A DNA stretch of 42,478 bases. Origin: Chthoniobacter flavus (lineage in GTDB: Bacteria > Verrucomicrobiota > Verrucomicrobiia > Chthoniobacterales > Terrimicrobiaceae). The notes under the pieces were generated by a model, which saw only the letters and a list, made by a program, of their open reading frames with translations, did no database searches and was not told the origin of the DNA. The DNA lies in the NCBI GenBank assembly GCA_945883435.1, contig CAMCXK010000024.1:1-42478 (forward strand), in the 5' to 3' direction. Of this stretch, positions 1 through 42,478 are shown one piece after another (positions within the stretch are counted from its first letter, which is position 1; every line of letters begins with the position of its first letter). A program made the position numbers and the translations under genes.

Positions 1-1505
1 AGGCCGAAGCGGCGTTTCAAGCGGCCCCGGATCCAGCGGCTGAATGCGGCGGAGGCGAGGCTGCCCGCCACAAGAATGGCGAGGGCCACAGCCAGCATGC
101 CGAGCGTGACGGTGCTCGGGCGCTGCACGATCTGGCCGTTGACAAGCACCGAGTCGTTGAGAGTGAGGAGTTCGGTGTTCCAAAGGCTGCCCATGTGAAT
201 GCCGATGGAGGCGGCCGCGAGGTCGAGGTTTTTTCCGAGGCCGAGAGCCTTCAATTTCGTGTTGAAATCGTCCTTTGCCAAAGTGGCGAGCTCGACAAGG
301 GTCGAGAAGCTGTTTTCCCAGCGCGAGAGGGTGGCATCCTCCTGGTCGAAGGCCTTCTCGACGTAGGTCCGGAGGGCCGCGGCAGGCGGAGTGTCGGAGG
401 CATTGAGAATAAGTCCGGCTTGGCGGCGGCGCTCCTGAAGTTTGGCGCGAAGGCTCGTGACAAGCGGTTGCCAGGTCTGGATATCGATCTGGCGGTCGTC
501 CAGGGCGCGGCCGATCTGGTCGACGAGGGGCGCCTTGTCCGTGTTCCAGAGGTCGTGGCGTTGCTGCCAGATCTGGTTTGAAAACATCACTACCACGCGG
601 TGATACTCCATGAGGAGAAGCTGGTTTTGAAGGCTGTCGGCGAGGAGTTTCGTCAAGTCCGTGTCGGATTTGGCGGGATTCGAGGAGGGGAACTTCTGGA
701 TTTGGCGTTCGATCGATTCGATTTGCGAGTCGAAGGCCAGCTCCGACTGCCTGTTGGATTCCAGCTCCGCGTCAAGCACGCTGGCGGGGAACGAGACACG
801 GCCCGCGAGGCTGTTCACCAAAGTGCGTGCGAGTGTGATGCGGTCTTTTTGAAGGGCGACATCGACCTCCCACCGGCTGCGGTCGGCGCGGGTGGCATGC
901 TCTTGGAAGGCGGCTTCAACGCGGGCTTTTTGCAGGGTGATGAGCCAGGCTTCGCGCGGCGCGGGATTCGGGTTGTTGGATTCGAGTGTTTGAAGGCGGG
1001 TTTGCTCGCGCTTGAGACGGTCAAACGCGGCGCTCTCCTGGGCTGCCCGGGAGGCGCCGATTTTGTTAAGGGCATCGAGCCAGTTTTCCGCCTGCCAGAG
1101 GTTCAATCGCGCGTTGTCGAGCATTTCCAATCCGTTTTCCGGGGTCGGGTCGGGGTTCTCGAAACCGCGAATCGCCTCCTGAGTGGCTGCGAGTTGGGTT
1201 TTAAGAACTCCGGTGGCATTTTTGGCGTCGGCGGAAACCGCGCGCATTTCCACAATCACTCCGAGGAGGGTGAGGTATTCCCGGTATTCCTCGGGCGAGG
1301 CGGCGCTGGATTTGGAAAATTCCTCGTAGCCCGCCTCGGTGGCCGTGGTGAGAAGTTTTTGCCAGTCCGGACTGGAGGCGGGGGTGGATTCCACGGCGGG
1401 TTTCTGCGGGTGTTCGGCCTGGAGTCCGCAGGCGGAGCACAGGAGTAGCAGTGTTGCCAGCAGGCGGGAGCGGAATGCCGGGGGGCGAAGAATTGGGATT
1501 GCCAT
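1..1505 (-). CDS. MscS-family mechanosensitive channel, N-terminal part (runs off the left edge)
   Basis: The minus strand is open from an ATG at 1505 to the window edge, about 501 codons. Residues 1-30 look like a signal peptide (Leu-rich core ending near Ala-Glu-His). Residues 30-470 are a long, Gln/Glu/Lys-rich, mainly helical region with coiled-coil character. A hydrophobic segment follows at about 470-493 and then a basic stretch (RWIRGRLKRRFG). A large periplasmic helical domain followed by a helix and a basic linker is the layout of MscK/KefA-like relatives of MscS, which release solutes on hypo-osmotic shock from the inner membrane. The MscS pore and beta domain lie outside the window, so the family call rests on this N-terminal layout and on the typical sequence just before the pore helices. 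It diverges from rpmE, with 38 bp between start codons. Confidence 0.72.
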   Translation of the reverse strand, partial: MAIPILRPPAFRSRLLATLLLLCSACGLQAEHPQKPAVESTPASSPDWQKLLTTATEAGYEEFSKSSAASPEEYREYLTLLGVIVEMRAVSADAKNATGVLKTQLAATQEAIRGFENPDPTPENGLEMLDNARLNLWQAENWLDALNKIGASRAAQESAAFDRLKREQTRLQTLESNNPNPAPREAWLITLQKARVEAAFQEHATRADRSRWEVDVALQKDRITLARTLVNSLAGRVSFPASVLDAELESNRQSELAFDSQIESIERQIQKFPSSNPAKSDTDLTKLLADSLQNQLLLMEYHRVVVMFSNQIWQQRHDLWNTDKAPLVDQIGRALDDRQIDIQTWQPLVTSLRAKLQERRRQAGLILNASDTPPAAALRTYVEKAFDQEDATLSRWENSFSTLVELATLAKDDFNTKLKALGLGKNLDLAAASIGIHMGSLWNTELLTLNDSVLVNGQIVQRPSTVTLGMLAVALAILVAGSLASAAFSRWIRGRLKRRFG

Positions 1506-1543
1506 GGTGCGATTGGCCACTATCTTAAACCCTCTTTGCAAGA

Positions 1544-1771
1544 ATGAAGCCAGAAATCCATCCCGATTACCAAGAAAGCCAGATCGTGTGTGCCTGCGGC
1601 ACGACCTATCACACGCGTTCCACCCGTCAAAACATCAAGCTGGGCATTTGCGCAGCCTGCCATCCGTTTTTCACCGGCGAGCAGAAGTTCGTGGACACGG
1701 CCGGACGCGTCGACAAGTTCAAGCAGCGCTATGGCACCGTGCGTGTGGCGCGGGCCGCGAAGAAGGCCTGA
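1544..1771 (+). CDS. rpmE: 50S ribosomal protein L31 (zinc-binding form)
   Basis: 75 aa, the normal length for bacterial L31. It begins MKPEIHPDY, as in most L31 proteins, and carries the Cys pairs of the zinc-binding C+ form (VCACG near residue 17, ICAACHPFFTG near 35-45). The C-terminus is basic (RVARAAKKA). L31 bridges the 50S central protuberance and the 30S head. In other bacteria the C+ form is replaced by a C- paralogue under zinc limitation; no such paralogue is present here. The ATG at 1544 gives the exact family N-terminus. The gene sits 60 bp before prfA, an order common in bacteria, but a strong terminator lies between them. Confidence 0.95.
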   Translation: MKPEIHPDYQESQIVCACGTTYHTRSTRQNIKLGICAACHPFFTGEQKFVDTAGRVDKFKQRYGTVRVARAAKKA

Positions 1772-1790
1772 CCTTCTTCAACCGATTTCA

Positions 1791-1827
1791 ACGGTAACCA
1801 AGCCCCTGCGGTTTGGTTACCGTTTTT
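1791..1827 (+). terminator. Rho-independent terminator after rpmE
   Basis: A perfect 11-bp inverted repeat (ACGGTAACCAA at 1791-1801, TTGGTTACCGT at 1813-1823, 11-nt loop) runs straight into a T tract at 1823-1827. It lies 20 bp after the rpmE stop and only 3 nt before the chosen prfA ATG, so most rpmE transcripts should end here. Transcripts that read through would carry a hairpin directly in front of the prfA start. Confidence 0.85.
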
Positions 1828-1830
1828 CAC

Positions 1831-2907
1831 ATGGACTTCGAACCTCTCATCGAGCGCAAGCGGCGGCGCTTCGAGGAACTCGAGCGGGAAATCGCGGAAC
1901 CCGGACTTTTTGACAATGCGCCGCGCGCCCGGGAGGTTTTGCGCGAGCACGGATCGACGCGCGATTTGCTTGACCTCTGGAGCCGGCTTTCCAAGGCCCG
2001 GAGGGAGCTGGAGGAAAACAGGGAGTTGTCGGCCGGAGCAGACCGCGAGTTGGCAACCATGGCGGTGGAGGAGATTCCGCAACTCGAGTCCGCCATTCCC
2101 GGATTGGAGCGCGCGGTTCTGGTCGCGCTTCTTCCGCCCGAGCCCGATGAAGACCGGGATGCGATTGTGGAAATCCGTGCCGGCACCGGAGGAACAGAAG
2201 CCGCGTTGTTCGCGGCGGATCTGTTTCGCATGTATGGCCGCTATGCGGATTCGCTGGGGTTGCGAGTTGAGGAGATGGAATCGAGTCCCGCGGATCTGGG
2301 CGGTCTTCGCGAAGTGATTTTTCGGATTTCGGGGGCCTCTGTTTTTCGACGTTTCCGCTATGAAAGCGGTGTGCACCGGGTGCAGCGTGTTCCCGCCACC
2401 GAGGCCCAGGGGCGCATCCATACGTCCACCGCGACGGTGGCGGTTTTGCCCGAGGCGGAGGAGGTGGATTTGGAACTCAAGCCCGAGGACTTGCGGATCG
2501 AGGTGTGCCGCGCCGGAGGGCCCGGGGGGCAGGGAGTCAACACGACGGACTCGGCGGTGCAGGTGCTGCACATTCCCACGGGGCGGATCGTCCGTTGTCA
2601 GGACGGCCGCAGTCAGCAAAAAAACAAGGAGGCGGCCCTCAAAATCATGCGTTCCCGGTTGCTCGAAGACAAACGCCGCGAGGAGGAGGAGAAGTATTCC
2701 GCCCATCGACGGAGCCTGATCGGCGGCGGAGGCCGCGAGGAGAAAATCCGCACCTACAACTTCGCCGAAAACCGCGTCACCGACCACCGCATCAAACTCT
2801 CGCTTTACTCCCTCGACCGGTTTCTGGAAGGGGAGATCGGTTCGCTGGTGGAAGCACTTCAAACCAGCGACATCGAGCAGAGGCTTCGCGACGCAGGCAT
2901 GGCTTGA
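1831..2907 (+). CDS. prfA: Peptide chain release factor 1
   Basis: 358 aa, the usual RF1 length. RF1 recognises UAA and UAG in the ribosomal A site and triggers peptide release. The stop-codon recognition tripeptide of the RF1 type (PAT in RVPATEAQGRIHTS) and the catalytic GGQ loop (GGPGGQGVNTTDSAVQ) are both present, followed by the conserved SQQKNKEAA and RTYNFAENRVTDHRI segments. An in-frame TTG at 1813 would add six residues but lies inside the upstream terminator hairpin; the ATG at 1831 gives the family-typical N-terminus and is preferred. No Shine-Dalgarno sequence is evident. No prmC methyltransferase gene follows. Confidence 0.95.
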   Translation: MDFEPLIERKRRRFEELEREIAEPGLFDNAPRAREVLREHGSTRDLLDLWSRLSKARRELEENRELSAGADRELATMAVEEIPQLESAIPGLERAVLVALLPPEPDEDRDAIVEIRAGTGGTEAALFAADLFRMYGRYADSLGLRVEEMESSPADLGGLREVIFRISGASVFRRFRYESGVHRVQRVPATEAQGRIHTSTATVAVLPEAEEVDLELKPEDLRIEVCRAGGPGGQGVNTTDSAVQVLHIPTGRIVRCQDGRSQQKNKEAALKIMRSRLLEDKRREEEEKYSAHRRSLIGGGGREEKIRTYNFAENRVTDHRIKLSLYSLDRFLEGEIGSLVEALQTSDIEQRLRDAGMA

Positions 2908-2996
2908 TTTTTCAGGATGTTCGACGGATTCGTGCAAATAATTCGCTTGTCGCGCCTCTGCGAATCCGCAAGCAATCACGCCCTGCAGGCTCATTT

Positions 2997-4667
2997 ATGA
3001 ATTCCGACTCCGAAAACCCCACCGATCTTTCCGGACTGGAAATGGATCTTCTCAAAAGCCTTCAGCCATCTTGGGTGAAAGACGACCCGTCCTCGGTCCC
3101 GGATCTGCGCCATTTTTCGGACGACCGGAGGGACGAACGGGAGGGGGGGCGCGGGAGGGATGGTTTTTCCTCTCCCCGCCGGTCCGCCAAGCCCCGCGGA
3201 GATCGTGCCGAGGGCCGTTCCCAACGCGGGGACCGTCGGGAACCAGCGCGCCAAGGGGAACGCCGCGGTGCGCCGCGCGATCGTCGTGACGGTCCGCCGC
3301 GCAGGGACGGGGGAGGCCCCCGGGAGCGGGAACCGCGCGAAGAGCGGTTGCCGATGCTGGCGGGCTGGGAGGTGAAATTCGTTCCTGAACCTCGTGGAGT
3401 CGAAGGCTTGTTGAAGCAGATCAAATCCTCGGCCAAAGCCTATGGTCTTTTTGATTTGGCCCGTCTGGTTCTTGAGAAATCACCACGTTACTCGGTTTCC
3501 TTCGAGCACAAGGACGGTCCGGCTTTGTTCCAGTGTGTCGAGGACGGCACGCTCTGGCTTTCGCAACGCGACGCGGTGGCCCATGTCCTGGCCAGCCATC
3601 TGGATCGTTTTTATTCCACCGAGAAGATCACTGTGGAAGCGCCCAAAGGCATCTATCCCGTCATTGCGCAATGTGGCATGAGCGGGGTCTTTCTGGGACC
3701 TCCGAACCACCACGACTACCAGCTGCAACTGCGGAAAGTCCATGCCGAGCGTTTTGCCAATGTTCCCTTCGATATTTACAAAGCCCGGATCCGCATGCTG
3801 CGGGACGAGGAGTCGATCCAGAAGTGGAAGGAGCAACAAACCAGCCGGCTTGTCTACCGTCCCTTGCCCGCTTTGGCGCCTGAGCCCGGGGCCCAGGCCT
3901 CGCCGGTCGATGCGGCGGCGTCCGCCGAAACCCCGGCTTCTCCGGAGGTTGCGGCCCATGATCCAGTCACCGCTCCGGTCGAGGTCCCGCCTGATCTGCC
4001 GGAGGAGGGGGGCGGTGAACCGGTCGCTGCCTTGCCGCATCTGAAGGATCTTGCCGAGGTCGAAACCCACTTCATGGCTCACCACGCCTCGGAAGCGGTG
4101 ATTCCGGCTCCCGGGAATTTCACGGTGTCCGGGCCTGCGGCGGTGAACGACTCCGCTCCGGCCGTGCTGGTTTTTGTGCGTCAGGAATTGGACCGCTTGA
4201 TCCGCTTTCCGCTGCCGATCACGCATGGCATGAGCCAGCAGTTCGTCGCCGGGGGGCTTCAAATTTTCAAGGCGCACGACAATGTGACCTACGTGTCGGT
4301 GGCCCGGCCCAAGGCGCTCGACCGCCAGGCCACGCCGGTTTCGGAGAGTCTGGCCGCCATTTTGGATTATCTCGAGTCGCACGCGGGCCAGAGCCGGGCG
4401 GATCAGTGGAAGGGTTTGCTCTCGCTTCCCACCCTGCCGGCGGAGGAGTCCCTCAAGGAGCCGGCATTGTTGCGCGATTTTCACTGGCTCCTGTTGCAAG
4501 GCCATGTGGTGGATTACGCCACCAAGGGTCTGGAGCTTCCGAAACGCGGCACTCCCCGCCCTGTCAAGGAGACGCCCAGCGCCATTTCCTCACCCGCCTC
4601 CACATCGCGGGGTGGGGAGGCGGGTTTGGGAGACGCGGACACGCCTGAGCCCGTCCACGGGAATTAG
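2997..4667 (+). CDS. Hypothetical protein with disordered Arg/Gly-rich N-terminus
   Basis: 556 aa from the ATG at 2997. Residues 40-115 are an Arg/Gly/Asp-rich low-complexity stretch of the kind often seen in RNA-associated proteins. Residues 120-290 look folded (start LAGWEVKFVPEPRGVEGLL). A Pro/Ala/Glu-rich linker follows at about 295-370, then a second folded region to about 520 with an acidic to basic tail. There is no signal peptide and no membrane segment. I do not recognise a named domain. It begins 89 bp after prfA on the same strand and its stop overlaps the end of the convergent truncated thrS by 4 bp. A 10-bp inverted repeat (4592-4601 with 4616-4625) lies inside the last codons. 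Confidence 0.75.
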   Translation: MNSDSENPTDLSGLEMDLLKSLQPSWVKDDPSSVPDLRHFSDDRRDEREGGRGRDGFSSPRRSAKPRGDRAEGRSQRGDRREPARQGERRGAPRDRRDGPPRRDGGGPREREPREERLPMLAGWEVKFVPEPRGVEGLLKQIKSSAKAYGLFDLARLVLEKSPRYSVSFEHKDGPALFQCVEDGTLWLSQRDAVAHVLASHLDRFYSTEKITVEAPKGIYPVIAQCGMSGVFLGPPNHHDYQLQLRKVHAERFANVPFDIYKARIRMLRDEESIQKWKEQQTSRLVYRPLPALAPEPGAQASPVDAAASAETPASPEVAAHDPVTAPVEVPPDLPEEGGGEPVAALPHLKDLAEVETHFMAHHASEAVIPAPGNFTVSGPAAVNDSAPAVLVFVRQELDRLIRFPLPITHGMSQQFVAGGLQIFKAHDNVTYVSVARPKALDRQATPVSESLAAILDYLESHAGQSRADQWKGLLSLPTLPAEESLKEPALLRDFHWLLLQGHVVDYATKGLELPKRGTPRPVKETPSAISSPASTSRGGEAGLGDADTPEPVHGN

Positions 4668-5563
4668 ACGGGCCCCGTGGGGAGGGAGGAGAGTTTTTCC
4701 TTTAAAACACGGGCCCGGTTCTCGAGGCGCGCCCGCTCCTCCCGGTGCTCGTCCATCTGCATCGCGGGAAACATGCTTTCCGCGTAGTAGGGCAAGTGGC
4801 CCGAGGTGAGATACATTTTTTCCTTGGCCAGATGGGGGGTGCGAACCCGCACATAGCCGGCGGCAAACTCGGTTTCCTTGGCGAGGTTTTCGAGTTCCTC
4901 CACAAGAACCGCTCCCTTGGGCAGCCAGAGTGGCATGCCGGGGCCGACGTATTCGGAATCGATGGCGTAGAGGCCCATTTCGGCTCCAATCTTGCGGTGG
5001 TCGCGTTTTTTCGCCTCTTCGAGCATCGTGAAATACTCCTCGAGGGCGGTTTTGTTTTTAAAGGCGGTGCCGTAAATGCGCTGGAGTTGGGGGTTGCGCT
5101 CGTCGCCCTTGTAATACGCGCTGGCGACGTGTGTGAGGCGGAAGGCTCCAATATTGCCGGTGCGCATCACGTGGGGACCTGCGCACAGGTCGGTGAAATC
5201 ACCATTCCGGTAGAGTGTGATCGTCTCGCCCTCGGGAATGTTTTCGAGAATGTCCAGCTTGAAGCGCGAGGCGGTCGGCCGGGCGGACAGTGCGGCCAAC
5301 TCGCCGCGGCGGGCCATTTCCAAGGCGTCGGTGCGGGAGATTTCCACGCGCTCGAACACATGGTTGGCCTTGGTTTCTTTTTTCATCTCCTCCTCGATGC
5401 GGGCGAAGTCGTCGGGTGAGATGCGGTGCGGGAGATCGACGTCGTAGTAAAATCCGTTTTCCACCGGCGGACCGGCGGCGAATTGGGCCTCGGGCCAAAT
5501 GCGCAGGATCGCCGTGGCGAGGACGTGGGCGGCGGAGTGGCGGATGCGTTCGAGTTCGGTCAT
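4664..5563 (-). pseudogene. thrS: Threonyl-tRNA synthetase, truncated after the editing domain and motif 1
   Basis: 299 aa, against about 580-650 for complete ThrRS. There is no TGS domain; the protein opens directly at the second (editing) domain. That domain is complete with its metal-site residues H9, H13, C127 and H131 (HSAAHV and DLCAGPHVM). The start of the class II catalytic core follows, through the motif 1 region (GPGMPLWLPKGAVL) to YAESMFPAMQMDEH. The sequence then changes to a short coiled-coil-like tail and stops. Motifs 2 and 3, the zinc-site Cys of the catalytic core and the anticodon domain are missing, and no continuation is readable in any frame past 4664. It cannot charge tRNA as written. 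It could be a decayed gene, a free-standing tRNA-Thr editing protein, or an assembly joint. Its ATG overlaps the Trm112 stop (ATGA). Confidence 0.85.
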
Positions 5564-5793
5564 CGGGAAGTGGTGGTGGAGCGGGATTTTCGCAAGGAAA
5601 TGGCGGCTTCGGGAACAAGTCGGGGGATGCCATCCTCGACAGGGTAGGCGACGGCGCGGTCGGATCGGATCCAGGCATCAAGGATGCCTTCCAAGCCGGG
5701 GCGCTTGTGCATGGCCGTCAACTCGGCTTCTGTGGCCGGGCGCAAACGCTTTCGCGTAAGCGGACACACAAAGAAATCTCCGGGTTCGGACAT
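5560..5793 (-). CDS. Trm112-family (UPF0434) small protein
   Basis: 77 aa. The shape is that of Trm112-like proteins: an N-terminal CP motif (FVCPLTRKRL), a central helix, and the YPVEDGIPRLVPEAA ending that is the family hallmark. Trm112 proteins act as small partners that activate methyltransferases, mainly ones modifying tRNA, rRNA or release factors. Only the first Cys of the usual zinc set is seen, which is common in the bacterial branch. The last residues (SLRKSRSTTTSR) are basic and likely disordered. It sits one base after moeB and its stop overlaps the thrS start, so the three genes form a tight minus-strand operon. Confidence 0.82.
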   Translation of the reverse strand: MSEPGDFFVCPLTRKRLRPATEAELTAMHKRPGLEGILDAWIRSDRAVAYPVEDGIPRLVPEAAISLRKSRSTTTSR

Positions 5794-5794
5794 G

Positions 5795-6982
5795 TCAATA
5801 TTTCGGAACGGCGGGATCGATGCGATCGGACCAGGCGAGAATGCCGCCGGCGACGTTCAGAAGCTTTGAAAAGCCGGCTTTTTGCAGATGCCGCACTGCC
5901 GTGGCGCTGCGCCCTCCGACTTTGCAATGGATCACGATTTCGTCGGCGCTGTCGAGTTCGCTCATGCGCGAGGGAAGTTCCCCGAGCGGGAGGAGTTTGG
6001 CACCGGGGATGCGGGCGATGTCCCATTCATAAGGTTCCCGCACATCGAGCAGCACGAATTTCTCACCCCGGTCGAGGCGGCCCTTCAGATCCTCCACGGT
6101 GATTTCAGGCACGGGTTGCTCGGCCTCCTCCTCCGCGCGCGCTTGGGGAATGCCGCAGAACACCTCGTAGTCGATCAACTCGGTGATCGTGGGGTTGGCG
6201 GAGCACACCGGGCAGGCCGGATCCTTGCGCACCTTGAATTCGCGGAATTTCATTTTAAGCGCGTCGAAGTGCACCAGCCGGCCGATCAGCGGCTCGCCGA
6301 TTCCCACGATCAGCTTGATGGCTTCGATCGCCTGCATCACTCCGATCACGCCGGGCAGAACCCCCAGCACACCGCCTTCCGCGCAGCTGGGCACCATTCC
6401 CGGTGGCGGCGGTTCGGGATAAAGACACCGGTAACATGGTCCTCCAAGCACCGGCGCGAACACCGTGCACTGGCCGTCGAATCGAAAAATCGAGCCATAC
6501 ACATTCGGCTTCTTGAGGAACACGCACACATCGTTTGAGAGGTAGCGCGTCGGGAAATTGTCGGTGCCGTCGATCACGAGATCGTAGGGCGCCACGAGTT
6601 CCATGGCGTTGTCCGCCTGAAAGAGCGCGTCGTGCAGAACCACTTGGACATTCGGGTTCACCTCCTTGATGCGGTCACGCGCGCTGTTCAGCTTTTTGCG
6701 GCCGACGTCCTTCGTGCCGTGCAAAATTTGGCGCTGCAGATTCGAGTAGTCCACCACATCGAAATCCACCAGTCCCAGCGTGCCCACACCCGCTGCCGCC
6801 AAATAAAGGGCGATCGGTGAACCGAGTCCCCCGGTGCCGATACAGAGCACCTTCGCAGCCTTCAAGCGTTTCTGGCCCTCCATCGTGACCTCGGGCATGA
6901 TCAGGTGGCGCGAGTAGCGGGCGATTTCGTCATTGGAAAACTCCACTTCCGAATAGCGGGATGGATCAAGAATGCTCGTCAT
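5795..6982 (-). CDS. moeB: MoeB/ThiF-type adenylyltransferase with C-terminal rhodanese domain
   Basis: 395 aa from the ATG at 6982, the normal length for the MoeZ/MoeBR type. Residues 15-265 form the E1-like fold: nucleotide loop GTGGLG (49-54), DGTDNFPTRY, the zinc pairs CYRC and CPVC, and a Cys before the crossover loop (SCAEGG). Residues 285-395 form a rhodanese domain with active-site loop HCKVGGRSA (Cys 353). Such proteins adenylate the C-terminal Gly of small sulfur carriers (MoaD, ThiS and relatives) and load them with sulfur for molybdopterin, thiamine or cysteine synthesis. The partner carrier is not in the window, so the exact pathway is open. The frame stays open upstream to 7363, but MTSILDPSRYSEVEFSNDE is the family-typical start. 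First gene of the moeB-trm112-thrS operon. Confidence 0.9.
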   Translation of the reverse strand: MTSILDPSRYSEVEFSNDEIARYSRHLIMPEVTMEGQKRLKAAKVLCIGTGGLGSPIALYLAAAGVGTLGLVDFDVVDYSNLQRQILHGTKDVGRKKLNSARDRIKEVNPNVQVVLHDALFQADNAMELVAPYDLVIDGTDNFPTRYLSNDVCVFLKKPNVYGSIFRFDGQCTVFAPVLGGPCYRCLYPEPPPPGMVPSCAEGGVLGVLPGVIGVMQAIEAIKLIVGIGEPLIGRLVHFDALKMKFREFKVRKDPACPVCSANPTITELIDYEVFCGIPQARAEEEAEQPVPEITVEDLKGRLDRGEKFVLLDVREPYEWDIARIPGAKLLPLGELPSRMSELDSADEIVIHCKVGGRSATAVRHLQKAGFSKLLNVAGGILAWSDRIDPAVPKY

Positions 6983-7359
6983 AAAATCAAAGGCCGCATA
7001 CCATGGCGCCCCCGCCCCCGCTTGGCAAGACTGCCGGCAATCAATCTTCGGCTTTCTGGCGAGCGACAGGAGATGTCGACCGCTGGCACCGCCACCGCGT
7101 GCTCGTCGCAGCGTTCGGAGCACGGTTTGGGTTGAAAAATCTTCGCGCAGGCGCGACTCTATAGAAAAGAGCAAAAAAGGTCCGCCCGCACCTTTGACAA
7201 CTCCCCGTCGCGGAATTCGAAACGAATTTCGAGGGCGTGTGATAAGTTTTGCCCGGCGACGCGTGCGAAGCGCCTTGGTAGCCAACAAATGTTTTTCATG
7301 CCGTCGCGACGGGGTATCTTCCGGCATCGTGGGGACATCGTCCTCCCGTCGAAACTTTT

Positions 7360-7480
7360 TCAAAGTTCCGCTACGCGTGCGAGCGAGCCAAAGGACACAA
7401 TAAACCTCTCCTGTTTATCCTGCTCATGCTGTCTTCCTGTCCAAAAATCCGGTTTCGGATTCAAAGTTCCGCCACGCGTG
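7360..7480 (+). repeat. Pair of 20-bp direct repeats flanking an interspersed repeat
   Basis: TCAAAGTTCCGCTACGCGTG at 7360-7379 recurs at 7461-7480 with one mismatch (C for T at position 13). The copies bracket the 62-bp interspersed element at 7400-7461, so this stretch could be the scar of an inserted repeat with duplicated ends, or a composite repeat unit. Confidence 0.7.
7400..7461 (-). repeat. Interspersed intergenic repeat, copy A
   Basis: On the minus strand this begins with a small hairpin (AATCCG, 4-nt loop, CGGATT) and continues with a purine-rich run containing GGATAAACAGGAGAGGTTTAT. Copy B at 23738-23798 is nearly the same over about 60 bp. Tandem-like CAGGA words within it resemble intergenic repeats common in environmental bacteria (from memory, not searched). 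Confidence 0.8.
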
Positions 7481-7484
7481 GGAT

Positions 7485-7748
7485 TCAATATCCGGTGTGG
7501 TAGCCGCTCAGGGATTTTTCGGCTGGCGGATGTTGGCCATAGCCGCCCGGAATGGAATCCTCGTTGAGCTTGTAGCTCTTCTCCCCGCGGGCGCGGGCAA
7601 GTTCCTGGGTGAGCAGGAACCTTGTGTAGTTCGAGAGACTGCCGAAGCCCATGCGCTCGGCCAATTCCCGCGCGTCCCGCGTCAATTCCGGTTCCAGCGA
7701 AATCCCCGCACTCTTGGATTTGCGCGCTATCGGCTTCTTCGGGTTCAT
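7485..7748 (-). CDS. Small ribbon-helix-helix-type protein
   Basis: 87 aa. The N-terminus is Lys/Arg-rich, followed by a strand-helix-helix pattern (KSAGISLEPELTRDARELAE, then SLSNYTRFLLTQELARA) like the fold of small CopG/Arc-type DNA-binding repressors. The C-terminal 30 residues are Gly/Pro/Tyr-rich. It is a relative of the divergent gene at 7855 (shared AGISL-x-PEL core). A TTG at 7757 would add three residues; the ATG at 7748 is preferred. Base composition is like the GC-rich host genes, not like the AT-rich block to the right. Likely a repressor or the DNA-binding half of a regulatory pair; no toxin gene is visible beside it. Confidence 0.65.
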   Translation of the reverse strand: MNPKKPIARKSKSAGISLEPELTRDARELAERMGFGSLSNYTRFLLTQELARARGEKSYKLNEDSIPGGYGQHPPAEKSLSGYHTGY

Positions 7749-7768
7749 GTCAAACAAAATAGCCGTTG

Positions 7769-7841
7769 CTCAATAATTGTCATTTTTTTAATCCGCAAAA
7801 AAATCAGAAAAAACTTCTTGCCAGCGAACTCAACAATTGGC
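7769..7841. promoter_or_regulatory. Two near-identical operator-like sites between the RHH genes
   Basis: CTCAATAATTGTC (7769-7781) and CTCAACAATTGGC (7829-7841) differ at two of 13 positions and each contains a CAA-N-A-TTG type near-palindrome. They lie 60 bp apart, one just before each of the two divergent RHH genes. RHH repressors often bind short palindromes in their own promoter, so autoregulation is a reasonable inference. The sequence between them is A/T-rich, as expected for divergent promoters. Confidence 0.4.
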
Positions 7842-7854
7842 AAGAGATGTGCCC

Positions 7855-8082
7855 GTGAGCCGCACTCGCATCGATCCTCTCCAAAAATCCACCGCCGCCG
7901 GCATTTCACTGCCTCCCGAACTGATCGCCGATGCCAAACGGCATGCCCGCGACCAAGGTCTGACGCTGTCCGGATACGTGCGCCTCCTCCTCCTCCGCGA
8001 AATCAAGGCGTTTCGGAATCATCCCTCGTCGCCCACCCAATCGCCATCACTGCAAAAAACAAACAATCCTGAAGATTTATGA
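7855..8082 (+). CDS. Small ribbon-helix-helix-type protein, coupled to terC
   Basis: About 75 aa from the GTG at 7855, which has an AAGAGA ribosome-binding-like site 8 nt upstream; a GTG at 7849 and a TTG at 7837 are in-frame alternatives. The core (AGISLPPELIADAKRHARDQ, then LSGYVRLLLLREIK) has the RHH strand-helix-helix pattern and matches the divergent neighbour. The last 20 residues are polar and likely flexible. Its TGA overlaps the terC ATG (ATGA), so it is translationally coupled to the ter block and is the best local candidate for its regulator. Composition changes from GC-rich to AT-rich right at this overlap. Confidence 0.65.
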   Translation: MSRTRIDPLQKSTAAGISLPPELIADAKRHARDQGLTLSGYVRLLLLREIKAFRNHPSSPTQSPSLQKTNNPEDL

Positions 8083-9062
8083 CACCCACAGCTGACCTCA
8101 CGCTACCTAGTATGGTGATGAGTAAAATCGAACTCACCGACATTTTGGCCTTTGCGATTCCGTTCATCCTCGCAATTTTTATTGACCTCGGCATGCATCG
8201 AAAAGGCAAGACGGTTTCTATGGCGGATGCGGCCATGTGGTCTCTGATCTGGCTGATTTGTGCTGGTTGTTTCGGATTCTACATTTTCCTGCATTCAGGC
8301 GTCACCGCCGCAAGCCTCTATGCTCAAGGTTATATCTTGGAAAAGGCACTTGCTGTTGACAATTTATTTGCTTTTTATCTGATATTTAAATCTTTTGGCC
8401 TGACAGTCCCTGCAAACCAACACTTGCAACACCGTATTCTTTACTGGGGAATTTTGGGGGCTATTCTTTTCAGAGTATTCTTTTTGGGAATTGGTGCACT
8501 TATTGTCAATCTGAGTCCTTATGTGTTAATAGGATTTGCGTTGGTGGTTCTCTGGACTGTCAAAAAAATGTGGTCGAGCAGTGACGATGATGAAGAAGTC
8601 GACTACACCCAGCACTGGTCGGTTAATTTTGTCAAAAAATTTAGCAGAGTAAATCCATCTATCGAAAAGCACCGGTTTTTTGATAACGGAGTAACACCGC
8701 TATTCCTTTGCTTGGTTTGTATTGAGGTCTGTGATGTTATTTTTGCATTCGACTCGATGCCAGTGATTATTGCAGTCGTAAGAGACCCTTATCTCATGAT
8801 TACCTCCAGCTTATGGGCTGCCGCTGGGCTGAGAAGTCTATATTTCCTTTTGGTGGCGGCTCAGCAGCAATTCTGGGCACTCGATAAAGCGGTAATGATA
8901 CTGCTTGTTTTCATTTCTTTTAAGTTGATCGGCAGCGCTTTTGGATACCATCTCCCACATACCATGAGCCTATCCATTGTTGGTGTTATTCTTGCGTCAG
9001 GAATTATTTGGTCTCTCGCTCGACCACAGGCTCCTGATGTCGATCAAGATTCCGCAACATAA
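8079..9062 (+). CDS. terC: TerC-family integral membrane protein
   Basis: 327 aa with about eight or nine hydrophobic helices. Both TerC signatures are present: EKALAVDNLFAFYLIF near residues 87-102 and FAFDSMPVIIAVVRDP near 223-238, each carrying the membrane-embedded Asp proposed to handle metal ions. An acidic loop (SSSDDDEEVDY, about 168-178) faces one side. TerC proteins are inner-membrane parts of tellurite-resistance/stress systems; some relatives export manganese or affect metal loading of exoproteins. It leads a plus-strand run in which genes are mostly separated by a few bases. The internal ATG before SKIELTD (near 8112) is an alternative start, but the ATGA overlap with the RHH gene favours 8079. 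Confidence 0.92.
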   Translation: MTPTADLTLPSMVMSKIELTDILAFAIPFILAIFIDLGMHRKGKTVSMADAAMWSLIWLICAGCFGFYIFLHSGVTAASLYAQGYILEKALAVDNLFAFYLIFKSFGLTVPANQHLQHRILYWGILGAILFRVFFLGIGALIVNLSPYVLIGFALVVLWTVKKMWSSSDDDEEVDYTQHWSVNFVKKFSRVNPSIEKHRFFDNGVTPLFLCLVCIEVCDVIFAFDSMPVIIAVVRDPYLMITSSLWAAAGLRSLYFLLVAAQQQFWALDKAVMILLVFISFKLIGSAFGYHLPHTMSLSIVGVILASGIIWSLARPQAPDVDQDSAT

Positions 9063-9071
9063 ACCCGCAAT

Positions 9072-9740
9072 ATGGCTATTAATCTATCCAAAGGACAAAG
9101 AATCGACTTGCGCAAAGCTAGCGGTGCATCACTGATCGAATTTTGCGTCGGAGTGAATTGGGGAGCTATCGAAGCAAAAGGTGGTTTTTTGGGGCTTGGC
9201 AAAAAAGTAACCGATGTGGATTTGGATCTAAGTGCGGTGTTGCTCAATACGGATGGCCAACTTTGCGACCACATCTACTCCCCGCTATATAAACAGGACT
9301 TGCTTGATAAATGCGGTTTGCCACCTGGAAAACTCACTGCGGCCAATGGGGCCCTGAAGCATACCGGGGATGATCGCGCCGGTGATTCAGGCGGAGACGA
9401 TGGACTTGATAACGAAGTGATTACTGTGAATCTGGCTCTGGTGCCGGGGAATGTCGGCCAAATCTTCTTCTTTTTAAATAACTGCGGAAAGGAAGACTTT
9501 TCGCAGATTCCCTATGCGAAAATTCGCATGTTTGAAGGCTCTCCGACTAAAGTAAAGGAAGTCTTCGCTTCCTACAATGTTTCTGCGGAAAGCCAGTATG
9601 CCGGGCGGCGGGCAATGATCCTTGGACGCCTTTATCGTCGCGGAGACGAGTGGAAATTCGCGGCGATCGGCGATCCAACCGATGATGTTTTCGTAGGGCA
9701 GACAGTTCTACGAATCGCACAAAACTACAACAAGATATAA
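9072..9740 (+). CDS. TerD-family calcium-binding protein, long divergent (TerZ-like) form
   Basis: 222 aa. It starts with the family sequence MAINLSKGQRIDL and has the acidic calcium-binding stretch (HTGDDRAGDSGGDDG, near residues 96-110) followed by the beta-strand pattern of the TerD fold. Compared with the two shorter paralogues downstream it carries a roughly 30-residue insert (GFLGLGKKV and LLDKCGLPPGKL regions). It ends in the shared GRLYRRGDEWKFAAIGD motif. TerD-type proteins bind calcium and are cytoplasmic partners of TerC in stress or tellurite resistance. Spacing to terC is 9 bp. No clear Shine-Dalgarno sequence is seen, as for the other TerD genes here. Confidence 0.9.
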   Translation: MAINLSKGQRIDLRKASGASLIEFCVGVNWGAIEAKGGFLGLGKKVTDVDLDLSAVLLNTDGQLCDHIYSPLYKQDLLDKCGLPPGKLTAANGALKHTGDDRAGDSGGDDGLDNEVITVNLALVPGNVGQIFFFLNNCGKEDFSQIPYAKIRMFEGSPTKVKEVFASYNVSAESQYAGRRAMILGRLYRRGDEWKFAAIGDPTDDVFVGQTVLRIAQNYNKI

Positions 9741-9745
9741 AACTT

Positions 9746-10300
9746 ATGGCTATTAACCTGACAAAAGGACAACGCATTGATGTGGGCCTCCAGCAAGCCG
9801 GTATCGGCTTGGGGTGGAATCCCAATGAGGGAGCTTCATCGGAGGCTTACGATCTAGACGCCAGCGCGTTCATGCTGGGAGACAACGGGAAGCTCATTTC
9901 CGGCGAATTCTTTGTTTTCTACAACCAACCACAATCGCCTGATGGCGCCGTCAAAACCAGCGGTGATAATCGGGACGGCGAGGGCGACGGAGATGACGAG
10001 AATCTATTTGTCAATTTGGGATCCGTGGACCAACGCGTGAAAGAAATCATCTTCGTCGTTACGATTCACGATGCTGAACAACGCCGCCAGAACTTTGGGC
10101 AAGTCCGCCAAGCGTTTATTAGAATCTATAACCAAGCGAACAACGAGGAGATTTGCAAATACGAGCTGGATGAAGATTTCTCCACAGAGACGGCCGTGGA
10201 ATTTGGTCGCCTCTATCGGCGCGAGGGCGCTTGGAAATTCGAAGCCATTGGCCGCGGTTTTAATGGTGGGCTGCAAACTTTAGTGGAAAAGTATTCTTAA
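9746..10300 (+). CDS. terD: TerD-family calcium-binding protein
   Basis: 184 aa, close to the standard TerD/TerE length of about 190. It opens MAINLTKGQRIDVGLQQAG, has the first acidic site (YDLDASAFML) and the second (TSGDNRDGEGDGDDEN, near 71-86), and ends with the domain's FEERRQNFGQ-like and KYELDEDFS segments. All acidic residues expected for calcium binding are present. It is most similar to the gene at 10575. It starts 5 bp after its longer paralogue, so co-translation in one complex is likely. Confidence 0.93.
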   Translation: MAINLTKGQRIDVGLQQAGIGLGWNPNEGASSEAYDLDASAFMLGDNGKLISGEFFVFYNQPQSPDGAVKTSGDNRDGEGDGDDENLFVNLGSVDQRVKEIIFVVTIHDAEQRRQNFGQVRQAFIRIYNQANNEEICKYELDEDFSTETAVEFGRLYRREGAWKFEAIGRGFNGGLQTLVEKYS

Positions 10301-10311
10301 GTAAATCCCCC

Positions 10312-10563
10312 ATGACAAAGTGTCGTTATTGCGGCTCCACTTCTTTCGGTTCCGGATGTGCTTACGGACCACGCCGTGTCCATGAACATGAGGGTGATGG
10401 CTCCAAATGCGTTTGGTGCGGATCAACATCATATGGCTCAGGGTGCGCTTATTCCGAAGATCGCAAGCATCGGCATGGACACGGCAGAGGTTGTGTATGG
10501 TGTGGATCAAGCTCCCGAGGGAGCGGTTGTGCCTACAGCCCTGATAGGGTTCATGTTCATTAA
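10312..10563 (+). CDS. Small triple Cys3-His2 repeat protein
   Basis: 83 aa made almost wholly of three 23-residue units: residues 4-26, 33-55 and 61-83. Each unit reads C-x2-C-G-S-[ST]-S-x-G-S-G-C-A-Y-x3-R-x-H-x-H. Linkers are 6 and 5 residues, and the protein ends exactly at the last His. Each unit has three Cys and two His, enough for one zinc or other soft-metal ion, or for direct tellurite/thiol chemistry. I do not recognise it as a named family. It lies between two TerD genes with 11-bp gaps on both sides, which argues for a shared role. The frame, spacing and regular repeat make a random ORF very unlikely. Confidence 0.85.
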   Translation: MTKCRYCGSTSFGSGCAYGPRRVHEHEGDGSKCVWCGSTSYGSGCAYSEDRKHRHGHGRGCVWCGSSSRGSGCAYSPDRVHVH

Positions 10564-10574
10564 AGTTATAGACC

Positions 10575-11186
10575 ATGGCAATTAATTTAACAAAAGGGCA
10601 AAGGATCGATATCGGCCTTCAAAAAATTGCTGTCGGCCTTGGGTGGGATCCCAATAAAGCCAATCCGGATGTTGAGTTTGACCTTGATGCTTCGGCATTT
10701 ATGATTGATGCATCAGGTCGGATTCCTAGCGAGGGATTTTTTGTATTTTACCAAAGCGAGACCAGAATTCCTCCTGGAAGCCAATGGCCAGATGGAATCC
10801 CAGTTTCCCCCGATGGGGCAGTTAAATCTTCTGGCGATGATCGCACCGGCGGAAGTTCCGACGGTGATGATGAAACATTAAGTATTGATCTAAGTAAGAT
10901 CGATTCACGCATTGAGCAAATTATCATCGCAGTTACAATATACGAGTTTGAGGAGCGCCGACAAAACTTTGGCCAAGTTCGAAACTCGTTTGTCAGAATA
11001 TACGATGAGCTTACAAATGAAGAGATTTGTAAATACGAATTGGACGAAGATTTCTCCGTGGAAACTGCTGTTGAATTTGGTCGTCTCTATAAACGCAATG
11101 GAGCATGGCGTTTTGAGGCAATTGGAAACGGGACATCCGGAGGGCTTTCAACTTTTGTAAAAAAATATGCTTCAGATTACTCTTAA
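10575..11186 (+). CDS. terD: TerD-family calcium-binding protein
   Basis: 203 aa. It begins MAINLTKGQRIDIGLQKIAV and contains FDLDASAFMI and the acidic site SSGDDRTGGSSDGDDET (near 90-106). It ends like the 9746 paralogue (shared ICKYELDEDFS and ETAVEFGRLY). A short extra loop rich in Pro and Gly (IPPGSQWPDGIPVS, about 65-85) accounts for the added length. Very probably a duplicate of the neighbour that has diverged, with codon choice drifting to A/T at third positions. A roughly 60-bp A-rich gap separates it from the first TerY gene, the largest gap in the first half of the block and a possible site for an internal promoter. Confidence 0.93.
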   Translation: MAINLTKGQRIDIGLQKIAVGLGWDPNKANPDVEFDLDASAFMIDASGRIPSEGFFVFYQSETRIPPGSQWPDGIPVSPDGAVKSSGDDRTGGSSDGDDETLSIDLSKIDSRIEQIIIAVTIYEFEERRQNFGQVRNSFVRIYDELTNEEICKYELDEDFSVETAVEFGRLYKRNGAWRFEAIGNGTSGGLSTFVKKYASDYS

Positions 11187-11248
11187 AATAAACCCAGTTT
11201 TTAAAGTTCAGTAAACCAACAAAAAAACAAAAAAACAAATAAATAACT

Positions 11249-11887
11249 ATGCGTCGTCTCCCAGTATACCTCGTCCTTGATACATCCGGCTCCATGTCTG
11301 GAGAGCCAATCCAGCAAGTCAAAAATGGCGTCCAAATGCTTGTCTCGGCATTGCGCCAAGACCCGCAGGCCCTTGAAACGGCTTATTTAAGCGTTATCAC
11401 CTTCGACTCTTCAGCAAGAGAAGCTGTTCCTCTGACCGATCTGCCATCTTTCCAGGCACCTGATATTAATGCAACTGGAACCACAGCAATGGGTGAGGCA
11501 CTTGCGCTTGTGGCAAATTGCGCAAAGCGCGATGTTAAAACAGCTACCGCAGGCCAGAAAGCCGACTGGCGGCCAATGGTTTTTCTCATGACGGACGGAT
11601 CTCCCACTGATGACTTCGAAAAAGGCTTGGCGCGGTTTAAATCAGAAAAATGGGGAGCAGTTGTAGCTTGTGCAGTTGACAGCGCCGATACTGGGTTATT
11701 GCAAAAAATAGCTGGAGAGGCTGTTGTGAAGTTGGATACATCGGATAGCTCGGCCCTGTCAGCATTTTTCAAATGGGTAACAGCATCCATCAGTTTCTCC
11801 AGCCAGAGTGTGCAAAAGACTGGTAAAGATGTGGAAGGATTGAATCAACTTCCCCCGCCGCCACCAGAAATCCAAGTCGTTGTTTGA
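11249..11887 (+). CDS. terY: TerY-type von Willebrand factor A protein (1)
   Basis: 212 aa, a bare vWA domain. The metal-ion-dependent adhesion site is complete: D11-T-S13-G-S15 (LDTSGSM), the Thr of GTTAMGEAL, and the Asp of LMTDGSPTDD. TerY proteins are the vWA member of the TerY/PP2C/kinase triad described for ter-type stress systems, thought to scaffold phosphorylated partners. The last 12 residues (LPPPPPEIQVVV) are the same as in the next gene even though the DNA differs at third positions. It is followed one base later by its paralogue. Confidence 0.93.
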   Translation: MRRLPVYLVLDTSGSMSGEPIQQVKNGVQMLVSALRQDPQALETAYLSVITFDSSAREAVPLTDLPSFQAPDINATGTTAMGEALALVANCAKRDVKTATAGQKADWRPMVFLMTDGSPTDDFEKGLARFKSEKWGAVVACAVDSADTGLLQKIAGEAVVKLDTSDSSALSAFFKWVTASISFSSQSVQKTGKDVEGLNQLPPPPPEIQVVV

Positions 11888-11888
11888 A

Positions 11889-12527
11889 ATGTCGCGACGA
11901 CTGCCTGTTTACATTCTTCTGGATACTTCCGGCTCGATGAGAGGGGAGCCTATTCAGGCTTTAAAGGTCGGCCTTCAATCACTTGTTTCAACTTTGAGAC
12001 AAGATCCACACGCCTTGGAGTCCGTTCACTTGAGCATCATAACCTTCGACGCCCAGGCGCGCGTTGTTTGCCCTCTTGAGAGTTTGGAGTCGTTTCAATT
12101 ACCTTCTATAGAGTGCCCCCAAAGCGGACCCACTATGACTGGAGCCGCTTTGGAGTTGCTGTGCCAGTGCGTGGACCGCGATGTGAAAAAAACTACTGGT
12201 GACCACAAAGGCGACTGGCGCCCGATAGCTTTTTTAATGACCGACGGAAGCCCCAACGATACAGCGCTATACGAACGAATGACTTCTGAAGTCAAAAAGA
12301 GACCATTCGCATCGGTTATCGCTTGTGCGGCAGGGGCAAAAGCCAAGGTGGAGCCGCTCAAAAAACTGACCTCTCAACTTTTTAATTTGGAAACCATGGA
12401 TAGCCATTCGTTTTCTGGATTGTTCCAATGGGTTTCTTCTACGGTGTCGACTGGTAACCGGAGCATGGGAGTTTCCAGCAGTATTGTTCTGCCGCCGCCG
12501 CCACCCGAAATTCAAGTCGTTGTGTAA
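11889..12527 (+). CDS. terY: TerY-type von Willebrand factor A protein (2)
   Basis: 212 aa from the ATG at 11889; a TTG at 11880 would overlap the previous stop. It is a paralogue of the preceding gene with an intact metal site (LDTSGSM, then TMTGAALEL and LMTDGSPND) and the same tail LPPPPPEIQVVV. It differs from TerY (1) mainly in surface loops. A pair of vWA proteins followed by PP2C and kinase genes reproduces the triad layout with a doubled vWA part. Pairs of vWA domains could form a dimeric metal-dependent platform; this is inference. Confidence 0.92.
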   Translation: MSRRLPVYILLDTSGSMRGEPIQALKVGLQSLVSTLRQDPHALESVHLSIITFDAQARVVCPLESLESFQLPSIECPQSGPTMTGAALELLCQCVDRDVKKTTGDHKGDWRPIAFLMTDGSPNDTALYERMTSEVKKRPFASVIACAAGAKAKVEPLKKLTSQLFNLETMDSHSFSGLFQWVSSTVSTGNRSMGVSSSIVLPPPPPEIQVVV

Positions 12528-12535
12528 ATATAGAA

Positions 12536-14317
12536 ATGATTATTAGTCAAGGATACAGAAAAATAAAAGATCCAGTTAGGTTCTTTCGGGAACTTATATC
12601 TGCATTAGAGGATCGCCATAAGGAAAAGAAACCGCATGGTCAAATTGGATTGCTCGAAAGTTGGATTTCAAAGGATGGTGAGTTTAATAAGGATCGCTTC
12701 AATCATGATGCTCTAGATGAGGATCGTATTCGTCCAGACACCTACACCTCTGATGTGGAGGTGCTATATGATTTATCGGTTCGACAAGTTACTGGAAATA
12801 AAGTTGATGCTGGAACGCCATTTTCTGCTTCGCTCTACAAGACATCAAATTGGCCTAGTGCTTTTCTAGATAAACTCGAAGAATTTTCAAAAGTCCCTTC
12901 TGAAAAACACAAAGACTTTGAAGTTAAAGATTTTCTTTTAGCACTTTCAGAGACGACTAAAGAGCAACCACCTGAAGCCGTAAATTCCGAACCAGTGGCT
13001 TCCGCAAGCGAGATCTCTGAAGGCAATGATCAAGGGCAGGCATCTAAGAAAATTGAACCGCCGAAGGAGGTTCCTAAACCCCCGATTCCCGTCCAGTTAA
13101 AAAATGGAACCGTCGGAAAACCATATGAATACGAAGCCGGTAAAATAGCTAAAGCCATCGCTAGTAAGTGCGGAGACGATCCAGAAAAAGCCTTCATTCA
13201 AAATTTAAAGTTTCCCGAAGGGAGTGGGATTGTTTTCGATGAAAATTCTGGAGCAATTTCGGGCAGTCCTACCCTTGCATTTGAGCTAGAAATTGATCTG
13301 CAATATTTCAAAGACAAATTCTCCGAGGCCCGACCTGCTAAAATTAAAGTCCTTATAAACCCTGACCCAGCATCTCTCTGGAAAGACCTCCCTACTCCTG
13401 CAGATGCTCCATATCAAAAAAAGAATACCGACCACAAATTTCTGGATGCGGGCGATTTTCAGGTCATAGCCGCCAGCCGCAGGGGTCGCTCACATGCCAA
13501 CAAAGGCGATTTTCGGGATGATGATTTCAGCACAGGCTTTTGTAAAGATACAGGTTGGGTGGTCGTAACAGTTGCCGACGGAGCAGGATCAGCAAAATAT
13601 TCAAGAAAAGGGTCCCAGCTTGCCACTGAAACCGCGCAAAGCAGGCTCTTGAATGTCTTGAGTGATTCAAAGAACTCTATCGACAAGCTAATTGATCACA
13701 ATAAAATATGGGATGCCCCAGAAGTTAAATCAGCCGTTCGAGGTCTTTTGTATGACGCCGCTCTTGCCGCTCATTACAAACTTGTTGATGAATCCAAAAG
13801 CCCTAGCGAAAAACTCGCGTCTGAGCCAATCCTTCGGAACTTCGACACCACTCTTATTCTTCTTATCCTGAAGAAAATTCCACAGGGCACTTTGCTAGCC
13901 ACTTTTTCTATCGGCGATGGAGGAGCGGGAGCAATGATCTCTCCAGAAGCAGGTCTGCCTTTGACGCAGCAAGACAGTGGCGAACATGCCGGCCAAACAG
14001 TTTTTCTTACTTTCCCATCCACCTTGCGGCAAGAAGAGTCAAATCTCGCCCAGAGGTTTCACATGGTCTGCCTGCCCGAATTTGTTGGAGCTGTTGCGAT
14101 GACAGATGGCATTACCGATCCCAAATTTCCCAGCGATGCATCATACTCAGAATCATCCCAGTGGGGAATCTTCTGGAAGGATTTGCAATCCGGCCTGGGC
14201 TCTTCGGAAAACCTTTTGGAATGGATGAACTTTTTCGCCCCAGGAAACCACGACGACAGAACGCTCGTCGCTATTGTTCCAAGAAAAGCCAACGCCCCAG
14301 CTCATGAGCATCGTTAA
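12536..14317 (+). CDS. PP2C-family phosphatase with N-terminal unknown and Ig-like regions
   Basis: 593 aa. Residues 1-130 are a polar helical region I do not recognise. About 130-185 is a Glu/Pro-rich linker. About 185-280 resembles a putative Ig (He_PIG/cadherin-like) module, with NGTVGKPYEY and FDENSGAISGSP. The C-terminal 300 residues are a PP2C phosphatase with its metal-binding Asp motifs: VADGAGSA (D348), SIGDGG (D461), MTDGITD (D524) and DDRT (D573/D574). It removes phosphate from Ser/Thr in a Mn/Mg-dependent way and should oppose the next gene's kinase. There is no signal peptide, so the Ig-like part would be cytoplasmic. Its 3' end overlaps the kinase start by 14 bp. Confidence 0.88.
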   Translation: MIISQGYRKIKDPVRFFRELISALEDRHKEKKPHGQIGLLESWISKDGEFNKDRFNHDALDEDRIRPDTYTSDVEVLYDLSVRQVTGNKVDAGTPFSASLYKTSNWPSAFLDKLEEFSKVPSEKHKDFEVKDFLLALSETTKEQPPEAVNSEPVASASEISEGNDQGQASKKIEPPKEVPKPPIPVQLKNGTVGKPYEYEAGKIAKAIASKCGDDPEKAFIQNLKFPEGSGIVFDENSGAISGSPTLAFELEIDLQYFKDKFSEARPAKIKVLINPDPASLWKDLPTPADAPYQKKNTDHKFLDAGDFQVIAASRRGRSHANKGDFRDDDFSTGFCKDTGWVVVTVADGAGSAKYSRKGSQLATETAQSRLLNVLSDSKNSIDKLIDHNKIWDAPEVKSAVRGLLYDAALAAHYKLVDESKSPSEKLASEPILRNFDTTLILLILKKIPQGTLLATFSIGDGGAGAMISPEAGLPLTQQDSGEHAGQTVFLTFPSTLRQEESNLAQRFHMVCLPEFVGAVAMTDGITDPKFPSDASYSESSQWGIFWKDLQSGLGSSENLLEWMNFFAPGNHDDRTLVAIVPRKANAPAHEHR

Positions 14318-15815
14318 AGTCAAATCCCTTACAACAAGTAAGGAGTATCAATTCGATCAAAAAAAACCTGCTGGCACGGGTGCCATGAAGGAGGTGTTTT
14401 TCTCTCCAGATCGCAGTTATGTTGTCCAGATTTTCAAATCGCCTCAAGATAACAATTCGATGGAGCGATTGAAAAATATCGTTGGGAAATTTAGGGAAAA
14501 TATCTTCAATCAATCTGGAGGCGATTACTGGGAGTCTGTGTATTGTTGGCCAAATGATATTGTTACGGTTCCTGGTAGTAATCAAACAGCCCTTATTGCG
14601 CCTGTCTACAGAAAGGAGTTTTTCTTCCAGTTTGGATCAGCGAATAATGACATGCTCGGAATCAAGGGACGCGACAAACAGGGGAGATGGTTTGCTTCAG
14701 CACATCATCGAGTAAAATTTTTAGATTCACGAGAATTGGGGGATTGGAGAAGTCATCTTGGTCTATGCGTTCGTATTGCTCGAGCCGTCAAGCGAATGCA
14801 TGCCGCAGGCCTTGCCCACTCGGATTTGTCATACAGAAATGTTCTTGTCGATCCATTATCTGGCGGCGCCTCAGTAATTGATATTGATGGTTTGGTTGTT
14901 CCTCAAAGATTTCCTCCAGATGTTATTGGGACGCCAGATTTTATTGCTCCTGAGGTATTAAGAACGCTTTCACTTCCACTTACAGACAAAAAACGAGCTC
15001 TTCCTTGCATTGAAACGGACCGACATGCCTTGGCGGTTTTGATCTACATGTATCTTCTGTATAGGCACCCCTTGAGGGGGGGCAAGATACATGATTCGGA
15101 CCCTGCAAAAGATGAAGAAATGCACATGGGTGAAAAAGCTCTTTTCGTTGAGCATCATCAAGATAAAACAAATCGCCCAAATATTAGCAATCTAAGGCCA
15201 ACGGACCTGCCATTTGCTGATATTCAGAAAATCCCTCACACCTGCACAGGTCCATATCTGTCTGAGCTTTTCCAAAAAGCATTTATTGACGGCCTGCACA
15301 ACCCCAATTTGCGTCCCACTGCTAACGATTGGGAAACGGCGCTCGTAAAAACAGTCGATCTCATCCAGCCTTGTAAAAACCCAAAGTGTTCCCAGAAGTG
15401 GTATGTCTTCGACAATTCCACAAAACCCAAGTGCCCCTTTTGTGGAACACCTTATTCTGGACTATTGCCGGTCTTGAACCTCTACTCCCGGCGCCGTAAC
15501 AGCGATCCATTCAAGCCTGACAACCACCGGATCATGGTTTACACAGATCAATATCTCTATCCATGGCATGTCAACCGGCTCATTGCTCCCAATGAGCGTT
15601 TGACCCCGGAGCAGAAAAAGCCCGTAGGTTACTTCGTCCAACACCAAGGAATCTGGTGGTTTGTCAATCAGACACTCCCATCTTTAAAGGATGTCACTAA
15701 CAAAAAAGACATCCAACTAGGGGCAAAAGTAGAGCTTGTTGATGGTCTCCAGTTACTATTGAGCCCAGAGGAAAACGGAAGGCTTGTTCAAGTTCAGATG
15801 GTGAGGGGAGAATAA
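14304..15815 (+). CDS. Serine/threonine-type protein kinase with C-terminal zinc ribbon
   Basis: 503 aa from the ATG at 14304. Residues 15-300 are a protein-kinase fold: Gly-loop region GTGAMKEV (24-31), candidate ATP-binding Lys45 (VVQIFK), catalytic loop H172-S-D174-L-S-Y-R-N179, metal site DIDG (193-196) in place of DFG, and GTPDFIAPEV. Near residue 365-390 is a four-Cys zinc ribbon (CKNPKC and CPFCGTP). The last 110 residues are a beta-rich region with no name I can give. This is the kinase of the TerY/PP2C/kinase triad; its likely substrates are the vWA or FHA-linked proteins nearby. The DIDG variant is typical of this kinase branch and not a sign of decay. Confidence 0.9.
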   Translation: MSIVKVKSLTTSKEYQFDQKKPAGTGAMKEVFFSPDRSYVVQIFKSPQDNNSMERLKNIVGKFRENIFNQSGGDYWESVYCWPNDIVTVPGSNQTALIAPVYRKEFFFQFGSANNDMLGIKGRDKQGRWFASAHHRVKFLDSRELGDWRSHLGLCVRIARAVKRMHAAGLAHSDLSYRNVLVDPLSGGASVIDIDGLVVPQRFPPDVIGTPDFIAPEVLRTLSLPLTDKKRALPCIETDRHALAVLIYMYLLYRHPLRGGKIHDSDPAKDEEMHMGEKALFVEHHQDKTNRPNISNLRPTDLPFADIQKIPHTCTGPYLSELFQKAFIDGLHNPNLRPTANDWETALVKTVDLIQPCKNPKCSQKWYVFDNSTKPKCPFCGTPYSGLLPVLNLYSRRRNSDPFKPDNHRIMVYTDQYLYPWHVNRLIAPNERLTPEQKKPVGYFVQHQGIWWFVNQTLPSLKDVTNKKDIQLGAKVELVDGLQLLLSPEENGRLVQVQMVRGE

Positions 15816-15833
15816 TTTCGCTAAGAAAGAGTC

Positions 15834-16313
15834 ATGCTTATTCTTCTTGCCAAGTATGCCGACTGGCTCATCCCTATGCTTGGCGGTGTCTTGAGTTTAT
15901 GGCTCTTGATTGCTATAATTCGCGTTTACAACAATTGTAAAAAACTGGAGATTCATTTAGATGAGCTATTAGCCAACTCTGAGTCCACAAGAATAAAGCT
16001 CAACAATGTTTACGCGGAACTTTACAAGCTGCTTGGTAAGTATTCGATCCATGAATCCGATATCCTCAAATACATCTCAGCGGGTCAATCAAATATTCAA
16101 CTATTAGCAACTCAATATCCGCAGCTTAAGGCTGATGTTATTTTTCAGAATGCAAGCAATAGCTGGTCAGCTTTGTATGCCGAGCTTCAGAATTGTATGG
16201 TAATTTATAATCAAATTGTAACTCAATACAATACATATGTTACCAATTTTCCGAGGGTTTTAGCCTGCCTTTTAATTGGAAGAAAGATAAGAAAACATGG
16301 TAAAATAATGTAA
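15834..16313 (+). CDS. LemA-family membrane-anchored protein
   Basis: 159 aa. One N-terminal membrane helix (about residues 10-30) is followed by a helical domain with the LemA pattern: LNNVYAELYKLLGKY near 60, NIQLLATQYPQLKAD near 92, and YNQIVTQYNTYVTNFP near 130. LemA proteins have an outward-facing N-terminus and cytoplasmic helical bundle. Their job is not settled, but they recur with stress and phage-shock-like gene sets. The DNA is strongly A/T-rich, more so than the genes before it. It starts 19 bp after the kinase gene. Confidence 0.88.
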   Translation: MLILLAKYADWLIPMLGGVLSLWLLIAIIRVYNNCKKLEIHLDELLANSESTRIKLNNVYAELYKLLGKYSIHESDILKYISAGQSNIQLLATQYPQLKADVIFQNASNSWSALYAELQNCMVIYNQIVTQYNTYVTNFPRVLACLLIGRKIRKHGKIM

Positions 16314-16381
16314 AACTAATTTAAATAGAAATGCCTAATTACTCTTTATATTTTTCAGAAAATTATCATTAATAAAAAACC

Positions 16382-16993
16382 ATGAGTTTCAGTAGTAAAC
16401 CACATATTTTTGGTAAAGCCAAATGGCCGGTTACTATTACGCTATCATTGATTTTAGCTTTTTCCTTGGATTCTTTCATTTCAAAATACTATTCTCAGGT
16501 TGATTTAAGGACTCAATCCGCAATCATTCGCTTTGGAATAATCTTTGTTTTGTCTTTAGGGGTTTCGATAGCATTAACTTCAGAAACTTCACTACGAGCC
16601 ATTCTCTCACTAATACCAGCTCTCGTATGTGCAGCAATTCTGGGTGTCGTCGTCTATTTCGGATTTGATGCCTTCTCGGGTCCAAATCTGAACCAGTCAA
16701 ACCAACAAACATGGACAACTATTTCTACGATAGTTGGGCTGCTGATTTCATGGTCTGGCTTTTACAATTTATTATCTCATTCTTCTTGGATTGGAAAGCC
16801 TTGTCCATCTTGCAAAACGAGAGGAAAATTAAGTTCAGGCATGTCTTCTAAAGAATATATGGGTGCAACTTATGAGAGGGACTCCCAATCAAATTTAACC
16901 AGATATAACAAATATTTAATTACATATCAGCACGATTGTTCACATTGTGACTATCAGTGGCATACAACCTCTGAAACTAAAGAGAGTCAGTAA
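16382..16993 (+). CDS. Four-helix membrane protein with zinc-ribbon tail
   Basis: 203 aa. Four hydrophobic segments lie at about 15-33, 45-65, 72-95 and 110-130. The soluble tail has two CxxC knuckles: CPSC near 140 and CSHC near 187, with a His (HDCSHCDYQW) beside the second. This should hold one zinc ion. I do not recognise the family. It lies 68 bp after the LemA gene in a very A/T-rich stretch. The zinc ribbon echoes those in the kinase and TerY-C protein, so these parts may share a partner. Confidence 0.75.
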   Translation: MSFSSKPHIFGKAKWPVTITLSLILAFSLDSFISKYYSQVDLRTQSAIIRFGIIFVLSLGVSIALTSETSLRAILSLIPALVCAAILGVVVYFGFDAFSGPNLNQSNQQTWTTISTIVGLLISWSGFYNLLSHSSWIGKPCPSCKTRGKLSSGMSSKEYMGATYERDSQSNLTRYNKYLITYQHDCSHCDYQWHTTSETKESQ

Positions 16994-17043
16994 AATGTCA
17001 CAATTGCCTCCAAGGCATGCATGAAATCTTTTACTAAACTGAA

Positions 17044-18075
17044 ATGAATCGAAGACTACCGGTTTACTTGCTTATTGATTGTTCCGAGTCGATGATCGGG
17101 GGGGGCATTGAATCTGTTCGGCAGGGCTTATCTACGATGGTTTCCAAGCTCAGGATAGACCCCCATGCTCTCGATTCTGTATTTTTGAGCGTGATTACAT
17201 TTGATTCCGCGGCTCGTGTTGCAGTTCCATTAACTGGGCTTGTTGATTTTCAAGAACCCAAACTGATTACGAAGCCGGGAACGGCTTTGGGCCAGGCACT
17301 CAAATTACTTTCACAACAAATCGAAAAAGAAGTCCAAAAGACATCGCATCAGACAAAGGGGGATTATCGCCCGTTGGTTCTTTTGTTAACAGATGGACAA
17401 CCGCTTGATGATTGGAAAGCCCCGCTCGCAAAACTCGGCAAGGATATCCGCCCGCGGCCAGCCAATATTTATGCCATTGGTTGTGGTGAGGATGTGGACT
17501 TTTCCATTCTTCAAAGTATCACGGACATCGTTTTGAGAATGGAAAACATGGGGCCGGAGTCTTTTGCAAAACTCTTTGTCTGGCTCACGGCCTCTGTCTC
17601 CAGCGCAAGCCAAGGTGTGGGCGAGTCTGTCGAGGGAAAATTCAACTTGGAAAAGCTTCCCGACAACATCGAAGAAGTGAAAGCAAAGGCCGCTCCCCTT
17701 TCCGATGGGCCACCCCGTCAAGTTTTTCTTCGAGCCAGATGCGCTACCAAAAAGTTTCCCTACTTGATGCGCTATCGATTCGATCCTGTTTTTGGATGCT
17801 ATCAGCCTACCAAATCCCACAGGCTCAGCGAAGAAGAAATGCAGGGTTCTGGTGAATTTGCCATGCCGGATATCGCATCCAACCTGCTCAATGGAGCGCC
17901 GCCTTGCCCGTGGTGTGAAACGCCTGGCGCTGGAAATTGTGGAAATTGCGGAACAATCTTTTGCGCCAGTGCGAATGACCATTCAGATGTCACATGCCCT
18001 GGTTGCGCAACAGTTCTCAAATCGGGTCCTCAAGGCGAGTCCGTTTCATTTGGCGTCCGGCAAAGCGGCGGATAA
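17044..18075 (+). CDS. TerY-C type vWA protein with C-terminal multi-Cys domain
   Basis: 343 aa. Residues 1-200 are a vWA domain with metal site D12-C-S14-E-S16, GTALGQAL and LLTDGQPLDD. The usual Gly after the first Ser is Glu here. After a linker come a roughly 60-residue region (RARCATKKFPYLMRYRFD) and a Cys-rich module with CPWC, CGNC, FC and CPGC plus a His (about 288-328). This matches the TerY-C layout, in which the vWA part is joined to a metal-binding tail. It lacks the proline tail of TerY (1) and (2). It probably joins the triad as a second, metal-responsive vWA component. Confidence 0.87.
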   Translation: MNRRLPVYLLIDCSESMIGGGIESVRQGLSTMVSKLRIDPHALDSVFLSVITFDSAARVAVPLTGLVDFQEPKLITKPGTALGQALKLLSQQIEKEVQKTSHQTKGDYRPLVLLLTDGQPLDDWKAPLAKLGKDIRPRPANIYAIGCGEDVDFSILQSITDIVLRMENMGPESFAKLFVWLTASVSSASQGVGESVEGKFNLEKLPDNIEEVKAKAAPLSDGPPRQVFLRARCATKKFPYLMRYRFDPVFGCYQPTKSHRLSEEEMQGSGEFAMPDIASNLLNGAPPCPWCETPGAGNCGNCGTIFCASANDHSDVTCPGCATVLKSGPQGESVSFGVRQSGG

Positions 18076-18093
18076 AACCCTAATACTGATAAA

Positions 18094-18741
18094 ATGAATT
18101 ATAGCCACATTTTACTCGTTTTTTTTATTTCAATTGCACTTGTTGCTTGTGAATCTGAAGTTGAGAGAAATGACCGTTTGGTCCGAGAGGCTCAACAAAA
18201 AGAAGCTGAAGCCGCTCGTAGGGAGCAAGTTCGCATAGAGACTGAAAAAAGGGCAGAAGAGGTGAGAGTGCGGCGCGAGGCTGAAGAAGAGAAAAAGCGC
18301 AGGGAAAAAGAAATTTACGATCGTTATATAAACAATTCCTTGCCAACGGGGTCCACGCCCTATTTTGATTACTATGGAGGCAACCCCACTTGCAATGGTT
18401 ATGGTTGTTCAGAGATTGTAGTGAGGACGAGCAACTCCGATGTTTTAGTTACAATCAAAAGTCTAGGCAAGGTGGTTAGACACGGTTATGTAAAAGCTGG
18501 CGGTTCTTATACATTTTCCATGCCAAACGGGACTTATCAACCATTCTTCTACTATGGTAAAGGCTGGAATCCTGAGAAGGAAATGAAAAATGGCGAAATT
18601 CGAGGTGGGTTTGTAACCAAAGAGGATTTTGGCAAAGATGACCCTCAAGTTTTAAGAAACAATGTATTAACTTATGAGTTAATTCTTCAGGTCGATGGAA
18701 ATTTTAGCACCAGACCAAGCAATCCGTTAGAAGCCTTGTGA
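18094..18741 (+). CDS. Lipoprotein with coiled-coil stalk and beta-type head
   Basis: 215 aa. The N-terminus MNYSHILLVFFISIALVAC is a lipoprotein signal with Cys19 as the lipidation site (LVAC). Residues 22-80 are a highly charged Glu/Arg/Lys coiled coil. Residues 90-205 hold a compact domain rich in Tyr, Gly and beta-strands, with a Cys pair (CNGYGC, near 105) likely forming a disulfide. Such a layout suits a periplasmic or outer-membrane-linked sensor reaching across the envelope. The family is not recognised. The gene lies 18 bp after the TerY-C gene and 23 bp before the FHA protein. Confidence 0.78.
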   Translation: MNYSHILLVFFISIALVACESEVERNDRLVREAQQKEAEAARREQVRIETEKRAEEVRVRREAEEEKKRREKEIYDRYINNSLPTGSTPYFDYYGGNPTCNGYGCSEIVVRTSNSDVLVTIKSLGKVVRHGYVKAGGSYTFSMPNGTYQPFFYYGKGWNPEKEMKNGEIRGGFVTKEDFGKDDPQVLRNNVLTYELILQVDGNFSTRPSNPLEAL

Positions 18742-18764
18742 TTTTGATGCAAACCACCTGAAGA

Positions 18765-19583
18765 ATGCGAAATAACAAAAAAATCCTCTTTGCATTCTGC
18801 GGTTTTTTGTCCGGAGCAATCGGAGCCGTGGTTGCAGAGTTAATTCCAGATTTTGGTCAAAATATTCCCGGACTTGTTGGCCATGTTGCAGTTTGGTCGG
18901 CTATTCTTGCATCGTTTATTGCGATCGGGCTTACGGCAGCAGGGGAGATATACAACCGCCGACCCTTCTCTGCATCGTCATATCGCGCTTCTCTTCTTGC
19001 GGGTGCGGTGGCTGGAGCGATAGCAGGAGCAGTGGCGCAAGCCGTATTCTCCGTGAGAAGCGGTGATGACTTTTTTCACGATGTGCTTTTCCGCTCATTC
19101 TGTTGGTCGCTCATGGGAGCTGTAGTTGGTTGGCGCCTCTCTTCTTCTATTCCAAATCTTGGATCAAAAAGGGGGTTAATTGCCGGTGCAATAGGGGGTT
19201 TTGTTGGAGGACTAGGTTTTGTGGGTGTTTGTCTCATTATGCCCGAGTTGCTAGCGAGGGCAGCTGGAGTTGCTTTCTTGGGTCTCTCCTTGGGTGTAGC
19301 GGTTGTTGCCATAGAGCAAATCACCCGCGATGCCAAGTTGGAGGTCATCTGGGGTCCAAAGGAAATAACTTCCGTTAGCTTGGGTGCCAAACCAGTTCTC
19401 ATAGGCGGTGGAGATGATCATGTGTATATATTTGGTGTCCCAGAGCATGCCATTTCAGTAGAATTGATTAGTGGCAAGATTGTCTGCACTGAGAAATTGA
19501 GCGGCAAAAAGAGCGATCTCAAGGACGGAAGTCGCATCAAAGTCGGCCGCGTCGAACTTATCGTTCGGACAGCTTCTTCCTAA
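18765..19583 (+). CDS. Membrane protein with cytoplasmic FHA-like domain
   Basis: 272 aa. Residues 8-190 carry about six Gly/Ala-rich membrane helices (for example GAVAGAIAGAVAQAVF and GAIGGFVGGLGFVGV). Residues 195-272 resemble a divergent FHA domain: SLGAKPVLIGGGDDHVYI, then VPEHAISVELISG, then LKDGSRIKVGRVEL. This matches the FHA pattern of a start strand, H-A core and L-x-DG-x-x-I-x-x-G turn. The usual Arg and Ser of the phosphothreonine pocket are not obvious, so phosphopeptide binding is uncertain. Next to a kinase and a phosphatase, a membrane-bound phosphothreonine reader is the natural inference. It is followed 3 bp later by the protease gene. Confidence 0.75.
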   Translation: MRNNKKILFAFCGFLSGAIGAVVAELIPDFGQNIPGLVGHVAVWSAILASFIAIGLTAAGEIYNRRPFSASSYRASLLAGAVAGAIAGAVAQAVFSVRSGDDFFHDVLFRSFCWSLMGAVVGWRLSSSIPNLGSKRGLIAGAIGGFVGGLGFVGVCLIMPELLARAAGVAFLGLSLGVAVVAIEQITRDAKLEVIWGPKEITSVSLGAKPVLIGGGDDHVYIFGVPEHAISVELISGKIVCTEKLSGKKSDLKDGSRIKVGRVELIVRTASS

Positions 19584-19586
19584 GCA

Positions 19587-20639
19587 GTGAAAATTCTTGT
19601 CCAGAGGGGCGGTCAAACTTTCGGTCCCTACACCGAACAAATTGCCACACAGTATTTAGCCGCTGGCACCTTGCTTCCACATGACTTGGCAAGAGACGAC
19701 GCTTCTGGAGTTCTGAAATGGGTTCCACTCAAGACATTGCTTGCAAAAAATCATGGCCCTTCAAGGGTGTCTTTGAGCAGCTTGATTTCGCAAACCATTG
19801 CAAGTTTCAAATCTTTTGACCTCAATCTGATTTTTCCTTGGAAAGAGATTGCATCCCTAAGCTGGGTAAAGGACCGCAAGCTGATCTACCTTGCGGCCAT
19901 TGGTCTTGGTCCTGCAGTTGCACTTGCTGTAACTGGCGGCCAGTCTCTTTCTTATTGGGCAATTGCATTTTATTTTTCTTCACTCTGGGCTCTTTTCTTT
20001 TACTACCTATTCCGGACCAACCAGGTGGAAACTTGGCTTTGTTTAACCTGCTTCTTTGTTACGGGTGTAGTTTCAATCGCCATACTTTTAATGCTCCAGC
20101 ATTTGCCGCCATGGACTTTTCTTTACTCGATGACAGATTCAGGAAATTTTCTGGCGCGCGTTTTTGGCATGTTTTTTGGGGGCGCAATCAACGAAGAAAT
20201 TTGCAAGGCGGCAGTGATCTTTTGGTTGGTTAGGCGCCCTGGTAGCATACTGATGCCGCAGACGGTTGTTTTCTATGGTATGATTTCGGGATTGGGATTT
20301 GGGATTTATGAAGGAGTTAATTACCAGCAAACTATCAACAGGCAGCAGGGCATTGATACGGCATACTTTTTGAATATCGCACGCTTGACCTCGTTGCCTT
20401 TCCTCCACGCTGTTTGGACCGGAATCGCTGCTTATTTCATCGCATTTGCTGCTTTGGTTCCTTCTAAAAGGCACGCTCTTTGGCTAGTGGCTATCTTGAT
20501 ACCAGCAGTTCTCCATGCCACATACAATATCTGCGGTTGGAACATCCTCGGTCTCGCCAGTGGGCTTTTGAGCGTTATATTGTTAATGACATATCTTTCG
20601 AACTGCATCGCAATGCAGCAACGCCTCAAAAAGCCCTGA
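19587..20639 (+). CDS. PrsW-family membrane protease with N-terminal GYF-like domain
   Basis: 350 aa from a GTG at 19587, 3 bp after the previous stop. Residues 1-50 look like a GYF_2 module (RGGQTFGPYTEQ, then W at about 47). Residues 100-345 are a multi-helix membrane region with the PrsW set: E203-E204 (NEEICKA), FGIYEGVNY, H274 (LHAVWTG) and H310 (LHATYN). PrsW-type enzymes are membrane proteases; the Bacillus one cleaves an anti-sigma factor. GYF domains bind proline-rich peptides, and the two TerY proteins of this block end in LPPPPPEIQVVV, a possible ligand. It is the last gene of the ter block. Confidence 0.85.
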   Translation: MKILVQRGGQTFGPYTEQIATQYLAAGTLLPHDLARDDASGVLKWVPLKTLLAKNHGPSRVSLSSLISQTIASFKSFDLNLIFPWKEIASLSWVKDRKLIYLAAIGLGPAVALAVTGGQSLSYWAIAFYFSSLWALFFYYLFRTNQVETWLCLTCFFVTGVVSIAILLMLQHLPPWTFLYSMTDSGNFLARVFGMFFGGAINEEICKAAVIFWLVRRPGSILMPQTVVFYGMISGLGFGIYEGVNYQQTINRQQGIDTAYFLNIARLTSLPFLHAVWTGIAAYFIAFAALVPSKRHALWLVAILIPAVLHATYNICGWNILGLASGLLSVILLMTYLSNCIAMQQRLKKP

Positions 20640-20786
20640 ATCTTACAAGAGAAGGCATTCTTAAAACTAATAAAAAATTGGGGAATGCATTATTAATCTT
20701 CCCGGAAGACCTTCCTAATTAGTCGGCCCTGAAAAACTTTTTAACTAATTTTCTTGGAATGTAATAGGTATGATTCTTGCTGTGTT

Positions 20787-20832
20787 GGATTGCAGGCAAA
20801 ACCTGCCTGCACACTCAAAATCCCTGCAATCC
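20787..20832 (+). promoter_or_regulatory. Leader hairpin before the transposase start
   Basis: GGATTGCAGG (20787-20796) pairs with CCTGCAATCC (20823-20832), a perfect 10-bp stem with extra pairing inside (GCAGG/CCTGC). It ends 6 nt before the preferred transposase ATG at 20839. Hairpins here can hide the start from transcripts that enter from outside the element; in this case the role is inferred. Confidence 0.5.
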
Positions 20833-20838
20833 GCGTCA

Positions 20839-22155
20839 ATGAAACCCACCTCTTCCGACACTGCTCAAACATCCTTTTTGCTCCCCGACTTGGAAAAACA
20901 GCTCGATCCACGCAGTCTGCTTTACCGCTTAGCACAGGCCATCGACTGGAAGGGTTTTGAAAAGACCTTTGGTTCTCTCTACTCCACAGAAGGGCGTCCA
21001 GCCCTGCCGATTCGGCGCATGGTGGGGCTTCTCATGCTCAAGAGTTTGAGGAACCTCAGCGACGAAGAGGTGGTGGAGTTTTGGAGCGAAAGCGCCTACG
21101 CGCAATATTTCTGCGGAGAGAAGGAGATGAACTGGGGATTGCCATGCGATCCGAGCGAGTTGACTCATTTTCGCAAACGCATCGGCACAGACGGGGCGGA
21201 GCGGATATTGGCCTCTACGATTGATCTGCACGGCGAGAAGGCCAAGGAAAAGGAGGTCGTTGTCGATACCACAGTTCAGGAGAAGAACATCACTTTCCCG
21301 ACGGATACGAAACTGGCAGCCAAGATCGTGCGCGGGGGAGTGAAACTGGCGAACAAGCATGGAGTCAAATTGCGCCAGAGTTTCGAGCGCACGGTGCCGA
21401 AACTTTTGGCGGCACAACGCGGGCGCCGCACCAAGGGCGGAGCGGCTGCAGCACGAAAGGCGGCGAGACGCTTGAAGACAATCGCCGGACAGGTCGTGCG
21501 ACAACTCGATACAGGCTTGTCTGCGGAAACAAAAGACCGGCGCTGGTTGGAAACAGCCGTTCGGGTTTTGAATCAAAAGCGCAACGACGGAGATAAAATC
21601 TACTCACTGCACGAGCCGGAGGTTTACTGCATGAGCAAGGGCAAGGAGCACAAAAAGTATGAGTTCGGAGCAAAGGCCTCGGTGGTGGTAGGGAAAAACA
21701 ACGGCGTGATCCTGGGTGCCTACAGTCTACCGAAGAATGATTACGATGGGCACGCATTGGAGCCAACGCTTGAGCAGGTTGAGAGGGTGTCCGGATATCG
21801 GCCAGCAGTAGCCATCGGCGACAAAGGATTTCGAGGCAAAACGCACTGTGGCACAACCGAGATTGTTACTCCCAACAGGCCCAAGAAGAACGCCACCGCT
21901 TACGAGAAACGAAAGGCGAAAGCGCGATTTCGGAGACGGGCGGCGATTGAACCACGAATCGGGCATCTGAAAAGCGACTTCCGCTTGGGCCGCAACTTCC
22001 TCAAAGGCCAAGTGGGTGATGCGATCAACCTACTTTTGGCCGCGGCGGCCTCGAACCTGAGCCTCTGGATGAGGCAGGTTCTTTTTGCACTTGTTTCAGC
22101 AATCCAAAATTTGGCGCGAGAGTGTCGGACTTTTCGCTCGCCCGTTCCAGCGTGA
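20839..22155 (+). CDS. IS5-family DDE transposase
   Basis: 438 aa from the ATG at 20839 (MKPTSSDT); the frame is open back to an ATG at 20770, which would put a leader hairpin inside the gene. The N-terminal part has the IS5 helical region (RPALPIRRMVGLLMLKSL, then DPSELTHFRKRIG). The DDE residues are visible: first Asp in VVDTTVQE, second in AIGDKGFRG, and Glu in AAIEPRIGHLK. The family-typical SLPKNDYDGH and RLGRNFLKGQVGD are also present. The gene is intact, so the element may still move. It cuts and pastes the element at the terminal repeats. Confidence 0.93.
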   Translation: MKPTSSDTAQTSFLLPDLEKQLDPRSLLYRLAQAIDWKGFEKTFGSLYSTEGRPALPIRRMVGLLMLKSLRNLSDEEVVEFWSESAYAQYFCGEKEMNWGLPCDPSELTHFRKRIGTDGAERILASTIDLHGEKAKEKEVVVDTTVQEKNITFPTDTKLAAKIVRGGVKLANKHGVKLRQSFERTVPKLLAAQRGRRTKGGAAAARKAARRLKTIAGQVVRQLDTGLSAETKDRRWLETAVRVLNQKRNDGDKIYSLHEPEVYCMSKGKEHKKYEFGAKASVVVGKNNGVILGAYSLPKNDYDGHALEPTLEQVERVSGYRPAVAIGDKGFRGKTHCGTTEIVTPNRPKKNATAYEKRKAKARFRRRAAIEPRIGHLKSDFRLGRNFLKGQVGDAINLLLAAAASNLSLWMRQVLFALVSAIQNLARECRTFRSPVPA

Positions 22156-22173
22156 GAGTTTTTCAGGGCCGAC

Positions 22174-22396
22174 GAAATAGTTTCCGTCAGATTATTGTTT
22201 TGTGTCATTTGGGTCAGGAAATGAGCGCGAAGTTTCACGAGGGCAGCAATTTCTTGCTGAAGTTGATCGGGAATCGAGAGAGGAGAAGGGCGAAAGGTTT
22301 GCCCAAACTCGGCAAGAATCTGGGCGTCAATCGAGTCTGATTTAGCCAATCGACCTTTGGCTCCTGGATTTTTGCCGGGGCGGTTTCTTCTGGAGG
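22174..22396 (-). pseudogene. IS110-family transposase remnant
   Basis: On the minus strand about 75 codons match the N-terminal region of IS110-type transposases: GRLAKSDSIDAQILAEFG, then ALVKLRAHFLTQM. The remainder is lost: the fragment runs directly into the IS5 element, and its upstream part fades into unreadable sequence. The catalytic Asp of SIDA is kept but the gene cannot work. The other half is not visible left of the IS5 element, pointing to a deletion tied to that insertion. About 200 bp between this remnant and the HAD gene at 22594 show no other feature. Confidence 0.72.
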
Positions 22397-22593
22397 ATGT
22401 GGCGGCTGCTGGCTGGAGGAACCGCTCCGTCAAGTCGGGGCGGCACAGGAATGTCGGTGGCCGGGCAGGGGAGGGTAAAAACGACTTTTGTCACGGGTGG
22501 GTTTCGGCTTGAGTGTCATGGTTGTATGCATCACCGCATGATCCCAGCTTGCCGCTGTGCCCGGAGTGGCCCGGTTTACTCGATAGAGATCGC

Positions 22594-23328
22594 ATGAAAA
22601 AACGATCCCGAGTCGGCCGGTTGGCGAGGTTCGTTCTCCGGGGCGGGCGGCGACGGGTGGGGCCTGCGGACGCCCCGGCACACAGACCCAGCCATGTGTT
22701 GTTTGATTTTGACGGGACGCTGGCCGACACATTTGAAGCGGGTCGCGAGGTTCTGAATGAGCTGGCGGTGGAATTTGGCTTTCGCCCGCTGGAGGAGGCA
22801 GAGGTGGCGGTGGCGCGGGATTTTTCGACGCGCGAGTTGATGCGGCATCTCGGGGTGCCGCGCCTGCGCCTGCCCGCGATTTCGAGTCGTGGAGCCGCCA
22901 AAATGCGGGACCGCATGGCCGGTATTCAGCCGTTTCCCGGCATTCGGGAGATGTTGCTCCGGCTCCGCGCCGGGGATTTCCGTTTGGGAATCGTCACCTC
23001 GAACTCGGAGGAAAATGTGCAAATTTTTCTAAAAGCGCAGGACTTGGGGAGCTTCGATTTTATCGAATCGTCTTCGAAACTTTTGGGGAAGGCGTCCGTG
23101 CTGAGGCGCGTGCTGTGCGAACGCAAACTCGGGCGCGACCGGGTGTTTTTTGTCGGTGACGAGTTGCGGGATATCGAGGCGGCGCACGAGGTCGGCATTC
23201 CCATCGCCGCAGTGGCATGGGGATTCAACAGCGAGCGGGTTCTCCGGGCGGCTCAGCCGTGTTTGTGCTTCCAGCAGCCCGCGGCGGTGGCCGATTTTTT
23301 GACCCGTCTGCCTCTTTCACCATGTTGA
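22594..23328 (+). CDS. HAD-family phosphatase (phosphoglycolate phosphatase-like)
   Basis: 244 aa from the ATG at 22594. After a basic 33-residue N-terminal extension comes the HAD core. The nucleophile motif is FDFDGT (D38, D40), motif II is the Thr of VTSNS, motif III the Lys of LLGKASVL, and motif IV FVGDELRDIEAA. A cap of the helical C1 type lies between motifs I and II. Such enzymes hydrolyse small phosphate esters, often phosphoglycolate; the exact substrate cannot be read off. The basic extension is unusual for the family and could mean a later true start. It overlaps the next gene by 7 bp. Confidence 0.87.
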   Translation: MKKRSRVGRLARFVLRGGRRRVGPADAPAHRPSHVLFDFDGTLADTFEAGREVLNELAVEFGFRPLEEAEVAVARDFSTRELMRHLGVPRLRLPAISSRGAAKMRDRMAGIQPFPGIREMLLRLRAGDFRLGIVTSNSEENVQIFLKAQDLGSFDFIESSSKLLGKASVLRRVLCERKLGRDRVFFVGDELRDIEAAHEVGIPIAAVAWGFNSERVLRAAQPCLCFQQPAAVADFLTRLPLSPC

Positions 23329-23738
23329 CGGGCGTGCTGACAGCTACCGGGTTGGGCTTTGTCTATTTCATCGCGGCTATTCCGGCGGGAGTGGCCGCCG
23401 GGGCGTCTCCGTGGGCGGCTGGCGTTGCGGCCTGGATCGGTTATTCCGCCGGGGCGGCGGTGGTGGCTTTTGGAGGAAAGCCGCTGCGCGATTGGTTGGC
23501 AGCGCGCCGGAAGCGCCCGGCGAAAACGCCCGCGTGGATCGAGCGCGTGTGGAACCGGTTTGGAGTTGTCGGACTGGGACTGTTGGCTCCTGTCACGGTC
23601 GGTCCCCAGGCGGCGGCGTTTCTGGCCATTGCGTGTGGCACCGGGGCATTGCGCACCACCGTGGCGATTTCTCTCGGTGCGCTTCCATGGTGTGCCGGAT
23701 TCGTTTGGATGGTCTTGACTGCGCGCCAGGTGGTGTGA
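23322..23738 (+). CDS. Small multi-helix membrane protein (Sm_multidrug_ex/COG2426-like)
   Basis: 138 aa from the ATG at 23322, overlapping the HAD gene by 7 bp. It has about four hydrophobic helices (residues 5-25, 28-48, 85-105 and 112-135) around a basic cytoplasmic loop (WLAARRKRPAKTP). The layout, with FGVVGLGLLAPVTVGP before the third helix, resembles the small multidrug-export family; that name is historical and transport has rarely been shown. Ala/Gly-rich composition is host-like. Likely co-transcribed with the HAD gene. The family match is moderate. Confidence 0.65.
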   Translation: MLTGVLTATGLGFVYFIAAIPAGVAAGASPWAAGVAAWIGYSAGAAVVAFGGKPLRDWLAARRKRPAKTPAWIERVWNRFGVVGLGLLAPVTVGPQAAAFLAIACGTGALRTTVAISLGALPWCAGFVWMVLTARQVV

Positions 23739-23798
23739 ATCCGAAAACGGATTTTAGACAGGAGGACAGGATTAGCAGGATAAACAGGAGAGGTTTAT
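23738..23798 (+). repeat. Interspersed intergenic repeat, copy B
   Basis: It starts at the stop of the membrane-protein gene with a hairpin (AATCCG, 4-nt loop, CGGATT) and runs through GGATAAACAGGAGAGGTTTAT. About 61 bp match copy A at 7400-7461 in opposite orientation, with roughly 8 differences. The two copies lie outside the ter block, one on each side, about 16.3 kb apart. Confidence 0.8.
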
Positions 23799-23967
23799 GA
23801 AAGTGGCGAGTCGCACGAAGCGATCGACCTTAATTCGGTGCAATTCATTCACCCTCTGTGCTCTCTGTGTCTTCTGGGATTAATTTCGCCGGATTCGGGG
23901 TAAATCCGAAATCCGCCTTTCCCGCAGGGCTACAAGAAAGCGGTTCCGGAAATCCGGTTGTTGGCGC
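23799..23967. other. Spacer with short simple repeats
   Basis: Between repeat B and the groEL terminator lies non-coding sequence. It contains a tandem CTCTGTG word (23854-23869) like those found in repeat families of environmental bacteria, and a small CCGGAAATCCGG hairpin near 23945. No gene or promoter is evident. Confidence 0.5.
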
Positions 23968-24000
23968 AAAAAAAACAGCCGGGCCCTCGCGAGCCCGGCT
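23968..24000 (-). terminator. Rho-independent terminator of the groESL operon
   Basis: On the minus strand AGCCGGGC pairs with GCCCGGCT (plus-strand 23993-24000 and 23977-23984, loop 8 nt) and is followed by a run of eight T (plus-strand A run 23968-23975). It lies 33 bp after the groEL stop. Confidence 0.92.
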
Positions 24001-24033
24001 GAATTGTTGAGTTTTGGCTTTTGACCGGAGGAC

Positions 24034-25689
<1,656 letters not shown>

Positions 25690-25717
25690 TTATTAAGGAT
25701 TGAGTTGGATGTTTTGA

Positions 25718-26014
25718 TTAACCGATGATGCCGAGGATGTCGTCCTCGCGCAGGATGAGGTAGGAATCACCCTCGACTTTGACTTCGGTGCCACCGTATT
25801 TGGAGATGAGCACTTTGTCTCCCGCTTTAACGGTGAACTCGATGAGTTTACCGTCTTCGTCGCGCTTGCCGGTGCCGAGCGAAACGACTTGGGCTTCTTG
25901 GGGTTTCTCTTTGGCGGAATCAGGGATGATGATGCCACCTTTGGATTTCTCCTCGGCGTCGAGCGGCTTGACGAGCACGCGGTCGGCCAGAGGTCGGATG
26001 TTGGGTTGTGCCAT
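25718..26014 (-). CDS. groES: 10-kDa co-chaperonin GroES
   Basis: 98 aa, the typical length. It contains [20 protein letters not shown], the mobile loop ([18 protein letters not shown]) that docks onto GroEL, and the C-terminal [19 protein letters not shown]. The lid is a seven-member ring. It starts 75 bp after dnaK on the same strand. No CIRCE operator (TTAGCACTC-N9-GAGTGCTAA) is seen in front of it, so control may rest on the promoter before dnaK or on the intergenic hairpin. Confidence 0.97.
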
Positions 26015-26042
26015 GTGTTGTTTTGTTTTTGTTGGTTTCGTG

Positions 26043-26085
26043 TTTAACAGGCCTCGGACCGTGTGGCCCGGAGCGGGTTGTTAAA
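26043..26085 (-). promoter_or_regulatory. Hairpin between dnaK and groES
   Basis: TTTAACA (26043-26049) and TGTTAAA (26079-26085) are perfect inverted repeats with a partly pairing GC-rich middle (GCCTCGGACC and GGCCCGGAGC). It lies wholly in the dnaK-groES gap and has no T tract, so an mRNA-processing or stability role is more likely than a terminator. Confidence 0.45.
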
Positions 26086-26089
26086 GGGT

Positions 26090-28057
<1,968 letters not shown>

Positions 28058-28126
28058 TCAAATATACATCCTGTTCGATAAAAATGAATTGCTTTAAATC
28101 AGGGAAAAATCACAGCTCAAAATGCA

Positions 28127-28183
28127 GTCACTTTGTCTCAAAGTGGATGAAGAGTGCGCCATAAAAGGCGTCACAATGTCTCA
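28127..28183. promoter_or_regulatory. Direct repeats and palindrome upstream of dnaK
   Basis: GTCACTTTGTCTCA (28127-28140) and GTCACAATGTCTCA (28170-28183) differ at two of 14 positions, with 43 bp between starts. The first lies in a perfect palindrome CACTTTG-TCT-CAAAGTG (28129-28145). They sit in the only gap from which dnaK could be transcribed, so they are candidate operators for heat-shock control. No known operator name fits. Confidence 0.45.
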
Positions 28184-28190
28184 GATAGGG

Positions 28191-29591
28191 TCAGCGACTG
28201 CCAGCGGATTTGAACAGGGCGAGGGTGAGGTCGCGGGAGGCGGCGTGATCAACGATGGGCGGTGGATAGTCGCGGGCGAGACGGGTGCCCGGGGCGGGAG
28301 GTTCGCACAATCGCTTGGCTGGAACGTCTCGCAATGCGGGAATCCATTTTTTGATATAGGCCGCGTCGGGATCGTAGCGGAGGGTCTGGCTCCAGGGATT
28401 TTGGATGCGGAAGTAGGGGGCGGCGTCGGCGCCTGTGCCTGCGCTCCATTGCCAACCTCCGTTGTTGCTGGCGATTTCACCGTCCATGAGAAACTGCATG
28501 AAGTGGCGTTCGCCGAGTCTCCAATCGAGATGCAGATCCTTGGTCAGGAACATGGCGGTGATCATGCGGCAGCGATTGTGCATGAATCCGGTTTCGCGCA
28601 ATTCGCGCATGGCGGCGTCCACGATCGGGAATCCGGTTTCGCCATGGGCCCAGGCGTCCAGGCCGCGGAGGTCGCCCGGCCATGTCATGCCGCGGAATTT
28701 TGGATTGAATTCGAGTTCCAGCACCGAGGGAAAATTCCAGAGGATCTGCATGTAAAACTCCCGCCAAACGATCTCGGCGATGAATTTCATGAGGCTTCCG
28801 CGGCCGGTGGCATCGGCTTGGTCGGCGGCGTCGAGGCATTTGCGATGGACTTCGCGGGGCGAGAGCAAGCCGAAGCGCAGGTCTTGGGAAAGGCGCGAAG
28901 TGCCTGGCACGGATGGCAAATCACGGGTGTCGGCATAGTGAAGCGACCGGCGCGCGACAAAATCCTTCAAGCGTTCGCGGGCCGCTTTTTCCCCGCCGGG
29001 AAGCAGTCCTCCACCGGCCGGGGGAAGGTTCCAGCGTGACAGGTCCGGCAGCTCGAGCGAAGCCGTTTCAGGAATGGCGGGGAGGGTTTTCACCGCAGGC
29101 AAGACCGGCGGTTTGGAAAGCTTGGCCCAAGCGCGCGAGTAGGGTGTGAAAACACGGAAGGGCTCTCCTGCTCCGGTCAGGACCTCTTGGCGCTCATGAA
29201 TCGCCACATCCTTGAACGCGCGGCAGTGCAGGCCCTCCTGCGCAGCGGCCTTGGTCAGGCGTTCCTCGACGCTTCGTCCCCAAGGATCCGGGTCGCGGTT
29301 GAAAAAAATCTCGGTCGCAGCCGTCTCTTTGGCCAATCGGCAAAGTTCCTCGACCGCATCGCCCTCGCGCAGGATCAGGCGTGCTCCAATTGCGCGCAGG
29401 TTGGCATCCAAAGATCGCAAGCAGTCGCACAAAAACGACTGGCGGTTCGCCCCGGTCCACGCGTGGCTGGTGGTCCACTTCGAGAGGATAAAAACGGGAA
29501 TAACCCGCGCGCCGCCTTGGGAGGCGGCATGGAGGGCGGTATTGTCGGTGAGGCGGAGGTCGCGACGGAACCAGTGGATGACAGTGTGCAC
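28191..29591 (-). CDS. phrB: Deoxyribodipyrimidine photolyase (class I type)
   Basis: 466 aa from the GTG at 29591 (VHTVIHWFRRDLRL); a TTG at 29636 would add 15 residues that do not fit the family. The N-terminal alpha/beta antenna domain (WFRRDLRLTDNTAL) is followed by the FAD domain with RFGLLSPREVH, TGFPIVDAAMRELRETGF, HNRCRMITAMFL and NNGGWQWSAGTGADAAPYFR. The enzyme splits cyclobutane pyrimidine dimers with blue light. It stands alone, divergent from the DUF485/actP pair, and ends just before the dnaK promoter region. Confidence 0.94.
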   Translation of the reverse strand: MHTVIHWFRRDLRLTDNTALHAASQGGARVIPVFILSKWTTSHAWTGANRQSFLCDCLRSLDANLRAIGARLILREGDAVEELCRLAKETAATEIFFNRDPDPWGRSVEERLTKAAAQEGLHCRAFKDVAIHERQEVLTGAGEPFRVFTPYSRAWAKLSKPPVLPAVKTLPAIPETASLELPDLSRWNLPPAGGGLLPGGEKAARERLKDFVARRSLHYADTRDLPSVPGTSRLSQDLRFGLLSPREVHRKCLDAADQADATGRGSLMKFIAEIVWREFYMQILWNFPSVLELEFNPKFRGMTWPGDLRGLDAWAHGETGFPIVDAAMRELRETGFMHNRCRMITAMFLTKDLHLDWRLGERHFMQFLMDGEIASNNGGWQWSAGTGADAAPYFRIQNPWSQTLRYDPDAAYIKKWIPALRDVPAKRLCEPPAPGTRLARDYPPPIVDHAASRDLTLALFKSAGSR

Positions 29592-29655
29592 GTTTCTGGA
29601 GTGGCAGGGTCTTGACCGCTCGACAAGCGGAACCAATTCAATCTACATCTTTCCC

Positions 29656-29997
29656 ATGAGCAACCCCAGCGCCGCCCCCGAGCCCCCGAGCCCCGATTGG
29701 AATGCCATCGCCCGAGACCCCGCATTTTCCGTGCTGGTCCGTCGAAAGCTGAGGCTCGTCGTTCCCGCCACCGTCTTTTTTCTCATCTACTACTTTGCCC
29801 TGCCCGTGGGCGTGGGCTGGTTTCCGGAGTTGATGAACCGCAAGGTCTGGGGCGATGCGAATCTGGCATATCTTTTTGCGTTGTCCCAGTTCGGCATGGC
29901 GTGGCTCTTGGCACTGGTTTACGTGCTTGCCGCCAGTGGATGGGACCGCGCGGAACGCGCTTTGCTCGAAAAATTCGGCCACGGGGAGGGACACTGA
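29656..29997 (+). CDS. DUF485 small membrane protein
   Basis: 113 aa from the ATG at 29656. A Pro-rich N-terminus is followed by two membrane helices (about 35-55 and 75-95) and a charged tail. The motif DPAFSVLVRRKLRLVVPATVFFL is typical of DUF485 (YjcH-like) proteins, which nearly always sit directly before an ActP-type symporter and probably act with it. Here actP starts 2 bp later. Confidence 0.88.
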   Translation: MSNPSAAPEPPSPDWNAIARDPAFSVLVRRKLRLVVPATVFFLIYYFALPVGVGWFPELMNRKVWGDANLAYLFALSQFGMAWLLALVYVLAASGWDRAERALLEKFGHGEGH

Positions 29998-29999
29998 CC

Positions 30000-31583
30000 A
30001 TGACCACAGCACTTTTTGCGGCAGCCGCTGTTCAGGACCGCACGGCCCTCTGGATGTTTTTAGCCTTCGTTGCGGCGACCTTGGTCATCACGTATTTCAG
30101 CGCCCGCCGCTCCTCCGGGGCGAGTGCCTACTTCGCCGCCGGGCGCCGCATCACAGGCTGGCAAAACGGCCTGGCGGTCGCGGGCGATTACATGAGCGCC
30201 GCCAGCTTCCTCGGCATTGCGGGGATGATCGCCACCAATGGGTATGACGGATTCATGTATTCCGTCGGCTTTCTGGTGGCCTATCTCACGGTTCTTTACA
30301 TCGTTGCGGAGCCGTTGCGAAATGCCGGAAAATACACGATGGCGGATGTGCTCGCCTACCGCCTGCGACCCCGCCCAGTGCGCGCGGCGGCCTCGGTGAG
30401 CACATTGACGGTTTCGATTTTTTACATGATCGCGCAGATGGTCGGTGCCGGGGTGCTGGTGCGCCAGTTGATACCAGGGGTGTCTTACGAAGTCGCGGTG
30501 GTTGGCGTGGGCGTGCTCATGGTGGTGTATGTGGTCTTCGGCGGCATGCTGGCGACAACCTGGGTGCAGATCATCAAAGCCGTGCTTCTGGTGAGCGGCA
30601 GCCTTTTCCTGAGCGTTCTGGTGCTGCAACAATACCAGTTCGACCTCGGGCGCTTCTTCTCATCCCTCACGGCCATCGAATCGACCGGTCCGAACGGGGA
30701 AAAAATCGTGCGCAACTTCCTGACCCCCGGCCTGGTGTTCACGAATCCGTGGGACCAGATCTCGCTCGGCATGGCGCTGATGCTCGGGACCGCCGGTCTT
30801 CCGCACATTCTGATCCGCTTCTACACAGTGCCGGATGCGAAAACCGCGCGCGCCAGCGTGGTTTGGGCGATGGTAATCATCGGGCTGTTTTACATCATGA
30901 CGACGTTCTTCGGATTCGGCGCGGCCAGCCTCCTGGGGCCCGACTACGTGTTGAGCCATGGCGGCACGAACATGGCTGCTCCGGAACTGGCCCGCAAGCT
31001 GGGCGGAGAGGTGTTTTTCGCGTTTATCAGCGCGGTGGCGTTTGCCACAATTCTGGCCGTGGTGGCGGGGTTGACGATCAGCGCCAGCACAAGTTTTGCG
31101 CATGATTTTTTTACGAATGTCATTCACCACGGCAAGGAGCACCGGCCTGGCGAGGAGGTGCTGGTGGCGAGGATCACCGCTTTTGCCGTCGGAGCCCTCT
31201 CCATCATCATCGCCATCGTGCTGGGACCGGGTGTGAATGTGGCCTTCCTTGTCGGCCTGGCATTTGCGGTCGCTGCCAGCGCGAACCTCCCGGTGTTGGT
31301 GTTTTCGATCTTTTGGAAGCGTTTCAATACGGCGGGAGCCGTTGCCGGACTTTCCACCGGGTTGGTGGCCAGCATTCTCCTGATCGCCGTCGGTCCCGAT
31401 TTCCTGAAAGACCAAGCCCTGTTCCCGCTTAAAAATCCGGCCTTGCTCAGCATTCCGATCGGGTTTGCCGGTGCCATCCTGGGAACTCTCTTTTCAAAGG
31501 AAATTCCATCCGAGGACAAATTCACCGAACTCACGGTGCGGGCGAATACTGGTCTTGGCGCGGAGAAGGCCACCGAGCATTGA
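30000..31583 (+). CDS. actP: ActP-type cation/acetate symporter (SSS family)
   Basis: 527 aa from the ATG at 30000. It has about 13 membrane helices and the SSS-family pattern: AAGRRITGWQNGLAVAGDYM near residue 40, then FLGIAGMIATNGYDG, FGGMLATTWVQIIKA and GLPHILIRFYTVPDA. These fit the acetate/glycolate permease branch. It takes up small carboxylates with a cation. The DUF485 gene before it and the tight spacing support the pairing. It is followed by a 217-bp gap with a sigma-54-type promoter for the next gene. Confidence 0.92.
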   Translation: MTTALFAAAAVQDRTALWMFLAFVAATLVITYFSARRSSGASAYFAAGRRITGWQNGLAVAGDYMSAASFLGIAGMIATNGYDGFMYSVGFLVAYLTVLYIVAEPLRNAGKYTMADVLAYRLRPRPVRAAASVSTLTVSIFYMIAQMVGAGVLVRQLIPGVSYEVAVVGVGVLMVVYVVFGGMLATTWVQIIKAVLLVSGSLFLSVLVLQQYQFDLGRFFSSLTAIESTGPNGEKIVRNFLTPGLVFTNPWDQISLGMALMLGTAGLPHILIRFYTVPDAKTARASVVWAMVIIGLFYIMTTFFGFGAASLLGPDYVLSHGGTNMAAPELARKLGGEVFFAFISAVAFATILAVVAGLTISASTSFAHDFFTNVIHHGKEHRPGEEVLVARITAFAVGALSIIIAIVLGPGVNVAFLVGLAFAVAASANLPVLVFSIFWKRFNTAGAVAGLSTGLVASILLIAVGPDFLKDQALFPLKNPALLSIPIGFAGAILGTLFSKEIPSEDKFTELTVRANTGLGAEKATEH

Positions 31584-31689
31584 CGGGGCGCTGTGGAATT
31601 TCGATCTTTTCCTCGGTGAACGCATGGCGATTTTTAGGCAGTGCGGTTGGTGGGCGAGGTCGCTTATCTCAAAATTAAGGGTTTACAAC

Positions 31690-31708
31690 TTGGCACGCCC
31701 TGTGCTTT
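31690..31708 (+). promoter_or_regulatory. Sigma-54-type promoter (-24/-12)
   Basis: TTGGCACGCCCTGTGCTTT has the invariant GG (31692-31693) and GC (31704-31705) with exactly 10 bp between them, and TGGCACG is a full match to the -24 element. The -12 element GTGCTT differs by one base from TTGCT. A start of transcription near 31717 would give a roughly 85-nt leader before the outer-membrane gene. An activator-binding site was not identified. Confidence 0.72.
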
Positions 31709-31800
31709 ATCTGTGCCACGTCCATCGGAGTTTTCCGGAGGATGCCGAAGGGGAGGGTTTTGACCTGAAGCTTCGGAAAAACCATTAAACAAAAACATCC

Positions 31801-32640
31801 ATGAAAATTAAAAAATCCGTTGTCGCCTTCGCCAGCTTCGCCGCTGTTGCGATCGCTCCCCTGCAAGCCGGCACCAAGACCTTCAAAGAGGTCGTGGTCG
31901 TCGAGGAGGAACCCACCCCGTGGTATGGTGCCGCCTTGAGCACCGGCTACGACAGCCTCTACATGTTCCGCGGTTTGAACACGCTCCGCACAAACGGCTA
32001 CGGCAACGGTCTCTGGTGGACCGATGCCAGTTTTACCTGGAATATAACCGATGTGGACACGCTCACCGTGGGCGGCTGGATGGCTTTCGGCATGGGCAAG
32101 GCGAGTTACCGCGAGTTCGATGGATATCTGAACTACGCGCGTTCGTTCGGCGATTTGACCGTGGGTCTGGGCTACATCTTTTACTATGTGTTCCCTCCCG
32201 GCGGCCAAGACTTTGCCAATGAGTTGAACGCCAAAGTAGCTTACGCGATCGATCTCGGATTCATGTCCTTGACACCGTCCGTGACCTACTTTTTCAACCT
32301 CGGCCCGGACAACGACACCGGTGCGGCCAATGGTCTTGTAAACACCGCAAGCAGTTTCTTGAACCTGCGTTTGGACGGCAGTGTGCCGGTTGTGGCTGAC
32401 GTGTTGTCGGTCGATCCGTGGATCGGTTTTGGGCTGAACTTCGGTTACAACCTCGACGGCGACCTCCAGCAATTTGATGGAGCCAACAACTTGGAGATCG
32501 GTGTCGCGCTGCCTTGGAAGATCAACGACGTCATCACTCTCTCCGGCTATGTGGCCTACAGCTACGCCTTCCAAGATCTGTATGGCATCACCCAGCCCAG
32601 CACCGTCTGGGGCGGCGGTAAAGTAACGTTCGCATTCTAA
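31801..32640 (+). CDS. Outer-membrane beta-barrel protein
   Basis: 279 aa. Residues 1-23 are a signal peptide (SFAAVAIAPLQAG). The mature protein alternates aromatic and small residues in short strands with repeated WYGAALSTGYDS- and GYIFYYVF-like segments, and it ends in Phe (VTFAF), the C-terminal signature of barrels assembled by BAM. About 10-12 strands fit the length. It resembles a class of small verrucomicrobial porin-like proteins of unknown substrate. A sigma-54-type promoter lies upstream and a strong terminator follows, so it is likely a single-gene unit. Being placed after actP may be chance. Confidence 0.82.
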   Translation: MKIKKSVVAFASFAAVAIAPLQAGTKTFKEVVVVEEEPTPWYGAALSTGYDSLYMFRGLNTLRTNGYGNGLWWTDASFTWNITDVDTLTVGGWMAFGMGKASYREFDGYLNYARSFGDLTVGLGYIFYYVFPPGGQDFANELNAKVAYAIDLGFMSLTPSVTYFFNLGPDNDTGAANGLVNTASSFLNLRLDGSVPVVADVLSVDPWIGFGLNFGYNLDGDLQQFDGANNLEIGVALPWKINDVITLSGYVAYSYAFQDLYGITQPSTVWGGGKVTFAF

Positions 32641-32662
32641 CAGACCACCAATCCTCAACCAT

Positions 32663-32697
32663 CCGGCGGGTTTGTCATGAACCCGCCGGTTTTTTTT
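32663..32697 (+). terminator. Rho-independent terminator of the outer-membrane gene
   Basis: CCGGCGGGTT (32663-32672) pairs with AACCCGCCGG (32680-32689) across a 7-nt loop and runs into eight T at 32690-32697. It begins 23 bp after the stop. Confidence 0.93.
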
Positions 32698-32960
32698 CGT
32701 CATCCTGCAACAACTCCCCAAGCGAGTCGCGAGAGTCACCGAATCCCCCGGATCGGCATGAGGCAAGCATGGCTTTTTACTTCTCCCGGCCACGCCCAGT
32801 CTGATGACTTGATCAGTCGATCAACGTGCCTTTGATCAATTTTGGGATGATGGTGTGACTTGCACTTGAAGATTCCACTCTTGTCCGGACTCGGCCGGAT
32901 GGAGGACCATGTATTGCAAAGCGATCTGGATTTTCACAGCCAGGCGCCCGCCGGGGAAGA
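32698..32960. other. Spacer with TTGATC palindromes
   Basis: No gene is seen. TTGATC-AGTC-GATCAA (32809-32824) and TTGATCAA (32832-32839) give three clustered TTGATC-type half-sites. They could be a regulator-binding site but no partner gene in the right orientation is close, as both neighbours end toward this spacer. Confidence 0.4.
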
Positions 32961-33515
32961 TCATATTCGCAGGCGGCGGGACCAGTCGATGAGTGCCTTC
33001 ATCTGCTGCTTGATGGTGCTTTTGATTTTCTCGTCCAGGAGGTCGCCCTCCGCGTTGAAAGCGCCTCCGTAAGACCGAGCGAAGACCTCGGGTTTGTTCA
33101 GTGGATGCAAATTCAGGTCGACGCAGACTTGGCGCAGGTGGTGTTGCGCACGCGAGCGGCCCATGCCCCCGCCGCTGCCCATGATGGCCATCGCCTTGCC
33201 ATCGAAAATTCTATTGTCCGCCACCTTGGAGGCCCAATCGATCATATTTTTCAGCGCCGGTGCGATCGAGTAGTTGTATTCAGGGCAAGCAAAAACGAAT
33301 GCATTGGCGTCAGCCATTTTGGCGAGGAGATCGACCACAATCTACGGCATTTCCTGCAAGTCGGCGGTGTAGAACGGCACAGCAACGAGGTTTAAGATTT
33401 CGAGCGAGTGGCCGCCGTCCGGGAGCAAGGTCTGCGCCGCCCGCAGAAGTCCGGTGTTGCAAGACACGCGGCGCAGGCTGCCCGATAGGCCAATGAGTTT
33501 TATGGGACTGGACAT
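32961..33515 (-). pseudogene. NADPH-dependent FMN reductase broken by an in-frame TAG
   Basis: From the ATG at 33515 (MSSPIKLIGLSGSLRRVSCNTGLLRA) the frame encodes a flavodoxin-fold reductase. It reads ...LQEMP, then TAG at 33344-33342, then continues in the same frame as IVVDLLAKMADANAFVFACPEYNYS to a normal C-terminus at 32961. Both halves are well conserved: the flavin loop GLSGSLRRVSCNTGLL, PEYNYSIAPALKNMIDWAS and MGSGGGMGRSRAQHHLRQ. About 183 residues are present besides the stop. One base change (for example CAG or AAG to TAG) explains the break. It may be a recent pseudogene, a sequencing error, or readthrough. Confidence 0.88.
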
Positions 33516-33798
33516 GACAAAAGGTATATTCAATCGAAGCCCCCAATAGCCGCCACACGCCTCCGAGACAATCGCCCTTTCGAAACTTTGCTTCAGTCTC
33601 AAACAAGGTGAGTGGATTCATGCCATCAAAAGCCGCACGGAAAAAGCTCCGTGAAGCGGGGATTTTTTCGTCCCATTTCGGAAAATGAAGCCAGCTTTGC
33701 GTGAAAGCAACCCGCAGTTATGAAGTTACAAGGATCGAGCGAGACAGATCAGTGTTCCGCTCTCCCCTTTCGACTTGTGCCAGGATCCGGGTGCGGGC
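33516..33798. other. Spacer between the broken reductase and nrdA
   Basis: No gene seen. A hairpin CACGGA-AAAAGC-TCCGTG near 33636-33653 is followed, on the plus strand, by GGATTTTTTCG. As the flanking genes lie on the minus strand it is a weak candidate for ending nrdA transcription. Confidence 0.4.
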
Positions 33799-36700
33799 TT
33801 ATTGGCAAGCCTCGCACTCGCCGCCGTTGCGCATGGCCTCGATCGAGCAGGCCAGTTTTTCCTCCGGGGTGAATTCGGATTTGGAGCCGGCAACGACGCC
33901 ACGCAGTTCCTTTTTCACGCTGGTGGTCGGGCCTTCGATGCTGGAGGCGCCCAGGGTGCGGAGGTAGTAGGTGGTTTTGAGGCCGGTGTGCCAAGCCCGG
34001 CGATACATGTGGCTGGCGATTTTCATGTCGGGTTCGCCGATAAAGAGGTTCACCGACTGGGATTGGTCGATCCACTTTTGCCGGCGGGCGGCGGCGTCGA
34101 TCACGAATTCGAACGGAATGGAAAACACCGTGCGGTGCTTCTCGCGGATGGCTGCCGGGATTTCCTCGATGTTGCCGAGTTCTCCTTCGAAATACTTGAT
34201 TTGTTCCAGCATGCGGGCGTTCCACAAGCCGATCTTTTTAAGGTCGCGGACGAGCTCGGTGCTCAGAATGGTGAATTTCCCGCCAAGGTTTTCCTTCGCA
34301 TAGAGATTCTTGTAGTTCGGTTCGATGCAGGGAGTGGTGCCCATGATGTTCGAGATGGTTGCCGTGGGGGCGATAGCGAGCACATTGGAGTTGCGCATGC
34401 CTTGGCGCTGGATTTTTTCGCGGATGGGCGACCAGTCCATGCGGCCTCCACGGGGCACGTCAATTTTCACACCGCGTTCGCGTTCCAGCAGGTCCACCGT
34501 GTCTTGAGGGAGAAGGCCTCGGTCCCACTTCGAACCGCGGTAGCTGGAGTAGACACCCCTTTCGGCGGCGAGGTCGCTGGAGGCGGCATAGGCGTAGTAG
34601 GCAATCGCCTCCATGAACTCGTCGTTGAAGTCCACGGCTTCGGGGCAGGCAAAGCCGAGTCCGCGCTTGAAAAGGGCGTTTTGAAGCCCCATGACGCCGA
34701 GTCCGATCGGGCGGTGGCGGGTGTTCGAGCGCTTGGCGGCCTCGGTCGGGTAAAAATTGATGTCAATGACGTTGTCGAGGGCGCGGATGGCCACGGCGAT
34801 GGTGTCGCGGAGCATGTCGTGGTCGAGGGATCCGTCGGCGCGGAGGTGGGTGTCGAGCACGACCGAACCCAGGTTGCACACGGCGGTTTCATCCTCGCTG
34901 GTGTTGAGGGTGATTTCGGTGCAGAGGTTCGACGAATGGATTACTCCAGCATGGTCTTGCGGGCTGCGGAGGTTGCAGGGATCCTTGAAAGTGATCCACG
35001 GGTGGCCGGTCTCGAGGAGCATTTTGAGCATTTGCTTCCAGAGGTCGATGGCGGGGATTTCACGGCTGTTGATCTTGCCTTGGCGGGCGAGTTCCTCGTA
35101 GTGGACGTAGCGTTCCTCGAATTTGCGTCCGTAGGCATCGTGGAGGTCCGGCACCTCGTTGGTGCGGAAAAGGGTCCAGTTTTCCCGGGCCTCCATGCGT
35201 TTCATAAAAAGGTCGGGAACCCAGTTGGCGGTGTTCAGGTCATGCGTGCGGCGGCGGTCGTCACCGGTGTTGCGGCGGAGTTCGAGAAAATCCTCGAGGT
35301 CGTTGTGCCAGGTCTCCAGATAGGCACAACCCGAGCCACGGCGCTTGCCGCCTTGGTTCACGGCCACGAGCTGGTCATTGTGGAGTTTGAGGAACGGGAT
35401 CACGCCCTGGCTTTCGCCATTGGTGCCCTTGATATAGCTGCCCGTGCCGCGAACCGCCGTCCAGGATCCCCCGAGACCCCCGGCCCATTTGGAAAGATAG
35501 GCGTTCTCCGCAATGCCGCGCTGCATGATCGACTCGATCGAGTCGTCCACCTTGTAGAGATAGCAGCTGGAAAGCTGGCTGTGCAGGGTGCCGGAATTGA
35601 ACAGGGTGGGTGTGCTCGAGCAGAAGCGGCGGCTTTTGTAAAGGTTGTAAAGCCGGACTACCCAGTCCTCGCGGTGGCCGGGCTCCTCGATGAAAAGGCC
35701 CATGGCCACGCGCATCCAGAAAAATTGAGGGGTTTCGAGGCGGCGGGAGGGTTTGCGCGTTTTGTCAACGATGAGGTAGCGGTCGTAAAGCGTCTGGATG
35801 CCAAGGTGGTCGAAGTCCATGTCGGCGGTGGGGTCCAGGGCCTCGGCGAGTTGGTCGAGGTCGTAGCCGAGAAGCTTTGGCGACAGGCGCTCGATCCCGA
35901 CAGCGGTGCGCAGATAGGACTTGAAGGCTTTCCGGTGGGCGTCGCGGAGCGTTTCGATCCCGTCGCGGGCGATCCGCCAATCGAGGACCTCCTCGTAAAT
36001 ATAGGACAGGAGGATGCGGGCTGCGAACTTGGCGAAATCGGCATCCCGTTCGATCAGCGTGCGTGCGTTCAGAACCACGGTGTTCTTCAGAATGTCCTCG
36101 CTCACCTCGGTGGCCAGCGACCGGCGTAGCTCGCGCTCGATCTGAACGGCATCCATGTTCAGGTCGAGGCCGATCATGGCGAATTGGATGCGCTTGCGCA
36201 GCTCGCTCCCGTCCCAGAGAACGTTCTGGCCATCCCGCTGCGTGACCATGATGAGCGATTCCTGGATGTCCTGGGTCTCGATCGCGGCTTCGGTGGCGGC
36301 CGTGTGCTCGCGCAGGCTGGAGCGCTGGGCTCGGTAGAGAATGTAGCTCTCGGCAACCTTGTAGAAGCCCTGCCGCATGAGTTCCTCTTGCACGAGGTCC
36401 TGCACGTCTTCGATGTGGACGAAGGCCGATTCGCGGGCGAGAACTTTGTCGGTCACGCCGCGGGCGATGGATGCCGCGGCGTCGGCATTTTCCTTCATCG
36501 ACAGAAACGCCCGTCGGCATGCCGACTCGATTTTCGATTCCATCCAGGGAACCACGGTGCCATTGCGGCGGATCAAGCGCACATTCACCGGTTCGCTGGG
36601 CATGGGCAGCGAGGCATTGGGTCCCATCGAGCGGATCGAGCGCTTGAACACGAGGCTTTTTGCCACATCGTGGGCGTCGTTTTCGATGAGGGCCTTTTCG

Positions 36701-37062
36701 ATCAAGAGCGAGAGGTCGTGCTCGGAAAGGCGAAGTGAACCGGTGCGCTGGGCTTTCTCGGCCAGGCTGGTGGCCACCGAGTGGGCGACGTTGGCCACAA
36801 ACCCGCGGTTTTGCTCGTTGAAGATGTTTTTCTCCTCCCGCGAGAGAAGCAGGTCGGTGAGCGCGGCGCCGATTTCGTCGGCGACATCGGAGAGGTCGAA
36901 AAGGTCCTCCTCGCCCGAGTGGCGTGTCACGGTGATGCCGTCGAGCGGGTGGGCCGGCGAGGCGATCGCCTCGCGCCAGGAAAAGTCGGGCTTCTGTTCG
37001 CGGGGAGTGGTGACAAGGCGCTTGAGCGCCAGATCTTCATCAAGGGTCAGGTTGCGGGGCAT
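33799..37062 (-). CDS. nrdA: Ribonucleoside-diphosphate reductase, alpha subunit (long, chlamydia-like)
   Basis: 1087 aa, far above the about 760 of the E. coli form because of an extended N-terminus. Residues 40-150 look like a degenerate ATP-cone. Residues 155-245 (VRLIRRNGTVVPWMESKI) and 250-350 (MVTQRDGQNVLWDGSELRK) are ATP-cones, so control by ATP/dATP is likely. The catalytic part has LSSCYLYKVDD (first redox Cys), NLCTEI, ETAVCNLGSVVL (second redox Cys), TTYYLRTLGA (the Tyr pair of the radical path) and the C-terminal CEAC (1083-1086). It reduces ribonucleoside diphosphates to supply DNA precursors. It follows nrdB by 43 bp. Multiple N-terminal cones are known in chlamydial NrdA. Confidence 0.95.
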   Translation of the reverse strand: MPRNLTLDEDLALKRLVTTPREQKPDFSWREAIASPAHPLDGITVTRHSGEEDLFDLSDVADEIGAALTDLLLSREEKNIFNEQNRGFVANVAHSVATSLAEKAQRTGSLRLSEHDLSLLIEKALIENDAHDVAKSLVFKRSIRSMGPNASLPMPSEPVNVRLIRRNGTVVPWMESKIESACRRAFLSMKENADAAASIARGVTDKVLARESAFVHIEDVQDLVQEELMRQGFYKVAESYILYRAQRSSLREHTAATEAAIETQDIQESLIMVTQRDGQNVLWDGSELRKRIQFAMIGLDLNMDAVQIERELRRSLATEVSEDILKNTVVLNARTLIERDADFAKFAARILLSYIYEEVLDWRIARDGIETLRDAHRKAFKSYLRTAVGIERLSPKLLGYDLDQLAEALDPTADMDFDHLGIQTLYDRYLIVDKTRKPSRRLETPQFFWMRVAMGLFIEEPGHREDWVVRLYNLYKSRRFCSSTPTLFNSGTLHSQLSSCYLYKVDDSIESIMQRGIAENAYLSKWAGGLGGSWTAVRGTGSYIKGTNGESQGVIPFLKLHNDQLVAVNQGGKRRGSGCAYLETWHNDLEDFLELRRNTGDDRRRTHDLNTANWVPDLFMKRMEARENWTLFRTNEVPDLHDAYGRKFEERYVHYEELARQGKINSREIPAIDLWKQMLKMLLETGHPWITFKDPCNLRSPQDHAGVIHSSNLCTEITLNTSEDETAVCNLGSVVLDTHLRADGSLDHDMLRDTIAVAIRALDNVIDINFYPTEAAKRSNTRHRPIGLGVMGLQNALFKRGLGFACPEAVDFNDEFMEAIAYYAYAASSDLAAERGVYSSYRGSKWDRGLLPQDTVDLLERERGVKIDVPRGGRMDWSPIREKIQRQGMRNSNVLAIAPTATISNIMGTTPCIEPNYKNLYAKENLGGKFTILSTELVRDLKKIGLWNARMLEQIKYFEGELGNIEEIPAAIREKHRTVFSIPFEFVIDAAARRQKWIDQSQSVNLFIGEPDMKIASHMYRRAWHTGLKTTYYLRTLGASSIEGPTTSVKKELRGVVAGSKSEFTPEEKLACSIEAMRNGGECEACQ

Positions 37063-37105
37063 GGCGTGTGGGTCGGGTAAAAAAGCGGGTTCCAGGGGGT
37101 GGTTT

Positions 37106-38197
37106 TCAGAGATCGTCGTCGCTGACGCCGGCGAGGTCGATGCCCCGGCGGTATTCCGTCACGCGGCCCTCGAAAAAATTGGTTTCCTTTCGGATTTCCA
37201 TCATCTCGGAGAGCCAGGGGAAGGGGTTGGCAAGGCTGGCATGGAGCGGTTCCAGACCGACTCCGACCAGTCGACGGTCGCCAATGTAGTCGATGTATTG
37301 ACAGAACTCGTCGGCAGTCAGTCCGACGGCGGCCACTGGCAGGCAGTCGCGGATAAATTGTTTCTCCAGTGCGATCGCCTCGCGCATGGTGGCCCGCAGA
37401 TCCTCGCGGAACGCCTCGGTCCAGATCTCCGGATTCTCGTCCACCAAATCCTGGAAAAGCTGGCGGAGAAGCTCGATGTGGTTCGACTCGTCGCGCAGTG
37501 TGTAGCTGAACATCTGACCGATTCCGGGAAACTTGTTCTGGCGGTAAAGAGCCAAAATCATTCCGAACAAGCCGTAGAACTGCGTGCCCTCCATGCACTG
37601 GCCGAACAAAAACATGTTTTTGGCTAGCGCGGTTTTGTTTTCCGGGTCGGTGAGATCCATGTCCCGGCGAAGAGCCCGGCTGTTGCTGACGACGAAATCG
37701 GTTTTGTTTTTGATTGTTGTGACGTCCTCGAACATGGCCTCGCATTCATGCGGGTTGATGCCCAGCGAGCTGATCATGTAAACCAGCGAGTCGGCATGGA
37801 TGTTTTCCTCCTGCGCGTGGCGGCCGAGGGCCAGTTTGAGTTCCGGCGCGGTCACACACTCGCGAATGACATGCAGGATGTTGTCTCCCACGATGCCTTC
37901 GGCGGCGGAGAAGTAGCCGATCCCCATTTTGATGATCCAGCGGTCCACTTCTGAAATGAGGCCCGACGTGTCGCGCCAATGCTCGCAATCCTTCTGCATC
38001 GGGATGTCCTCGGGCTCCCAATGATTCGCTTTCATCTTTTTGTAGAGGTCGTAGGCCCACGTGTATTTCAAGGGAAGAATATTGAAAAACATCGTCTGGC
38101 GTCCGTTGATGACCCGCTTGGCGGCAAATGCGGCTTCCGCCTTGTCGCGGTCGAGGGTGAACTGGCGGTCTCCGAGGGTGATGGTGGTGGTGGCCAT
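37106..38197 (-). CDS. nrdB: Ribonucleoside-diphosphate reductase, beta subunit, lacking the radical tyrosine
   Basis: 363 aa. Metal ligands fit the R2 fold: E100 (SAAEGIVGDN), E131 and H134 (QEENIH), E203 (CMEGTQFY), E237 and H240 (RDESNH). The residue four after H134, which is Tyr in class Ia, is Leu138 (HADSLVYM); in Chlamydia it is Phe127 at the same place. E100 in place of Asp also matches class Ic. So this subunit probably stores its oxidant in a Mn/Fe centre and not on a tyrosine. Y140 corresponds to a chlamydial Tyr used in electron transfer. The C-terminal Tyr (VTEYRRG) for contact with NrdA is kept. Confidence 0.93.
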   Translation of the reverse strand: MATTTITLGDRQFTLDRDKAEAAFAAKRVINGRQTMFFNILPLKYTWAYDLYKKMKANHWEPEDIPMQKDCEHWRDTSGLISEVDRWIIKMGIGYFSAAEGIVGDNILHVIRECVTAPELKLALGRHAQEENIHADSLVYMISSLGINPHECEAMFEDVTTIKNKTDFVVSNSRALRRDMDLTDPENKTALAKNMFLFGQCMEGTQFYGLFGMILALYRQNKFPGIGQMFSYTLRDESNHIELLRQLFQDLVDENPEIWTEAFREDLRATMREAIALEKQFIRDCLPVAAVGLTADEFCQYIDYIGDRRLVGVGLEPLHASLANPFPWLSEMMEIRKETNFFEGRVTEYRRGIDLAGVSDDDL

Positions 38198-38292
38198 TGG
38201 AAGTATTGTGGAATGGTGTTTCGTGGTGTCGAGGACGTCTTGGTCAGGGGCGCCCCGCGGACTCGGTTACGCTCCAATCAGGGTTGGGAATT

Positions 38293-38321
38293 CTTTTATT
38301 TTTTCCCGATGGACCCGTCAA
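38293..38321 (-). promoter_or_regulatory. Sigma-70-type promoter of nrdB-nrdA
   Basis: On the minus strand TTGACG (38321-38316) and TAAAAG (38298-38293) are separated by 17 bp, five and four matches of six to consensus. Transcription would start near 38286, giving a leader of about 90 nt before the nrdB ATG at 38197. Confidence 0.6.
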
Positions 38322-38325
38322 AGGA

Positions 38326-38373
38326 AAACTTCCTGTAGTGGCATGATTTTTTCGGACCCACTACATATTGTGG
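38326..38373 (-). promoter_or_regulatory. Pair of NrdR-box-like sites
   Basis: CCACTACATATTGTGG (38358-38373) and AAACTTCCTGTAGTGG (38326-38341) resemble the NrdR box (ACACTATATCTTGTGT type). The first is a good match and the second is good mainly in one half. They are 32 bp centre to centre, three helical turns, the spacing used by NrdR pairs. The nearer box ends 5 bp from the -35 element of nrdB. Repression by NrdR when dATP is high is the likely role. Confidence 0.65.
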
Positions 38374-38514
38374 TTTTTGCCTGAAGCAAGAATCGCGCCA
38401 CATCCTGCCAAGCGCATGCCAAAACGATCTTCGGTGGTCTCCCGAGGGGAGGGCTTGCCAGAGGTCGGAAAATTGGGGCTTTGCGGGGGAAAAAATCAGG
38501 ATTATGGAGTGGGC

Positions 38515-38802
38515 ATGGTCACATTTTTAATCGCGGGAGGGTCGTTGATTTCGACATTGGTGTCGCCGGAGTTGCCGGATCTGAACAACCACACACTCCG
38601 CGGAACCCCCGTTCCGGCGAAGGTTGTTGTTTGTCGAAATGCTTGGGGCACCCCGATGATGCCTGATGGCAAGGGCAGTTACAATCTCACGGCCGCGCCG
38701 GACGCCGTTTTGATCGAGCGCAGCCTGATCCAGCCTCCGAAAACCGAGGCTCCCGCCTTCCGCCCGGGCGTCGTTTATCCGCTGCCCGCGCCGGAGAACT
38801 GA
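38515..38802 (+). CDS. Small hypothetical protein
   Basis: 95 aa from the ATG at 38515, with GGAG five bases upstream. It begins with a short hydrophobic run (VTFLIAGGSLISTLVSP, too weak to call a signal), followed by a Pro-rich soluble region with NAWGTPMMPDGKGSY and a Pro-rich end (RPGVVYPLPAPEN). The frame continues upstream to 38368 but without a likely start. I do not recognise it. It stands 6 bp before the MFS gene and may form a unit with it. Confidence 0.55.
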   Translation: MVTFLIAGGSLISTLVSPELPDLNNHTLRGTPVPAKVVVCRNAWGTPMMPDGKGSYNLTAAPDAVLIERSLIQPPKTEAPAFRPGVVYPLPAPEN

Positions 38803-38808
38803 CGCCAC

Positions 38809-40086
38809 GTGTCTCCGCCCGGCACCCACGCCTCCTCGCGCATGCCCCGGGGAGTGGGCCACATTCACGGGTTCTCGTTTTTCAATGCGATCACGTTCCA
38901 GATCATCATTGGCGCACCGTTGATTCTTTTTGCCAAGAGCCTCGGAGCGACATCGACCGTGCTGGGGGTGATGACCGCCTTCACTCCGCTCATGACCATT
39001 TTCCAGTTGCCGGCGGCGCGGTTTTTGCCGGTGTATGGTTACAAGTCCCTGGTGCTTGCGGGGTGGGGGATCCGGACGGTGTTTATTGTTCTCATGGCAG
39101 CGATCCCGATGGCGGATTTTTTGGATGCGCCTGCGAAGTTGGTGCTCATGGCCGGCCTTTTGCTGGTGTTCAATTTTCTGCGTGGAGCCTCGTCCGCGGC
39201 GTGGATGCCATGGATTGCCTCGCTGATTCCCGAGGAGGAAAAAGCACGTTTTCTTTCGCGGGACCAGGTGTTCATGCTCTGCGGATCGCTGGTGGCTCTT
39301 GTCACCTCCTCGCTTGTGATGGGTGGAGAGGCGGTCGAGTGGGAATATTCCCTGGTCTTTGGCATCAGCGCGGCGGCCGGCGGCATTTCGCTTTGGTTTC
39401 TGCGCCGGGTGCCCGATGTCGCCGCACCCGAGGTTATGCGCACGTCATCCGAGCCGGTGCCGTGGCGTGCCATGATCGGCCACCCGCCATTTCACCGCTT
39501 GTTGGTTTTCAATTTGCTCTATGTTTTGGTGGTCGGGAGTCTGGGGGTGTTCACGGTCGAATACCTGCATGAACTCCCGGGCTTTGATCTTTCGGAGGTT
39601 CTGTTTCTGACGGCGGTGTCGTTTTGCGGCGCTTTGATTCTGCTTCCCCCGGCAGGCCGACTCTTGGATGCGCGGGGATGCCGGGTGGTGCTGATGTTGG
39701 CATTGGGTATGTTTGCGCTGGTCATTGCGGGCTGGTTCTGCCTTTCCACGGGACTCCTGCCCGGGCGGAGGCGCTATGTGGCGGCCTTGAATTTTCTCTC
39801 CGGCGCGGCGGGGGCGGTTTTCAATGTGGCGAATGCCCGTGTCATGTTTGCCACGATGCCCGCCATGGGGCGCAACCACTTTTTTGCCCTCTTCACTGTG
39901 ATTACCAGCCTGGGACTCGGCGCCTCGCCGGTCACCTGGGGAGTGATTCTGGATTGGGTCGGGAGTTTCGAGTGGGTCACAGGCTCTCTGGAGTGGCATC
40001 GACACAGTTTTTATTTTGCCGTTTTGTTTGTCTTGAACCTGATCACGCTCTGGCGTGCCGGATCACTTCAGGACACCCGGCTTTGA
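38809..40086 (+). CDS. Major facilitator superfamily transporter
   Basis: 425 aa from the GTG at 38809; the ATG at 38842 (MPRGVGHIHG) is an equally possible start. About 12 membrane helices are visible in two bundles split by a soluble loop (RRVPDVAAPEVMRTSSEPV, about 205-225). The loop between helices 2 and 3 is short and the usual GxLxDRxGRR motif is only loosely kept, so the substrate and direction cannot be named. Residues GRLLDARGCR near 285-294 repeat the motif in the second half. Its end overlaps the convergent peptide-binding gene by 24 bp. Confidence 0.82.
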   Translation: MSPPGTHASSRMPRGVGHIHGFSFFNAITFQIIIGAPLILFAKSLGATSTVLGVMTAFTPLMTIFQLPAARFLPVYGYKSLVLAGWGIRTVFIVLMAAIPMADFLDAPAKLVLMAGLLLVFNFLRGASSAAWMPWIASLIPEEEKARFLSRDQVFMLCGSLVALVTSSLVMGGEAVEWEYSLVFGISAAAGGISLWFLRRVPDVAAPEVMRTSSEPVPWRAMIGHPPFHRLLVFNLLYVLVVGSLGVFTVEYLHELPGFDLSEVLFLTAVSFCGALILLPPAGRLLDARGCRVVLMLALGMFALVIAGWFCLSTGLLPGRRRYVAALNFLSGAAGAVFNVANARVMFATMPAMGRNHFFALFTVITSLGLGASPVTWGVILDWVGSFEWVTGSLEWHRHSFYFAVLFVLNLITLWRAGSLQDTRL

Positions 40087-41676
40087 AGCGGGCCCGGGGG
40101 CGCCAGTTCGCCGGATCAGTCGCAACGGATGCTCGTCCAAAACATTCGGCTCCACACCCTGCAGCTTGAGGGGGTCGTAAAGCTGGATGCCCACATAAAA
40201 ATACAGCGGGCATACGGGAAGCCCTTCCCCCACCAGCAACCGCTCGGCGCTGAGAAGCGTGGCAAAGCGCCGTGCGGGATCGACCTCGCGGGAGGCCTCG
40301 AGGATCAGTGCATCGTAGGCCGGATCGCTCCATCCCGTGCGGTTGTTCCCGCCGCCCGTGACAAACAAGTCCAAAAACGTGTTGGGGTCCGGGTAATCGC
40401 CCACCCAGCTGGAACGGGCGATGTCGTAGTCGAGAAGCTCAAGGGAATTCAGATAGACCTTCCACTCCTGGCGCGCGAGATCGACGGTGACCCCGAGTGC
40501 CTCGCGCCACATGTTTTGCAACTCGATGGCGATCGCCTCATTCATTTCGCTTTTGCTGTAAAGATACCGCGCGAGCGGGAATCCCCTGCCGCCGGGGTAG
40601 CCGGCCTCGGCCAAGAGTCGTGCGGCTTCCACGGGATCGTGGGGCAGGCCCTCTGCGATGCCGTAACCCTTGATGCCCGGAGGAACGAATCCGCCGGCGG
40701 GTGATTCCCCGGCGCGGGTGATTTTTTCGACGATGCGTTTTTTATCCACCGCCAGCGAGAAGGCCCGCCTTACCCGTGCGTCTTGAAATGGACCTTTGGC
40801 GCAATTGAAGCGGAGGAAGTAAACTCCCAAAAACGGCGCGGAATGGAAATCCCGGCGTTTTTTCAAATCCTCCAGCAGCGCCGGGGGGGCGAGGCCCTTG
40901 TCCATCACGAGATCTGCCTGGCCGCTGGCGTAGAAGTTGAATGCCGCATTCGCATCCGCGATAGGCAGGATATCGACAGTTTCGAGTTCGACACGGTCGC
41001 GGTTCCAATAATGCGGATTTTTTCGAAGCCGGATGTGGTCGTTGATGCGCCAATCCTCCAGGACAAACGCGCCGTTTCCAACGATCCTGCCCGGCTTGAT
41101 CCAATCGTCGCCCGTCTGCGCGATGACATGCAACGGCACCGGATAAAGCGTGGGGAAGGCGGTCAACTCCAGAAAGTATGGCGTGGGACTTTCCAACTCG
41201 ACCTCGAGGGTGCGGTCATCGAGCGCACGCACGCCGACTTGACTGAACTCTGCGAGACGTCCCTCGGCGAAAGCCTGCGCGTTTTTCACCGGGTAAAGTT
41301 GATAACTATAGGCAGCGGCCGTTTCCGGGTCGAGGACCCGGCGCCAGCTTTCGACAAAATCACGGGCTGTCAGCGGTCGACCATCGCTCCAGAAGGCATC
41401 GGCACGGATTCGAAACGTGTAGGTTTTTCCATCCGGGGACACCGTCCATTTCTCAGCCACTCCGGGAACCGGTCGGGCTGCGCTGTCGAAGGCGCACAAT
41501 CCCTCAAACAAGGCATTGACCACTCGTCCTTCGGGTTGGCCGGTGATCAATGCGGGATCGAGGGTTTCGGGTTCCGCGCCGTTGATGAAAACCAAATCGG
41601 CGCGGCGTTCGCCGGGTCCGCAGGAAATCAAACCCAGAATTGCGATGCAAAATGCCGTTGCTGCGCTTAACCTCAT
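40063..41676 (-). CDS. Peptide ABC transporter substrate-binding lipoprotein (OppA-like)
   Basis: 537 aa. The N-terminus is a lipoprotein signal with Cys19 (LISCGPG). It has the SBP type 5 pattern: LVFINGAEPETLDPAL, then TYTFRIRADAFWSDGRPLTARDFVESW, then FSLAVDKKRIVE and YDIARSSWVGDYPDPNTFL. These proteins capture oligopeptides in the periplasm for an Opp-type ABC importer. No permease or ATPase genes lie next to it, so it is either an orphan or its partners are elsewhere. The ends overlap the MFS gene. Confidence 0.92.
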   Translation of the reverse strand: MRLSAATAFCIAILGLISCGPGERRADLVFINGAEPETLDPALITGQPEGRVVNALFEGLCAFDSAARPVPGVAEKWTVSPDGKTYTFRIRADAFWSDGRPLTARDFVESWRRVLDPETAAAYSYQLYPVKNAQAFAEGRLAEFSQVGVRALDDRTLEVELESPTPYFLELTAFPTLYPVPLHVIAQTGDDWIKPGRIVGNGAFVLEDWRINDHIRLRKNPHYWNRDRVELETVDILPIADANAAFNFYASGQADLVMDKGLAPPALLEDLKKRRDFHSAPFLGVYFLRFNCAKGPFQDARVRRAFSLAVDKKRIVEKITRAGESPAGGFVPPGIKGYGIAEGLPHDPVEAARLLAEAGYPGGRGFPLARYLYSKSEMNEAIAIELQNMWREALGVTVDLARQEWKVYLNSLELLDYDIARSSWVGDYPDPNTFLDLFVTGGGNNRTGWSDPAYDALILEASREVDPARRFATLLSAERLLVGEGLPVCPLYFYVGIQLYDPLKLQGVEPNVLDEHPLRLIRRTGAPGPASKPGVLK

Positions 41677-41682
41677 GCCCGA

Positions 41683-42198
41683 ATGAAAGCGGGTTTACTA
41701 CTCCCTGCAATGCTCATCACACTCGTCTTCCCGGGCTGCGCCAACCGTCCCCGCACAGTAGAGCGTGTCGACTTGGAACGCTACGCGGGGCACTGGCATG
41801 AGATCGGTCGAACGCCGAATTGGTTCCAGCGCCGCTGTGCTCGCGCTTCAACGGCCTACTATGAGCTGCGGGACAACGGCCGGGTGTCGGTTCTGAACAG
41901 TTGCCGCGATGCGCAAGGCCGCACCATCCGTGTCGAAGGCACGGCGACGCCGGTGGCGGATTCCGGAAATGCCAAATTGAAGGTGCAGTTCCCGGGAAGT
42001 CCGTTTGCGGGCGATTACTGGATTTTGGGTTTGGACGAGGAAAACTACTCATGGGCCCTTGTTGGCCACCCATCGCGGTGGTTCCTCTGGATTCTGGCGA
42101 GATCACCCTCTCTGCCTTCAGAAAAGCTGCGGCACATCACGGCCATCGCTGAGCAAAATGGCTATCGCATCGACCGCATTGAATACCCCGCGCCATGA
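41683..42198 (+). CDS. blc: Bacterial lipocalin (Blc-like lipoprotein)
   Basis: 171 aa. Lipoprotein signal with Cys19 (VFPGCA), then the lipocalin motif G36-H-W38 (YAGHWHEIGRTPNWFQRRC), a Cys-bearing strand (NSCRDAQGRTIRVEGTA) and the ending YWILGLDEENYSWALVGHPS typical of Blc. It folds as an eight-strand barrel that holds lipids or other hydrophobic ligands at the outer membrane. It is divergent from the peptide-binding gene by 6 bp and overlaps the next start (ATGA). Confidence 0.92.
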   Translation: MKAGLLLPAMLITLVFPGCANRPRTVERVDLERYAGHWHEIGRTPNWFQRRCARASTAYYELRDNGRVSVLNSCRDAQGRTIRVEGTATPVADSGNAKLKVQFPGSPFAGDYWILGLDEENYSWALVGHPSRWFLWILARSPSLPSEKLRHITAIAEQNGYRIDRIEYPAP

Positions 42199-42478
42199 AC
42201 AAGGATTTCCACAGAGCCATGCTCTACACCGCGCGCGCGCTGATGTTGCGCTGTCCCGAATGCGGGACCCGGCCAGTTTTTCTGCCTCTGCTGAAAATCC
42301 GCCGATTGCGCGACTACTTCACCCCGCTCGATGGATGCCCGCGCTGCGGCTATGCGTATGAACGGGAAACCGGTTACTTCCTCCTCTCGATCTGGGCGAT
42401 CAACTATGGAGTGGGAAGCCTGCTCGGCATTGCGATCTACTGCTACCTGGAGTTTTTCCACCATCTCCCGCTGCCGCA
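42195..42478 (+). CDS. DUF983 family membrane protein, N-terminal part (runs off the right edge)
   Basis: At least 94 aa. It opens with a zinc-ribbon-like part: CPECGTRPVF near 20 and CPRCGYAYERETGYF near 48, the signature of DUF983. A membrane helix begins at about residue 62 (FLLSIWAINYGVGSLLGIAIYCYLEFF). Function is not known; relatives sit near cytochrome oxidase genes in some bacteria. The ATG overlaps the lipocalin stop, so the two are coupled. Confidence 0.87.
   Translation, partial: MNKDFHRAMLYTARALMLRCPECGTRPVFLPLLKIRRLRDYFTPLDGCPRCGYAYERETGYFLLSIWAINYGVGSLLGIAIYCYLEFFHHLPLP

Follow-up and report, generated by a model that had tools for sequence, protein, structure and literature searches.

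The 42,478-nucleotide stretch of Chthoniobacter flavus DNA analysed here (GCA_945883435.1, CAMCXK010000024.1:1-42478; hereafter the window) carries an island that, read from its sequence, is probably (about 0.6) a TerY-P phospho-signalling operon in a ter context, gained by horizontal transfer and extended by rare, mix-and-match membrane accessories. The main interest of the locus is the repeated pairing of one accessory, a GYF-PrsW membrane protease, with the TerY-P triad.

Fifteen plus-strand ORFs occupy 8079-20639 (Table 1), separated by intergenic gaps of -14 to 68 bases; from these coordinates, such tight spacing makes a single operon likely. An earlier note made on this DNA had described a 14-gene run. 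The run on one strand is real, but the count is 15, as the membrane protein with a C-terminal zinc-ribbon-like motif had been omitted. The TerC, three TerD, two vWA, PP2C, kinase, LemA, TerY-C and PrsW proteins that the note named are all present, with Pfam matches mostly well above cut-off. Four ORFs, encoding the Cys3His2 peptide, the membrane zinc-ribbon protein, the lipoprotein and the FHA-like protein, match no Pfam or NCBIfam family above cut-off. Promoter and terminator scans gave results little above chance.

Table 1. Features of the island and of its right flank, with the evidence for each assignment.
Feature	Coordinates	Strand	Evidence
TerC-family membrane protein	8079-9062	+	Pfam TerC 1.1e-35; ATG at 8112 or 8118 may be the true start
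TerD protein a	9072-9740	+	Pfam TerD 7e-29; 77-79% identical in L033, L035, L039
TerD protein b	9746-10300	+	Pfam TerD 9e-73; motifs DLDASAF and GDNRDGEGDGDDE
83-aa peptide with three Cys3His2 units (CxxC...C...HxH)	10312-10563	+	Sequence, motif search
TerD protein c	10575-11186	+	Pfam TerD 6e-62
TerY-like vWA protein 1	11249-11887	+	Pfam VWA 9e-17; MIDAS intact (DTSGS/TTAMG/TDG)
TerY-like vWA protein 2	11880-12527	+	Pfam VWA 5e-12; MIDAS intact (DTSGS/TMTG/TDG)
PP2C phosphatase	12536-14317	+	Pfam PP2C_2 3.5e-28; metal-site Asp motifs ADGAG, GDGG, MTDG, DDRT
Ser/Thr-type kinase with C-terminal zinc ribbon	14304-15815	+	Pfam Pkinase 8e-8; HSDLSYxN, DIDG
LemA-like protein, one TM helix	15834-16313	+	Pfam LemA 1.3e-8; hydropathy
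Membrane protein, C-terminal zinc-ribbon-like CPSC...CSHC	16382-16993	+	No Pfam/NCBIfam family above cut-off
vWA + TerY-C metal-binding domain	17044-18075	+	Pfam VWA 3e-14, TerY_C 1.5e-7
Lipoprotein	18094-18741	+	Lipobox LVAC, long charged helix; no known family
Multi-TM protein with degenerate FHA-like C-terminal domain	18765-19583	+	Support through relatives only
GYF-like domain fused to PrsW-type glutamic intramembrane protease	19587-20639	+	Pfam PrsW 2e-23
IS5-type insertion sequence, flanking, outside the operon	20722-22171	+	NCBIfam IS5 transposase 3.5e-128

The TerY-P triad is defined as a TerY vWA protein, a PP2C phosphatase and a Ser/Thr kinase with a zinc ribbon (PMC11090510, after Anantharaman et al. 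2012). In agreement with the earlier assignment, the island holds all three: a TerY-like vWA protein with its MIDAS (VWA domains occur in three proteins), an adjoining PP2C and a zinc-ribbon kinase. The catalytic and metal-site motifs of the vWA proteins, PP2C, kinase and PrsW are all intact. The kinase domain itself gives a borderline Pfam match (32.4 bits against a cut-off of 31.7); its ribbon, C-x4-C...CPFC, lies in the C-terminal part, and the cysteines are invariant across seven aligned kinases. Translation is placed at the ATG at 14304, the longer alternative being the listed TTG at 14274. In related operons, identity is 68-73% for TerC (L036, L039) and 86% for vWA protein 1 (L033, L035). 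The two short vWA proteins share the C-terminal sequence PPPPPEIQVVV. Pfam finds no TerB among the 15 ORFs; weak TerB-like genes are present in some relatives.

A kinase alignment scanned against 84,980 species genomes retrieved at least 500 relatives. The locus comparison covers the best 80 of 500 plus eight further loci, 88 in total, many of them on incomplete contigs. In this set the kinase is accompanied by PP2C in 86 loci and by TerY-C in 73, and by vWA and TerD genes in most. The Verrucomicrobiota loci L033, L035, L036 and L039 share one gene order, namely TerC or another membrane protein, TerD genes, vWA1, vWA2, PP2C, kinase and TerY-C. This core, the TerY-P triad within a ter context, is already known from the literature and is common.

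Several observations bear out the earlier proposal that the island was transferred. Base composition shifts at both predicted edges (~8080 and ~20700): GC is 0.35-0.50 within ~8000-20700 and 0.57-0.63 outside, falling on the left from 0.57 (7001-8000) to 0.44 (8001-9000) and rising on the right from 0.45 (20001-21000) to 0.56 (21001-22000). GC3 follows the same pattern, with 0.31-0.56 for island genes against 0.64-0.80 for flanking genes. As had been noted, an insertion sequence lies on the right; it directly adjoins the island, is of IS5 type and is bounded by 17-bp perfect terminal inverted repeats. On either side, the genes checked belong to the chromosomal housekeeping set (release factor RF-1, ThiF, DnaK, photolyase, ribonucleotide reductase). 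Left-flank DNA can be aligned with same-genus genomes only as far as ~6980, and ThiF from the left flank and HAD from the right lie on separate contigs in the same-genus genomes compared, so the two flanks are not adjacent in the relatives checked. None of 15 same-genus genomes contains a TerY-C relative, which itself points to acquisition; relatives of the TerY-C protein occur in 2305 plasmid records. Together, these data make horizontal acquisition of the operon well supported. Kinase relatives are found in 11 of 387 other genomes of the phylum, five of them close (E < 1e-100), and in the kinase tree the island kinase groups with Verrucomicrobiota operons at 99-100% support. This placement suggests that the donor was probably a relative within the same phylum.

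The six add-on genes fall into two classes, three that recur at distant triads and three without any other triad. To the latter belong the Cys3His2 peptide, LemA and the membrane zinc-ribbon protein, which no other triad among the loci compared possesses; LemA stands beside the triad in none of the 88 loci, and the peptide has no relative in plasmids, viral contigs or any triad locus compared. Plasmids likewise yield no relative of the membrane zinc-ribbon protein or the lipoprotein, and viral contigs contain no relative of the lipoprotein, the FHA-like protein or PrsW. The search for the same gene order elsewhere, which the earlier note had suggested, recovers the core in other Verrucomicrobiota but not these three genes. 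That the last seven genes might never be found with the triad elsewhere, a possibility the earlier note had raised, is contradicted by TerY-C, the lipoprotein, the FHA-like protein and GYF-PrsW, all of which do co-occur with it. Because the lipoprotein, the FHA-like protein and GYF-PrsW recur with triads in distant lineages, they look like true, swappable triad accessories, the first two at one other triad apiece. In the kinase tree, the hosts of these recurring accessories fall in separate clades; triads thus either gained accessories repeatedly or suffered many losses of them.

GYF-PrsW has relatives, 39-44% identical, at triads in Bacteroidales and in a different verrucomicrobial family. 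The gene is a direct neighbour of the kinase in L049, L079 and L120, all three from Bacteroidales, and is one gene from TerY-C in the verrucomicrobial locus L028, and a 53-codon GYF-PrsW fragment sits beside TerY-C in L040. Three GYF-PrsW genomes were chosen for having triads, which biases such adjacency counts and makes the unselected surveys the fairer test. In these, two of the 388 genomes surveyed in the phylum carry a GYF-PrsW relative, in each case at a triad, and surveys of 395 and 198 Bacteroidota genomes contain no full-length GYF-PrsW outside the triad-bearing seed genomes. Across the ~980 genomes sampled regardless of triad, full-length GYF-PrsW was seen only in triad-bearing ones. 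In one genome (G510), a contig lacking the triad carries a PrsW gene flanked by TerB-like genes, and a triad is located elsewhere in the same genome. Two further hits were set aside, as PrsW aligned only from position 65 on: a weak match (E 1e-25) on a short contig without triad genes (G476) and a similar one within 3.8 kb of sequence, also without triad genes (G737). At the level of sequence, EE..K, E242, H274 and H310 are invariant in four family members. The match to the NCBIfam PrsW equivalog reaches 25 bits against a cut-off of 225, and GYF_2 is sub-threshold in the island protein (0.013), with three of the four aligned family members matching it (best 6e-4). Among the open papers listed in a literature search, none made a relevant connection between PrsW and ter genes.

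A 66% identical lipoprotein lies inside the triad operon of the Chitinophagaceae locus L072, between vWA2 and TerY-C, and the other 196 of 197 Chitinophagaceae members sampled contain no match. The C-terminal part of the island lipoprotein is beta-rich in a low-confidence model (pLDDT 54). A 32% identical relative of the FHA-like protein directly follows the kinase on an Azospirillum plasmid (L023). An FHA-like domain in the membrane protein is supported through relatives only: L163 (in G183), which shares the multi-TM part, has a true FHA domain at the aligned place (Pfam 7e-9), and a profile of four FHA-like domains finds the PDB FHA chains TB39.8, GarA, Rv1747 and KIF13B with E 0.003-0.03. 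However, the island protein has no Pfam match of its own, and the residues for reading phosphothreonine are gone: IGGG replaces Gly-Arg, S..H and NG are missing, and only EHA remains. Since the Arg, Ser and Asn-Gly are absent, the domain is best called a degenerate FHA-like adaptor, and its sequence lends no support to reading of the kinase output. Its single-sequence AlphaFold model has C-terminal strands (pLDDT 51) and no FHA among the 50 Foldseek matches listed; neither this poor model nor that of the lipoprotein gave a Foldseek match below E 0.001.

How might these parts work together? In the literature, the TerY-P triad is hypothesized to be a metal-sensing phosphorylation switch (PMC11090510), and ter genes of Klebsiella react to Te, Zn and Mn (PMC12054061). 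In the island, the vWA proteins (through their MIDAS metal) and the TerD proteins (a calcium-binding family) may assemble around TerC into a scaffold associated with the membrane. The kinase/PP2C balance would then shift under metal or envelope stress, via the zinc-ribbon kinase and the TerY-C protein. All three recurring add-ons are at or in the membrane, which suggests that such accessories might connect the switch with the envelope. The outer side would be the place of action of the lipoprotein, and at the membrane the FHA-like protein could draw in the complex, though not by reading phosphothreonine in the classic way. The GYF domain might bring PrsW to a Pro-rich partner, whereupon PrsW would cut a membrane substrate. 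The PPPPPEIQVVV tails of both vWA proteins are a possible candidate GYF ligand. A more specific version, in which a TerY-P sub-lineage has GYF-PrsW as its dedicated effector, recruited by kinase/PP2C signalling via its GYF domain and the vWA tails with the lipoprotein and the degenerate FHA as outer and inner adaptors, is in our view unlikely; if true, a metal or envelope stress signal would lead to regulated proteolysis of a membrane protein. With its link to the triad, this rare protease family is a concrete candidate for an output of ter phospho-signalling.

The earlier note had gone further and proposed a full pathway from envelope sensing through phosphorylation to proteolysis. Such a chain is plausible as a conjecture, but a fixed pathway is unsupported, because all add-ons together are seen in no other locus, three have no link to another triad and the phosphothreonine residues are lost. 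A common core with shuffled accessories is the better description. This raises the alternative that the core alone is the functional unit, and that the add-ons, among them the lipoprotein, the FHA-like protein, PrsW and LemA, ride along as cargo in a tolerated slot of a mobile operon. The closest relatives with enough contig to check (L033, L034, L036, L039) lack all six add-ons, and the slots vary by host, holding a 79-aa membrane peptide in L036 and L037, TerB-like genes in L049 and L079, and DUF4236-TPR and AIM24 in L028; the three genes with no other triad among the loci compared fit the same picture. Yet half of the add-ons appear again at triads of distant phyla while being very rare elsewhere, and the genes are tightly packed on one strand, with gaps of only 3-23 bases for the last three. 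For GYF-PrsW in particular, its repeated association with triads of separate clades speaks against a role as mere cargo. Overall, we consider the cargo explanation rather doubtful.

The island could also be an anti-phage defence system with the membrane add-ons as effectors. TerY-P has been linked to CoCoNuT restriction systems, some TerY-P-like modules defend alone (PMC11090510), and plasmid ter loci have long been associated with phage inhibition, going by a title cited in PMC12054061. Against this, PADLOC returned only weak kinase-level matches to other systems (best E 4e-5) and none for the other nine proteins scanned, so that the scan does not support a defence-system assignment. Moreover, the 15 proteins contain no nuclease, helicase or restriction-type domain, and viral contigs lack a close triad kinase. 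A defence role is thus quite improbable, and an acquired signalling operon with exchangeable accessories is the reading we retain.

Comparison with known systems places the island accordingly. It matches the TerY-P triad in each of the three enzymatic and scaffold components, whose motifs are intact, and in the TerY-C, TerD and TerC neighbours; it differs in its duplicated short vWA gene and the six add-on genes. The hallmarks of CoCoNuT type II/III-A, a CnuB/C pair and the CnuH helicase domain, are absent from its 15 proteins. Like the enterobacterial plasmid locus terY-CYXYW-ZABCDEF (PMC12054061), it has TerY-C plus two further vWA proteins, several TerD-type proteins and TerC, but no TerB was found in the window and the TerY-C homologue is only ~36% identical. 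The Azospirillum ramasamyi plasmid locus L023 likewise combines TerC, TerD, two vWA proteins, TerY-C, PP2C and kinase, followed by the FHA-like gene; in contrast to the island, it continues with DUF4236, phosphoribosyltransferase, StiP and HpcH-type genes and has neither lipoprotein nor PrsW. Finally, the protease resembles PrsW glutamic intramembrane proteases in its PrsW domain above the Pfam cut-off, its EExxK motif and its conserved E/H residues, but it stays below the equivalog cut-off and is set apart by its added N-terminal GYF-like domain and its TerY-P triad context.

The slot between the kinase and TerY-C is variable, because a 79-aa membrane peptide in L036, a related Verrucomicrobiota operon, and in a further locus, L037, sits where the window has the LemA-like and membrane zinc-ribbon proteins. 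In L049, L072, L079, L120, and L121, genes for TerB-like proteins adjoin GYF-PrsW or fall between the vWA genes of Bacteroidota triads, and the GYF-PrsW of L121 has such a protein on each side (two in all).

At the left edge of the window's operon, two ribbon-helix-helix-like ORFs point in opposite directions, away from each other, with a 4-base overlap between the second and the start listed for TerC. At the right edge, a frame that, judged from its sequence, resembles an IS110-type transposase remnant runs past the IS5-type element on the opposite strand.

Coordinates of the features discussed
Feature	Locus	Position	Strand	Remark
79-aa membrane peptide	L036	11523-11762
79-aa membrane peptide	L037	5333-5572
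Ribbon-helix-helix-like small ORF 1	window	7485-7757	-
Ribbon-helix-helix-like small ORF 2	window	7837-8082	+
IS5-type element	window	20722-22171		17-bp perfect inverted repeats
IS110-type remnant-like frame	window	21900-22433	-	resemblance judged from sequence
Small TerB-like protein	L049	12511-12882		LADGVID motif
Small TerB-like protein	L072	5812-6192		LADGVID motif
Small TerB-like protein	L079	12519-12905		LADGVID motif
Small TerB-like proteins	L120, L121			LADGVID motif
Multi-TM protein, true FHA domain	L163 (G183 contig 95)	9704-10981
vWA-membrane-FHA-like fusion	L024 (Gloeothece plasmid)	9068-10522

The window's FHA-like protein has its membrane part in common with the L163 protein, around which other genes lie on both sides and no triad is in view in the visible part of the locus. 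In L024, a cyanobacterial vWA protein fused to a membrane and FHA-like part of the window's type clusters with FHA, PP2C, and kinase genes; this locus is a second vWA/PP2C/kinase context for the membrane family.

Follow-up and report, generated by a model that had tools for sequence, protein, structure and literature searches.

Small fingers of the CCCH and zinc-ribbon kinds are built as short repeated modules with a C-x2-C knuckle and four Cys/His ligands, and metallothioneins are likewise small and rich in Cys and His. Ter systems have a metal-binding domain, TerY_C (PF15616). Among the phages, small zinc proteins of the TraR/DksA type are reported to act on RNA polymerase (PMC9239242), and the gp61.1 gene adjoins the primase gene in annotated T4-like phages. 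Here we describe a small gene of Chthoniobacter flavus, located in a stretch of 42,478 nucleotides (the window), whose product is built from three Cys-His units. The protein is most likely a phage-disseminated adaptor with structural zinc, and may bind nucleic acid.

Three repeat units in a small gene

The ORF extends on the forward strand from an ATG at 10312 to a TAA ending at 10563 (10312..10563), encodes 83 amino acids and has homologues in other genomes. Three units of 23 residues each match the pattern C-x2-C-G-S-[ST]-S-x-G-S-G-C-A-Y-x3-R-x-H-x-H exactly, all on the forward strand: unit 1 at 10321..10389 (aa 4-26, CRYCGSTSFGSGCAYGPRRVHEH), unit 2 at 10408..10476 (aa 33-55, CVWCGSTSYGSGCAYSEDRKHRH) and unit 3 at 10492..10560 (aa 61-83, CVWCGSSSRGSGCAYSPDRVHVH). 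The linkers measure 6 residues between units 1 and 2 and 5 residues between units 2 and 3, and the His that closes unit 3 is the final residue of the protein, which contains 9 Cys and 7 His in total. The initial annotation had described three 23-residue units of this pattern ending at the last His, and this proved correct.

Between the units of the window protein, 16 to 17 of the 23 third codon positions differ, with 6 to 8 differences at positions 1 and 2, and 34 of the 45 codons that encode the same residue differ synonymously. Because the units are alike in protein and unlike at most synonymous sites, the repeat is under selection and not a product of chance; judged from its codons, it is old and kept by purifying selection at the protein level. 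At the variable positions, mean identity was 0.66 among units within one protein versus 0.49 between different units of different proteins. Units with low synonymous divergence were observed in several genomes, which points to gene conversion there, but in the window protein and in the homologue of locus L083 the synonymous sites are saturated, so that selection, and not recent conversion, keeps their units alike.

Two other readings of this stretch were rejected. The antisense ORF at 10280-10576 (reverse strand) was discarded because both the codon pattern and the conservation follow the forward frame. PqqD-like genes were seen by eye near the small gene in two relatives (L077 and L079); a RiPP precursor was nevertheless rejected because the protein has no leader and the association with PqqD-like genes is not recurrent.

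Putative zinc site and fold

Across 31 diverse units, invariance was confined to three Cys, one Gly and the first His, and it partly reflects the gathering of the set by motif-based searches. In 12 full-length proteins every one of the nine Cys was likewise invariant, as was the leading His of each unit, and the last His of unit 3 is replaced by K or R in most relatives. Four metal ligands at fixed spacing, as expected of a zinc finger, were present in the 31 units with one H-to-C swap: unit 3 of the L157 phage protein carries Cys in place of the ligand His with no change of spacing (CIYCGKPYQRGRRCPASPSGLC), as would be expected of a metal site. The five ligands per unit proposed in the initial annotation do occur in the window protein, but in the family only the three Cys and the first His are invariant, which argues for a four-ligand CCCH finger and against a five-ligand metalloid trap. 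One conventional CCCH zinc site per unit would be the simpler reading, and the ligand pattern makes it very probable that the protein binds zinc. Within each unit one zinc would be coordinated by the C-x2-C pair, by the third Cys in the G-x-G-C turn and by the first His, and this zinc would be structural, fixing a mini-fold of about 23 residues. AlphaFold2, run with 12 sequences, gave a compact model of the three-finger protein (mean pLDDT 89.5, pTM 0.73).

Searches in protein catalogues placed the window protein in no described family. There was no match at threshold in Pfam (best score 14.8 bits, cut-off 27) or NCBIfam (best 16.5 bits, cut-off 27), and 12 family members likewise gave nothing above cut-off. 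No match was obtained in PHROG, in PADLOC and anti-phage libraries, or in the PDB by either sequence or fold; Foldseek found none for the three-finger model, a result that is uninformative for so small a fold. A literature search, mainly outside subscription journals, gave no account of such a repeat. When annotated phages and plasmids were searched directly by tblastn, no match was found, the short Cys/Gly/Ser-rich queries being probably masked or too diverged. The earlier statement that the protein belongs to no named family was therefore borne out in Pfam, NCBIfam, PHROG, PADLOC and the PDB. A profile search, suggested at that time as a check, assigned it to no well-characterised family and did find conservation outside the window genome, so that neither outcome that was to count against the claim was observed.

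The ter island

GC content is about 60% in the window and falls to about 45% across 8.0-21 kb, where the small gene lies within a low-GC ter cluster (8079..20639, forward strand). This cluster encodes TerC, three TerD, TerY-like VWA proteins, PP2C, a kinase, LemA and a PrsW-like protease. The TerY-like VWA proteins are encoded at 11249-12527 and 17044-18075 (forward strand), the latter with a TerY_C domain, and an IS transposase (DUF772 and DDE_Tnp_1; 20770-22155) is found beside the island end. None of 15 other genomes of the genus carries the TerD of this cluster, and the low-GC cluster is therefore an acquired island. As initially annotated, the small gene sits between two TerD genes, and Pfam identifies both flanks as TerD: the upstream one at 9746..10300 (E 9e-73), given here as context and not as a demonstrated functional partner, and the downstream one at 10575..11186 (E 6e-62). 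All three are co-directional on the forward strand, with an 11-nt gap on each side of the small gene. The flanking TerD genes are close paralogues, 64% identical, so the small gene may have been trapped during a local duplication or have arrived after it.

This close co-directional spacing between two TerD genes, together with the content of 9 Cys and 7 His in 83 residues, would favour a role as a Ter-system buffer for metals or metalloids, in which the units would chelate zinc or oxidised tellurium/selenium species alongside TerD; in one Klebsiella study TerC reportedly affects both zinc and tellurite resistance (PMC12054061). However, no Ter gene was found beside the small gene at any of 65 other bacterial and phage loci (554 kb), which gave only two weak LemA-like matches, even though the same Ter queries readily recover such genes at control loci. 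Four other genomes of the phylum have orthologous ter clusters, and in these the small gene is missing. The protein has no Pfam match at threshold to known Ter domains (TerD, TerB, TerY_C and others), its rigid spacing and conserved Gly, Ser and Pro are unlike metallothioneins, and the fifth ligand, the last His, is not conserved. In the absence of Ter genes at the 65 other loci, and with related clusters lacking the small gene, the neighbourhood is no evidence of Ter function; recurrent linkage to terC, terD or terY across genomes was not found, and a conserved Ter accessory role was rejected. The place of the gene inside the cluster looks accidental rather than functional, and a Ter buffer, the least favoured of the explanations, is quite improbable. 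The proposal to look for the gene beside terD in other genomes thus gave a negative answer, and of the earlier suggestion that the protein binds zinc or oxidised metalloids, a probable metal-binding repeat stands and the tie to metalloids and TerD lacks support. The case is a warning that one neighbourhood alone is a poor guide to function, as the TerD neighbourhood does not recur.

Distribution in bacteria and possible movement of the gene

With a profile of four units, the three-finger gene was identified in 15 of 387 genomes of the window's phylum, mostly encoding three-unit proteins of 82-85 aa; within one family of this phylum, 42 of 114 genomes carry it. A second phylum, centred on a Rhodothermales genome, gave 2 positives among 296 genomes, and the family of one of these two gave 4 among 86. 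No gene was found with the full-length profile in 299 genomes of Bacillota (the clostridial phylum), a search that had no positive control. Two matches from a scan of close relatives proved spurious: the one in L004 lies in an overlapping frame near yajC and that in L005 is the zinc ribbon of a TPM-type protein. Full-length homologues elsewhere show roughly 52-66% identity (tblastn E down to 3e-30), and L074 and L075 carry two-unit versions in which one unit was lost in frame. Members with a signal-like N-terminal stretch (L076:16987-17307, L102:8837-9145, L104:3983-4315, L105:9398-9730 and L107:9371-9679) are probably exported. In two unrelated genomes the finger genes have nearby small proteins that look alike by eye, with a possible beta-repeat (L083:3040-3258 and L009:7964-8212); this protein is a possible recurrent neighbour. 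The family is scattered, and common to bacteria and phages.

The gene lies at a different site in nearly every genome among loci L270-L303 and L070-L083, and the largest family of shared neighbour genes was found in 5 of 34 loci. In 402 aligned pairs of copies, DNA homology does not reach past the stop codon (median extension 0 nt, 95th percentile 10) and upstream is lost about 15 nt before the start, sharp edges that fast intergenic drift would explain in part. In L079, two paralogous stretches (6713-6967 and 13277-13522) differ by what looks like a clean insertion of about 290 nt, made up of one three-finger gene and about 20 nt on either side of it. Single-gene mobility is suggested by these patterns. 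A truncated copy with the first unit only (about 4545-4610) and a full copy (10232-10486) occur in L073 with a shared upstream flank.

Carriage without any fixed host function, as a dispensable single-gene passenger that spreads itself, would agree with the patchy occurrence, the many partial copies, the different neighbours, the loss of homology at the stop codon and roughly 15 nt before the gene, and the clean insertion-like difference in L079. Yet strong protein conservation accompanied by synonymous divergence means that the product is selected, fast intergenic drift would by itself account for some of the loss of homology at the gene borders, and no transposition signals were found, all of which makes a mere passenger improbable. 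We prefer a selected gene that would pass singly between bacteria and phages, and that would have entered the window genome with, or into, the acquired ter island without being a conserved Ter component.

Relatives in phages

T4-like phage contigs encode proteins of about 200 aa whose N-terminus consists of two finger units followed by a helical domain. This C-terminal domain is homologous to gp61.1 (phrog_2086; PHROG E 5e-12 to 7e-13), and its tblastn search (3e-7) gave matches in more than 500 phage records. Neighbours of the two-finger genes encode a UvsW-type helicase, a UvsY-like recombination mediator, a RusA-like Holliday resolvase or a homing endonuclease. The AlphaFold2 model of the two-finger protein was weak (mean pLDDT 75.7, pTM 0.40). 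Three-unit versions were located on viral-classed contigs: L121, after a phage primase gene; L122, near an ATP-dependent protease gene; L126 (252 kb) and L157 (159 kb). A second class of two-finger phage proteins, of about 180 aa and with a different helical C-terminal domain, was observed in L044, L136, L159, L164, L167, L171 and L190; the member searched in PHROG, L044, gave no match. For the gp61.1 domain, which occurs in more than 500 sequenced phages with no assigned function, relatives with zinc fingers of nucleic-acid type beside UvsY and UvsW offer a lead.

Putative function

The three units together would form a multivalent binding module whose target would be nucleic acid or a complex that handles it. 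Nucleic acid is favoured as the target by the repeated finger, the steady positive charge and the phage fusion beside recombination and replication genes. Each of the 11 sequences tested had a net charge between +3 and +7, modest even before the zinc thiolates are counted. The three fingers of a protein co-vary, with the same variable residues in all units, and in the boldest reading, given below, they would read one ligand three times. Against nucleic acid, the signal-like N-termini of several members misfit a purely intracellular role, the phage domain might just as well bind a protein, and the gp61.1 homology is limited to the C-terminal domain, a part missing from the bacterial protein. 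Nucleic-acid binding by the three-finger protein thus falls a little short of an even chance.

The main rival is a protein target: a zinc-finger adaptor derived from phages that modulates, for instance, the host polymerase, the ribosome or the replisome and does not bind nucleic acid directly. It has a precedent in the TraR/DksA-type factors of phages that are reported to act on RNA polymerase (PMC9239242), and would agree with the extra helical domain of the phage form and with the predominance of conserved Gly, Ser, Tyr and Pro over Arg and Lys. No partner gene recurs among the bacterial neighbours, however, the largest family reaching 5 of 34 loci, and we regard a protein target as possible but unlikely. 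We retain as the best explanation a CCCH-finger protein with structural zinc, forming a multivalent module for a target of nucleic-acid type, spreading singly and foreign to the Ter system; fold searches gave no structural match to set beside it, and we consider it about evenly poised. Its boldest form is rather doubtful: a new zinc mini-fold encoded by a gene that moves alone among large phages, Verrucomicrobiota-type bacteria and members of one or more further phyla, and in which two fingers arm a gp61.1-like domain beside the recombination machinery.

Comparison with known systems

In spite of the common ligands, knuckle and modular repeat, the family differs from described CCCH and zinc-ribbon fingers in the order and spacing of the ligands, C-x2-C-x(7,8)-C-x7-H, and in having both G-x-G-C and [SG]-P fixed; the three-finger protein stays below the cut-off of every Pfam zinc-finger model and also has no PDB match in sequence or fold. 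Metallothioneins share its small size and Cys/His richness, but the repeats of the three-finger protein are ordered and even, residues other than the ligands are conserved in them, its compact model is a confident one, and it matches no metallothionein family in Pfam or NCBIfam. The regular spacing and the conserved Gly, Ser and Pro argue against a thiolate cluster of the metallothionein type. TerY_C is present in the same island, but BLASTP detected no resemblance between it and the three-finger protein (best E 0.81). Two-finger phage relatives have the gp61.1 domain as their C-terminal half, whereas the annotated gp61.1 proteins of phages Ac42 and FL18 have no fingers and the window protein has no gp61.1 domain; without a PHROG match, the window protein does not belong to phrog_2086, and only its phage relatives carry the domain. 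The three-finger family is absent from the protein catalogues searched; as a family it is new, but its general kind is known, and it is not a categorically new system. It defines a group of small zinc-finger proteins, missed by the annotation libraries tested, that bacteria and phages have in common.
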